From contig NC_036456.1 of assembly GCF_002775205.1 (NCBI RefSeq), positions 22,874,968 to 22,938,967 on the forward strand: a stretch of 64,000 bases of DNA, given 5' to 3'. The stretch comes from Xiphophorus maculatus (Eukaryota; Chordata; Actinopteri; Cyprinodontiformes; Poeciliidae). The notes under the pieces are model-generated. The model worked only from the letters and a program-made list of their open reading frames with translations, was not told the origin of the DNA and searched no databases. Position 1 is the first letter of the stretch, and each line of letters starts with the position of its first letter. A program made the position numbers and the translations under genes. Shown piece by piece: positions 1 through 64,000 of the stretch.

Positions 1-29
1 TTATTGTCTCCGTTTGCATAAACACAACA

Positions 30-2990
30 ATGAAGATCCTGATTCTGTCATTCGTTCACTGTGCCTTGTTGGCTTCAGGCAAAGCTGTTGGTGAGTGTAT
101 GAATTATTATACTCATAAAAACTCAACAAATAATAGTCAGCCTACAATAAATGTTTGTTCAAACCTGGATTTTTATTTTAAATTTATGAAATGACATACT
201 TTTTTGTAGAATATTCACTTAAGTATAATTTCTAATCATCCTTAACTAAAATCATGATGTTAATAAAAAATAATACTCATATTTTGCATTGTGGACAAAG
301 TAAAGTCCAAACTGAATTTGTGTCAAACTGCAGTTCTTCCTAAAGCAGACGCTCTGCAGGGCTTGAAATGGACTAACGCAGCAGGTTAGAGCTTCATGTA
401 TCCTTCAGCAATAAGTTTAGTCTTTCTTCTGATCTTTTCCATTGAAATGACAAAGATTATGAGATTTAAAAACATTTTCATCCACAGAACAGAATTCAGC
501 TCCAAGAGTAACGTTGTGTTTCCTTGTATTGGTTTCAATGATTTATCTTAAAACAAGTAATAAATGCCAAAATTGCATAAGAAATTGTGATAAATATTGT
601 TCTTTTCAAAGCAATTTTAAAGCTTATGTGCAGTATTTTCCTTAATATAATTCACTTATTAGGTTTTCAATACTTGTTTTATTATTATAAAGGCTTTGGA
701 AACTCTGTGTAACTTCATGTTACAAGAAACAAATATACTTTTAACAAGTGATTTACTGGAAAACACACATGTAGAGATGGATGTTATTTATTTCCTCTCC
801 GATTCTTCTGTTTTTCTCCAGTAGAAAGAAAAGTTGGTCCCTGATTATTGAGCACTTGGTCATTATGTTAAAAAAAATACACTGCATATTTATGTTTTAA
901 CAATTGTTCTCATCAGACCAAAAAATATTCTGATAAATAAATAAAACACAACTGGATGTGAAACATTTCACTTTATGAAACAAACAGCTATGAATCTAAT
1001 CAATGCTTAGCAGACTGTTTATATTATTTTCAAATTAGATTAAAAACAAATTGAAGCTCAGACATGGTAGACAGGAAGTGAATGAGGAAGACTGAACATT
1101 ACGGGACAAAATTCAAGTTCTGTGTGATCATATTTATTCTTTATGTTTGCCACGTTTGTTTGAAATTCACATGATGAATGTGAATTCATCTGACTGTGTT
1201 TATGTGTGATGATGTTTGTTTTTGAACAGCAATAAACAACCCAGTCAATAGTTCAAGTCCTTGCTCTTCCGGCTGGTCTGAGTTTAACGGACGCTGCTTC
1301 CGCTTCTTTCCTGTACCGATGAGTTGGGCTTCAGCTCAGGTATTTGTGCTTTACTTTTACATTTTCTTGCACATCCATCCATCCATCCATCCATCTTCTT
1401 CCGCTTATCCGAGGTCGGGTCGCGGGGGTAGCAGCTTCAGAAGGGAGGCCCAGACTTCCCTCTCCCCGGCCACTTCTTCTAGCTCCTCCGGGGGAATCCC
1501 GAGGCGTTCCCAGGCCAGCCGAGAGACATAGTCCCTCCAGCGTGTCCTGGGTCTTCCACGGGGCCTCCTCCCGGTGGGACGTGCCCGGAACACCTCACCA
1601 GGGAGGCGTCCAGGAGGCATCCTGACCAGATGCCCGAGCCACCTCAACTGGCTCCTCTCGATGTGAAGGAGCAGCGGCTCTACTCTGAGTCCCTCCCGGA
1701 TGACTGAGCTTCTCACCCTATCTCTAAGGGAGAGCCCAGCCACCCTACGGAGAAAACCCATTTCGGCCGCTTGTATCCGCGATCTCGTTCTTTCGGTCAT
1801 GACCCAAAGCTCATGACCATAGATGAGGGTGGGAACGTAGATCGACCGGTAAATCGAGAGCTTCGCTTTTTGGCTCAGCTCTCTCTTCACCACGACGGAC
1901 TGGTACAGCGCCCGCTTGACAGCAGACGCTGCGCCAATCCGCCTGTCGATCTCCCGCTCCCTTCTTCCCCCATTCGTGAACAAGATCCCGAGATACTTAA
2001 ACTCCTCCACTTGGGGCAGGACATCCCCCCTGACCCGGAGAAGGCACTCTACCCTTTTCCGGCTCAAGACCATGGCCTCGGATTTGGAGGCACTGATCCC
2101 CATCCCGGCCGCTTCACACTCGGCTGCGAACCGCTCCAGCGAGAGCTGCAGATCACGACCTGATGAAGCCAAAAGGACCACATCGTCTGCGAAAAGCAGA
2201 GATGAGATCCTAAGGCCACCAAATCGGATCCCCTCAACACCTTGGCTGCGCCTAGAAATTCTGTCCATGAAAGTGATGAACAGAACAGAATTTTCTTGCA
2301 CAATTTATCGTTATTCTAATGCTCTGAAACACATTCTCTCTCTGTCTTTTCTCCACACTGCAGAGAAACTGTGTGTCCTTGCAGGCCAGTCTTGCATCCA
2401 TCCATAATATTGATGAGTATCATGAGATTCAAAGGTTGATAAAAGCTTCAACTAATGAGCTTGTAAGAACCTGGATTGGAGGCTCTGATGCACAAGAGGT
2501 AACTTTAGCACTAGGAATTACTTGTTTGGTTTTTTGAGTGAATTGCTGAATTATATTAGTTTTTTATTATCTTTTCTTCCCAGGAAGGCACCTGGTTGTG
2601 GAGTGATGGAAGTCCATTTCACTACACAAACTGGTGTGCTGGAGAGCCCAATAATGGTGCTACCGATCCCAGAGGCGTTCAGCAATGTTTACAAATGAAT
2701 GATAAACGTAAGAGATATTTAACACATCCTTCTCAAAAGAGAACCAAAATGTTGTTATTGACTGAGAAAATATGCTTCACTACGCAAATACACATTTCAT
2801 TAGTGCAGGAGCTTTATTTGATCAGTATGGCCAAATTATTAATAACACTTCGGTTTATGTAATATGTTGATTAATTTTTAATTTATTTGTTTGTTTGTTT
2901 TTTACAGCTGAAAAATGCTGGGATGACTTGTGGTGTAACTTTGCTCTACCATTTGTCTGCGCCAAGAAAATCTGCCCCTGTGCTCACTGA
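30..2990 (+). CDS. L1: secreted C-type lectin, six coding exons, intact
   Basis: Exons 30-90, 334-384, 1230-1339, 2364-2498, 2584-2707 and 2908-2990 join in frame through GT-AG introns (phases 1,1,0,0,1) to a 187-residue protein. Residues 1-18 or so are a signal peptide starting MKILILSF. The second exon gives a short linker or propeptide. The CTLD runs from Cys49: CSSGW, NGRCFRF, MSWASAQ, RNC, TWIGG, GEPNNG and CWDD are all present. The EPN motif lies at 140-142, the type linked to mannose-class Ca2+ sugar binding, while the usual WND is WDD. Two oddities are a longer loop after EPNN (ATDPRGVQQ) and a C-terminal CPCAH tail with two extra cysteines. The start is the first ATG before the hydrophobic stretch; the promoter lies off the window edge. 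A LINE sits in intron 3 but leaves the splice sites alone. The family resembles fish ladderlectin/nattectin-type lectins; the sugar bound is not known. Confidence 0.88.
1374..2289 (-). mobile_element. 5'-truncated RTE/Rex3-like LINE in L1 intron 3
   Basis: The minus strand is open from 2301 to 1405 and reads the C-terminal part of a reverse transcriptase, including LLFADDVVLLAS (palm-domain FADD) and a basic tail with GRRPRGRPRTRW. The 3' end on the minus strand is a GATGG tandem tail (1374-1394 on the plus strand), as described for RTE/Rex3 elements. Both edges carry the same 13-bp target-site duplication, attttcttgcaca, at 1361-1373 and 2290-2302, which fixes the insertion limits. The endonuclease and most of the RT are missing, so this copy is dead on arrival. 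The frame is still open, which fits a recent insertion. Family naming rests on the tail and protein style, not on a search. Confidence 0.85.
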
Positions 2991-3672
2991 AAGGCCTGAT
3001 AAAAACCAAACTGCAAAAGTAGCAGAAGTTACAAATTAGCCACAGGAAATATTCTACTGTTTTGTCTAGAAGACAAAAATTTATGCAAACTACTAAACCC
3101 AGGGTTAGTGGAATTTTAGAAAGTAGCTTCTCTCTAACACCTGAATGTAATGACTGTCAACTCAAACTGTGATTAGATTCCTGTGTGATTTGTATTCTTC
3201 CCTACAGCTAAAGGTTTGCTGTTTGTCTATATTCTACCTGAAGAGCTGCATTGCTGCTGAATAATATAATAATTCAGGTGAGAGACTGTGATGTGAATCC
3301 TCTCAGTGGTAACCCTGGAATGAAGAATAGTAACTTTGTCTTCTAGTTAAGACGGTACAAACTGGACAAACTGAGTGGTTGTTTTTCTGTCTACTTCCTG
3401 TCCTCATTCCTGAAAGAAATAAAGTGATAAAAGTGCCCAAAATAAATTTTTATATTGTGTTCACTAAATTCCTTGATGCTAAAAACACCAACAGTATAGG
3501 ATATCTCTTTACCTTTATCTATACATTGTTTCATCAGACTGCTAGGCAACCAGAAGGCTCTTTTTGATATTTTAAAGCTTAATAAAATGTACTGTATTTT
3601 TTATGTGATGAGATGTTAGTGCTGAATTCTAAGGAGAAAATTCATAACTAGGTCAAACTTAGCACTTTGTGT
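2991..3672. other. L1 3' UTR and short intergenic gap
   Basis: This AT-rich stretch follows the L1 stop codon. AATAAA poly(A) signals occur near 3418 and 3583. No other gene or repeat is recognised. It ends where the left arm of the large inverted repeat begins. Confidence 0.5.
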
Positions 3673-3786
3673 CAGTTTAAGTGTTTTAGTCCAACAGAAA
3701 ACCTCTGAACATAAAAAGCCCCAGGAAGTGTTTGCTAAAAACACGTCTTCCTACTACGTAAGATTAACTTTGATTTTTTCAAGTAA

Positions 3787-4722
3787 AAATACAAAGAACT
3801 TCTAAAAACATGATTTTTTAAGTGTCACTCCAATTTCTTTTCCATATACAGATATTTTTTGAGACTGTGTCCCTCAAACTAGAACTGTAAGAGTTTACGA
3901 TCCTGGAAAACAGGACATGATTGCTTCAGGGCACCAGGGAACAAACTGGAGTGGCACCACACTACAAAATGTGACCAAAGCTCAACAACAACCAGATTCA
4001 AGTCATAAAACACACATAATAGCAACTCTACAACATAATCTTTGATTTTACTGGATCATTATCTAGTTTTTAAACATCCAAACTCTTCAAGGTGCTGTCG
4101 GATCTTGGGCAACAAGATGCATTTAGTTCAGTGTCTATGTTGCAGATGATATTCAGAAGAGATGCTTTTTTGTATTGATTGATTTAGTGCGTCTGCACAT
4201 AGTATAGCCATATATATATATATTGAATTGTAATCTGTCAAAATGATGGATAAGCTTCAGATTTTTCCGTCAATTAAAAAAATTACCGGTCAAATGCAGA
4301 AAATGTTCCATTAATGCCACACCTGGTACATAAGTGTTTTGTAAAATATTTTAAAATAGTTTTTATACTCAGAACACACAAATACACTGTAACAAATAGG
4401 TTTTATTTTTTCTACAAAAACAATGTACACACTGTACCTCCCAACCAACACAACGATGCACATACAGTGATCTAAATACAAGACAGAAGAATTTATTGTA
4501 CAGCTAAAGCAAAAAAACTATTCTGGATCCTCTGTTTCAGACTGGCCACATCCCGAATCCCAGTTTATTGTTCCTATAACTGCTACCTTCAAAATTCTTA
4601 TCCAATGCACTAAAGAACAGAATCTATCATCTGAATAGCTTAAATATATTTGCTGCACCAGTAGAGGGCACATCTGTTTGAGTAGTTCAACGGTCAGCGC
4701 TCTCTTCAAAGCAGCAAGTTAT
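3787..4722. other. About 0.94-kb segment present only in the left arm
   Basis: The two arms align on both sides of this block: left 3675-3785 pairs with right about 18968-19080, and left from 4723 pairs with right up to about 18956. The right arm joins the flanks directly. It is therefore an insertion on the left or a deletion on the right. A (TA)n stretch lies near 4208. No terminal repeats, coding domain or known family is recognised. Confidence 0.7.
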
Positions 4723-5258
4723 TTTTGCCCTTTTTCAAATAAAATTTGTCTATAACAGCCAAACCAATTTTACCCATCCTTAACGTTACCTTTTTCTTTT
4801 CTTGTAAAAACTATAGGAGTAAAACTAAAGAATTCAAACAGAGTTTCTTGGTTTAGTCCACCCCAGCTACAGAACCGGTCCATGTTTTGTGTAAAGGTTT
4901 AACTCAACCTTCAATTCGTACCAGATTGATAGTATTAGCCTCACAATGCCACTTTTCATGAGTCTTTTTTTTACAAACACATTTAAATTCAAAACCTAAA
5001 ATTTGCAAGATTTATTTGATTGGAAGTGTAGAAGTTAGTAGAAAAGACTAAATGTGCCTCAAACCTTTTACAGTGTTTGCTTATTGTGTTATGGTTCCAT
5101 AATGTAAAGCACTTTGATCAGAATTGTTGCTAAAAGGTATAATACAATTAAAGTTAACTTGGCAAAGCTGCAGCTGAGAACCCAGACTGCTTAAACTAAT
5201 AAAACATTTTACACACCAAACAAAAACACATCCAGACCAGCATATTTTGATGCCTGCT

Positions 5259-5264
5259 GTTTAA
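5259..5264 (-). terminator. Poly(A) signal of L2
   Basis: TTTAAT on the plus strand reads ATTAAA on the minus strand, about 200 bases past the L2 stop codon. The same hexamer stands at the matching place after L3 (17729-17734). Confidence 0.5.
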
Positions 5265-5460
5265 TTTTGCAAAGAACAAGAATGAAAATTTAATCAAGAA
5301 AGTACATAAAGCTGTTAATTTACAATACATTTGGTCTGATCAAATGAAAAGCAAGACAGAGTTCCTCTGTTGATGTGCTGCGCCGCCACATCTTTCAAGC
5401 AGCATAGATAGAAAATAAAAAGATGTAGAAGCTTCTTCATGTCATCAGCTCAGCCCAGTT

Positions 5461-7723
5461 TCAGTTTTTAGAAACGCAGACAGACGGTAGCTTGACCGTA
5501 CATCCGTAATCGTCCCAGCACTTTTCTCCTGGAAGTGAGAAAGACAGAAAAGCGTTTTATACCAAAAAAGCTTGAAGCTTTTCAAAGGTCACAGCAGTAT
5601 TCAGATTGGAAGATAAAACATATCTTTACTTATTTTATGTTTTTGCATGTGATCAGACATCTATCAGGAGTGACTTAATCATTGCTTAAAAGAAAGAACA
5701 CTTTTACCTGAGTGATTCATTTGCAAGCAGTGCTGGCGCCTACCAGCATTGTTTGGTTCTCCAGGACACCAGTTTGTAAATGTCATCAGCGTCCCATCGG
5801 TCCAAGACCAATTACCTTCCTGCAAGACGCATCATGAGATAAACTCCTAGAATCTGTGTTGAGTAGGTTTTGATGAATAGAGTAATATTGGGTAATGCTA
5901 ACCTCAGCAGCATCAGAGCCACCGATCCATGTTTCCTTCAACTCATGTGTGACACGCCTAATGACTGACTGGATGTCATAGTAGTCTTCAGAACTGTGCA
6001 CAGATGCAAGGTTTCCTCCCATGGAAATGCAATTTCTCTGCCAATCAATCAGAAAAAAGAAAGAAAAGTTGACTGGAAAAACAATTGTGAATGAAATAAT
6101 CTACTTTTTATTTAGAAGGACGCAAAATGTGAAGGAAGTTTCATGTTCATAAAGATGAATCATTGTCCAGTTATACCTCAGCTTTAGCCCAAGTCATACG
6201 GCTTGGAACATATTTGAAACAGCGTCCATTTATTAGATTCCAGCCATTACGGCATTCAGTTTTCAATCCACTGATCTCTGTGGGAAAAAATATAACAAAC
6301 ATTATCTGTTACACCATTTCACCTAACAGTGAATATAGCCCCGAAAAATATCAACTAAAAGTTGTAACTGTAGATGTTTGAGATATAAAAAGGCTTTTTT
6401 GGTCAGCTAAGGTTCGACTAGGTGTAACTAAATCATTAATGGAAAGTGCACCAACAATATAGAAAAAGGAACTCTCTGAGTCTCAGGAAAAATAAATGAT
6501 AGAGATTTTTAATGTTAAAAATGACATTAATTGTCTTAAGTCAAATCATTTTAATTGCACAACTCTGTCTGGTGAGGGACTTTGCTCTCTGGTGCCACAC
6601 AAACCACCTGGAACTCAACACCGCTAAGACGAAGGAGCTGGTTATAGACTTTGGGAGGTCCAGACCAAAGCCGAGACCAGTCGCATTAGAGGGAACTGAG
6701 GTTGAGGTCGTGGACGCTTACAAATACCTCGGGCTGTGGCTGGACAGTAAACTGGATTGGTCAAAACACACTAGCCACCTGTATGGGAAAGTGCAGAGCA
6801 GGATGTACTTCCTGAGGAGACTGTGGTCCTTTAACATGTGCAGCAAACTGCTCTGGATGTTCTACCAGTCTGTGATTGCCAGTGTCCTCTTCTACACCGT
6901 GGTGTGCTGGGGAGGCAGCATATCCAAGAAGGACACGTCCAGACTGGACAAACTGACCAGGCGTGCCGGCTCTGTGGTCGGCATGAAGCTGGACTCTCTG
7001 GTGACGGTGGCAGAGGCGAGGACACTGAACAAACTGCTGGACATCATGAACGATAGCAGCCACCCTCTACACGCCGTCATCAGCAGCCAGAGGAGCCTGT
7101 TCAGTGACAGACTGCTGCTTCCCAAGTGCCGGACCAATAGATATAAGAACTCTTTTGTCCCCCATGCCTTCAGACTGTACAATTCCTCACTGGGGGGGGG
7201 GGGGGGGGGGTGACACAGGACAGAGGGTGGAAGGAGTAGTGACCCCTTGTATTTTTCTCCATACTTATCAGGTCAAACCACATAGTGCAATACGATATCA
7301 CTGGTCAATCTATCCGCCAAAGTCTTATTTTATTTTATTTTTTTTTGTTGTATTTATATTTACTTATATTCTTATATTCTATATTCTTATTCCTTGTTTC
7401 TTACATAATTTAAGGTTTTTCTTGCATAATTTAAGGTTTTGGTTACTCACATTTGGTGTGTACCTTAGTATTTAATTTGTATTTTATATTCTTTTGCACT
7501 TTACTTACTGTGTGTTATCTTTGTTTTTTGCCTGGGAGCTGCTGGTAACTTCAATTTCCTGAGGGAGTCTTCCCAAAGGATCAATAAAGTACAAGTCTAA
7601 GTCTAAGTCTAAGTCTAACTAGAAGGATTCTTGCTTTTCACACTTCCTGATAAAATACTCACCGTTAATGCTGCTCAGAAGCATCAAACCGCAGAGAACC
7701 AAAGGCAGAGTCAGGATCCTCAT
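5461..7723 (-). CDS. L2: secreted C-type lectin in left arm, intact
   Basis: Coding exons on the minus strand are 7663-7723, 6177-6277, 5903-6037, 5708-5819 and 5461-5528. They splice in frame (phases 1,0,0,1) to 158 residues. The signal peptide starts MRILTLPLVLCG. The CTLD shows CRNGW, NGRCFKY, RMTWAKAE, RNCISM, TWIGG, NWCPGEPNN and CWDD, and ends in VCVSKN. EPN is at 120-122. An untranslated first exon lies near 7846-7885 behind a TATA box and an interferon-response-like motif. It is the inverted twin of L3, with 10 residue differences, six of them in the fifth exon. The LINE at 6565-7616 sits in the intron after the signal exon. That exon's donor is a good GTGAGT here, while L3 has GTTTGT. 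Confidence 0.9.
6565..7616 (+). mobile_element. 5'-truncated CR1/L2-type LINE in L2 intron, private to left arm
   Basis: The plus-strand frame at 6512-7213 encodes the C-terminal part of a non-LTR reverse transcriptase (LNTAKTKELVIDF, DAYKYLGLWLDSKLDW, FYTVVCWGGS). The frame stops in a run of 19 G at 7192-7210. The 3' end reads AATTTCCTGAGGGA, then AATAAAGTA, then a (AAGTCT)n tail, as in fish L2/Rex1-type LINEs. The right arm lacks it: the matching DNA near 16390 joins the flanks directly. A 4-bp aact flanks both ends (6561-6564 and 7617-7620). The exact family (L2 or Rex1/Babar) is not settled. Confidence 0.8.
7192..7210. repeat. Run of 19 G
   Basis: This is an uninterrupted G homopolymer inside the LINE of the left arm, at the point where its reading frame ends. 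It could be a real slippage tract or a sequencing-length error. Confidence 0.9.
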
Positions 7724-7898
7724 GACTGCAGGTTTCTGATAGATAATTATCACCTTCTGTAAAAATAAACATACAAAATCAAAGTACAACCAAGAACCAG
7801 AAGGTTAAGCAAAAAGGGCTTGTAGAAAAGAATCAGCTTCTTACTTTCAGCTCTGAATCAGGAAATTTCAGGTCAGATACAGGAACGGTAAATCAGCT

Positions 7899-7904
7899 TT
7901 TATA
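7899..7904 (-). promoter_or_regulatory. TATA box of L2
   Basis: TTTATA on the plus strand reads TATAAA toward L2. It lies just upstream of the untranslated first exon (donor near 7845) and matches the box at 16100-16105 in front of L3. Confidence 0.7.
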
Positions 7905-7938
7905 GACACATTTATCTTAACATCACATCTAAAAGGAG

Positions 7939-7949
7939 GAAACCGAAAC
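7939..7949 (-). promoter_or_regulatory. ISRE/IRF-like element of L2
   Basis: GAAACCGAAAC fits the GAAANNGAAAC core of interferon-stimulated response elements. It lies about 35 bases upstream of the TATA box. The same 11 bases stand in front of L3. Function is inferred from the match and position. Confidence 0.55.
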
Positions 7950-8439
7950 ATTAAAGGGGCGGCCATATGCAGACTGTGTACTGTGAGCTAATAATGCAGC
8001 AACTCAACAATCACTATTGCAACATGAAGTATTTTGTTTCTTCCTCAGAGAGCAAATTTATAACTTAAATTAGTTCTAACTTAATGAGAAAAAACATTCC
8101 TGTTTTTCTAACTTGAAAAAGTCTGTTATTATTATTATTCATGCACATGTACACAGTTGTTGGTAACCTCAATTTATGAAACACTGAAAGAGTAAAAATC
8201 CCACAACAGTCATGGATATAAGCCAACTAAAGTTATGGTAGATTAAAAAAGTACTAAAAATGAACCAACGACAATCAGGCGTTGCTTCTGAAATGCAGTT
8301 CAACAGAATCATTTTAAAAAATCAATGAAACAAACGATGGTAGTGTAACTTAATACAAATCAAATGATTTCTGTAACGGTACACAGGTAGTCGGGCCAAA
8401 CTGCTGTCAAGTTTGAAGTTTGTTTTCTCCAGGTGACAT

Positions 8440-9030
8440 GTTTCTGTTCGTCCACAGATGTTACAGAATAATTCAATATTTTGCTTTTAGCCAATGTTGG
8501 GTGTTTTTAGCTGCATGTTTAGGTCGTTATCCTGTTGAAAGGCCTATGATTGCGATGGAGGACAAGTGTTCTGACACCAGGCAGAACATTTCTCTCCAAA
8601 ATTGCCTTTTATAGTCTTAAGATTTGATTGTGTCCAGAAGAGATTAAAGATGCAGCAAAGCAGCCCAGAACATAGCCAAGACTCCTCCATGTTTCTCAAT
8701 GGGAAAGAGTTTTTTCCTGGTCTGCTTCATTTTGAGATTGGGATGATAAAGTTTTGTTTCATCTGACCAAAGGACATTCTCCCAGAAGTTTTGTGGCTTG
8801 TCAATATGCATTGTGGAAAATTCCAGGCCTGCTTCCTTTATGTTTTGCATTCCTACTTGGTTATCTGCCATGAAGTCCACTTTGGCTCAAACAACGACAG
8901 ATGGTGCAACTGGGAGCTGATGTACATTGATCTTGAAGTTCAAATTTAATTTCTTTGGCATTTTTTCTGGGCTCTTTAGTTACCATTCACATAATCCCTT
9001 CGAACTGTCCATCATTGTTCATCTTAGATT
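8440..9030 (-). pseudogene. Decayed Tc1/mariner-like transposase, left arm
   Basis: The minus strand encodes broken pieces of a Tc1-type transposase. A fragment near 8644-8880 reads KPQNFWENVLWSDET, and the KHGG.LAMFWA stretch follows. Nearer 8540-8460 the complement holds the QQDN..KH-like region. Stops and frameshifts separate the pieces. The right arm carries the same remnant (15000-15560), so insertion and decay began before the inverted duplication. Confidence 0.65.
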
Positions 9031-9104
9031 CATTTTCTTATTTCCCTCCTTGCTCTCCCTCTCTCTCTCTCTGCTCTTTGGCTAATGAGTATTTGACTTG
9101 AGTG

Positions 9105-10395
9105 CACATCCTTAAATGGAAATGTTTTATTTGACCCAAAGGAGGAGATAATGAACAATACAGAAACGTTTCGCATGCATTGTGCAAAAGTGCTAAAATA
9201 TTTAATAAGCAAAAAAGTTACCCAATACTCTAGCGGGTGTGAAACGTACTTCTCTTTTGTGAGATCCTCTTTTTGTTTTGTGAAATGCTTTTTCCAGGCA
9301 TGGACTTGAGCTTTGTCCAGAACACGACCACTAACCCCATGTGAACAAAAGGCCAGAGCACCGTTGTCCCAATGTCTACGGAGCTTACAGCAAAACACAT
9401 TTTGATAGTTGTTAGGAAAAAAGCATGCTGCTAGTGCTAATCTTGAACTGAAATGCTACTTGTGTTTTGATCCTCTTACATAATTTAATATATATGTAGT
9501 TTCATCTTAGGGGGCAAACAAAGCAGCTGAGACTTTCTTTATAACTAGAGGAACCTGCATGCCCCCTGTCATATTATCTGCTGCTGTTTTCTACAGGAAC
9601 TTGTAAAAGTGTTCATGCCCCTTAAACTTATTCATATTTTTTCATGTGACAAAACAAAGACTTTTTTGTTCTCCACATTTATGCACATATTTCTTAATTT
9701 ACATTTTATGAAACCGCACATTTTTTATCTGTATTGTGTTATCTGCTCTTAACATAAAAAATTTTGCTGCACTGTTTCTATTATTTTTATTTTTTATTTT
9801 TATGTCAATATGTATGCTTCCACTTATCTTTCTTTTGCTCCTGTGCCACCTGAATTTCAAAGTAGTGAGAAAAATAAGATTATCTCCATTCTTTTCTTTT
9901 TTTAAATCTTACATATATCAGCAATAATACTATCATTATATTATGATTGCTGCTTATAAAGTTATGTTCACAACATCATCATTCTATATTTTGCATCAAC
10001 ATTTGTTCCAATCATAAAATGCTCGTGTTCAACAGAAGCGTCTAGCATTATTAGGTCTTTTGTAAATTTGGCTAAAAGAGTTTTTCCTCACATTTTATCA
10101 GTCAGTTTGCATGTAATTCCTTAAACAGAATTATTTTTACTTGACTCACAGGAGGAAGTAATGAACAAGACAGAAATGTTGCACATACATTGCACAATAG
10201 CTTTGGTACCATGCAGTAGTTAATAAACTAACACGCATGCACACACTCCTCTTTTGTTTGGTCCTGTGTCTGTTTTGTGAAATGCTTTTACCCAGATGTG
10301 GACGTGGACACCATGGATGCCAAAGGCCACAACACTGTTGACCTGATATCTGTGTATCTTGCAAAAAACCCCAACATTTTAGTAGTTGTTGTTCT
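9105..10395. other. AT-rich arm DNA with two diverged direct repeats
   Basis: Segments 9105-9415 and 10130-10395 are diverged direct copies. Shared landmarks are TTGAC.CA.AGGAGGA.ATAATGAACAA, TTTTGTGAAATGCTTTT and ATTTTAGTAGTTGTT-like ends. They flank about 0.7 kb of AT-rich DNA. The pair exists in both arms. They could be old terminal repeats of an element or a local duplication. No coding domain is recognised; short open frames shared with the right arm reflect only the duplication. Confidence 0.4.
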
Positions 10396-10858
10396 TGACT
10401 TCTCTAAAGTATCAGAACTAGGGCTCACTAAGCCTCACTCATCTCAGTTTGCCTTAGTCATGTTTGGTTTCATAGCAATGAACCCACATTTACGGTCATT
10501 GTGACTCGATGTTTTACATAAAGGCTTTCTCTGCTGATCTAAACTACCGGAGCCTGTGACATATTTCTACAATCTAAATTGGTGATTAATTAAATAACTA
10601 AATTTAATTAATGTACTTCCAATAATACCTTTTTCTTGGCTCAGCTTCTTCCCGTACATCTGTGTGGATTATTAATGTTTCATCCCATCAGATTTCAGTC
10701 TCTATGTGCTTTAGGGCCCAAATATGTGGCATTAATGTAGAGTCACATATTTTGCCACATGATGGGTTCAGGTTAGGATTAGGGGCGAAATCCATCATGT
10801 CTGCAGAGATGATAGCATTTCCCAGAAGATCCTATGATTGCAGAGGTCCTAGAAGACA

Positions 10859-10981
10859 TTTGACCTCTGCTAAGTCAAACCTCATTGACCTAGAAGAGGT
10901 TTGACCTCTGCTAAGTCAAACCTCATTGACCTAGCAGACGTTTGACCTCTGCTAAGTCAAACCTCATTGACTTAGCAGAGC
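10859..10981. repeat. Three-copy 41-bp tandem repeat, left arm only
   Basis: Units start at 10859, 10900 and 10941, each opening tttgacctctgctaagtcaa, with few differences. Each unit holds the inverted pair CTCTGCTAAGTCAA / TTGACTTAGCAGAG in part. The right arm has a single equivalent (about 13103-13160), so copy number changed after the arms separated. Confidence 0.85.
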
Positions 10982-11261
10982 ATGCTTTTTGAATCATTTA
11001 TTAATCAATAAGCAGTCTGCTGTATCTTTTATCTCCATGTCCAAGTGTCAGTAATTGTTCACTTATAGTCACCTTCATTTTGACTGTATGTCAAAATGGC
11101 TTTGAAGATGATTAAAACATTTTTCAGAATATCTCATTTATTTTTGGCAATACCAATGTGCATAATTGGATTAGATTATAATCTCACTACAGTGAGATGC
11201 AATGTAAAAATGATTTAAATTTGTAAGTACTTTCAATACCTATGTAATTTTAAAAGCACAT

Positions 11262-12825
11262 CTTTAAGTAACAGTTTTGCATCTTGTATAATGAACAACT
11301 AGACTCAAAATGTAACACAATTCAGTTTTTATCAGAGTCCAGAATAGAATAAAAACGAAGCAACAACATAATAGACAATTATCCTCAAATTTTATTATCA
11401 ATGACTTGGCTTCAAAGGAAAGAAGAAAAAAATTAATGTTAAAAATATAATATTATTTGGACATGACACATCAGCCATATGTGGATTTGGATTTACTGTT
11501 GTAAAACTAGAATCCAATAACAAATAGTTAAAATAATTTTAAAAAGCCAAGATAAAACTTTAGCTTTGTAATCACAAATTGAATATTACTTCAGAATTAG
11601 AAATCAATAAAGGACATCTTCTCTGATTAAACAGTTAAAACATATATTAAGCCTTTTCCTTTTGTTATAGTGAAGCCTTCTCATGCAGTAGCACAATAAC
11701 AATGTGACCAATAGGTGTCAGTGCCGAGCTCTTTAACATGAATCCTGTACAGCATATTGAACCAACTACAGTAAAATAATCTGCTCACAACTCATTTATT
11801 AAAGACCAGAAAAAAACTGAAACATTCAAAAAATGTATGGTGAAGCCAGATTTGTAAGCAGCTTCCACATTTTTTTCTTTTTAAATAAATGAGCCACGTC
11901 GTGGCACCTACTGATGTAGCTGTACCTTTCTGTTTAGCTTTGCAGAAAAAATTACAAACATCTGAAACTGAGTTCTCATGTGAAACACTGTTTTCCAAAA
12001 ACTAGTCCACTGTTAGTTTGGTTTGTAGGAATGTGTTGTCATATTTATACTTACTATGATCACTTTTGTTCTTGACTGATTAATTTATTTAACTTATTAG
12101 TTAGTTAAGGAAAAAAACTACTACTATATATTATTCTAAAGGAACACTGCATTGAAAACAGACCTTATCTTGTAATCTTAAAGTTTATCATATAGACATT
12201 TTGTTCTCACTTTTAAATCAGGACAAACTTAGAAAAACGAATCACAAAAGTATCTCCACAAGGCCTTTTGTCGATACGAAATATATTGTCAGACTCAGGT
12301 TCATTTATTAATGTCTTCAGAAGCAAACATTAACATACATAAATTGTGGTTACTATCACTTTAAACAAAAGGGGAAGCCCACATGATGATGTCACGGCTT
12401 TGGGAAGATCTGATAAGGTAACCAACACATTTAAGGTAATTGTATGCTGACCCACAAATGTACTTTAGGGTCACATCAAGAAAATAAATGTTTTGATGTC
12501 CAGCACAAATGGGACTGCTAGAAGATATCAGCCAAAATTTTTTTATTTTGAGTTATCAGGAAGAGAATTATGGAGCTGCAGCAGTCTGGTTCAGCCTTGG
12601 AAATGATTCACAGATGCTTGAAGGTGCCACCTTCATCAGTTCAATTATTTGCAAGTTTAGACATGAAGATACTTTTCAACATTCTAGGAGGAAGGAGCAA
12701 AAGTGGACAAAGTGCTCAGTTTCATTACTTGAGCCAAAGTGCTGATCCTACCGGTCAAATATAACTCAAATAAAGGTTAAAATAGCTCCATAAAATGATC
12801 ACCTAATGCACATACAATCTGGAGT
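11262..12825. other. Unique spacer of the inverted repeat
   Basis: About 1.56 kb between the arms with no visible internal symmetry. Several short open frames exist (for example 11792-11998 minus, 12509-12745 plus), but none has a recognisable domain or flanking splice structure. I see no gene here. Confidence 0.6.
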
Positions 12826-14999
12826 ATGTGCTTTAAAAATACATAGGTATTGAAAGTACTTACAAATTTAAATCATTTTTACATTGCATCTCACTGTAGT
12901 GAGATTATAATCTAATCCAATTATGCACATTGGCATTGCCAAAAATAAATGAGATATTCTGAAAAATGTTTTAATCATCTTCAAAGCCATTTTGACATAC
13001 AGACAAAATGAAGGTGACTATAAGTGAACAATTACTGACACTTGGACATGGAGATAAAAGATACAGCAGACTGCTTATTGATTAATAAATGATTCAAAAA
13101 GCATGCTCTGCTAAGTCAATGAGGTTTGACTTAGCAGAGGTCAAACGTCTTGTAGGACCTCTGCAATCATAGGATCTTCTGGGAAATGCTATCATCTCTG
13201 CAGACATGATGGATTTCGCCCCTAATCCTAACCTGAACCCATCATGTGGCAAAATATGTGACTCTACATTAATGCCACATATTTGGGCCCTAAAGCACAT
13301 AGAGACTGAAATCTGATGGGATGAAACATTAATAATCCACACAGATGTACGGGAAGAAGCTGAGCCAAGAAAAAGGCATTATTAGAAGTACATTAATTAA
13401 ATTTAGTTATTTAATTAATCACCAATTTAGATTGTAGAAATATGTCACAGGCTCCAGTAGTTTAGATCAGCAGAGAAAGCCTTTATGTAAAACATCGAGT
13501 CACAATGACCGTAAATGTGGGTTCATTGCTATGAAACCAAACATGACTAAGGCAAACTGAGATGAGTGAGGCTTAGTGAGCCCTAGTTCTGATACTTTAG
13601 AGAAGTCAAGAACAACAACTACTAAAATGTTGGGGTTTTTTGCAAGATACACAGATATCAGGTCAACAGTGTTGTGGCCTTTGGCATCCATGGTGTCCAC
13701 GTCCACATCTGGGTAAAAGCATTTCACAAAACAGACACAGGACCAAACAAAAGAGGAGTGTGTGCATGCGTGTTAGTTTATTAACTACTGCATGGTACCA
13801 AAGCTATTGTGCAATGTATGTGCAACATTTCTGTCTCGTTCATTACTTCCTCCTGTGAGTCAAGTAAAAATAATTCTGTTTAAGGAATTACATGCAAACT
13901 GACTGATAAAATGAGAAAAAACTCTTTTAGCCAAATTTACAAAAGACCTAATAATGCTAGACGCTTCTGTTGAACACGAGCATTTTATGATTGGAACAAA
14001 TGTTGATGCAAAATATAGAATGATGATGTTGTGAACATAACTTTATAAGCAGCAGCCATAATATAATGATAGTATTATTGCTGATATATGTAAGATTTTA
14101 AAAAAGAAAAGAATGGAGATAATCTTATTTTTCTCACTACTTTGAAATTCAGGTGGCACAGGAGCAAAAGAAAGATAAGTGGAAGCATACATATTGACAT
14201 AAAAGTAAACAATAAAAATAATAGAAACAGTGCAGCAGAAATTTTTATGTTGTTAAGAGCAGATAACACAATAAAGATAAAAAATGTGCAGCTTCATAAA
14301 ATGTAAATTAAGAAATATGTGCATAAATGTGGAGAACAAAAAAGTCTTTGTTTTGTCACATGAAAAAATATGAATAAGTTTAAGGGGCATGAACACTTTT
14401 ACAAGTTCCTGTAGAAAACAGCAGCAGATAATATGACAGGGGGCATGCAGGTTCCTCTAGTTATAAAGAAACTCTCAGCTGCTTTGTTTGCCCCCTAAGA
14501 TGAAACTACATATATATTAAATTATGTAAGAGGATCAAAATACAAGTAGCATTTCAGTTCAAGATTAGCACTAGCAGCATGCTTTTTTCCTAACAACTAT
14601 CAAAATGTGTTTTGCTGTAAGCTCCGTAGACATTGGGTCAACGGTGCTGTGGCCTTTTGTTCACATGGGATTAGTGGTCGTGTTCTGGACAAAGCTCAAG
14701 TCCATGCCTGGAAAAAGCATTTCACAAAACAAAAAGAGGATCTCACAAAAGAGAAGTACGTTTCACACCCGCTAGAGTATTGGGTAACTTTTTTGCTTAT
14801 TTAATATTTTAGCACTATTGCACAATGCATGCGAAACGTTTCTGTATTGTTCATTATCTCCTCCTTTGGGTCAAATAAAACATTTCCATTTAAGGATGTG
14901 CACTCAGGTCAAATACTCATTAGCCAAAGAGAGCAGAGAGAGAGAGAGAGAGCAAAGAGGGAAATAAGAAAATGAATCTAAGATGAACAATGATGGACA

Positions 15000-15560
15000 G
15001 TTCAAAGGGATTATGTGAACGGTAACTAAAGAGCCCAGAAAAAATGCCAAAGAAATTAAATTTGAACTTCAAGGTCAATGTACATCAGCTCCCGGTCGCA
15101 CCATCTGTCGTTGTTTGAGCCAAAGTGGACTTCATGGCAGATAACCAAGTAGGAATGCAAAACCTAAAGAAAGCAGGACTGGAATTTTCCACAATGCATA
15201 TTGACAAGCCACAAAACTTCTGGGAGAATGTCCTTTGATGAGATGAAACAAAACTTTATGATCCCATCTTCAAAATGAAGCAGACCAAGAAAAAAACTCT
15301 TTCCAATTGAGAAACATGGAGGAGTCTTGGCTATGTTCTGGGCTGCTTTGCTGCATCTTTAATCTGTTCTGGACACAATCAAATCTTAAGACTATAAAAG
15401 GCATTTTGGAGAGAAATGTTCTGCCTGGTGTCAGAACACTTGTCCTCCATCGCAATCATAGGCCTTCCAACAGGATAACGACCTAAACATGCATCTAAAA
15501 ACACCCAACATTGGCTAAAAGCAAAATATTGAATTATTCTGTAACATCTGTGGATGAACC
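15000..15560 (+). pseudogene. Decayed Tc1/mariner-like transposase, right arm
   Basis: This is the mirror copy of the remnant at 8440-9030. The plus strand reads MADNQVGMQN, then KPQNFWENVL followed by an in-frame TGA where the left arm has TGG of WSDE. It continues with KHGGVLAMFWA-like sequence and a QQDN-like stretch near 15460. The gene is dead in both arms, and the extra stop arose on this side. Confidence 0.65.
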
Positions 15561-16054
15561 GAAACATGTCACCTGGAGAAAACAAACTTCAAACCTGACA
15601 GCAGTTTGGCCCGACTACCTGTGGACCGTTACAGAAATCATTTGATTTGTATTAAGTTACACTACCATCGTTTGTTTCATTGATTTTTTTAAATGATTCT
15701 GTTGAACTGCATTTCAGAAGCAACGCCTGATTGTCGTTGGTTCATTTTTAGTACTTTTTTAATCTACCGTAACTTTAGTTGGCTTATATCCATGACTGTT
15801 GTGGGATTTTTACTCTTTCAGTGTTTCATAAATTGAGGTTACCAACAACTGTGTACATGTGCATGAATAATAATAATAACAGACTTTTTCAAGTTAGAAA
15901 AACAGGAATGTTTTCCTCATTAAGTTAGAACTAATTTAAGTTATAAATTTGCTCTCTGAGGAAGAAACAAAATACTTCATGTTCCATAAGTGATTGTTGA
16001 GTTGCTGCATTATTAGCTCAGAGTACACAGTCTGCATATGGCCGCCCCTTTAAT

Positions 16055-16065
16055 GTTTCGGTTTC
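16055..16065 (+). promoter_or_regulatory. ISRE/IRF-like element of L3
   Basis: GTTTCGGTTTC is the complement of GAAACCGAAAC and fits the ISRE core. It lies about 35 bases upstream of the L3 TATA box. It is identical in sequence and place to the L2 copy. Confidence 0.55.
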
Positions 16066-16099
16066 CTCCTTTTAGATGTGATGTTAAGATAAATGTGTC

Positions 16100-16105
16100 T
16101 ATAAA
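16100..16105 (+). promoter_or_regulatory. TATA box of L3
   Basis: TATAAA in the context GTCTATAAAAGC lies about 60 bases before a GTAAGA donor that would end an untranslated first exon. The second exon starts after TTTTTACAG near 16248. Confidence 0.7.
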
Positions 16106-16280
16106 AGCTGATTTACCGTTCCTGTATCTGACCTGAAATTTCCTGATTCAGAGCTGAAAGTAAGAAGCTGATTCTTTTCTACAAGCCCTTTTTGCTTAAC
16201 CTTCTGGTTCTTGGTTGTACTTTGATTTTGTATGTTTATTTTTACAGAAGGTGATAATTATCTATCAGAAACCTGCAGTC

Positions 16281-17537
16281 ATGAGGATCCTGACTCTGCC
16301 TTTGGTTCTCTGCGGTTTGATGCTTCTGAGCAGCATTAACGGTTTGTATTTTATCAGGAAGTGTGAGAAGCAAGAATCCTTTGAGTTGTGCAATTAAAAT
16401 GATTTGACTTAAGAAAATGAATGTCATTTTTAACATTAAAAATCTCTATCATTTATTTTTCCTGAGACTCAGAGAGTTCCTTTATCTATATTGTTGGTGC
16501 ACTTTCCATTAATGATTTAGTTACACCTAGTCGAACCTTAGCTGACCAAAAAAGCCTTTTTATATCTCAAAAATCTACAGTTACAACTTTTACGCTATAG
16601 TAGTGAATATCAGTTTGATATTTTTCGGGGCTATATTCACTGTTAGGTGAAATGGTGTAACAGATAATGTTTGTTATATTTTTTCCCACAGAGATCAATG
16701 GATTGAAAACTGCATGCCGTAATGGCTGGAATCTAATAAATGGACGCTGTTTCAAATATGTTCCAAGCCGTATGACTTGGGCTAAAGCTGAGGTATAACT
16801 GGACAATGATTCATCTTTATGAACATGAAACTGCCTTCACATTTTGCGTCCTTCTAAATAAAAAGTAGATTATTTCATTCACAATTGTTTTTCCAGTCCA
16901 CGTTTCTTTCTTTTTTCTGATTGATTGGCAGAGAAATTGCATTTCCATGGGAGGAAACCTTGCATCTGTGCACAGTTCTGAAGACTACTATGACATCCAG
17001 TCAGTCATTAGGCGTGTCACACATGAGTTGAAGCAAACATGGATCGGTGGCTCTGATGCTGCTGAGGTTAGCATTACCCAATATTACTCTATTCATCAAA
17101 ACCTACTCAACACAGATTCTAGGAGTTTATCTCATGATGCGTCTTGCAGGAAGGTAATTGGTCTTGGAGCGATGGGACGCTGATGACATTTACAAACTGG
17201 TGTCCTGGAGAACCCAACAATGGTGGTTGGCACCAGCACTGCATGCAAATGAATTACTCAGGTAAAACTGTTCTTTCTTTTAAGCAATGATTAAGTCAGT
17301 CCTGATAGATGTCAGATCAAAATGCAAAAACATAAAATAAGTAAAGATATGTTTTATCTTTATTGGTGCAAAGTTTTCCTGAATAATTCCAATCTGAATA
17401 CTGCTGTGACCTTTGAAAAGCTTCAAGTTTTTTTGGTATAAAACGCTTTTCTGTCTTTCTCACTTGCAGGAGAAAAGTGCTGGGATGATCAAGGATGTAC
17501 GGTCAAGCTACCGTCTGTCTGCGTTTCTAAAAACTGA
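16281..17537 (+). CDS. L3: secreted C-type lectin in right arm, intact
   Basis: Coding exons 16281-16341, 16692-16792, 16932-17066, 17150-17261 and 17470-17537 join in frame (phases 1,0,0,1) to 158 residues. The signal peptide is identical to L2 (MRILTLPLVLCG...). The CTLD starts at Cys29 and shows CRNGW, NGRCFKY, RMTWAKAE, RNCISM, TWIGG, GEPNN (120-124) and CWDD, ending VCVSKN. Compared with L2 the loop after EPNN reads GGWHQHCMQMNYS in place of AGRRQHCLQMNHS. The donor after the signal exon is GTTTGT, weaker than L2's GTGAGT, so splicing may be less efficient. A possible ATTAAA poly(A) signal is at 17729-17734. Transcription runs away from the palindrome centre, as for L2. Confidence 0.88.
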
Positions 17538-17963
17538 AACTGGGCTGAGCTGATGACATGAAGAAGCTTCTACATCTTTTTATTTTCTATCTATGCTGCT
17601 TGAAAGATGTAGTGGCACAGCACATCAACAGAGGAACTCTGTCTTGCTTTTCATTAGATCAGACCAAATGTATAGTAAAGTAACAGCTTTATGTACTTGA
17701 TTAAATTTTCATTCTTGTTCTTTCCCAAATTAAACAGCAGGCATTAAAATATGCTGTCTGGATGTGTTTTTGTTTGGTGTGTAAAATGTTTTATTAGTTT
17801 AAGCAGTCTGGGTTCTCAGCTGCAGCTTTACCAAGTTAACTATTTGTATTGTACCTTGTATCAATCTGGTACATTTTGAAGGTTGAGTTTAAACCTTTAC
17901 ACAAAACATGGGCCAGTTCTGTAGCTGGGGGTGGACTAAACCAATAAACTCTGTTTGAATTCT

Positions 17964-18841
17964 CTTGAAGGTGTTGAGGGGATCCGTTTTGGTGGCCTTA
18001 GGATCTCATCTCTGCTTTTTGCGGATGATGTGGTCCTACTGGCCTCATCAGGTCGTGATCTGCAGCTCTCGCTGGAGCGGTTCGCAGCCGAGTGTGAAGC
18101 GGCCGGGATGAGGATCAGTGCCTCCAAATCCGAGGCCATGGTCTTGAGCCGGAAAAGGGTAGAGTGCCTTCTCCGGGTCAAGGGGGGTGTCCTGCCCCAG
18201 GTGGAGGAGTTCAAGTATCTCGGGATCTTGTTCACGAATGAGGGAAGAAGGGAGCGGGAGATCGACAGGCGGATTGGCGCAGCGTCTGCTGTCAAGCGGG
18301 CGCTGTACCGGTCCGTCGTGGTGAAGAGAGAGCTGAGCCAAAAAGCGAAGCTCTCGATTTACCGGTCGATCTACGTTCCCACCCTCATCTATGGTCATGA
18401 GCTTTGGATCATGACCGAAAGAACGAGATCGCGGATACAAGCGGCCGAAATGGGTTTTCTCCGTAGGGTGGCTGGGCTCTCCCTTAGAGATAGGGTGAGA
18501 AGCTCAGTCATCCGGGAGGGACTCAGAGTAGAGCCGCTGCTCCTTCACATCGAGAGGAGCCAGTTGAGGTGGCTCGGGCATCTGGTCAGGATGCCTCCTG
18601 GACGCCTCCCTGGTGAGGTGTTCCGGGCACGTCCCACCGGGAGGAGGCCCCGGGGAAGACCCAGGACACGCTGGAGGGACTATGTCTCTCGGATGGCCTG
18701 GGAACGCCTCGGGATTCCCCCGGAAGAGCTAGAAGAAGTGGCTGGGGAGAGGGAAGTCTGGGCCTCCCTTCTGAAGCTGCTACCCCCGCGACCCGACCTC
18801 GGATAAGCGGAAGAAGATGGATGGATGGAGAAGAAGATGGA
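17964..18841 (+). mobile_element. 5'-truncated RTE/Rex3-like LINE, private to right arm
   Basis: The plus-strand frame from 17955 to 18806 is open through LLFADDVVLLAS to the LPPRPDLG end, followed by a GATGG tail. It starts at GGTGTTGAGGGG, so only the RT C-terminal part remains. An 8-bp duplication tgaattct flanks it at 17956-17963 and 18842-18849. The left arm near 4830 holds the empty site with a single copy, so the insertion came after the inverted duplication. The sequence is close to the copies at 1374 and 44845. Confidence 0.88.
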
Positions 18842-19081
18842 TGAATTCTTTAGTTTTACTCCTATAATTTTTACAAGAAAAGAAAGAGTTAAGGATGGGT
18901 AAAATTGGTTTGGCTGTTATAGACAAATTTTATTTGAAAAAGGGCAAAAATAACTTCTTTGTTTTTTTACTTGAAGAAATCAAAGTTAATCTTATGTAGT
19001 AGGAAGACGTGTTTTTAGCAAACACTTTCAGGGGCTTTTTATGTTCAGAGGTTTTCTGTTGGACTAAAACATTTAAACTGT

Positions 19082-19914
19082 CATGTTTGGTTCAATTTGT
19101 TTTGCCCACATGCAGAACACTACACAGGGGAGACGAAATCAGTAAAGGCAGTAATGGATCAATCTTACTTGTGGAGAAGTAAGCTCTCTGCTGAGCTTCT
19201 CTGCAGTGAAGCTCATCAGAGAGCGTCCCATAGTATAGGTGACCTACTCAGGTGAAGGGTCATCTTAGGAAATGTATAGTTCCTAAGAGCTATAAAGTTC
19301 TACTACTCCATAACACACTGCAATTGTGTTTTTTGTTTTCTTAACATGCTGCTATTTCCTTCATTGTGTTAAACATTTTGTGTTCCAAAGTCACTCAAGG
19401 TACAAAAAAACACAAAATCCAATTTGTTTCAATGCTTCAGAAACTTTATTTTGCAATAAAAAAGAGAAGAAGGTTAAGCTGTGATAAAAGCATTCTTTCC
19501 ACAACACATTCGGTTTCCTCTCTGGTCCATGACCAAAGAGAAAATCCACCTCCTGAATCTTGTCTCATCGCTCAGTTTGTAGTGTTACAGCAGAGGAAGA
19601 GAAGTGAAGAAAAGTCAGATTGGTTAGACGTCTTTGTTGGATGTTCCTTCATTTCTGAGTTTAATTCTCAGACGAATCAGTTACGGTTGTTGCATGGGCA
19701 ATAGCAATGTGCAAGCACAAAGTGGTACAATGATTTTCAAAATAAAGGCTTTCCTCTGTGTATGATTTAAGTTACTGATATTTTTTCAAAGAGATTTCAG
19801 CAATAGTTTACTAGAGTTAGGACTATTCTTGCCAGGCAGTTCTAAGTTTGAATGCTGAAAGATTTTGGGGGCCTTGTATTGCTTTTCTTGTCCTGCTTTT
19901 GCTGAACTGGGAGC
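19082..19914 (-). other. Intergenic DNA and 3' UTR of the peptide-precursor gene
   Basis: Read on the minus strand, this follows the stop codon at 19915-19917. TTTATTTTGC at about 19446 gives an AATAAA signal on the minus strand, a likely transcript end. The part below about 19360 shows nothing recognised. No CTLD exon is found here, so the gene does not continue into a lectin domain. Confidence 0.5.
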
Positions 19915-21354
19915 CTAGACTCCCTTTCTTTGAAGTGGACGCCATTTCCAATTCCATCTACGAGGTGAAAAAAATGCTCTCTTGACCACATGGCTTGGTT
20001 CTGGAGGAAATACAGGCAAGAATCTGTTAGTCATCTATTAAAACCTGAAACTCACTTTACAAGAAAACTTTCATGTTTGTTTCTTTTACAATAAAAAATT
20101 ATTCAGGTAAATAAAGACCTACCCAATGTGTCAGCATCACTTTCAGGTTCTTCTTCTTTTGCTTCTTCTAAAAGAATTGCAAATTTTGAGGTAGTTCATA
20201 TTTTTAGCTTAATTAGTTTGAAAAGATGCTATATCAATAATCAGAGTTAATTTTATTTCAACAAACCCTCTGGAGCTGCTTTGGCTCCCTCAGATTCTTC
20301 TTCTACAGCTAGAAAAAAATAAATATTAATTCATGATTAAATATATGTTTTAAGATAATAACAGAAAAACAAAATTCCTTGTTCTATTTGTCATGTTTCC
20401 TACTTCCTGTTCAACAATAAATCATAACTTATGATTAAATATATGATTTGGGACAAACTCAATCATGTTTCCTACTTCCTGTTCGGCTCTCCTTCTGGAG
20501 CAGCCTGCTCAGCCTGAGGTACTAGAGAAGATTCACGTAGTTAAAAGAAAGTCAGAAGGTCTCAGTCGTAAATTAATCCTTGCTCAACAAAGTATGTTGT
20601 GCTGTGTAAACACTTCCTGCTGGCGAGTGAAGTAGGTCAAGTAGCATTGCAGCTGGTATTTTAGCTTTCTAAGCTTAAGCGCTGAATATATTTTATTCTG
20701 CGAATTATTTAAAATCATATGCCAGAGAAAGATTTTGATTTTTCTTTATAATTTAGGATAAACCTCACCTTGGGTCGCAGTTTCCTGCTGGGAATCTGTG
20801 GAGGTTAAAAACAGTTAGTGTTTTTTTTACACTTCATTCACTCAGCTCTTCTATTTGATTTTTTGTTGAAGGATTTTTAAATGAGGGCTGTTTAAATCTG
20901 ATTCCCAGTATTGCATTGGGTTCATGGAGGCATGCTTAATTAATCAGACCTGACTACATAAAACATCCAAACGCTGCGGTTGCCATGCCGACAGTGGTTA
21001 TAAAACCACTGGCCAACAATAAAAATGTACCAAAGATATTCTATGTTGAGCTTCTGAGAACAGAAATGAGCTCAAAAGATAAAATAAATACAACATATAA
21101 ACTGATATTATTTTTGTGACATAAAGTTACTGGTATAAACATTATTAGTTCAAAAAACTTAATGTGTGGCTTAAAAACTTGCAACTATAAGACTGACTTT
21201 TATCAAGACTTCTAATGCTAATGCTAAAGCTAATAATGCTGCTTATAGGTCTAACATTTTACTTCTATATAGTTCACATCCACAGAGACTTACCAGCAGC
21301 ATAGCTCAGAGCCAGCAGGGCACAGAGAAGGATTGACACAGTCAGCAGCTTCAT
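19915..21354 (-). CDS. Candidate cationic Trp/Arg-rich peptide precursor
   Basis: Minus-strand exons 21294-21354, 20769-20795, 20267-20308, 20123-20167 and 19915-20000 all join in phase 1 to an 86-residue precursor. Exon 1 is a signal peptide (MKLLTVSILLCALLALSYAA) of the same 61-base, phase-1 form as the lectin signal exons. The middle exons encode an acidic propiece rich in Glu (EEESEGAKAAPEG, EEAKEEEPESDADTL). The last exon holds VVKR at 63-66 and a basic 20-residue end with the core RRWNWKWRPLQRKG. Signal, acidic propiece, Lys-Arg and a basic aromatic tail is the layout of many antimicrobial-peptide precursors. No cysteine or CTLD follows. The acidic exons resemble propieces of fish ladderlectin-type lectins, so it may be a lectin gene whose domain was lost and replaced. 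The exon model is by eye; another frame of the last exon is also open. Confidence 0.55.
20492..20521 (-). pseudogene. Dead propeptide exon inside the peptide-precursor gene
   Basis: On the minus strand this 30-base block follows TCTCTAG and encodes PQAEQAAPE, matching the AAPEG end of the exon at 20267-20308. It would keep phase 1 at both ends, but the donor position reads GA instead of GT. It is therefore likely skipped. It looks like a duplicated acidic exon that lost its splice donor. Confidence 0.45.
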
Positions 21355-21563
21355 GGTCTAGACAATGGTCACCTAGAAACAAAGAAATACAGTCAGTCAA
21401 AGACAATAACTTACAGTAAACCAGCAACTCTTACTCCAATAAAAATGTAAAAGCTGTTTTTACCAACGCCCAGATGGGAATTACCTTATTTCCTTTAGTT
21501 GAGCTTCAGACTGGAGCCTGGGCTTTCCTTTCTGGAAGTGATGAACAGATCCAAGACCAAATC

Positions 21564-21571
21564 TTATATAG
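21564..21571 (-). promoter_or_regulatory. TATA-like box of the peptide-precursor gene
   Basis: TTATATAG gives CTATATAA on the minus strand. It lies upstream of an untranslated exon that ends at a GTAATT donor near 21484. The ATG exon begins after TTTCTAG near 21373. Confidence 0.5.
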
Positions 21572-21984
21572 TGTTGCTGCCAGGCTCCCAAACAGGAACT
21601 AGCCCCATGCATATCATAATTAGGCATACACATGTGACAAAACAAATATATTAAATAACCAGTGTTCATTCCAGATATATCATGTTTTGTTTGTCAAGGT
21701 TGTATCAACTAACTTGAGCCTGGGCGTTGTTTCAGTTCTGTGTAATTTGTTTAGAAAGGAAACTAATTGAACCTTCTTCCACATTCCAAACAGCTGCACA
21801 AATTAATGTGAGTTTGTCCAGCATATCTTTTATGTTTTACTTTAATAATGTGCATCAGAATAATGAACACCAACATTTATACTTGTTATTTCCTCTTTTC
21901 TATCAAAGACCATTTAGACATTTTCACAACCATCAAACTCCAGTAAAGAGATGAAAAAATGAGAGAGATGTAATGTGTTTTGTT

Positions 21985-22165
21985 GTGTTAAATATCTTGT
22001 TGTGTTCCAAAGTTACTCAAGGTACAAAAACCCCCACAAAATCCAACTTGTTTCAATGCTTCAGAAACTTTATTTTGCAATAAAGAAGAGAAGAAGCATT
22101 GCAGCTGGTATTTTAGCTTTCTAAGTTTAAGCACTGAATATATTTTATTCTACAAATTCTACGAT
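21985..22165. repeat. Truncated duplicate of the peptide-precursor gene
   Basis: 21985-22095 matches the gene's 3' end region at about 19369-19472 (same GTTCCAAAGT.ACTCAAGGTAC and CTTCAGAAACTTTATTTTGC blocks). It joins directly to 22096-22160, which matches intron DNA at about 20643-20708. The exons between are missing, so this is a duplication with an internal deletion. Confidence 0.7.
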
Positions 22166-22189
22166 TCACACAGACTCAAAAAACTGGAC

Positions 22190-22750
22190 AACTAAAGATT
22201 GGAAGAACGTTGCCTGGTCTGATGAGTCTGGATTTCTGCTGCGACATTCAGATGGAAGGGCCAGAATTTGTGTCAACTAGATGAAACATAAATCCATCCT
22301 GTCTGGTATCAACAGTTCAGGCTGGTGGTTTTGATGTTGTGGTGGGAGGATATTTTCCTGGTTCTTTGGACCCATTAGTACCAACTGAGCATCGTGTCAA
22401 AGCCACAGCTTGCCTGAGTATTGCTGCTGAATGTCCATCTCTGTATGACCACAGTGAACCATCTGCTGATGCTCCTTCCATCAGGATAACGCTCCATGTC
22501 ATAAAGCGCCAATCATCTCAGACTGGTTTCTTGAACCATGAGTTCACTGAAATCGACTGGCCTCCACTATCACCTGATCCAATAGAAACCTTTGGGATGT
22601 GGTGGAACGGGAGATTCATATCAAGGATGTGGAGCCGACAAATCTGCAGCCGTGCTAGAGCAGAAGTCCAAACTGGTGTTTCTGGTACCATAAAAGCGCT
22701 CAATGACATCACTGGGGTCCGGATACATCATGACAATTTAACCAATTAAA
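22190..22750 (+). pseudogene. Tc1/mariner-like transposase remnant
   Basis: The plus strand keeps pieces of the catalytic half of a Tc1-type transposase: AWSDESGFLLRHSDGRAR near 22217, an APCH-like stretch near 22490, WPPLSPDPIE near 22560 and the NLQQ-like region near 22640. An in-frame stop (CAACTAGATG near 22276) and frameshifts break it. It is unlike the Tc1 remnant in the arms, so it is a separate family. No terminal repeats were located. Confidence 0.75.
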
Positions 22751-23788
22751 AAATAATAATTTAAACCCTGTTTTCATTTGATCTTGAAATTTTGCATTAC
22801 ATTATTAATAATTAGCAAAATTATTACTACTTATTCATTCAATGATGGGAATAAACACTAGAAATCGCACTATAACGTTTCTTTGAGTGTGATGCAATAA
22901 TGAGACGGTGGCAACATTTTCAGTCAAGCATGAAACTGAATAAGGATGTTTGTTCTGAGGAGTCAACAGCCGCATGAAAACCAGTAATTTTGAACCAGTG
23001 GCTGAAGGGCAGGGAAGCTTCATGCAGGTATCTGGTTACTGATGCCTCCCTTTCCAGTCGTTGGATAGATATCACATTATTTACAAATAAAACTTTCACA
23101 GTAAACTGCTTGGAATACAAATAAGAATATTTTAATTAGGCCCTCAGGAGGGAAACTGACATCTCAGTAAAAATTGTCCCAAAAAAAGAACAAAAAACCA
23201 ACAAACAAACCACATAAGACATTAAGACATGAGGCTGCGGTTCAAATTAAGAACATCAAATTATTAGTTCCAGAATTCAAGGCTGATATAAGTTGTATAG
23301 AATCAAACTGTCGTTACTTTAAAGACTACATGACATTTTACCTAACAGAAAACTGTTTAGTTTAGAACTCAAAGCATCTAAAATAAAAATTGTGTTTTAT
23401 CTTTACACATGGTAACATTTACTGATAATGACATAATTGTGCATGTTTGTTAATTTGACATGCCTTACTCAAAAGTTATTCAAACGGCTTATACTGTTCT
23501 GATTAATCATTTTATTAATGGAAATAAGCAGCGGTCTCGCCTGTTTTTGATACATTTTACATCTTTTGTAAAATGATTATGTTCAAGAAAATAAAAAAAA
23601 TAAACATCATAATATGACTTTCCGAAGAACGATCTAGTATAAATTCATCAAGTCAGAAATTGATCAATTTCAGCTGTTTTGCTGGAAAATGTCCAGTCAT
23701 TGTTAAATGATATGAGAGGCTGAATTGGATCGAAAACATTCAGATCCATGTGACTGTTACGGCCACTTTATTAGGTACACCTCACTAG
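22751..23788. other. AT-rich intergenic DNA, no gene seen
   Basis: Short unsupported frames only. GGCCACTTTATTAGGTACACC at 23761-23781 looks like the terminus of a fish Tc1-type DNA element, but no body follows it. Confidence 0.4.
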
Positions 23789-24187
23789 AACAAAATACAT
23801 TCAGGGGTTTTTGTCTTTGTCGGATGAGTGTCGGTTCAAACATGAAACTGAATCAGGGAGTTGTCACAGAGAACTTTGTTTGATCTGCAAACATCCTGTG
23901 TTATCAGTTTCACTTACAGTAAATGCACACTTCAAGTTAATTTGGATGCATTATTTATCAAACAGCTCTATGCTTATTAAAAACAGCATTTTTATATGGT
24001 CAATAACACAAACAACCCACGACTGGCTTTCAAACTTAGTCTCTGCAGAGCTGCATGATCAATGCTGCTAAAGGGGATTCAGCCTTTTGATCCATCTTAA
24101 AGTTGGAGGATAGCAGATCAGCGGGACTGGACTTAGTCATTCCTGCTACCTGAACCAAATATGTAAAACCCCTGAATGTATTTTGTT
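23789..24187. mobile_element. 399-bp element bounded by perfect 23-bp inverted repeats
   Basis: 23789-23811 and 24165-24187 are exact reverse complements over 23 bases (core aatacattcagggg). The interior has no transposase and could be a MITE-like non-autonomous element. No clear target-site duplication is visible. Inside, AAACATGAAACTGAATCAGGG and nearby GATCTGCAAACAT blocks recur in diverged form at 24809-24865, and the first also near 22927. Confidence 0.55.
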
Positions 24188-25037
24188 ATTTTCAGGATGA
24201 CAATCGTCTCTTTGACAGCTCCCCATGTGAAGCAGATATAGTTATTAGTTACAGGATGTAAAGCTGGAATATTTAGTCTAGTCTTGCTTCTTTTCTGTAA
24301 ATCATTGTTTTATACATTTACAACAAAGTCCCAGTTTCTGCCAACATTAGTTAATCCATTTAAATGCAACATAGAGGGCCAACCGTGACAACAGATGCTC
24401 ACAAAGAACTAAGCTGTAATAATAGTCAGCATTGATATTTTCCTCAGTATGAATTTTTAAGGATGATAGTTTAGATGACGATTAACACTCTTTTTGGTTA
24501 AAAAGTATGTTGGTCATATTCTGCTTATTCTATCTGAAATAAAGGAGAAAAGATTGATGAACTGGATGCACTGTTAAAAATACACTTGAGAAACATATTT
24601 AATCTTAAATAATAACTTCACAAACCAAATGATAATCCATATTTTAAATTAAATGCAGTAGTAACAGGGAAATGTTTCTCATTAAATAATTCTAAAAACC
24701 CTGAGTGGATGATTATAGGACATAAAATACAGATGTTTAAGCTTACAATAAATGATGTAAAACTAATCCAAATAAAAGTGTGTCTTGTGATGCAATCATC
24801 AGTTAAAACACATGTAACTGAATAAGGGAGTCCTCAGAGATGAGTGTTTGGACTGCAAACATTGTCACTATATCAGTTCCAGTAAAGCGAACAATAACCA
24901 AGCAGAGTTGGTTTGGCCTCTGGTGCCATGAGTCAGCAGCAGCAAGGAATAATTTTAAATAAAACTTTGTACATTTTCCTCTACATGTTAGGGAGAGAGA
25001 GAGAAAAAAAAAGAAAAACAACTAACTTCAACGGGCT
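24188..25037. other. Intergenic DNA with diverged repeat fragments
   Basis: No gene is seen. 24809-24865 repeats part of the interior of the preceding element. A purine-rich GA/A tract (24990-25020) precedes the SINE-like repeat. Confidence 0.4.
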
Positions 25038-25325
25038 GCACAGTGCTACCAACTGCAAGCCAGCAGTCGGTAGAACTGTTGCCTTGCAGCCAGAAGGTCC
25101 TGGGTCCGATTCCCGGCCCGGGGTCTTTCTACATGGAGTTTGTATGTTCTCCCTGTACATGCTGGGTTCTCTCTGGGTACTCCAGCTTCCTCCCACAGTC
25201 CAAAAACATGACTGTTAGGTTAACTGGTCTCTCTAAATTCTCCCTAGGTGTGAGTGTGTGTGCATGGTTCGTCTCTGTGTTGCCCTGCGACAGTCTGGCG
25301 ACCTGTCCAGAGTGACACCGCCTCT
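25038..25325 (+). repeat. tRNA-derived SINE-like repeat
   Basis: The head contains GTTGCCTTGCAGC and a Box B-like GGGTCCGATTCCC. It is followed by the conserved body with CATGTTCTCCCTGTACATG, CTTCCTCCCACAGTCC and GCCCTGCGACAGTCTGGCGACC, a widespread fish repeat. A short extra stretch interrupts the Box A side. It is a repeat, not a tRNA gene. Confidence 0.7.
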
Positions 25326-28300
25326 CAATCTAAACATGGCACCTGCACCTGTGACTACTGACAAGCTAAAAAGACATGCAAACACTGAACAGCATCCAAA
25401 TTGTCATAAATCGTTCCACGGTTCATATAGAAGAATGCCGTCAGCACCATGAAACAGTGGCGGATGTACTTCCTCACCAACCTCAACTTCTGAGATAAAT
25501 CCCTCAACCCTTCCCGACTGGATGGGTTGTGAAACAATCACTGAAATTAAAGTTTTCTTCCCTTGTTTTGATTCCACAACCTTAAACTTTAGCCGAACAT
25601 CTTCCTCCTTCTCTCAATTCTCACTTACTGAAAATAAAAAGCACCACTGACAGAACTTTAAACAAATGTCTGCTGAAGGTCATTTAATAAACGTCACACT
25701 AATTTTTATTGTTGTTTCATTGTAACTTTGGGTTGTCTGGTAGCTTTGGAGTCTTCAGCCCGTTTGAATTGTACAGAACAGCAGAGAAATGACTTAATCT
25801 CACACTATAAACATAAAGGTTTAGTAAAAAGCATTTTGTTAAATCTTGATTTTATATAGCTTATTGAAAAATAGTGTTAATTACGAATGACCACAAACAC
25901 ACATTGATGGTTCTAGTGCAATGTTTCTGCTAACTCACTACAGAAGGAAGCTGCGACTTGAGATAAATGAATTTGTGTTCTTGCTTGAGGCCCATTATGC
26001 TGACATGTGGCGCAGTCAGAATGAGTGGGCCGATGTTGAAACCAGAGTGTAAATGTGTGGCTCCTTAATGAAGTTTTTAGTGATCAGTCAATAATGCACT
26101 ATATTCAATGACAGATGAAACAATAATAATACAATACTGATGTGTGCACTGGTTGAGTTTCGTTAAGTCAAGACTAAATCAAGACGCCTGTTCATTGTTG
26201 CCTTTGAATCGTAATAACTGGAACATTGACCAACATATTTGAGGTTCATTGACGATTTTAATGATGGCACTTGACTAAATGGAATGCATGTTACTGGTTT
26301 TCACAACTGTTGATTATGTATTTGTGATGTTTTCACAATGTAAAGCACTTTGAACTGCCATGTTGCTTAAATGTGCTACACAAATAAACTTGACTGATTG
26401 ATTTACTGCATGAACAAACTTATTCACATGTGATTTTGTATACATTTGTTATTTAATGGAAACACCACAATTGTGAATTAGCAGAATGCCAACAAAGATT
26501 TGTGCACATTTGTAATGGAAACGCAGCTAGTGACCAGAAACATAGAGACAGCCAATCATGCATGAATTCATACCTGATTAAATAAAAACAAAAAGATTAA
26601 GATAGTCATGTTTTTGGACTAAGGGAGGAAGTTGGATTCCTCAAAGTAAACCCACATGAGCAGAGGGACAAAATTCAACTACATGCTGAGAAACCAGAGG
26701 CCAGTAAATTAAATCAGTACTTTCTTGCTGTAACACAACAGTGCTACCAATGTGTACATGTAGCTCTGGTTTATTCTTTGTTATTAACTCCACAAAAGCC
26801 TGCAGCACAATGGGAGAGAAACATCACACCATTCTGACATCAGCATGTTTATTCACCAAGTGCAGCTTTAAAATAAAATACATATATCAGTTGTTAGCTG
26901 TGATTCTGAATGATTTGACATTCAAGATTGTATTATTCAGAAAAATAAACATTATTTTGACACAGTTATGATGGATTTTTTATGTGTTAAGTAATTATTT
27001 TTTCTCCACTTTCTGACAGCTTCCATGTTCTAACTCAGAGAAAAGTCTAATCTTTTTCCATATCTCATTTTTTCCTGTCATTGTTTGGCAACATTTCTGC
27101 TGCAACTTTCACAGTCACGTCCGACACACAGTTAGGACAATATTTCTGTTGTTGCATTATGATGCCACAAGTTTCAGTCTAGATTTAATCTATAAATGTC
27201 ATTCTGTTTGTTTAGTTCCTTTTTTTTTTTTTTTTTTGCAAGAGGGCATGATTAGAGGTTTTCTTTAAATATGGAGTTGTCATGGTATGGGTTAAAGGTG
27301 AAGGTGGACAACAGGTGGAAAAAAATTAAGTTTTTATTTCCTATCACACCACAATATATATCTGTATTATATGTACAATATCTATCTGTATTATTCTCAG
27401 ATATTTGTCCTAGCACACATTTAAGCTACATAACGTAAAAACAAATCCAGTCATTTCTCCTCTGTATCATGTCAGTGGACTCAGCAACGCAGTCAACCTG
27501 AAGCCACTGCACTAAGTCACTGAACTGCAGCAAACACTTATACACCACATTATTTTGTAATTCTTCTTAAATTACAAAATAATGTAATTTTATTACATGT
27601 AATTATAAACCAAATAAACCAAAATTTGGTTTATTTGAACCAAAGAAAAAAAAAGCTGTTAAAAATGATACTACTGAGTTTCCTGAGGTTGTAGTGGTTA
27701 CAACCGCAACCACACATTGGCTCATTTTTACAGATAGCAGCACTTATTTGCACATTGAAATCATAAAATAAAATGGTTTGCAAAGGTATAATTCTCCAGC
27801 TGTTTAATAATGCAGACATAGATAAGTTTACATTTATAGTAAAAGATTAAGTGTAATTATGATGCTGTCAGTTTTGCTGTCACCTTTTGGTATAAATAAG
27901 TCATTACATGAGGTTGGGACGATTGCCCTCACATTTTAACTGCTTGTTCTTTTCTGCCACCTGCTGGTCTTTACAGGTTACTGCAGGGAGTTCTGCACAC
28001 GTCAGTTTTATTTATTCTAGGGTTGGTCCAAAGTGCGGCCCGTGGGCCATTTGCTGCCCATAGACTGATTTTATGGAGCCCTGAGGACAACCAAAAATTG
28101 ACACATGTACAAACACATGTGGTCAATGTGTATTGACTTCATTATTTAAACTTATTACAGACAAAATAGTTGGGTACAACAAAGTATTTTAATAAGCATT
28201 ATGATATTCTCATTAATTTCATAATAATTGCAGGACAAACACAAGGAAATTATGTCAACAAGATCCAAATGCTTCCCCTCAGAATGACAGGAAGAAACAT

Positions 28301-29230
28301 ATGGAAACTGATGAATAGAAACTCATGCAGAGATTTTATGGCTCTATTACAGGCAGAAGCCACATAGTCTAGGTCAGGGGCGCAAAAACATTTTGAGAAC
28401 AAGATCTACTTTTTCTCTCACCAGCCGGCTGAGATCTACCTCATGACACGAAGACATAAAAATTGTAAATTAAACTTTATTGACTTATTTTATATGAGAA
28501 TTTACATCAGTTACAGCAGAAATAATAAAGTGATAGAAAACCTAATGCAGTTTCTTCCTCAGTGAGATTCTGACACTGGGAGGAGGTTACTGGTTTCTCA
28601 GTCACAAGCTGGTTACAAACCTGAGGCCAGCAGGTGTCAGTCAGTTATGGTAGATCTGAACTTTGACCTCAATATGAGAAGCTACAGACTGACAGGAGGA
28701 ACCAAAGAGCTCTGTAAAGGTAAAGGCAAATCTTCTGAAGCTGGGATATAATTAATTTAATTTCACATAATTATCACGGTAGAAGCCATTTGTTTGTAAA
28801 AACTTAATTAAATATATTTGTTCTATTTGATGTTTGTTGTGAATGACGTAAAATCACAAACGAACGAGGTAATTAGTCCAACGTTTAGAAACTACAGCGG
28901 CTGTAATGAGCCACAGCAAAGGGAAACAAAGGTAAAATAACCTGAACAGGTGATCAACTCAAAACCACTCCTACCTTTTTATTCTCCTCTCTCTTTTTGT
29001 CGTTTTAGTACACCCGTTGCTGTGGTAACCGCCTGCGCCCTGCAAGCCGAGTAGAGATTGCGTTAAAAACATAACATTCAGTCCGTTACGATATCAAGTT
29101 TCCAGGCTTGATATTTATTTCTCGATTATTAACAAGCCTCATGATCACAGCGGAGGTTGATCAGCTCATTTAAACTCCTGCTCTGCCAGTCAGTCGGTCT
29201 TTGAGTCGCTTTTTTTTTTTTTGTTAATGG
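25326..29230. other. Long intergenic region without a recognisable gene
   Basis: Landmarks only. TGTAAAGCACTTTGAACTGC at 26339 with an AATAAACTTGACTGATTGATT end near 26384 looks like the 3' tail of a fish LINE or SINE. A poly-T tract lies at 27221-27238, and two AT-rich hairpins at 27548-27637. A hAT-like 'AGATCTACTTTTTCTCTCACC' type fragment lies near 28408. I find no lectin 5' exons that could serve the 3' remnant downstream. Confidence 0.45.
27548..27637. repeat. Two adjacent AT-rich hairpins
   Basis: 27548-27562 pairs perfectly with 27570-27584 (15-base arms, 7-base loop). 27611-27637 is a near-perfect palindrome with 13-base arms. No terminator function is implied in a vertebrate setting. 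Confidence 0.7.
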
Positions 29231-29244
29231 TGACGGCAAGTCAT

Positions 29245-29693
29245 GAATATAAAGACACCTGGATTGGAGGCAATGATGCACAGGAGGTATTTCATTTGCC
29301 GCAACATTTTTATTTTGCTTCATATGCATAAACTCTAATTAAATTTTGCTTTGTTCTCCAGGAGAGTCAGTGGTTCTGGAGCGATGGTACTCCTTTCCAC
29401 CATACAATCTGGTGTCCCGGAGAGCCTAACAACAGCAGACAGCAGCATTGCTTGTACATGAACAGTGGAGGTAAAAATATGTTTTACTTGCCTGATTTAG
29501 AGGATAGTTCTTTACATAAATTTGGCCATGCATGGTATTATTATTAATTCATTCTCTTGTGCTACCACTCTCATCCTTTTGGACTGATTGGAAAAATACT
29601 TGTGCTTTCCTTTTTCTTGCAGGTAAGAGTTGCTGGGACGACTGCCAGTGCCACTACCATAAACCATTTGTCTGCGCCAAGAAAGCCGCCTGA
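29245..29693 (+). pseudogene. 3' remnant of a C-type lectin gene
   Basis: The plus strand keeps the end of the WIGG exon (to 29286, KDTWIGGNDAQE), a full EPN exon (29362-29470: WFWSDG, WCPGEPNNS, HCLYMNS) and a final exon (29623-29693: KSCWDD, KPFVCAKKAA, stop). Splice sites and phases (0,1) are intact. The signal exon, the RCF exon and most of the WIGG exon are absent: the homology starts abruptly after a poly-T tract at about 29210-29221, with a TGA in frame just before EYKD. The retained codons show no stops, so the loss may be recent, or the missing exons may lie in an assembly gap. Confidence 0.75.
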
Positions 29694-31627
29694 ATCCTCG
29701 ACTAAATGCTGAAACCTGGACTGAGAACTGATACCGAAAGAAAGCCATCTGTCGTTATGAAAATCTTCCTCTTATTTTCCTCTATCGCTATTAGGCAACT
29801 TTAAAAGAAATTGCAACATTTGCAGATTGATAATTGTCTCCCTGTTTTATGTCTTCAAGCCCAGGCAACTGAATTTGTAGAAGACTGCTTTTAGCACAGC
29901 TTTATTCTGTAAAAAACAAAAAGCTCATGAAAAACGAACAAATTAGTCTGTTTTGTTGTACAACCAGCTAAACTCAGACTGCAGAACTATGACGAAGATT
30001 TCTTGTGGCAACCATTTCTGTCTTGGTTTAACGCGATAATTGGGGAAAAAAGGAAGTGCAACAAATGCTGTATCACATTCAATTTAGATGAAAGTTGGTG
30101 ATTTGCCATAATTTGGTTCATCTTCAACTGCACATAAATCACAAGTAGCTTTTAGCTTTTACTTTAAAAGAAATGAACAATGTTTCTAAACAGCATCAAC
30201 TGAAAATTCCCTTGGAGCACATCATCACTGAATTCCCCTTTTAAGTCTGACTTAACGTAAAATTATCCAGAAAACATGATGGAGTTGGGAACAATGAGCC
30301 TGAGACATCTTGAAATAGTCTGTTGATTTTAGCTGAGTGTTTATTTTGGTCATATTTAGGCAGTCCAAAGACGGTGAAGATGAATGGAAGATAAAGATAG
30401 AAAAATGTATCACTGAATCTTTTACACTATTACTGCAGCATAATTATTAACACGAAGAAGAATCCCAACAGAACAAATTTAGATATTTCTACACACACTA
30501 TCAGAAATAATCTTTTATTTCACTAACTGATATTACATCAGAGTAAACTGTTCCTGCATTAGATCAGTTAGGATGAAAATATTTTATATTTTAATATTTG
30601 TAAGCTTCTCAAAGATTAATTCCCAGCAGCTGGTGTGTGGCTTTATGGGAAAAAATCAAGAATTCAACAAAGATATAATGAAAAGACTTCACAAGTCTCG
30701 TTCGGGTGTGTGTGTGTGTGAGGGGTGGGGTGGGTGTGTAAAACCAAGAGAACTATTTCAAGTGCTTATTCCATTTTCTATGTGTAATTATATAATAAAA
30801 AATGTATGTTTTAAAATGTAAATATATATTTATATCTAATAAATAAGTTGATATGTCAATACTTTAATCAGTACATGAATAAATAAATGATTACAAATTT
30901 TAATAAGGATTTTTCACCATGAATAATATCAAAGAAATTGTTTATGATTTTAATTAACTAAAGATACTTTTAGACTACCAAATATTTTACACTGAGAAAC
31001 TGTTTCAATCACTCTATTTGTACAAATTCCTAACAGTTTGTCTTCTAAATATAAAATGCATCATGATAATGTTTGTCTGTGTCGTATTAATTACCACAAT
31101 CTATCATTTTCATTGTCTTGTTAATTTGTGTAAACATGAAAAAATATATATCTTCACAGTCTATGTGCCCATAAAAAGACCAGAGGACTCCTACCTGTAA
31201 CATGTGTCTGTTTCTGATGGTTATTGTTCTTTTTGTTTATCTCCCACACAAATATTTATGGGATCTTGTCATAAAACACGTCACCATCCTACAAAATAAC
31301 AAAACCATGTGACTGGGCACTTGTCTTCAGCTCAGTATCTGACAACACCTACCCTGTCCTGCAGTTTTCCTCTAGACACGATCCAGGCACCGATGGATGC
31401 AGGGACTGAGCAGCGAAGACGGAACAGGTGTTTATTGAGGGATCAGCAGTCAGACAGGCCAGGGGATCCAAATCCAGGTCAGGCGGTTCCAGATCTCAGG
31501 GTCAGACAGACAGGGGGTCAGAGCCAGCGGTCAACTGGGCAACTGGACAGAAGGGAAGAGACCACTGGTTAGTAACTGGGCAAATCGCTCAAGTAGCTAC
31601 AGCAGGCCTGAAAGTGTTACTGCTGAG
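29694..31627. other. Intergenic DNA after the lectin remnant
   Basis: AT-rich, with a (GT)n tract near 30708-30740. No gene or complete repeat is recognised. Confidence 0.4.
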
Positions 31628-32500
31628 CAGGGGTGTCAAACACCAGTCCTCAAGGGCCGCTGTCCTGCAGGTTTTAGTTTTTAAACTTGATTGAAATGGA
31701 GCCAGCAAGAGGAAAAAAAAATCGGACATCCGGGAAAACTAGAGATGATCGCTCACAAGATTCTTAAATAAAAATAATTAACCTCTTCATCTCCAAAATT
31801 CTCAACCTTCTTGAAATTTCCACTATTTCTTTGTTCTGCAAAGATATATCAGTCTTGCACAGCAGAACCAGACTAAAGCTGTTGGAAGAGTAAAATTATG
31901 GCTGATGAGTAAAAATATAAGGGATCAGATCAGAGAGCCAATAGGAATCCAAGAAAAAGTGAATTTTTGAAGAATTTTAGTTTTTATTAGGCAAATCAAA
32001 ACTCAAAGAAAACTGTCTGCCCCAACAAGCTGCACTCTGAATACAACAAAACATCAAATGTCTTTATTGTCATATCAGTCAATGACAAAAGAAAACAGCC
32101 ACTGACAGTCAACATATACCGGATTGGCTAAAAATAATTTTAATAACTAAAAAAAATGAGTTAAATAGGATTTAATTGTCTCCATTACTAAATATGAGTT
32201 TGACAAAAACTTTGTGACAATATTGCATTTGCATTTAATATGGATTTATTATTTTTTTTAAGTATTTCTATCTGAGTGACAAGGCTGCCACAGTTTCAAC
32301 AGCAGATGTCACTAGTGAGAAATGAATGACCCATGGGGTGATGAACCTTTGGGCAAAGCAATGGGCTGGGAAGCTTCACTGCTTCACGAGGCTTCATTTG
32401 GCCATCACTACTAATTATTCCATTCAGGTGTGGTGCAGCACAGGCACATCTAAAAGTTGCAGGGCAGCAGCCCTCCAGGACTGCAGTTTGTGCTGCTGAG
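31628..32500. mobile_element. Possible non-autonomous DNA element with 40-bp inverted ends
   Basis: GGTGTCAAACACCAGTCCTC...CTGTCCTGCAGGTTTTAG at 31630-31677 is matched in reverse by CTAAAAGTTGCAGGGCAGCAG...GGACTGCAGTTTGTGC at about 32450-32492. Such ends flank a common fish DNA repeat. The interior encodes nothing recognisable. The two ends may instead belong to two separate insertions. Confidence 0.45.
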
Positions 32501-32753
32501 GGTTTCACAACAATCTGCCTCCATGCAGGAGGAAGATCTGTCTTTATATGGCAGCAGCTGGAGATCAGGATGATGATGATCAGGTGTGAGTGGTCACAGC
32601 TCAGCAGCAGCTGTGACACCTCATGCAAACTAGCTATCTTAAACAACACAGTCACAGGTCTGTAGGACACGGGAAAGAGAAACATTTTCCTGCAGCTCAC
32701 TGACAAGGAAACTTTTTTTGTATACAGGCAAACTCTGAACTAAGCCTACTACG

Positions 32754-33271
32754 ATGACACCTGCAGGTAAGATTGTAAATTTGGTTGTTCAAAGGTAAGA
32801 AAAATTTATCAGAAAAAGGTTTGCTCTGATTTGAGATATTGTGAAATAAAGGAAATGAATTTTTACAATGCAATTTTGTTTCAAATGTGTTTCACACTTT
32901 GTGGATTCAGAATTTCTCTGGTCCCACCTTATAATATATAGATATTAGAATATTTTTTTCTTCCATGACCAATTCTAAGTTGGTGTCCTGAGGGCTTTGT
33001 ATCTAAAATAATCTCCTGGTTTTGTTTCATTTTCTTCACAGCTTCTGCAATGGACAACTTCTGGATTCACTTTATTGTCCTTTTCACTCTCCTCACTCTC
33101 TCATTCTTGGGCATGTTCTTCATTTTGCGGAGAATCGTTTTTGAAACCTGGAGATTTGCGAGTCATAAAAGCAGCGCTGGTACAGTTCGATGTTCCTGTT
33201 TCAATAACACTGAAAATGATACTTCCTATTTCACTGTATCTAATAAGGTTGAATTAAAACTGAAGGAATGA
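32754..33271 (+). CDS. Candidate two-exon small membrane protein
   Basis: ATG at 32754 opens a 13-base exon (MTPA) ending at a GTAAGA donor. The frame continues in phase 1 from 33042 (after TTTTCTTCACAG) to a TGA at 33269-33271, giving 80 residues. One clear membrane span (about residues 14-35, IHFIVLFTLLTLSFLGMFFIL) is followed by a basic stretch RRIVFETWRFASHK. AATAAA follows the stop within about 6 bases, which supports the gene end but is unusually close. I do not recognise the family. A weak GTACAG donor at 33168 could lead to further exons near 33937. The case rests on splice signals, phase and hydrophobicity only. Confidence 0.35.
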
Positions 33272-35760
33272 AAAATAAAATTTAAGAAACTGTGCACCCT
33301 TGAGGCCTCAGGACATTGATGCAAAAAGTGTGAATCAGATTGAGTACTAGACCTGGATATCAATATTTTGTTGCTATTCCTGAAGTGTTAGTCTTAGTCA
33401 TGTTGTGTTTCAGACCAATCCTGACTAAACTTCTTTGTAACATTTAAATATACATGTGAAGCAGTGTGCTTGAGAGCCACCAGACTGCATCTATTGTAGG
33501 GGTTTTTTTCCTGAGCACTTGAGGACACACCAGAATCAAATGTCTTAATTCCCTCATCAGCAGTCAGTCGCTCAGACCTGGTAACAAGCCTTTAGTGTGA
33601 TCAGCAGTGTTGGAGCAGAGATGCAGGATAGAAGCTGTTCAGGGCTGGATGTGGGCATCACCAATATAAAGTCAGGAGTTATTGCAGATGCACTGTAAAA
33701 ACACAAAATCTAACCATTTGTTTAGTTTCTACTGCAAATATCTTATTACACTTCAAATAAGATATTTAGTTAAGTTACTTAAAAGTAATTTCAGCTTCTT
33801 TAAGTTGATTATTCTGTAATTTTGCTAGTTGCACTGGAAGTTGTTTTTTTTTTTTTTTTTTTTTTTTTCACTTATAGCAACACACTTTTTCGATGTTATG
33901 AAAAATGTATAACTTGTTCTTTCTAATTTGTTTACAGGCTTCTTTTGCTGCCACTTATTATTGTTTATCCCGCCTTTGCTTGGTTTCCTTGTATTCCTGG
34001 GCCACTCTTTCACGTACATGATTGAATCACTTAGTCGTGCATATAATCAGTAAGTCACAAAAACACCAGATCGTCTTTCATGTTCAGTAAGATGATTTCA
34101 ATCTCAGAGCTTCTTTTTGTTGGCACACAGATGAACCAACATGGTGACGGAGAATCGGAGGAGAATCACGACTCGGCTTTCTGTAGCTGCTGCCTGCAAC
34201 TTTAATTCATCTATGCATGAAAAAAGCTGTTCTATTAAGTAGGATGTGATGGACATACTTTAACTTTTAGGCTTTTCTCTGGAAATGATAAGAGGGGTTC
34301 ATTTTCATTGTCTGTATACATTTATGAATTAAAAGTAAAAAAATAAACCTTTTCTTAAATTCATCTGTGCCAAATAAGGGAGTAAATTGTTCATTCAAAG
34401 TAATATTTTAGTTTCTTAAATCACTGAGGCAAAAGAAAAACCATTCCTGTGGATTTCTTTTACGTCACATTGTTTTGCTTAAGATGGGGGCACTTCTAGA
34501 TTTAATTCATGCTATGCTTTGCCTCATGGAAAAAATGTGCTGACACAAAAGGGTTCACCATTTTGTTATTTCACTTAAACCATCCTGTTTTCAGTTACTG
34601 AAAATTATTCACAAACATCCTGTTGCATAACGGGTAACTGGCAATAACTAGAGGGAATGTTAATGAAATGAACATGGTAACTGGAAAACAATAGAGACAA
34701 AAAAGCCCAAACAAAGAATGGAAATAAAAGAAGCTTAAAACTATCTCGCAAAGTCAAATTGGGTAAAAAAAAAGAACTGATACAGTTTATGTACGAGGAG
34801 TTAATTATGCAAAGGAACTAGCATCACTTGTATTTAGAAGACATAGATATAAATCAGGTGTTGAATTTAATTTATTTTACTACTTTAATTTGTAAATACT
34901 TTGTTCCTTGTAGGTGTTTCTACATATGAAATTATTTGGATTACTTTAGATTAAATTTGATAACTGTCAATAAATGGCAAGTTTGTTTCTTCCATTCAGC
35001 AACAGCTTGGTGTGGGAGACGGAGTCCTCAGTCTGGACAGGGTTATAAACAGAACAAGAGGAACAACACAGAGGAGTCGGGTCAGAATCAACAGTAGAAT
35101 CCAGCAGAGAATGACGGGCATCCAGTCTAATGGTCAAGAAGCGCCATTTTTGTCTCATCAGACCAAAGAATTTTCTTCCTCTTGACCACATGATATCTGG
35201 CAAACTCTAATCAAGCCTTGGTGAATGTTTTCTTCAACAGTGACTTCCTCATTGTTGCTTTACCATGATGCTTTGACTGGTGAAAAACCCAGGCAACAGT
35301 TGTATGCAGAGACTCTCCAATGTCAGCTGCTGGGACTTGGAGCTCATGGTTACACGAGTCCTGGTTTCCTCTCTCACTAGTCTCGCTCTTACAGTCACGC
35401 AGTTGTGAGGACAACCTGATGAGGGATAAACGGCTGTTTGCTGTGCTTAGTCTGAGCAGTATATCAGCTTTTTCTGTTTTAAATGTAAACTGAAAGAAAA
35501 AGAAAGAGAAATATCCAAAATATAAAAAATGCAAAGAAAATAAATCATTTTATGAATATTAGTGGAAGCAAAGTTCTGCACTGTGAAGTGCATGTAGAAA
35601 AAACATTAAATTACAGGCACTACACTGTCAGTCATTTTTCATGTAACACCAATTCCCAAACCCATCTTGCTGCAACTGCCATGTCACTGCCATGACAAGC
35701 ACAAAGACGAGATTTGATTTTGGTTGATGGTCAAGGATGAGGATAGGTATGAACTAGACC
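33272..35760. other. Intergenic DNA with repeat fragments
   Basis: A poly-T tract lies at about 33843-33868. 33690-33810 is a common fish repeat (CTACTGCAAATATCTTATTACAC) also seen near 63927. 35120-35400 matches fragments at 37260-37540, 44385-44560 and 54413-54590 (CTTGACCA.A...TCTTCAACAGTGACTT...AAGCTCTGACTGG), a non-autonomous DNA-transposon-like family. No firm gene. Confidence 0.45.
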
Positions 35761-35991
35761 TGTTTACAGAGTGCAATTCTGTGGAATTTCTGTAGAATTG
35801 CCCCACGTTGGGGCAAGATTAGAAGCTCTGCAGTGAAGGCTGAAGGTGCTGGCTACATAGACAGATCATTCTTCATCAGGTTTGCTGATCAAATTTCTGC
35901 TCATCTTTTTTTCCAGCTCTGTTTAAATGTTCTTAACATGTATACTTTACTTTGACTCGTCTTCAGCTTGTAAATCTGCATCGTCTCCATC

Positions 35992-36735
35992 ATGAAATTG
36001 TTGGCTGTGTTCTTCCTGGTCTTTCCCATGATGGCTCAGACCATTGCTGATGATGAGTATGCATTAAATAAAAAGCCATCATAAAGCGACTAAAACAGAC
36101 AAACACATTAGTTCCTGTTTTAAATATCTACAGCTGTCCCTGACGATGACTTGGTGATGGTCAGTGGGTGTTTATGTCAGTTTATTATTTCCTGAGTGCT
36201 CAGTCAGAACCCCAACCATAAAGTGACAAAAATACAAACACACTAACTCCAGATTAAAATATCCACACCTACTCATGATGATTTCTCTTTTTGTCGTGGT
36301 TTTTTATTTCCTGAGTGTGACGCCGACTCTAATCCATAGCAAATATGACACATACTGTACATGTTCTTGTAGTATACTTTATTAAAACATAACACATACT
36401 TTATCTTCAGATTATTTAATAGGCTTATCTTAAAATGTCTCCACTGCTCCTTGTAGTGGATCATAGTTTTGGTTGCACAAGTGTCATTTTGTTACATGTT
36501 GTCATTGAGGGATTTAGTCTGTAATCAACTTAATGTGACATCATTTTGATGTTATCGCCTGTCATAACATAAAGCCTTTATAAAACTAATGCTACAAACA
36601 CCATTTGATCTGAACTCTGCATTGTTTATCAGATCACGTTGACTTGACCTATTTCTTGTCCTTCTGGCTGGACTCCAATCAACAATCGCTGCTTCCGCTA
36701 TGTTTCCAAATGCATGAATTGGGCTATAAGCCGAG
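35992..36735 (+). pseudogene. psi5: broken lectin gene of the L6/L7 type
   Basis: The signal exon starts at 35992 (MKLLAVFFLVFPMMAQT). Its donor, GTGAGT in L6 and L7, reads ATGAGT here. The promoter block TATAAATATCCAGTGATTCT seen before L6 and L7 is missing (35830-35840 joins the flanks). The RCF exon survives at 36633-36735 (CPSGWTPINNRCFRY, MNWA) but has length changes that break frame on both sides of that motif. The WIGG, EPN and WDD exons are absent. This is a clear pseudogene. Confidence 0.8.
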
Positions 36736-36949
36736 GTGATTTTCAAACACTACACTCTTATTTTCTTTTGGTCTCCATTATTTCACAGTTCTTATGTAAC
36801 AAAGTCCAACTGCTTCTTCAGCTAACTGTTATGTGTTTATCTGTAGAAAAATATAATAAAGACAGTAAATACTGATTGATTGAGGCTTGGCTGTCTGTTC
36901 AAAATGCTGTTTCTGTTCAAGTTTAATCACAAATTCTTGAATTGATGTC

Positions 36950-37560
36950 TGGTCTTTTGACTAGGCAACTCCAGAAAATCCATCTTGTTAGGATTGAAAC
37001 TATTTCTGTGTAGTTTAGCTGAATACTTTGGATTGTTGTTTGCTTGAAGAAAATGTTCTCTGAAGCTGTAGTTCTCTTGCAGATCTAAACAAATTATCAT
37101 CCAGGATTTCTCTGTATTTTGCTGAATTCATTTTACCTTCTGCCTTTACAAGCCTCCCAAGGCCTGCTGTCGAGTCCTATCCACAGGACTGCCACAGTCG
37201 TACTTCAGGTGTTGTGCTTGTGGTCATGTGCAGTGTTTGATGTCAACCAAACATAGCATCTCTTCTAATGGCTAAGAAGCAACATTTTCCTCTCATCAAA
37301 CCAAACAATTTTCTTCCACTTGACCATAAAGTTTCCCACATGCCATTTGGAAAACTCTATACAAGCCTTGATGTGAGTTTTCTTCAACAGTGACTTTCTG
37401 ATTGCCACTCTCCCATAAAGCTCTGACTGGTAAAATATCAATAATTATTGTAAGCAGATTCTCATTGGATACCTGGTTTCCTTTCTCACCAGTCTCCTTC
37501 TTGCATGGTTATTTACTTTGTGAAGACAGTCTGAGAAGAGGCAGCCATATTGCAGAGTGG
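36950..37560. repeat. Interspersed DNA-transposon-like repeat
   Basis: ACTAGGCAACTCCAG...GTGTAGTTTAGCTGAATACTTTGGATT...CTGAAGCTGTAGTTCT recurs at 60017-60170. The second half recurs at 35120-35400, 44385-44560 and 54413-54590. No coding frame is intact. The family is not named here. Confidence 0.5.
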
Positions 37561-38170
37561 CTGCTTCTCTGCAATATTTTATTAAAATTTTTAAAAACGC
37601 AATAACCTGCAGTATTCTTACTGTATTGTTTTTACATTTAAAATAAAAATTTCACAAATAAAGTCAATTGTTACAAGTAATTGTGGATCCCTTTAATACT
37701 AGCCTGCACCCTCATCTTGGTCAACACACAAGCAGTAGAGTTCTGTATGAGCTGCATGAAACCAGTCCAGAAGTAGTTTAAATGGCAGAAAAAAACAAAA
37801 CATGCATTGGAGTCTCAGTGTTGGCCAGAGAGAGTAGAAGGTGAACTCAGCCTATGTTTTTGAGTTAAAGTCTTGTATTTGACTTGGAATGAAAGTAAAA
37901 ATATCCCCAAAGCTCCTGATTTGTTTAGAAGTACTAAAGAACCAGGTTTGTCATTTCCGAGGTGACTTTACTCTCTGAACTTCCAGTCCAGCCAGCACAA
38001 ACTTTGAGTTTTCTACTGGTTGAGCTGTAGAAAATTCTCAGCCGCCCAGTTGTTCATGTCAAAGATGCAGTGTGGATAATTATCAGTTCTCCATGCTGAG
38101 TTCTTGATGTATGAGGTTGAAAGAGAGTCAGTGAGTTGAATTTATGAATTCCATTTATTAATCCCAAAAT

Positions 38171-39196
38171 CAGTGTTGTATAGTAACAAAGTACAAATAC
38201 TTCACTACTTTACTTAAGTATATTTTGGAGTACTTCATACTTTCCTCGAGTATGAAAAATTTTGATGACTTTCACTTTTACTTCACTACATTTCCGAACT
38301 TAATTGCGTACTTTTACTCCGATACATTTTCAATGTGTGGTTTAGTTACTCGTTACAAAAAAGCGAGAGAGAGAAACAAAGTGTTTTGACCCCACCTACT
38401 GATTAGCAAGTAGCAAGCAGGCTACCGAACAAAGTCCGTAGCCTGCTTGCCTGGGCTTGTTCATCACCTCCAATAGGATACACCTGCTTAGCTTCTCCCA
38501 GTGTTGGGGAAATTAGAAATCAGAACACCTTACAGCAGGTGGGTGGAAGGGTCGAACAGAGAAGAGTGCTGCCCGCACTGACGCGGCTCAGGGATTACGT
38601 GACACGCAGCGCCGTGCCCTATAATGCACTGTAAGCTATGTAATGTGTTTGAGGCAGTTGACCAAAATCCCGGACAATTTTCAAATTCCCCCCGGACATC
38701 TTTTTAGGTCTGAAAAGTAGGACATGTCCGGGAAAAAGAGGACGTCTGGTCACCCTAGTTCAATGGGGGACAGAAGCCATAGCGATAGCAATTTAGACTA
38801 AATTTAACGAATATAGGAAAGGCATGCAAGTTCAAAACCACAAACCATTAACATGTGCTACTCTTTAAAACTGGAACAATTTATTAGCAGGTTTCATTTT
38901 GCCTGCACTTGGTTGGGTACATTATTTTAAGTTTATTTGACAAGTTTACCAAAATATAAGAAATGTCATTCAAACTTGCCTTGTTTTACTTTTTACTTGT
39001 ACTTTTCATTACATTACTTGAGTACATCCATTTTTACAGTAATTCCCATACTTAAGTACAAGAAGTTTCAGATACTTTAAGACTTTTACTCAAGTAACAT
39101 TTCAGTCAGTGACTTCGACTTTTACCAAAGTCGTATTTTGGAGAGGTACTTGTACTTTTACTTGACTCTGAGATTTCAGTACTTTATACAACACTG
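38171..39196. mobile_element. Non-autonomous hAT-like element, 1026 bp, with 8-bp target duplication
   Basis: The left end CAGTGTTGTATAGTAAC and the right end, reversed, CAGTGTTGTATAAAGTACT form inverted terminal repeats. The flanks carry a perfect 8-bp duplication cccaaaat at 38163-38170 and 39197-39204, the size typical of hAT. Both subterminal regions are rich in ACTTTTACTT/AAGTAC blocks. A different repeat end (GGACGTCTGGTCACCCTAG) is nested near 38738. No transposase is present. Confidence 0.8.
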
Positions 39197-40364
39197 CCCA
39201 AAATACAGCTGGTCCATTACTCATGCCATCTTTAGGAGCTAGCAAGACAAAATGGCAACCAAGACTTTGTGATCTCCTTTGTCAGCCTCGATCTAAGCTA
39301 CACCCTAAAAGAGGGCGTTCCCTATTGTGTCATCCTTTGCCCCTAGCTCTCATTTGCATTTTCTAGCATGTCCTTTCCTTTGGCTTTAGCTTAACACTAG
39401 CTAAAAGAGATAGAAGGAAAACACAGAATTATTTATTCTCAACAGCAGTTAAAAATTTAATCAACTGGCCGGGTTTGATTGGCTGTGTCCCCAAGAGCGG
39501 AGATAAGGAGATGATTTCCAATGTGCATATCAATGCTTATTAGGGTATAAGTGGTGTTTATTCTGTTAATCTATTAAAATAGTAGTTGCAAACAATTTGA
39601 GAGTATTTCCTGCAGTGCAGAAAATACTCAGATGTGAGCTAGAAGGAGTTGTATGAAAGTAAAGCCTTGATAGTTCCTCTAATCTACGTTTCAAATTGGA
39701 GAAGAGAGGACTAAGTGTTGTGCTTCTTGCAGAAGGGTGCAGTATGAGGTATGAACAGCAGATGGTGCTGGTAATTGTGGCATGCCATTTCATGTAAAAA
39801 TGTGGTTCTGTTTTATGTATGTAAACTAAATTAAAATGTTATGATCAAAGGTTTGGCTTTCCATTATACTTTTGTCTTTTAGAAGCTGAACTATCCACAA
39901 AGGACTCTGGTGTAGTTAAAAGCTCCTTTTTGTTTTTTTATTTCTGCAGCTCAGCAAAAACAGCCTTTGACATTTATGTAATCAGACATAAGATTAGCAA
40001 CTAGGACCAGCATGAGCTGTGCTTCAGATGTAGATGATGAGTTGGAGCAAACTCACATCATTTATCAGTAGAATGAGACTAACAAAGGACAATGAAGATA
40101 CCGACAACATTCTGCTTTTAACCAGAATGACCAACCAACAATCCCGCAAAGTTTCTCCAAATCGTTCCTTCTACCCCACCAGACATCTTCAGACTTTACC
40201 ACTGTCAGGTTCAAACAACCTAAAACATCAGTAACAACACAAAGAGGAAAGACAAGAGAGTTAGATTATTTGTACTCGTGAGGAGAACGGACAGAGATGT
40301 GCTTCAGTTACAATCTCCTACCGCTCTGAAGTACGTCCTGCTGAGCCCTCTCTTTTTATTGAAA

Positions 40365-40438
40365 CAGGGTATGCCCTAATCACATGAACGTTGCAGCTGT
40401 TTAGAGCTGCAACGTTCATGTGATTAGGGCATACCCTG
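40365..40438. repeat. Perfect 34-bp hairpin with 6-base loop
   Basis: 40365-40398 is the exact reverse complement of 40405-40438, with loop GTTTAG. The arm begins CAGGGTATGCCC and ends TTGCAGCT. No mismatch occurs in 34 bases. It could be a foldback made by template switching, a microRNA-like hairpin or an assembly artefact. Confidence 0.9.
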
Positions 40439-41759
40439 ACCTTAATTGATTACACAGCATTTAAATGCAAGCTCTTTTCTTTAAGTCTGCGCATGACTAT
40501 TGACATGGCATTGCTTCCTGTGTCTCTCTGTGGATATTATCTCAGCAAGTCATAAGATTCTGGCCGCCACTCTCCCCATTTCCTGGAACAGTTTAGTACA
40601 AGTACTACTTTGTTCTAAACATGCAATGAACATCATATCTTAATACATCATAGATACATGATAAAACAAAGTAAATATGGGATAACTTGTATACAATTAT
40701 TCCTACAACCACAGACACCCCAAACTTCCTTTGTGATCAAAATCCAAAACATACTGTAGCTGCTTTAATATAGTTAAAAACTGTCAGTTTTCCTTCTCAA
40801 ACTTGATTAAAGATGTAAGAGTCAAAGGTCAACCAGAGTCCAAGATGCAACGTGCAAATCCCAAAGTGAACATCATAATAAAAACTGTCTAGCCCTGACG
40901 GCTTCAGTTTCTTCAACCAGCAGCAGAAAAAGGGCAGAAAAGAACAAGAGTTTGCTTAACGAGTGACATCAATACCCAGAAGGGTGGCCTGGTGCTTCAG
41001 TCACCTTTCCACTCTACAGTCTTTGGCAGATTTCCCAAAATATATCTATCAACATTGTTCACAAAGTAGCTCAATAATATGCCACCATTTTGGGTTTTGG
41101 GAATCTGTCTGATAGATTTAGTTTGAGGTGATACACATTCATCTTTCCATTTTCAGGCAACATAGGCTAACTTAAGATGTTATATGAATTGTTGCTGCAT
41201 TTCATTCTAATGAAACAAATGAAATCCTATTCACACAGACTCCGTGCTGTGTTTACAGTCACTGGGGCATAAACTGAATCTCGACTTGAAGGAGTTGTTT
41301 AGGAGTTTGTTAGGTAGCAAGGGAAGGTGACTTGGAAGTTAATAAGTGGTTCAGTTTTTTGATCAAGAGCTGTTTTTAAGGCTTAAAAATACAAAGCAAC
41401 TCAAAGCTATTGGGATATTAATCATATTAATCAAAATTAACTAGAATGGCTGATTAATTTGTAAGTTAATATATTCTAAACTGTGAAAGAATATATTACT
41501 GAAATGTAAAACAGTTTTTGCAGAGGGTTCATGAACTATATGAATATGCATGTTTAGATACCACATAGTGTAGACCTTAGTAAGGATGACTTAGCAATTT
41601 GTAAAACCCTGAGAAGGTGAAGCAACACAAAATGACAGTTCTTAATTTATATTCTGATTTTATCTCTTATGTTTTTTTTCACCAAAGTCTCCTTAATTTA
41701 AACTACATTTTACCAATGGAATAGTTTTTTTAAATTTATTTTTTAAAAGTACTCCATTG

Positions 41760-42050
41760 TTTGTTTGTTTGGGTGTTTCTTGCCGAGTAGCACAGCAGAG
41801 TAATGTTGGGATTGTTGCCTTATGACAAGAATGCCGTTTTTTCATAGCATGTTTTCTCTCTGGGTAGCCTGGCTTCCACCAACAGTCCAAAACATGAATG
41901 TCAGGTCAATAGGTCACTCTAAACGGTCCCAAGGACTGGGTATGTGCATGGATGATCTTACGTCCTGTGTTTGTATTATCCTGTGATGGACCGGCAACCT
42001 TTCCAGGGTCTACCTGGAATTTTGCATGCATCTCAAGCATGTCTGGTTAT
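41760..42050 (+). repeat. Diverged SINE-like repeat
   Basis: It shares GTAGCACAGCAGAGTA, GTTGCCTTATGACAAGAA, CTCTCTGGGTA, CAGTCCAAAACATGAATGT and TATCCTGTGATGGACCGGC with the copy at 25038-25325. It is older, with many differences. Confidence 0.6.
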
Positions 42051-43795
42051 GTTCTTTAGTTTACCAACAGATGGAAAAAGAAGTCCTATTTAATAGGACT
42101 CTGGTTTGGGAGAAAAGCTTGTTGTCAGTGGCCTGGTGGCTAACAGTGTCAGAGAAGTGACGGGTTTCAGTTTGGGCAAAAATTATTGTTTTCAAACCAT
42201 TTTCTAAAAACTGGGTCAAAACTGACCCCAACAACACAAAGGTCATCGTCTTTACCATAACCTTGTTCCTGAAACAAATGCAGCCATTTTAATGGAGGTG
42301 TAGTATGAGTCTGGTGAATACCAATGCTTATTAAATATACATCATATACTTATTAAGGTGTAAGAAATACTGAAAAATCTCAAATATTTGTGGATCTTAG
42401 CTCAAGGGTACCTCTGGTGCCAAGGGATCCATTGTACTTAAGTGTTGCAGGCATTTATACAGAGTTATCTGACATCCTCAATTAAATTCAAATGCTACCA
42501 AAAGTGCTAAGTTAGCAAAAGATAGTAAACTGATCACCTGTTTGTAATTTAATCACAGTAGAAATCCAGACATTCCTTAAAAGCCTCAGAGCTTTGTTGA
42601 TGAAGAAAATCCCATCTGATACATCAAGAGGTCAGGATTTGACCTGCAGTGCAGGAAATACTCAAACATGAGCTTGAAGAGATTATATGAAGGCAAAGCC
42701 TAATATTTCCTCTAACCCATGTTTCAAACTATATGCCCATTAAATTAAGATGTAATGATCCATTATATTTTTGCATAGTGGACTATGGTGGCTTGGTGGT
42801 GCTAAAAGCTCATTTTCTTTTTTATATTTGTAGCTCAATGAAGATGGCCGTTGACAAAGATGTAATCAGATATAAGTGTAGCAACTAGTACCAGCATGAG
42901 CTGTGCTTCAGATGTGAATGATGAGATGCAGATCACTAAAAGGGGGATTAACAGGCAACAAAAGACAATGAAGATCTCAACAACATCCTGCTTTTAGCCA
43001 GGAAGACAAACCAACATTCCTCCAAAGTTTCTCCAAATCATTCCCTGTACCCCACCAAACATCTTCAGACTTCAACACAGACAGCTCAATCGTCCTTAGG
43101 CTTCTTCAGCGTGCTCAACAGAATTTTGTGATCCACTGGATCAGAAGCAAAACTGAGATCTAGCAGGACAAGTAGAGACACAAGTTCATTATCTTAGGTC
43201 ATCAGAGTTTCATTAATGACTTTTAAAAGTGCTGTCACTGCAGTGATGGGCTCTAAAACCAGACAGAAACTTTCCAAACAGTGCTGTTTTACTGCTAACT
43301 GTCTTATTCCAGTTTGTTAGTTAGGAAGGGAAGGCGACTCAGAAGTTTATAACCGATTCGGTTTTCTTGATCAAGAGCTGATTGTTTTTAAATGCTTATA
43401 AATAGCAACACAAAGCTATGGGGATATTAATCAAATTAATCAAAGTTAGCTTTGAAGTGGCAGATTCCTTTGTAAGTTAATATTATTGAAAGCATGAAAG
43501 AATATCTTAGTGAAATTCAAAATGTAGTTTTTGCAAAGGATTCATGAAAGATATGAATATGCATGTTTAGATACCACATAGTGTAGACCTTAGTAAGGAT
43601 GACTTAGCAATTTGTAAAACCCTGAGAAAGTGAAGATACACAAAGTGACAGTTCTTAATTTATATTCTGATTTTATCTTAGGCATGTTTTTCTTCACCTA
43701 AGACTCCTTATTTCTTACCAGATTATTAAGCAAAATTAAACTCAATTTTATCAATTGAATATGTTTTTTTACATTTTAATATTTTTATGTTTCTT

Positions 43796-44110
43796 GCTTG
43801 GTAGCACAGTAGAGTAGTTGTCTTGTAGTAGTTGGATTGTTGTCTTGCAACAAGAGCACCGTTTCTGCATAGCATGTGTTCCCTCTGGGTACAGTGGCTT
43901 CCTCTGACCGTTTAAATATGAATGTTGGGTCAACAGGTCACTCTAAACTGTCCCTATGTGTCTATGAGTGTGGATGATTTTATGTCCTGTGTGTTTGTGT
44001 TGTCCTGTGATGGACTGGTGACATTTCCAGGGTCTACCTGCTTTGTCCCCACTGGAGAGAGACACCAGCAACACAGAGGCTGCACTGGTAAACAGGAACA
44101 GACGGTGGTG
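43796..44110 (+). repeat. Diverged SINE-like repeat, unit 2 copy
   Basis: GGTAGCACAGTAGAGTAG, GTTGTCTTGCAACAAGAGC, CCCTCTGGGTA and GTCCTGTGATGGACTGG place it in the same family as 25038-25325. The unit 3 copy is at 53824-54138, so it predates the tandem duplication. Confidence 0.6.
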
Positions 44111-44844
44111 GAGTGCTGAAATATTTTGGGCCCTTCCAAATTCATGAGCCATCTATGCCTACTAACACTGAGGTAGACATTGCACACTTTACTTTTAGAT
44201 TCAATTAACAAATAACATCACGATAAGTTTAAAACTTCATAATATTAGCAGATAAACATAAGGTGCATTAAGATGCAGCAAAGGCAAAATGTATGAAACT
44301 ATTAGTTGCACAACAACGGTTTTGTGCTCATGAAGCATTTCTCCCCTCAGACAGTTTTTCAGCTTTGGCTTGTTTTTTAGGCTTTCTTCCACTTGACCAT
44401 AAAGTCTCCCACATGCCATTTGGCACAAACTCCAGTCCAGGATTAATGAGCGTTTTCTGTAACAGTTACTTTCTCATTTCTACTCTCCCATAAAGCTCTG
44501 ACTGGTGAAGAACTAACGTGTTGTCTGCAGAGTCTTTCCCATCTGAGATGCTCATCCTTGCTATAATGTTAACTTTCTGCTCCTGTCTATGGGGTTAAAG
44601 GTCAGTTTTGACCCGTCTTTAAATCACTAAAAAATGTACTCAAAATGTTATTTTTGGCATATTTGTTTTGTAACTCTTGTTAACTTTATTAGGCTTCCTT
44701 TTTCATCAAAAAATATGTTTTAATATTTTTTGTGTGGTGTCCAGTGACTTTTTTTCAGCTTTCACATCATATTCAATTAGAAAAAAAGTTAAATGGTCTT
44801 TAAGAGAAACATTAATATATATTTGATATTTATATTATCTGACT

Positions 44845-46805
44845 AACCCTCGAACCCGCTGGTGGACACCTTCGGTGAGGGATGCCGTCAGGCTGAAGAA
44901 GGAGTCCTATCGGGCCTTTTTGGCCTGTGGGACTCCGGAAGCAGCTGATGGGTACCGGCGGGCGAAGCGGCATGTGGCTCGGGCGGTTGCTGAGGCAAAA
45001 ACTCGGGCGTGGGAGGAGTTTGGAAAGGCCATGGAGAAAGACTTCCGTACGGCTTCGAGGCGATTCTGGTCCACCATCCGGCGTCTCAGGGGGGGAAGCG
45101 GTGCAGCACCAACACTGTTTATAGTGGGGATGGTGTGCTGCTGACCTCTACTCGGGACATTGTGGGCCGGTGGGCAGAGTACTTCGAAGACCTCCTCAAT
45201 CCCACCAACATGCCTTTCACTGAGGAAGCGGAGCCTGGGGACTCTGGGTTGGGCTCTCCAATCTCTGGGGACGAGGTCGCCGAGGTGATTAAAAAGCTCC
45301 TCGGTGGCAAGGCCCCGGGGGTGGATGAGATCCGCCCGGAGTTCCTTAAGGCTCTGGATGTTGTAGGGTTGTGTTGGTTGACGCGACTCTGCAATATCGC
45401 ATGGACATCGGGGGCAGTTCCCCTGGATTGGCAGACTGGGGTGGTGGTCCCCCTGTTCAAAAAGGGGGACCGGAGGGTGTACTCCAATTATAGAGGGGTC
45501 ACACTCTTAAGCCTCCCTGGCAAGGTCTATTCGGGGATACTGGAGAGGAGGGTCCGTCGGATAGTCGAACCTCGGATTCAGGAAGAGCAGTGTGGTTTTC
45601 GTCCTGGTCGTGGAACACTGGACCAGCTCTACACCCTCGGCAGGGTTCTGGAGGGTGCATGGGAGTTCGCCCAACCAGTCTACATGTGTTTTGTGGACTT
45701 GGAGAAGGCTTTCGACCGTGTCCCTTGGGGAGCCCTGTGGGGGGTTCTCCGGGAGTATGGGGTACTGGGCCCTTTGATACGGGCTGTCAGGTCCCTGTAT
45801 GACCGGTGTCAGAGTCTGGTCCGCATTGCCGGCAGTAAGTCGGGCTCGTTTCCGGTGAGAGTTGGACTCCGCCAGGGCTGCCCTTTGTCACCGATTCTGT
45901 TCATCACTTTCATGGACAGAATTTCTAGGCGCAGCCAAGGTGTTGAGGGGATCCGATTTGGTGGCCTTAGGATCTCATCTCTGCTTCTCGCAGACGATGT
46001 GGTCCTTTTGGCTTCATCAGATCGTGATCTGCAGCTCTCGCTGGAGCGGTTCGCAGCCGAGTGTGAAGCGGCCGGGATGGGGATCAGTGCCTCCAAATCC
46101 GAGGTCAGGGTCTTGAGCCGGATAAGGGTAGAGTGCCTTCTCCGGGTCAGGGGGGGTGTCCTGCCCCAAGTGGAGGAGTTTAAGTATCTCGGGATCTTGT
46201 TCACGAATGAGGGAAGAAGGGAGCGGGAGATCGACAGGCGGATTGGCGCAGCGTCTGCTGTCAAGCGGGCGCTGTACCGGTCCGTCGTGGTGAAGAGAGA
46301 GCTGAGCCAAAAAGCGAAGCTCTTGATTTACCGGTCGATCTACGTTCCCTCCCTCATCTATGGTCATGAGGTTTGGGTCATGACCGAAAGAACGAGATCG
46401 CGGATACAAGCGACCGAAATGGGTTTTCTCCGTAGGGTGGCTGGGCTCTCCCTTAGAGATAGGGTGAGAAGCTCAGTCATCCGGGAGGGACTCAGAGTAG
46501 AGCCGCTGCTCCTTCACATCGAGAGGAGCCAGTTGAGGTGGCTTGGGCATCTGGTCAGGATGCCTCCTGGACGCCTCCCTGGTGAGGTGTTCCGGGCACG
46601 TCCCACCGGGAGGAGGCCCCGGGGAAGACCCAGGACACGCTGGAGAGACTATGTCTCTTGGCTGGCCTGGGAACGCCTCGGGATTCCCCCGGAAGAGCTA
46701 GAAGAAGTGGCCGGGGAGAGGGAAGTCTGGGCCTCCCTTCTGAAGCTGCTACCCCCGCGACCCGACCTCGGATAAGCGGAAGAAGATGGATGGATGGATG
46801 GATGG
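44845..46805 (+). mobile_element. RTE/Rex3-like LINE, longest copy, private to unit 2
   Basis: An 11-bp duplication attatctgact flanks it (44834-44844 and 46806-46816). Unit 3 has the empty site near 54866. The frame encodes a near-complete reverse transcriptase: QCGFRPGRGTLDQL, MCFVDLEKAFDRVPW (first catalytic Asp), GLRQGCPLSP and ADDVVLLAS (LADD where the other copies have FADD). It ends in the LPPRPDLG tail and GATGG repeats. The upstream part (44875 on) is in another frame; a run of G at about 45090-45096 marks the likely 1-base shift. The endonuclease domain is missing, so the copy is 5'-truncated. Confidence 0.9.
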
Positions 46806-47094
46806 ATTATCTGACTGTTACTGAGGAACATTAGAAAACATCTTATGAATAAATATAGTGTGTTCATTGATAATGAAAATAATATTATGATATTAACTAG
46901 AATCCCACTTATTCTAGCATCTCATATCTCCCATATGAGATGCTTAAGCTAGTAGCTCCTTCATAGGTGTCCTCAGTTTCCCTTTATAGTCACTCAGTTT
47001 TTATTTTAAGTCAACATCAACATGATGAAAGTGGACCTTGAGTAGTCTCTGGCACTGACCAGGTATATGCTCATTTAGGATAGCTGCACATATA

Positions 47095-47725
47095 TAGGCC
47101 TGTCACGATAACAAATTCTGCTGAGCGATTAATTGTCTCAAAAATTATTGCTATAAACGATAATATTGTTTGAAGACCTCTTTACGCTGATTTAATGGAA
47201 ATTATGTAATAATGCATGCGATTTCCTACCAAAGATAGATACACGTTATTTTCAAAAGAACACTTAACACGGGAACTGATAAACAAAACAAACAAAACAA
47301 TCAAAAACAAAAATAAGATGGATTCTCAGTCTCCATTAACAAAACATTTACTTGAATAAAAACTAAACAACATAAAGCCAAAGTGGAAATAAATACCGCA
47401 TTCAACCAAAAGAGTGCAGATTATGAAGTCTGTATATTATGTAGCCCTTCAGAAATAATTAGATTTAAATAGAGAAAATAGGATTCAATAGTTCACACTA
47501 CATGATTTTTTGCCCAGATTTTCCCCTTATTACAATCTTAGAATGTCCGCCATTCCAAGACTGTCGCTTGCGATTTCGTAACCGATCATCCTGTAGTGTG
47601 TGGTGTGTTACGGTAGATCGTCGTTGACGCTCCGATCTAAATCAGGGGTTTTTCCCGACTGGGAGCTTAACGCAGCCTGTTGAATGTGACAGGTATCCAA
47701 TCAGAAAGCACAGATTCCCTCCCTC
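47095..47725. mobile_element. Truncated hAT-like element in unit 2
   Basis: It starts TAGGCCTGTCACGATAAC and matches the first part of the element at 51314-52612. It stops near 47725, where sequence shared with unit 3 resumes (TTAAGGTTATCTTCC). The insertion removed flanking DNA that unit 3 still has (about 55440-55845). Confidence 0.65.
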
Positions 47726-48145
47726 TTAAGGTTATCTTCCTTTTTTGGTCTAAATAGAAATTAAATGATAAACATACACTAGAAGGAAAATAAATAGCAT
47801 TTATGATTGTAGGTGGAAGCAAAGATTTGCACTGTGACCTTTGAAAAAACTGCACCAAAAAACAATGGCTACCAACAAGAAGACTTTGTTGCCTGGTTGT
47901 TGGAAGCCAACGACGGCCTGGTTGGCTTCAGTGGCTTTCCTTGAGACGACATTTGTTGTGACTTGCCGCTGTATAGAACTCTTCTTGCTGCAACTGTCAC
48001 ATCCATGACGAGCACAAAGATGAGGTTTAGTTTTGCTCAATGGTGAATGATGAGGCAAGGTATGAACTAGATCAGGTTATGGGGTGCAATTCTGTGGAAT
48101 TTTTATCAGTGTCATTTCCTCATGTTGTGTCAAGACTAGAAGATC

Positions 48146-48151
48146 TATAAA
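48146..48151 (+). promoter_or_regulatory. TATA box of L6
   Basis: TATAAA in CTATAAATATCCAG lies about 50 bases before a likely untranslated exon ending CATTCTTCATCAG. It is conserved before L7 and deleted in psi5 and psi8. Confidence 0.65.
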
Positions 48152-48322
48152 TATCCAGTGATTCTACAGTGAAGGCAGAAGGTGCTAAGAAGACAGATCA
48201 TTCTTCATCAGGTTTGCTGATCAAATTTCTGCTCATCTTTTTTTCGACATGTTTGAATATTATTAACATTTATGCTTTATTTCAATTTGTCCTCCAGATT
48301 GCCTCATCACTAGATCTCCATC

Positions 48323-49994
48323 ATGAAGTTGTCGGTTGTTTTCCTTCTTGTTTTCTCCATGATGGCTCTGACCAGTGGTGTCAGGTACTTTCATCACGGT
48401 GAGTATTTATTCATTATGAAGCCCTGGTTAAGTTACTAAAACACAGAAACACAAACTAACTAGTTTAAAGTATCTACAGCTGCTCCAGATCATGGCTTTA
48501 CTGGTAAACATTATTTGGTGTTTTTTGTCATTGTTTTCTGATTTCCTAAGTGTGACTGCTTGGAACCCCAATTCTGATCCTTAGTAAATATGACATATCT
48601 TCTTGTAGTACACTTTACTAAAACACATCCTGTTTCTTCAGTATACTTTATAGATGTATTATTTTAATGTCTTTACTGTTCCTTGTACACACATCATGGT
48701 TATGGCCAGCACAAGTGTAACTGGTTTTCCTGTCATTGAGGGAGTTAGCTTTTTAAATAAATGTAATGTTGAGTCATTAAGATTAATGCCACATACACTA
48801 TTGGGTGTGCTGATAAATCAGCAGACATCTAAAGATCATCCACTGTCCTCTTCTGCTCTGCCATGAGAGATTTGACTGAGAAACCCGTCCAGCAGGTCAT
48901 GTTTGCTCATTTTCATTAAAAAATGGTCACCCTTTTGATGCCAACATAGTGACTTTTTTGCTATATTTAGCAAAAAAGCATATTTTTCAGACAAAAATAG
49001 AAAAATCAGTTTCAGCTAAAATGAGACTAGACAGGTCAGGCTTTTTAAAGTTTGATCAGCCAGAAAACTGGAGTCAGTGCACCTCTGACATACAGCTCTT
49101 GACTGGAAGTCTGCATTTGTTTGTTATCAGGACGATTTTACTGGCGGCATTTCAGGATCTGTCCTCATGGCTGGACTAAAATCAACAGTCGCTGCTTTCG
49201 CTATGTTGCCACACCCATGACTTGGGCGAATGCTGAGGTGATTTCCAACAAGAATGTTCTCTTAATTTCTTTTGCTATCTTTTATTTCACTTTTCTTGAT
49301 CAACAAAACCAACTAATACCTCAGAAAATTGCTAAAATAATTGTCTACTGCTCTTCACTATTCTCATTAAACACTACACCATTATTTGTTTTTCTGTAGA
49401 AAAACTGTCTGTCTATGGGAGCAAACCTTGCATCAGTTCACAACTTGTACGAGTACCACCAGATTCAGGCTATGATACATAGAAGAAGTTGTAATTCCAG
49501 AGAAGCATGGCTTGGAGGCACTGATGCACAGCAGGTATTTTTGCCAGTTCACTTTATTGTGTATTTTGTGAAACCCTGAATGAAATGTGTCATCTGCTGA
49601 ACACTATTCTAGGAGAGAACCTGGTTGTGGAGCGACGGACGTCCTATGAGGTACACAAACTGGTGTCGAGGAGAGCCTAACAATGCTGGAGGCACCCAGC
49701 ACTGTTTGCAGATGAACTTTTCAGGTAAAGGAAAATATCACACGTCTGTGTACATCACACTGTACATTTACTGTATCAACAGCAGGAGTTTATGCTCATT
49801 TTTGGGGGCAAGAAGGTTCATTTCATCATCCTTTCCAATCATTTTCTTAATACTGCGTCGGTCACTTCAGGGTTTCAGTACGTGATGTTTGACTGATATT
49901 TGTTCTCTTGCTTTTAGGTGCAAAGTGCTGGGATGACTTGTGGTGTAATCACAATCTACCTTCTGTCTGCGCCAAGAGATTCCGAAGACGGTGA
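48323..49994 (+). CDS. L6: secreted C-type lectin with basic N- and C-terminal tails, intact
   Basis: Exons 48323-48398, 49131-49237, 49400-49534, 49613-49724 and 49918-49994 join in frame (phases 1,0,0,1) to 168 residues. The signal peptide (MKLSVVFLLVFSMMALTSG) is followed by a basic aromatic stretch RYFHHGRFYWRHFR before the CTLD begins at Cys36 (CPHGW). Other motifs are RCFRY, MTWANAE, KNCLSM, WLGG, GEPNN (EPN 127-129) and CWDD. The protein ends in KRFRRR. L7 has the same plan. The basic ends are unlike L1-L3 and could bind membranes, nucleic acid or anionic sugars; that is inference. A possible AATAAA signal lies near 50265. The intron after the EPN exon is shorter than in L7. Confidence 0.9.
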
Positions 49995-51313
49995 GGTTCC
50001 CAAAGAGGCCTGATGTGTAAAACAGAACCAGTGGAGGATCAGTGCTAGGTGTTTCTGTTTACCTGCCTTTCTGCAGCTTCATAGAAAACCCAAAAGATAT
50101 TTCTGCTTCTTTACTTCATATAATTTCTCTCTTTACTGCAAACTAAGGAACGAAGCGATAAGCAAACAGCAGCTGGATCGTCTCTCTTTAATAAGAGCAG
50201 ACTGAATGAGTTATAAGAAAAAATTATCTATGCAAAACTTTCTTCTATTCTTTGGCCAAGCAAAAATAAAATTTTGAGGAATCAAAACAAGATGGTGTGT
50301 GGTTTATTCTGTCTTTGTGTTGTTCTGATTTAACATTATCATACACTAGTTATTACAATTTAAATAATACATTATATCAAATAACTTTTTACATTTTTAA
50401 TACATAGTATTTCTGTACAAATATGATTATTTTATTGTTCAAGCATCAAAAAGATATGTTTTCTTGTGCAACATTTCAAGTTCACATACAAATTATGATA
50501 TTCCAAAAACACAATTTTTTAGATTTATACAACTTTTAAGTTTTGTCAGCAAACATTTTCCTCTCCCGTCTCCACCATTAAATAATGTCATAGATGTGTC
50601 ATTATTTCCTGAATCCCTATGCAAAGAAAAACATTTCAAAAATATATTTCATGATTAAGAATAACAATCGTTTGAAATGGGTGAAGAAAGGAATAGCTTG
50701 GGAACAGGATCAGGATGACACATTACTAAGGGGTATTCACACTTCCTCTATCTGCACTAGACAGTGTCTAATACAATTTGAGGTTTTACATGCATTGCTC
50801 TAATGATAAACTTTCTGGAATATACCAGTACTTTTCAGATGCCATGCAGACAAAGCTACTGTAGATTTTACATTTTGGTCTTGTCAACTATTAAACAGCT
50901 TTTGAGAAAACTTCTTCCTTTGTTGCCCGGAAGGTTTGCCTGGTGCAACAGCTTCTTCCTCATGTAGGACTCCTACATGAGGCATAAGTGGCGTTTGTAC
51001 TGTTAAAATGGCAGCTATAAACATTTTTAGAAGAGATCTCAAATGTGTGGATCTGAACTTGTGACCGGCTCTGCTCTCTAATCCCAGTGGACACCAGGGA
51101 TCCATTGTATTTATATGTAGTATGCATTTATGTTGAGCCATCTAAAATCCCTAACTAATTCAAGTGTTACAAAAAGCTAGCAAAAACAGTAAAAAGTTCA
51201 CCAGTTTGTAATTTAATCACTGTTTTAATCCAGGTATTTTTTGATTTTTTTTTTTATTGTCAAGGAAAATCCCATCTGAGACATCGAGGTCAGGATTTGG
51301 CCTGCAGTGCACC
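49995..51313. other. L6 3' UTR and downstream unit 2 DNA
   Basis: This stretch holds the L6 3' UTR to about 50290, then AT-rich DNA shared in part with 58640-59850 after L7. No gene is seen. Confidence 0.5.
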
Positions 51314-52612
51314 TAGGCCTGTCACGATAACAAATTTTGCTGAGCGATTAATTGTCTCAAAAATTATTGCAATAAACGATAATATTGTTTGAAGACCTCT
51401 TTACACTGATTTAATGGAATTGACGTAATAACGCATGTGATTTCCTGCCAAAGATAGATGCACTTTATTTTCAAAAGAATATTTAACACTGGAACTGATA
51501 AACAAAATAAACAAAACAACCAAAAATAAGATGGATTCTCAGTCTCCATTAATAAAACTTTTACTTGAATAAAAACTAAACAACATAAAGCCAAAGTGGA
51601 AATAAATACTGCATTCAACCAAAAGAGGGCAGATTATGAAGTCTGTATACTATTTAGCCCTTCAGAAATAATTAGATTTAAATAGAGAAAATGGGCACAT
51701 CGACTACCTGATACAATAGTTCACACTACATGTTTTTTTTGCCCAGATTTTCCCCTTACAACAATCTTAGAACATCCGCCGTTCTAAGATTGTTGTTTGC
51801 GATTTCGTAACCTATCATCCTGTAGTGTGTGGTGTGTTATGGTAGATCTTCGTGGCCTCTTTGACTGGGAGCTTTAACACAGCCTGTTGACTGTGACAGG
51901 TAGCCAATCAGAAAGCACAGATTCCCTCCGTGCTTTCTGAGGGGAAATTATGGAGGGGAATCCCAAACAGCTGACACGAAGCAACCCAAAGTCCAGCCGA
52001 TGATATGTTGAAACAACATTAATGTTTATTCAACATTTTGTGCAAAGAATATAGAAATGACAAGGAGAGGAGTTGGAGTGATATTGCTACCGCAGTTGAT
52101 AAACCCGGTAACTTTTCAGCTGTTCTTCATTACGTGACATAAATTGGTTGTAATGATTTTCATTCAGTCAGGACTTTACGCTGACACTAGCCACATGCAT
52201 TGCAGGTAGATTGTAGTAAAGCATTGATTAATGCCTGGTTTTAAAATTAGGTAACTGAACTTGTAGCCATTATTTTGTGCCCATTGTTGGACACCACACG
52301 GCAGGATCGAACCCGATCAAACTGTTATACCTAGGATTTCTGTCGGCTAGTTTGTTTTCTCTCAGGTTTTGAAAATGGGCCGACAATTGGCCGACAGCTC
52401 TAAGATTGTGCAGTGTGCGCTGGGCATTACACTAAGGATATGAGGAAAGGAGGGTCAGTGGAGAGCACCGGAGTTGAGCCTTTTTTCGTTCAGTGTCATC
52501 AACAGAAAGAGAAAGACGCCGGAAGAGAAGATAAAGCCGAAAATTAAAATGAGGTTGATAGTTTTAATTTATTGTACGATTAATTGATGTATTGTTTATC
52601 GCGACAGGCCTA
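51314..52612. mobile_element. hAT-like non-autonomous element between units 2 and 3
   Basis: The ends TAGGCCTGTC and GACAGGCCTA are inverted repeats. The flanks agtgcacc (51306-51313) and agtgcagg (52613-52620) match at six of eight bases, consistent with an old 8-bp target duplication. Unit 2's own start (42647) shows the uninterrupted site. The interior has no open transposase. A related, diverged copy may lie at 62440-62640. Confidence 0.7.
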
Positions 52613-53823
52613 AGTGCAGGAAATATTCAGATGTGAGCCAGAAGAGGTTGTATGAAGGTAAAACCTCAATAGTTCCTCTAGTCTATGTTTAAAACAAGAG
52701 AAATGACTTGGTGTTCTTTTTGCAGGAGGGTGCAGTACAAGGTATGAACAGCAGATGGTGCCAATAATAGTGCCATGTCATTTCATGTAAAAATGTGTTA
52801 TGTGTTGACTATACATAAAGGGCTTTAGTGTTCCTAAATACTCCATTCCTTTTTATATTTGCAGCTCAGCAAAAACAGCCTTTGACAAAGATGTAATCAG
52901 ACAAAAGACTAGTAACTAATACCAGCATAAGCTGTGCTTCAGATGTTAATGGTGAGTTGCAGATCACTGAAAGAAAGACAAACAAGAAGCTGCAAAAAGA
53001 GGCTGAATATCGCAGAGAGCTGTCAGCACAAAGGACGATTCACCAGGAGAAAGAGACTATCAACAAAATACAATGAAGGACATCAGATCTCAACAACATT
53101 CTGCTTTTCATTCCCTGTACCCCACCAAACATCTTCAGACTTCAACACAGACAGCTCAGTCGTCACTGGATCAGAAACAGAACTGAGATCTAGCAGGACA
53201 AGTAGAGACACAAGTTCATTATCTTAGGTCATCAGAGTTTCATTAATGACTTTTAAAAGTGCTGTCACTGCAGTGATGGGCTCTAAAACCAGACAGAAAC
53301 TTTCCAAACAGTGCTGTTTTACTGCTAACTGTCTTATTCCAGTTTGTTAGTTAGGAAGGGAAGGCGACTCAGAAGTGTATAACCGATTCGGTTTTCTTGA
53401 TCAAGAGCTGATTGTTTTTAAATGCTTATAAATAGCAACACAAAGCTATGGGGATATTAATCAAATTAATCAAAGTTAGCTTTGAAGTGGCAGATTCCTT
53501 TGTAAGTTAATATTATTGAAAGCATGAAAGAATATCTTAGTGAAATTCAAAATGTAGTTTTTGCAAAGGATTCATGAAAGATATGAATATGCATGTTTAG
53601 ATACCACATAGTGTAGACCTTAGTAAGGATGACTAAGCAATTTGTAAAACCCTGAGAAGGTGAAGAAACACAAAGTGACAGTTCTTAATTTATATTCTGA
53701 TTTTATCTTAGGCATATTTTTCTTCACCTAAGACTCCTTATTTCTTGCCAGATTATTAAGCAAAATTAAACTCAATTTTACCAATTGAATATGTTTTTTT
53801 ACATTTTAATATTTTTATGTTTC

Positions 53824-54138
53824 TTGCTTGGTAGCACAGTAGAGTAGTTGTCTTGTAGTAGTTGGATTGTTGTCTTGCAACAAGAGCACCGTTTCTGCAT
53901 AGCATGTGTTCTCTCTGGGTACAGTGGCTTCCTCTGACCGTTTAAATATGAATGTTGGGTCAACAGGTCACTCTAAACTGTCCCTATGTGTCTATGGGTG
54001 TGGATGATTTTATGGTCTGTGTTTGTGTTGTCCTGTGCTGGACTGGTGATGTTTCCAGGGTCTACCTGCTTTGTCCCCACTGGAGAGAGACACCAGCAAC
54101 ACAGAGGCTGCACTGGTAAACAGGAACAGACGGTGGTG
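53824..54138 (+). repeat. Diverged SINE-like repeat, unit 3 copy
   Basis: This is the near-identical partner of 43796-44110 by tandem duplication, with a few substitutions and a short deletion near 54015. Confidence 0.6.
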
Positions 54139-55057
54139 GAGTGCTGAAATATTTTGGGCCCTTCCAAATTCATGAGCCATCTATGCCTACTAACACTGAG
54201 GTAGACATTGCACACGTTACTTTTAGATTCAATAAACAAATAACGTCACGATAAGTTTAAAACTTCATAGTATTAGTAGATAAACATTAGCTGCATTAAT
54301 ATGCAGCAAAGGCAAAATGTATGAAACTACTAGTTGCACAACAACGGTTTTGTGCTCATGAAGCATTTCTCCCCTCAGACAGTTTTTCAGCTTTGGCTTG
54401 TTTTTTAGGCTTTCTTCCACTTGACCATAAAGTCTCCCACATGCCATTTGGCACAAACTCCAGTCCAGGATTAATGAGCGTTTTCTGTAACAGTTACTTT
54501 CTCATTTCTACTCTCCCATAAAGCTCTGACTGGTGAAGAACTAACGTGTTGCATGCAGAGTCTTTCCCATCTGAGATGCTCATCCTTGCTATAATGTTAA
54601 CTTTCTGTTCCTGTCTATGGGGTTTAGGGTCAGTGTGGAACCGTCTTTAAATCACTAAAAAATGTACTCAAAATGTTATTTTTGGCATATTTGTTTTGTA
54701 ACTCTTGTTAACTTTATTAGGCTTCCTTTTTCATCAAAAAATATGTTTTAATATTTTTTGTGTGCTGTCCAGTGACTTTTTTCAGCTTTCACATCATATT
54801 CAATTAGAAAAAAAAGTTAAATGATCTTTACGTGAAACATTAATATTTATTTGATATTTATATTATCTGACTGTTACTGAGGAACATTAGAAAACATCTT
54901 ATGAATCAATATATTGTGTTCATTGATAATGAAAATAATATTATGATATTAACTAGAATACCACTTATTCTACCATCTCATATCTCCCATATGAGATGCT
55001 TAAGCTTGTAGCTCCTTCATAGGTGTCCTCAGTTTCCCCTTATAGTCACTCAGTTTC

Positions 55058-55345
55058 TGTGGATGACAAATGGGCAAATTGCTTTTACTGTTCTTGGTGT
55101 AAAGGTCCACACACACTTGGGGGTACTTCAGTCTGCGGAGGTCCGCATGTACTCGAGGCAGACTCAACACAGACTAGAAAGGAACATCTGCCATACATGC
55201 CCACCCAAAGACCAATTTTTACCACGGTGTATGCGTACTCGGTGTCGCACAGTAAACTCCCTGGTGGAAACAGTGTTCACATCAAACTGTTTTTAATGTG
55301 ACACCAAGATGATAAGGTTGAGAATAGTTTTTACATCACTTCATA
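55058..55345. other. Block of about 290 bp present only in unit 3
   Basis: Unit 2 near 46997 joins CACTCAGTTT directly to TTATTTTAAG. Unit 3 carries this extra DNA between the same flanks. It is more GC-rich than its surroundings and open on the plus strand (55063-55296). No domain, inverted ends or tail is recognised. Confidence 0.6.
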
Positions 55346-56234
55346 TTATTTTAAGTCAACATCAACATGATGAAAGTGGACATTGAGTAGTCTCTGGCAC
55401 TGACCAGGTATATGCTCACTTAGGATATCTGCACATATAGATTTAAAATTATTACGTCAACCACAACTGTGCTATTGGAACACAATAAACTAAGATTAAT
55501 ATGATCGGATTCCATTTGATTAGTTAATTTCATCAAAGCTTGCTGCTGCTCCGATGCACAGCAGGATGCTGCGATGGCTCAACAGTGGCTCGCTGACTTG
55601 CTCGCAGCATGATGATGTGACTGCCATTTTCTGTCCCACACTGAAGCTGAGGCTTTCCAGATGGAGAAGAAACAGAGTTTGGTGTCAACTAGCTCATCAA
55701 ATTTGCTAGTTTCCATTATGATTGTGAGAAATAAAGGAATTTGTCACAAGGAAATAGGCAGTCAGAACGTTCGAATATTAAGTCTCAAATGAACGTGCTG
55801 CTCACGAACTGTCCAGTATGTTCAAGTACTGTATGTGGGGACATTAAGGTTATCTTCCTTTCTGTTCTAAATAGAAATTAAATGATAAACAGACACTACA
55901 AGGAAAATAAATAACATCTATGATTGTAGGTGGAAGCAAAGATTTGCACTGACCAACTGCACAAAAAAAACAAAGGCTACCAACAAGAAGTTAACAACCA
56001 GGCGCATTAAAGTATAGGCCTTAGTCGCTACACTTTCCGTTAATTTTCGTGGAACATTAATTCTAAGAACTCTTCTTGCCACAACTGTCAACCATGACGA
56101 GCACAAAGATGAGGTTTAGTTTTGCTCAATGGTGAGTGATGAGGCAAGGTATGAACTAGATCTCGTTATGGGGTGCAATTCTGTGGAATTTTTATCAGTG
56201 TCATTTCCTCATGTTGTGTCAAGATTAGAAGCTC

Positions 56235-56240
56235 TATAAA
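56235..56240 (+). promoter_or_regulatory. TATA box of L7
   Basis: TATAAA in CTCTATAAATATCCAG, in the same context and spacing as before L6. Confidence 0.65.
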
Positions 56241-56410
56241 TATCCAGTGATTCTACAGTGAAGGCAGAAGGTGCTAAGAAGACAGATCATTCTTCATCAG
56301 GTTTGCTGATCAAATTTCTGCTCATCTTTCTTTTGACATGTTTGAATATTATTAACATGTATGCTTCATTTCAGTTTGCCTCCAGCTTGCCTCATCACTA
56401 GATCTCCATC

Positions 56411-58325
56411 ATGAAGTTGTCGGCTGTTTTCCTTCTTGTTTTCTCCATGATGGCTCTGACCAGTGGTGTCAGGTACTTTCATCGCGGTGAGTATTTATTT
56501 ATTATGAAGCCCTGGTTAAGTTACTAAAACACAGAAACACAAACTAACTAGTTTAAAGTATCTACAGTAACTTCCTTATACACACATCATGGTTATGGCC
56601 AGGACAAGTGTAACTGGTTTTCCTGTCATTGAGGGAGTTAGCTTTTTAAATAAATGTAATGTTGAGTCATTAAGATTAATCCCACATACACTATGGGTGT
56701 GCTGATAAATCAGCAGACATCTAAAGATCATCCACTGTCCTCTTCTGCTCTGCCATGAGAGATTTGACTGAGAAACCCGTCCAGCAGGTCATGTTTGCTC
56801 ATTTTCATTAAAAAATGGTCACCCTTTTGATGCCAACATAGTGACTTTTTTGCTATATTTAGCAACATTTGAAACAAATAATAATAATAAGAGTTTGCTA
56901 AAATTGGAATCAACAGGTCAGACTTTTTAAATGTTGATGAGTCAGTGAACTGTAATCAGTGCACCTCTGACATACAGCTCTTGACTGGAAGTCTGCATTT
57001 GTTTGTCATCAGGACGATTTTACTGGCGGCATTTCAGGATCTGTCCTCATGGCTGGACTAAAATCAACGGTCGCTGCTTTCGCTATGTTGCCACACCCAT
57101 GACTTGGGCGAATGCTGAGGTGATTTCCAACAAGAATGTTCTCTTAATTTCTTTTGCTATCTTTTATTTCACTTTTCTTGATCAACAAAACCAACTAATA
57201 CCTCAGAAAATTGCTAAAATAATTGTCTACTGCTCTTCACTATTCTCATTAAACACTACACCATTATTTGTTTTTCTGTAGAAAAACTGTCTGTCTATGG
57301 GAGCAAACCTTGCATCAGTTCACAACGCGTACGAGTACCGCCGCATTCAGGCTATGATACGTGCAGGAAGTTGCAGTTGCAGAGAAGCATGGCTTGGAGG
57401 CTCTGATGCACAGCAGGTATTTTTGCCAGTTCACTTTATTGTGTATTTTGTGAAACCCTGAATGAAATGTGTCATCTGCTGAACACTATTCTAGGAGAGA
57501 ACCTGGTTGTGGAGCGATGGAAGTCCTATGAGGTACACAAACTGGTGTCGAGGAGAGCCTAACAATGCTGGAGGCACCCAGCACTGTTTGCAGATGAACT
57601 GGTCAGGTAAAGGAAAATATCACACGTCTGTTTTTTCAGTTGATAAAAGGTCTTGTGGGTGAAAAGCTTATTTACTCTGCATGTAAACGTTTTCGCAGAC
57701 ACACATCTGAAGTTAAATCAGACAGAAAACAGAATTACCCAAATTATTTCCAATTGCTACATTGCAAGAAAAACTAAATATTTCTCTGAGATGTATTTGT
57801 AATTTTTTTTCTCATTCAGATGTTTTCATTCATTTTGGTCAGTATCAGGGATAAATGTCTTTTAAACTGTATGAATCTTTAGGTTTTCTGACCAAAATGT
57901 GTAAACTTCTTAATTTGAAGAAAATTACAAAAATGGTCTCTCAAATGGTTTAGTTTTCTGGCATTTATTGAAAAGAAATAATTCTAGTAACTAACTTACA
58001 TAAAAAAAGTTAAGTTTGTACTTATTTAGCTTCAGACAAGATACAAATTGTGTATGTGTTTTCATTTGGTATGTATACGTCTGGTTTTAACTGTACATTT
58101 ACTGTATCAACAGCAGGAGTTTATGCTCATTTTTTGTGGGAAGAATTTTCATTTCATCATCCTTTCCAATCATTTTCTTAATACTGCGTCGGTCACTTCA
58201 GGGTTTCAGTACGTGATGTTTGACTGATATTTGTTCTCTTGCTTTTAGGTGACAAGTGCTGGGATGACTTGTGGTGTAATCACAATCTACCTTCTATCTG
58301 CGTCAAGAGATTCCGAAGACGTTGA
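56411..58325 (+). CDS. L7: secreted C-type lectin with basic tails, intact paralogue of L6
   Basis: Exons 56411-56486, 57013-57119, 57282-57416, 57495-57606 and 58249-58325 join in frame to 168 residues with the same plan as L6. After the signal peptide comes RYFHRGRFYWRHFR, then CPHGW, RCFRY, KNCLSM, WLGG, GEPNN, CWDD and the KRFRRR end. It differs from L6 at 17 residues, with only three synonymous codon changes. Nine changes are in the 135-base WIGG-type exon, including a new Cys (SCSC) and several His/Gln to Arg. The introns on both sides of that exon (57120-57281 and 57417-57494) read identical to L6. A possible AATAAA signal lies near 58595. Confidence 0.9.
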
Positions 58326-58639
58326 GGTTCCCAAAGAGGCCTGATGTGTAAAACAGAACCAGTGGAGGATCAGTGCTAGGTGTTTCTGTTTACCTGCCTT
58401 TCTGCAGCTTCATAGAAAACCCAAAAGATATTTCTGCTTCTTTACTTCATATAATTTCTCTCTTTACTGCAAACTAAGGAACGAAGCGATAAGCAAACAG
58501 CAGCTGGATCGTCTCTCTTTAATAAGAGCAGACTGAATGAGTTATAAGAAAAAATTATCTATGCAAAACTTTCTTCTATTCTTTGGCCAAGCAAAAATAA
58601 AATTTTGAGGAATCAAAACAAGATGGTGTGTGGTTTATT

Positions 58640-60200
58640 CTGTCTTTGTGTTGTTCTGATGTTTCTATTATTTTTAACACAATCATAAATGAGTTATTAA
58701 AAAACAAACATCACCTTATAACAAAGAACGTTTCACATTCTCAATATACAGTATTTCTGTGTGAAGGTGATTTATTGTTCAAGCATAAAAAAATGTTTTC
58801 TTGTATAACATTTCATATTCGCATACAAATTACTTTTTTAGATTCATACAACTTTTAAGTTTTGTCCGCAAACATTTTCCTCTCCCATCTTCACCCATGT
58901 AAAATGTCATAGATGTAATATTTGCACTGAATCCCTATGCAAAGAAAAATATTTCAAATATATATTTTATGATTCAGAAAAATTAGACAGTGTCTAACAC
59001 AATTCAAGGTTTCACATCATCTGCATTACTCTAATGACAACTTTCTAGAATATTCTCCAGTTCGTTTGAGATGCCACGCAGACAAAGCTACTTTAGGTCA
59101 TATATTTTGGTGTTGTCAACTATTAAACAGCTTTTGGGGAACTTCTTTCTTTGTTGTCCGGAAGGTTTGCCCGACGCAATAGCTTCTCCACATTAGCACA
59201 AATTTAAAGCAACAGCATTTGCCTCATTAATGGCTCACAGACTCAATCTTCTCCAGAGGAAGTCTAACAAGCCCCCAGCTGGACTACAGAGATGATATCC
59301 ATGCTACACTTAGACAAAATAAGGAATACCAAAATGGGATGCTATGAAAAATTCAGAGAGACCTGGTCTTCATTGGCTGAATTGGTAAAAACATTTCAAA
59401 GACTATTGGTAGTCTGTGCCTTTAGTGGCTTCAATGCATATATTTGTACTATGGAGGTACCTGCCCCTTTGAGCCCTCTCTTTTATTTATTGATAAATGT
59501 ATATATACACATTTATATACATTTATTTATATTAATTTTCTCTGTTGCTCGGATTTCATTCTCTCAGAAAGACTGAACACGGGGTTTCTTTGTTTATGTT
59601 TTGTTAATATCTTATCTAACTATATTTTACTCCTTAAGGTTATTTGAAAAATATACAAATAAGGTAAAAAAAAAAAAATCTTATCTTGTCTGTCTTGTTT
59701 GAAATTTGGAATAAAAGTAAGCGCAGAGTTAAAATGCATATTAAAGCATATGTGGCGTTTGAACTATTAAAATGGCAGCTAAAAACATTTTTAGAGGAGA
59801 TCTGAAATGTGTGGATCTGAGCTTGTGATCGGCTCTGGTCTCTAATCCCAGAGAAAAGTCTTAATATCACTGTAAGTAAATTTCTTTCCACTCTTCTTTG
59901 CAAAAATGTTTTCATGCAACTTTATTAGGTTTTCAAGTATGAACGGCCTGGTTAAAGTCACACTTCATAAAATGATCCAGGCCCAGGCCAGAAATCATAG
60001 TTGGTTTGCTCTTTGACTAGGCCACTCCAGTACCTTTGCTTTGTTAGTCTTTAAATCATTTCTGCTGTGTAGTTTAGTTGGATGCTTTGGATTCTTGCTT
60101 TGCTGGAAAATAAATATTCTCTGAAGCTGTAGTTCTTTTGCAGATTAAATAAATTATCATCCAGGATTTTTTTATATTTTGATGCATTTATTTAACCTGT
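58640..60200. other. DNA downstream of L7
   Basis: 58640-59851 is in part homologous to the DNA after L6 but more diverged. 60000-60180 is a DNA-transposon-like repeat shared with 36950-37130. Weak frames only; no gene. Confidence 0.45.
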
Positions 60201-60439
60201 GCAATTATGTGGAAATACTGTGAAATTGCCCCGAGTTGTAACAAAATTAGAAGTATCCAGTGATTCCTCAGTGAAGGTAGAAGGTGCTGGCTGGCTAAGA
60301 AGAAGGATCATCCTTCATCAGGTTTGATGACCAATTTTCTGCCCATCTTTTTTTCGACACATTTGAATTTTAGTAACATGTATGCTTTACTTCGATTTGC
60401 CTTCAGTGTGCAAATTTGCATCATCGCATCATCTCCATC

Positions 60440-61645
60440 ATGAAGTTGTTGGCTGTATTCCTCCTCTTTTTCTCCATGTCGGCTAAGAGCAGTGGTGACC
60501 GTGAGTGTTTTAAGTATAATGACATTATAAAGTGACTAAAACACAGAAACACAAATTAACTCCAGTTTCAAATATCTACAGCTCTCCAGATTATGACTCT
60601 GCTGACAAACATTGTTTGGTGTTTTTTTTTTTTGTTGGCTCTAGTGGTCTGTTATTTTAAAGTAGTTTGACAAGAAACAGGGTAATGAGAGAGGAGGAAG
60701 ACATGCGGCAAATATCGCCAGGCCGGGAATCGAACCTGTGACCACTGTCACGAGGACCAAGGCCTCAATACGTTGGTCGTGCTTTGCCCCCGCCTCACCA
60801 CAGCACCACATATTTGGTGTTTTTTGACATTGTTTCCTAAGTGTGACTGCTTGGAACCCCAAATCTGATCCATAGTAAATACGACATACCTTATTGTAGT
60901 ACACTTTACTAAAACACATACTTTTTCTTCAGTATATTTCATAGATTTATTATTTTATTGAATTCACTGTTCCTTCATGGACCATAACACATCATGGTTA
61001 TGGTCTGCACAAGTGTCACTGGGTTATTTATTGTCCTCGAGGGATTTATCTTTTTTAATAAATGTAATGTTCTGTCATCAAGACTAATGCAACATACACG
61101 AGGGGTGTGCTGATAAATTAGCCAGCCGGTAAATTCACCCCAATTTTCTTAATTTTGGGAGATCTGTGATCTGTTGATACTTACAGAAGAAACCGATATT
61201 TTCCACCTCTCCTATCTAGGCCTAAAGGTCAACCACTGTCCTCTTCTGCTCTGCCAGGTCTGTCAGAGTCAGCAGGTCATGTCTGCACATTCGCATTAAA
61301 CAATAATCACCCTTCTGTTGACTTTCTTGGTATATTTAGCAACATTTCAGACAAAAGGAAAAAAATCAGAATCACGACAGGCGTCTGAAAGATGGTGATT
61401 GGCAATCGGACAGAAAACTGTAATCAAGGCTCTGATGCACAGCAGGTATTTTTGCACCTATGCCTTATGTGTTATGCATTTTGTGAAACATTGAATGAAA
61501 TGTGTCATCTACTGAACACTTTTCTAGGAGGGAAATTGGTTGTGGAGCGATGGAAGTCCCATGCTGTACAAAAACTGGTGTTGAGGAGAGCCTGATCATT
61601 TTAGAAACAGCCAGCAGGTGTACTGTTTATAGATGAACTGGTCAG
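60440..61645 (+). pseudogene. psi8: broken lectin gene of the L6/L7 type
   Basis: The signal exon at 60440-60500 (MKLLAVFLLFFSMSAKSSGD) is intact with a GTGAGT donor. The TATA segment seen before L6/L7 is deleted. Near 61424 intron DNA (AACTGTAATCA, as at 56948) joins directly to the end of the WIGG exon (GGCTCTGATGCACAGCAG), so the RCF exon and most of the WIGG exon are deleted. The EPN exon (61528-61645) has TGG TGT TGA, a stop where L6 has CGA, and a second stop TAG near 61630. The last exon is missing. Confidence 0.85.
60640..60815 (-). repeat. tRNA-derived SINE inside psi8 intron
   Basis: The minus strand shows a tRNA-like head with Box B GGTTCGATTCCC (about 60727-60738), then TTTGCCGCATGTCTTCC and CCTGTTTCTTGTCAAACTAC, ending in CAGACCACTAGAGCC. 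This is a common fish SINE type. It differs from the 25038 family. Confidence 0.65.
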
Positions 61646-63705
61646 GTAAAGAAAATATCACGGCCATTTTTTCAGCTGGTATCAGGACTCCTGGGTGAAA
61701 AGCTATTTACTCTACATGTAGACATTTTATTTGACCTTCACATACAGTTGACCTGCATTTGACCCAAGTCATTCAGCTTAAGACAGATATCCCTGATACT
61801 GAATAAACTTATGTAAATTTCTGGATTGGATGAAAAATGTTCTGGCTAAGTTTTCTGGTATTTACCAAATAGAAATAATTTTGGTAATCCTAACAAGTTT
61901 GGTCTGATTTAACCTCAAAGAGTAGGAAAAAAAAATTGTGTTTTTATTTTGCGTATGTAAATATCTGGCTACATCTGTAAATTTACTGCATTAACAGGAG
62001 CTTATATTAATTGTTTTTGGAGAAAGATACTGCAAACAGTTAGGCCCTTCAACAGTTAATAATCAGGACAAAGTATCTGACATAGCGTAAAATGGAGGGG
62101 AGAAAAATTATATAAAATTTCTATGAGATTTCAAAATAAAGCTTTAAAATCTTACAAATCATTCAAGAAGAAGATGGAAAGTCAGTGGAAAACATGCAAA
62201 GCAGAAATGTGAGTGTGTAAGTCCGCCCAGAGGTGGAGAATAGATAGTGTTTGAAAGGTGAGAAGATAAAGAGTTAGAATGTAAAAACTGCATAAATAAG
62301 ATCTGGTTTGAAAGTGAGGTCATGCAGAGGAACAGGGGGATTCTCCACTGGCAAAGAAAGAGCTGAAATGTTCAACTTTGAGCATTAGATGGCGCAGTGT
62401 GAGAATAATTTAGGCGATATATTCTGGGTCACACAGTGGATGTGTGTGTTGTTTTTATATTCATTGTGATAAATGATAATATTGTTGTTTTGAGACCATT
62501 TTCAAGTAATATTATGGTAATGACATAATAATGCAAGAACATATTCTCAAAGATCAATAAACTTGAAATTCTGATGAACATTTATCACTGGAATTGGAAG
62601 ACATTTTAAATATCCAAAATAAACAAACATACCAACAGAAATGACAAATGAAATGAACTGTAGATTCTCTAAAGAAAATTGAAATTCATAAAAATGGGCA
62701 AGTTGAGACCAAAGCACCAGACTAAAGACTTTTGTCGTAGAAAGATAGAGAAAGAAAGAGAAAAACAATTAATCATGCAAATGGAAAAAATCTACAAACT
62801 GAAAAAAATCTAAATCTGTTAGGCTAAATCTAATTAACCAAACTTGTTGCACACCTGGTGTGGGTCTGTTCAGGAGTGACCAATCAGCTGCCAGGCAGGC
62901 AAACGGCAGAAATGTGTGGAAGGAAAAAGGGCGGATCCAGAAACCAGGCTAAGAGGTGAGGACAGCCTGAAGGTCAGGAGGTCAGGAGACTCACATGGAG
63001 ACAAGCTGACTAACATAACATGGTGCCCGACCCAGCAACGGAAACAACAGGGCGGCAGGGAAAACTCTGCACGTGTCATGAAGTCCTGTGTGGGAGTGTT
63101 CTCATGGCATTTTAAAGGTTCAGTTTTTAACGCGCTTTTTATTGAGTCCATTTCCTTTTTCTTCTTGTTGTTGGGAATAAAAGCAAAAGAAGACAGTGGT
63201 TGAGTTTTAGAGCTAATTTATTCTTTAAAACAAAGATATTTACATGTTTGGCACTAAAGTTTTTCTTAAATGTAGTATTAAGACAGAATGAACACAATGT
63301 GCCTGAAGGTTTGAACTGCACCAACCAGGTTGTGTTTTCAAGTTCATTTTTTTGCATGACAGTGACTGAAATGGGTCAAAGTTCAAACCAACAACTGCAG
63401 ATGTTTGAAAGATAGTAAAGTCTACTCCAAAAGTTTGATTCAAACTTCACAAAAATATATTTAAGTTACTCTCTTCTACCAGATCACAAACCAAACATTA
63501 GCTGTGGAATAATATTTTAGTTTAAGACAAAACTGTGGGGTCTGTCTGAGCTGATGTGACATCAGAGTTTCCCCAAGAAACTTTAGCGACCGAAGCAAGA
63601 TTTTGTGTAGAAAAACAATATTCACCAAAACACAAATCATCTGTAAACCGAAAATATTCAAAATATTCTGACCTGATCAGTTGGCGGATACGGGCAGTGA
63701 TGCGT
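61646..63705. other. Right-hand intergenic region, no gene accepted
   Basis: 62440-62640 resembles the hAT family of 51314 (GATAAATGATAATATTGTTGTTTTGAGACC, ACATAATAATGCA) in diverged form. 62880-63100 is more GC-rich without a convincing frame. A minus-strand poly(A)-like TTTATT lies at 63220. Confidence 0.4.
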
Positions 63706-64000
63706 TAATGAGGTCCGATTAGATGGACGCGACAGGAAGAGCGTTTGGTGGCGCTGCAGGACGTCCAGCCGTGAGATTTAAATCTCTCAATAATCCATCT
63801 GAAGAGACAAAAATTAGTGTGATTCCAGAAATAAAAGTAAAGACATAAGAAATGTTTTATTCATTATTCATTGTGTATTTTACCTGTTCAGTACACTGCA
63901 ACAACACAAACTCCTGTGATCTAATTTCTACTGCAAATATTTTAGTACACTTGAAATACGACAAAACTAAATTACAAGTAAATTTTCAGCAGGAACTAGG

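What the first reader, a model, noticed from the sequence alone, without database searches (positions are those of the whole stretch)
49238..57494. L6/L7: lectin exon full of replacements between identical introns
Comparing 49400-49534 with 57282-57416 I count 13 base differences in 135, changing nine codons and leaving one synonymous. The intron before (162 bases) and the one after (78 bases) read identical between the copies. Over the whole coding sequence there are 17 replaced residues and three synonymous changes. Neutral drift cannot give a diverged exon between unchanged introns. Strong diversifying selection, or conversion from another paralogue limited to exons, would. Fast-evolving venom and immune gene families show this pattern.
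Basis: seen in the sequence. Interest (0 to 1): 0.88.

Follow-up and report, generated by a model that had tools for sequence, protein, structure and literature searches.

The report
Divergent exon patch between near-identical lectins
Two neighbouring lectin genes, probably of a fish, are nearly identical except for a short, fast-changing stretch of one exon; the likeliest cause is that DNA exchange between the copies evened out most of the gene but not this stretch, a pattern already known from colour-vision genes.

Summary
L6/L7 exon 3 differ at 13/135 bases (9 replaced codons, 1 silent). Introns 2 and 3 differ at 0/162 and 0/78. The coding sequence has 17 replaced and 3 silent codons.

The contrast is weaker than stated. 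Both genes sit in a shared duplication (about 43.1-50.3 kb vs 53.2-58.7 kb) with 2.4% ordinary noncoding divergence; exons outside one 76-bp patch differ by 2.8%, the same. Introns 1 and 4 hold diverged patches too. Over the whole gene, exon enrichment is not significant (circular shift p=0.26).

What stands out is the 76-bp exon-3 patch (13/76, 17%), as diverged as the unhomogenised flank (53/310). Silent sites also exceed the identical noncoding parts (p=0.0003), so point-mutation selection alone fits poorly. No donor was found. In four neighbouring paralogues, without L6/L7, the same codons have dN/dS near 1.8 (p about 0.03), but not when a distant copy is added.

Best reading: patchy gene conversion around a hypervariable segment that escaped it. 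A known kind: opsin L/M exon 5; herring/smelt type II antifreeze genes look alike.

The parts
48323..48398 (+). L6 exon 1 (start codon, signal-like peptide)
   Evidence: 2/76 differences to L7 56411-56486
48974..49073 (+). diverged patch inside intron 1 of L6 (noncoding)
   Evidence: 29/90 differences to L7
49131..49237 (+). L6 exon 2
   Evidence: 1/107 differences to L7 57013-57119
49238..49399 (+). L6 intron 2, identical to L7 57120-57281
   Evidence: 0/162
49400..49534 (+). L6 exon 3
   Evidence: 13/135 differences to L7 57282-57416
49445..49520 (+). the divergent patch, codons 77-102 (L7 counterpart 57327-57402)
   Evidence: 13/76 bases, 17 of 26 residues identical; hypervariable in paralogues
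49535..49612 (+). L6 intron 3, identical to L7 57417-57494
   Evidence: 0/78
49613..49724 (+). L6 exon 4 (EPN motif)
   Evidence: 4/112 differences to L7 57495-57606
49804..49816 (+). small diverged cluster in intron 4
   Evidence: 5 differences in 13 bp
49918..49994 (+). L6 exon 5 with stop codon
   Evidence: 5/77 differences to L7 58249-58325
49995..50328 (+). identical 3' stretch (L7 58326-58659)
   Evidence: 0/334
56411..58325 (+). L7 gene: exons 56411-56486, 57013-57119, 57282-57416, 57495-57606, 58249-58325
43150..44844 (+). upstream part of the shared duplication (counterpart about 53181-54872)
   Evidence: 37/1692 differences; the only two full-length matches among 40 scored of 295 candidates in the genome
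50329..50664 (+). unhomogenised flank (counterpart about 58660-58982)
   Evidence: 53/310 differences

Best explanation
L6 and L7 are C-type lectin genes (secreted, by inference) in a tandem cluster. Shown: pieces of the two units have different divergences. Outer flanks are 17-31%, a shared stretch of about 7 kb is 2.4% in its ordinary noncoding DNA, introns 2-3 and the 3' end are identical, and a 76-bp piece of exon 3 (26 codons) is 17%. Shown with reservations: those 26 codons are hypervariable in neighbouring paralogues. Inferred: repeated non-allelic gene conversion homogenised most of the unit, while the exon-3 segment kept older differences. Selection against conversions that overwrite this variable segment is the likely reason; chance is not excluded.
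For: Patch 13/76 equals the unhomogenised flank 53/310 (p=1.00) and exceeds the modal 59/2487 (p=8.5e-8); a dN/dS of 1.9 on the modal age does not reach it (p=3e-5). Exons outside the patch match the modal rate (12/431 vs 2.37%, p=0.61), while 0/574 in introns 2-3 plus 3' stretch is too low for it (p=1e-6). Silent sites are elevated against these identical parts (p=0.0003). The other two hot windows in 43.1-50.3 kb are noncoding, so patchiness is general. In B1-C1 a patch divergence of 17% goes with 23% and 19% in introns 2 and 3. Patch dN/dS 1.76-1.81 without L6 and L7. The 43.15-44.84 kb piece was full length only beside L6 and L7 among 40 scored of 295 candidates.
Against: Isolated exon-4 and exon-5 differences (1-2 bp between identical runs of 42-115 bp) need many short tracts or new mutations after conversion. 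Silent sites are not above the modal rate (p=0.16). In other old pairs the patch outruns intron 3 (L6-C1 32% vs 17%), so the age match depends on the pair used. The intron-1 patch is even more diverged (29/90, p=0.03 against the exon patch). A dN/dS near 5 on the modal age would also reach 13/76 (p=0.11). With distant A2 included, patch dN/dS is 1.04-1.21, not significant. No sister species or population data could be tested.
Confidence: 0.55

Rival explanations
1. After a recent whole-gene homogenisation or duplication, point mutations under very strong positive selection changed both exon-3 segments.
For: Replacements outnumber silent changes 17 to 3; the same codons have dN/dS 1.76-1.81 in B1, C1, B2, B3; derived states occur in both copies; dN/dS near 5 on the modal age suffices for 13/76 (p=0.11).
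Against: Silent sites exceed the identical noncoding parts (p=0.0003); pairwise dN/dS 1.36 is not above 1 (p=0.80); the family-wide dN/dS of 1.9 is too low for 13/76 on the modal age (p=3e-5).
Confidence: 0.2
2. One copy received the patch by short conversion from a third lectin gene that is lost, on another haplotype, or not assembled.
For: The 13 changes form one block; noncoding blocks of high divergence exist in the same duplication; B1 agrees with L7 at 8 of 13 sites.
Against: No donor within 3 mismatches of either 54-bp patch, or 2 of a 24-bp L7 core; next-best DNA matches to the gene are 68-83% identical.
Confidence: 0.18
3. Assembly or polishing artefact made the introns look identical or the exon look different.
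For: Near-identical tandem copies are prone to it (general knowledge); raw reads were not available.
Against: Copies lie 7.9 kb apart on one contig with different flanks; L6 and L7 are the only near-identical pair in the 19 matches found; changes keep both frames open and fall in a segment that is variable in other copies.
Confidence: 0.05

Closest known systems
Primate L/M opsin genes (exon 5 divergence peak)
   Same: Tandem duplicates with exon divergence above homogenised introns; silent sites elevated as well; dN not significantly above dS (PMC3213168 passages; PMC3924837 passages).
   Different: There the functional sites and selection against conversion are supported by several species and population data; here neither is known, and introns 1 and 4 also carry diverged patches.
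Herring and smelt type II antifreeze protein genes
   Same: C-type lectin-like genes; no-gap identities in Table 1: introns 1, 3, 4, 5 96.1-97.1%, exons 1, 2, 4, 5, 6 87.5-90.8%; dN/dS near 1 (PMC2440524 passages).
   Different: A comparison between species, explained there by lateral transfer; exon 3 is 98.8%; the authors' own text calls introns and exons equally well conserved outside intron 2.
ASSET, accelerated segment switch in exons (snake three-finger toxins)
   Same: Short exon segments differ while introns stay similar (PMC2474615 and PMC2711939 passages).
   Different: Switched toxin segments are 12.5-50% identical; this patch is 83% identical in DNA (63/76) and 17 of 26 residues.
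GOT1p1/GOT1p2 of the copepod Tigriopus californicus
   Same: Islands of divergence persisting under gene conversion (PMC3728101 abstract).
   Different: Metabolic enzyme with population data; only the abstract was seen.

Membership tests
C-type lectin domain proteins (PF00059) | Match above the curated cut-off | tested here: met
   65.8 and 66.5 bits vs 22.6
Fish type II antifreeze proteins | Sequence relatedness to solved type II AFPs | tested here: met
   2py2 E=5e-29, 2afp 1.6e-28, 6jk4 4.7e-28; large lectin receptors score higher, so this shows relatedness only
Fish type II antifreeze proteins | Ice binding | not testable with these tools
   needs protein
Divergence peak kept under gene conversion (opsin kind) | Exon divergence above flanking homogenised introns | tested here: inconclusive
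   Met for 49074-50328 (shift p=0.04), not for larger spans (p=0.25-0.43)
Divergence peak kept under gene conversion (opsin kind) | Silent sites also above homogenised introns | tested here: met
   4.0/86.3 vs 0/574, p=0.0003
Divergence peak kept under gene conversion (opsin kind) | Introns group by species, exons by locus | not testable with these tools
   no sister-species genome held (note: no relatives)
ASSET segment switching | Exon segment replaced by an unrelated one (12.5-50% identity) | tested here: not met
   63/76 identical
Accelerated exon evolution (venom-gene kind) | dN/dS above 1 in the pair | tested here: not met
   1.36, p=0.80; patch 2.1, p=0.72
Accelerated exon evolution (venom-gene kind) | dN/dS above 1 across the local family | tested here: inconclusive
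   Patch=1 rejected at 0.05 in 14 of 15 runs without A2, in 0 of 3 runs with A2

The most novel reading that the evidence does not exclude
The cluster actively diversifies a 26-codon segment of its lectins by exon-confined, block-wise exchange while conversion keeps the rest of each gene uniform: a germline diversification system for a fish lectin, comparable in effect to the segment switching proposed for snake toxins.
Probability: 0.12. Interest if true: 0.7.

Novelty: new member of a known kind. Interest (0 to 1): 0.42.

Why it matters
It is a compact natural case of gene conversion and diversification pulling against each other in a lectin array, with hypervariable and homogenised DNA side by side. 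It also warns that intron identity between paralogues is not a clock for exon selection. Herring and smelt type II antifreeze genes, lectin relatives, show exons below introns in identity (PMC2440524, Table 1 as seen), so the same question arises there.

Tried and rejected
Donor paralogue: none found in this assembly. Same pattern in other pairs: B2/B3 looked like a second case (note). One search gives B2/B3 exons 2-5 26/409 against introns 24/889 (p=0.003) and against all noncoding (p=4e-5), but introns 2-4 alone are 20/419 (p=0.36); the low part is the 5' flank, exon 1 and intron 1. Its exon 4 remains high (12/109). C1/C2, C1/C3 and A2/A3 show no exon excess over introns (p=0.49, 1.0, 0.66). 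So of 5 pairs only L6/L7 has the contrast clearly, and only locally. Adjacent double changes: 5 among 23 exonic differences vs 3 among 37 and 3 among 19 noncoding; not used. An 8-12% uniform age of the duplication (note) was dropped: the modal value is 2.4%. My notes place the intron-4 cluster and some divergences wrongly; one search gives 49804-49816. Assembly collapse: see rivals. Relatives in other species: database off. Structure prediction was not run, because a spliced protein is not given letter for letter by the window. Paper searches on fish lectins, conversion and introns listed no paper on this cluster in the rows shown; that is no proof of absence.
Full report
OBSERVATION. Alignment confirms every number given. 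Exon 3 differs at 13/135, introns 2 and 3 at 0/162 and 0/78, and the 334 bp after the stop codon at 0/334. The coding sequence has 17 replaced and 3 silent codons of 168. Both genes encode 168-aa proteins with a signal-like start (judged by eye), a C-type lectin domain (PF00059, 65.8 and 66.5 bits, cut-off 22.6) and an EPN motif (its sugar meaning is recalled). Among solved structures the best matches to L6 are large multi-domain lectin receptors; the best single-domain matches among the 60 shown of 210 are fish type II antifreeze proteins (2py2, E=5e-29). The genome has 704 Mb in 101 contigs and a large lectin family: 150 scored matches from 510 candidates, a lower bound. That it is a teleost is inferred.

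WHERE THE DIFFERENCES LIE. All 13 exon-3 changes fall in 49445-49520; the first 45 bases are identical. Intron 1 holds a patch with 29/90 differences, and intron 4 has 5 differences in 13 bp and a roughly 450-bp indel. Exonic differences exceed noncoding ones for 49074-50328 (23/431 vs 6/815; circular shift p=0.04), but not significantly for 48679-50328 (p=0.25), 48000-50328 (0.26), 43100-50328 (0.30) or 43100-50664 (0.43).

AGE OF THE DUPLICATION. Among 40 scored of 295 candidate matches to 43150-44844, only those beside L6 and beside L7 (98%) are full length; the other 38 are shorter and at most 84% identical. Modal noncoding divergence is 59/2487 (2.37%); this count takes 43150-44844, 47001-47094 and 48000-48973 without exons, and leaves out the patchy pieces. 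At the ends it rises to 53/310 after 50328 and 19-31% per 100-bp bin before 43.1 kb, near the divergence from other copies (70% identity between the two sides at 42.8 kb, 77-80% to a third copy at 39.9 kb). Exons outside the patch (12/431) are at the modal rate (p=0.61), with dN/dS 0.98. Runs of 257 identical bases occur both around intron 2 and in plain noncoding DNA at 43347-43605. Windows of 76 sites with 10 or more differences merge into three places in 43.1-50.3 kb: 47807-48044 (poorly alignable), 48918-49105 and 49417-49536 with the exon patch.

SELECTION OR CONVERSION. Pairwise dN/dS is 1.36 (p=0.80) for the coding sequence and 2.1 (p=0.72) for the patch. Silent sites of the mature part are elevated over introns 2-3 plus the 3' stretch (4.0/86.3 vs 0/574, p=0.0003) but not over the modal rate (p=0.16). 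Gibbon L/M opsins show the same signs: exons above introns, silent sites included, dN not significantly above dS; the authors explain it by conversion in introns and selection against it in exons (PMC3213168, passages).

DONOR AND POLARITY. Whole-genome DNA search with 49100-49760 gave 19 matches, all on C14: L6 100%, L7 97%, the other 17 at 68-83%. The 54-bp patches of L7 and L6 (up to 3 mismatches) and a 24-bp L7 core (up to 2) match only themselves. At the 13 sites, B1 agrees with L7 at 8 and L6 at 4; C1-C3 with L7 at 5 and L6 at 7; B2, B3 and A1 agree mostly with L6 (7, 8, 7 against 2, 1, 3); A2 and A3 with L6 at 6 and L7 at 5. In exon 4, L8 has the L7 base at 4 of 4 sites; the other 9 copies have it at the first two and not at the last two, 7 of them agreeing with L6 at the last. 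In exon 5, B1 and C1-C3 have the L6 base at 4 of 4 alignable sites (of 5); B2, B3, A2 and A3 share one L7 base; the exon-2 site is mixed. So both genes seem to carry derived changes, with no single donor.

FAMILY-WIDE HYPERVARIABILITY. In old pairs the patch is more diverged than the first 45 bases of the exon (e.g. L6-B1 23/76 vs 4/45). In the 12 pairs patch pN exceeds pS in 11, two of these on a single change; L6-A2 is the exception. With distant A2 included it is 1.04-1.21, not significant in 3 of 3 runs; the fourth run of that call, without A2, gave 1.94 (p=0.003). The patch was delimited on L6/L7, not on the test copies. Conversion can distort such tests, the sets hold 4-7 sequences, and C1 may be decaying. 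Of the C copies only C1 was used; of 35 full codons in exon 2 only 26 entered, with 45, 36 and 18 of exons 3, 4 and 5.

COMPARISON. A divergence peak at a functional exon between homogenised introns is known from human opsin exon 5 (PMC3924837, passages) and discussed for copepod GOT1 paralogues (PMC3728101, abstract). Herring and smelt type II antifreeze genes have introns at 96.1-97.1% and exons 1, 2, 4, 5, 6 at 87.5-90.8% (exon 3 98.8%), dN/dS near 1 (PMC2440524, passages with Table 1; also PMC3499448, passages). Those authors call both kinds about equally conserved and argue for lateral transfer between species, which does not apply to tandem copies. ASSET in snake toxins concerns segments of 12.5-50% identity (PMC2474615 and PMC2711939, passages); here the patch is 83% identical, so it fails that test. 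The patch's place in the fold (second helix and the loop before the WLGG strand, away from the EPN site) is recalled from the C-type lectin fold and was not modelled.

VERDICT. Real, correctly counted, and best seen as a mosaic of conversion with one hypervariable coding segment left out. It is a new member of a known kind.

Noticed in passing
49400-49534 vs 57282-57416: In exon 3 all 9 differences between A/T and G/C have G/C in L7 (9:0, p=0.004), while the other exons show 6:6. GC-biased repair, or loss of G/C in L6, could cause it; B1 shares the G/C state at several of these sites.
   Followed up: partly
5127-11261 vs 12826-17864: Large inverted duplication (93-96% identical pieces) carrying lectin copies A2 (minus strand, about 5463-6268) and A3 (plus strand, about 16701-17534) in opposite orientation.
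   Followed up: partly
44994-46775: Open frame of 593 aa with a reverse transcriptase domain (PF00078), between the two parts of the L6 side of the duplication and missing from the L7 side; related pieces at 1373-2285 and 17968-18829 (97-98%).
   Followed up: partly
60200-62020: L8, a lectin pseudogene: most of exon 3 not found, in-frame stops in exon 4.
   Followed up: partly
L032, L034, L035 (C14:24.35-24.47 Mb): Lectin copies C1-C3 share a lost cysteine in exon 5 (also in the partial copy of L033), and C2 has a one-base deletion in exon 2; a decaying side branch.
   Followed up: partly
L029 9833-9940 vs L030 4950-5057: Exon 4 of the B2/B3 pair differs at 12/109 bases, with two clusters of nearly consecutive changes; no donor search was made for it.
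   Followed up: no
35992-36800: Lectin fragment with exon-1-like and exon-2-like parts only.
   Followed up: no
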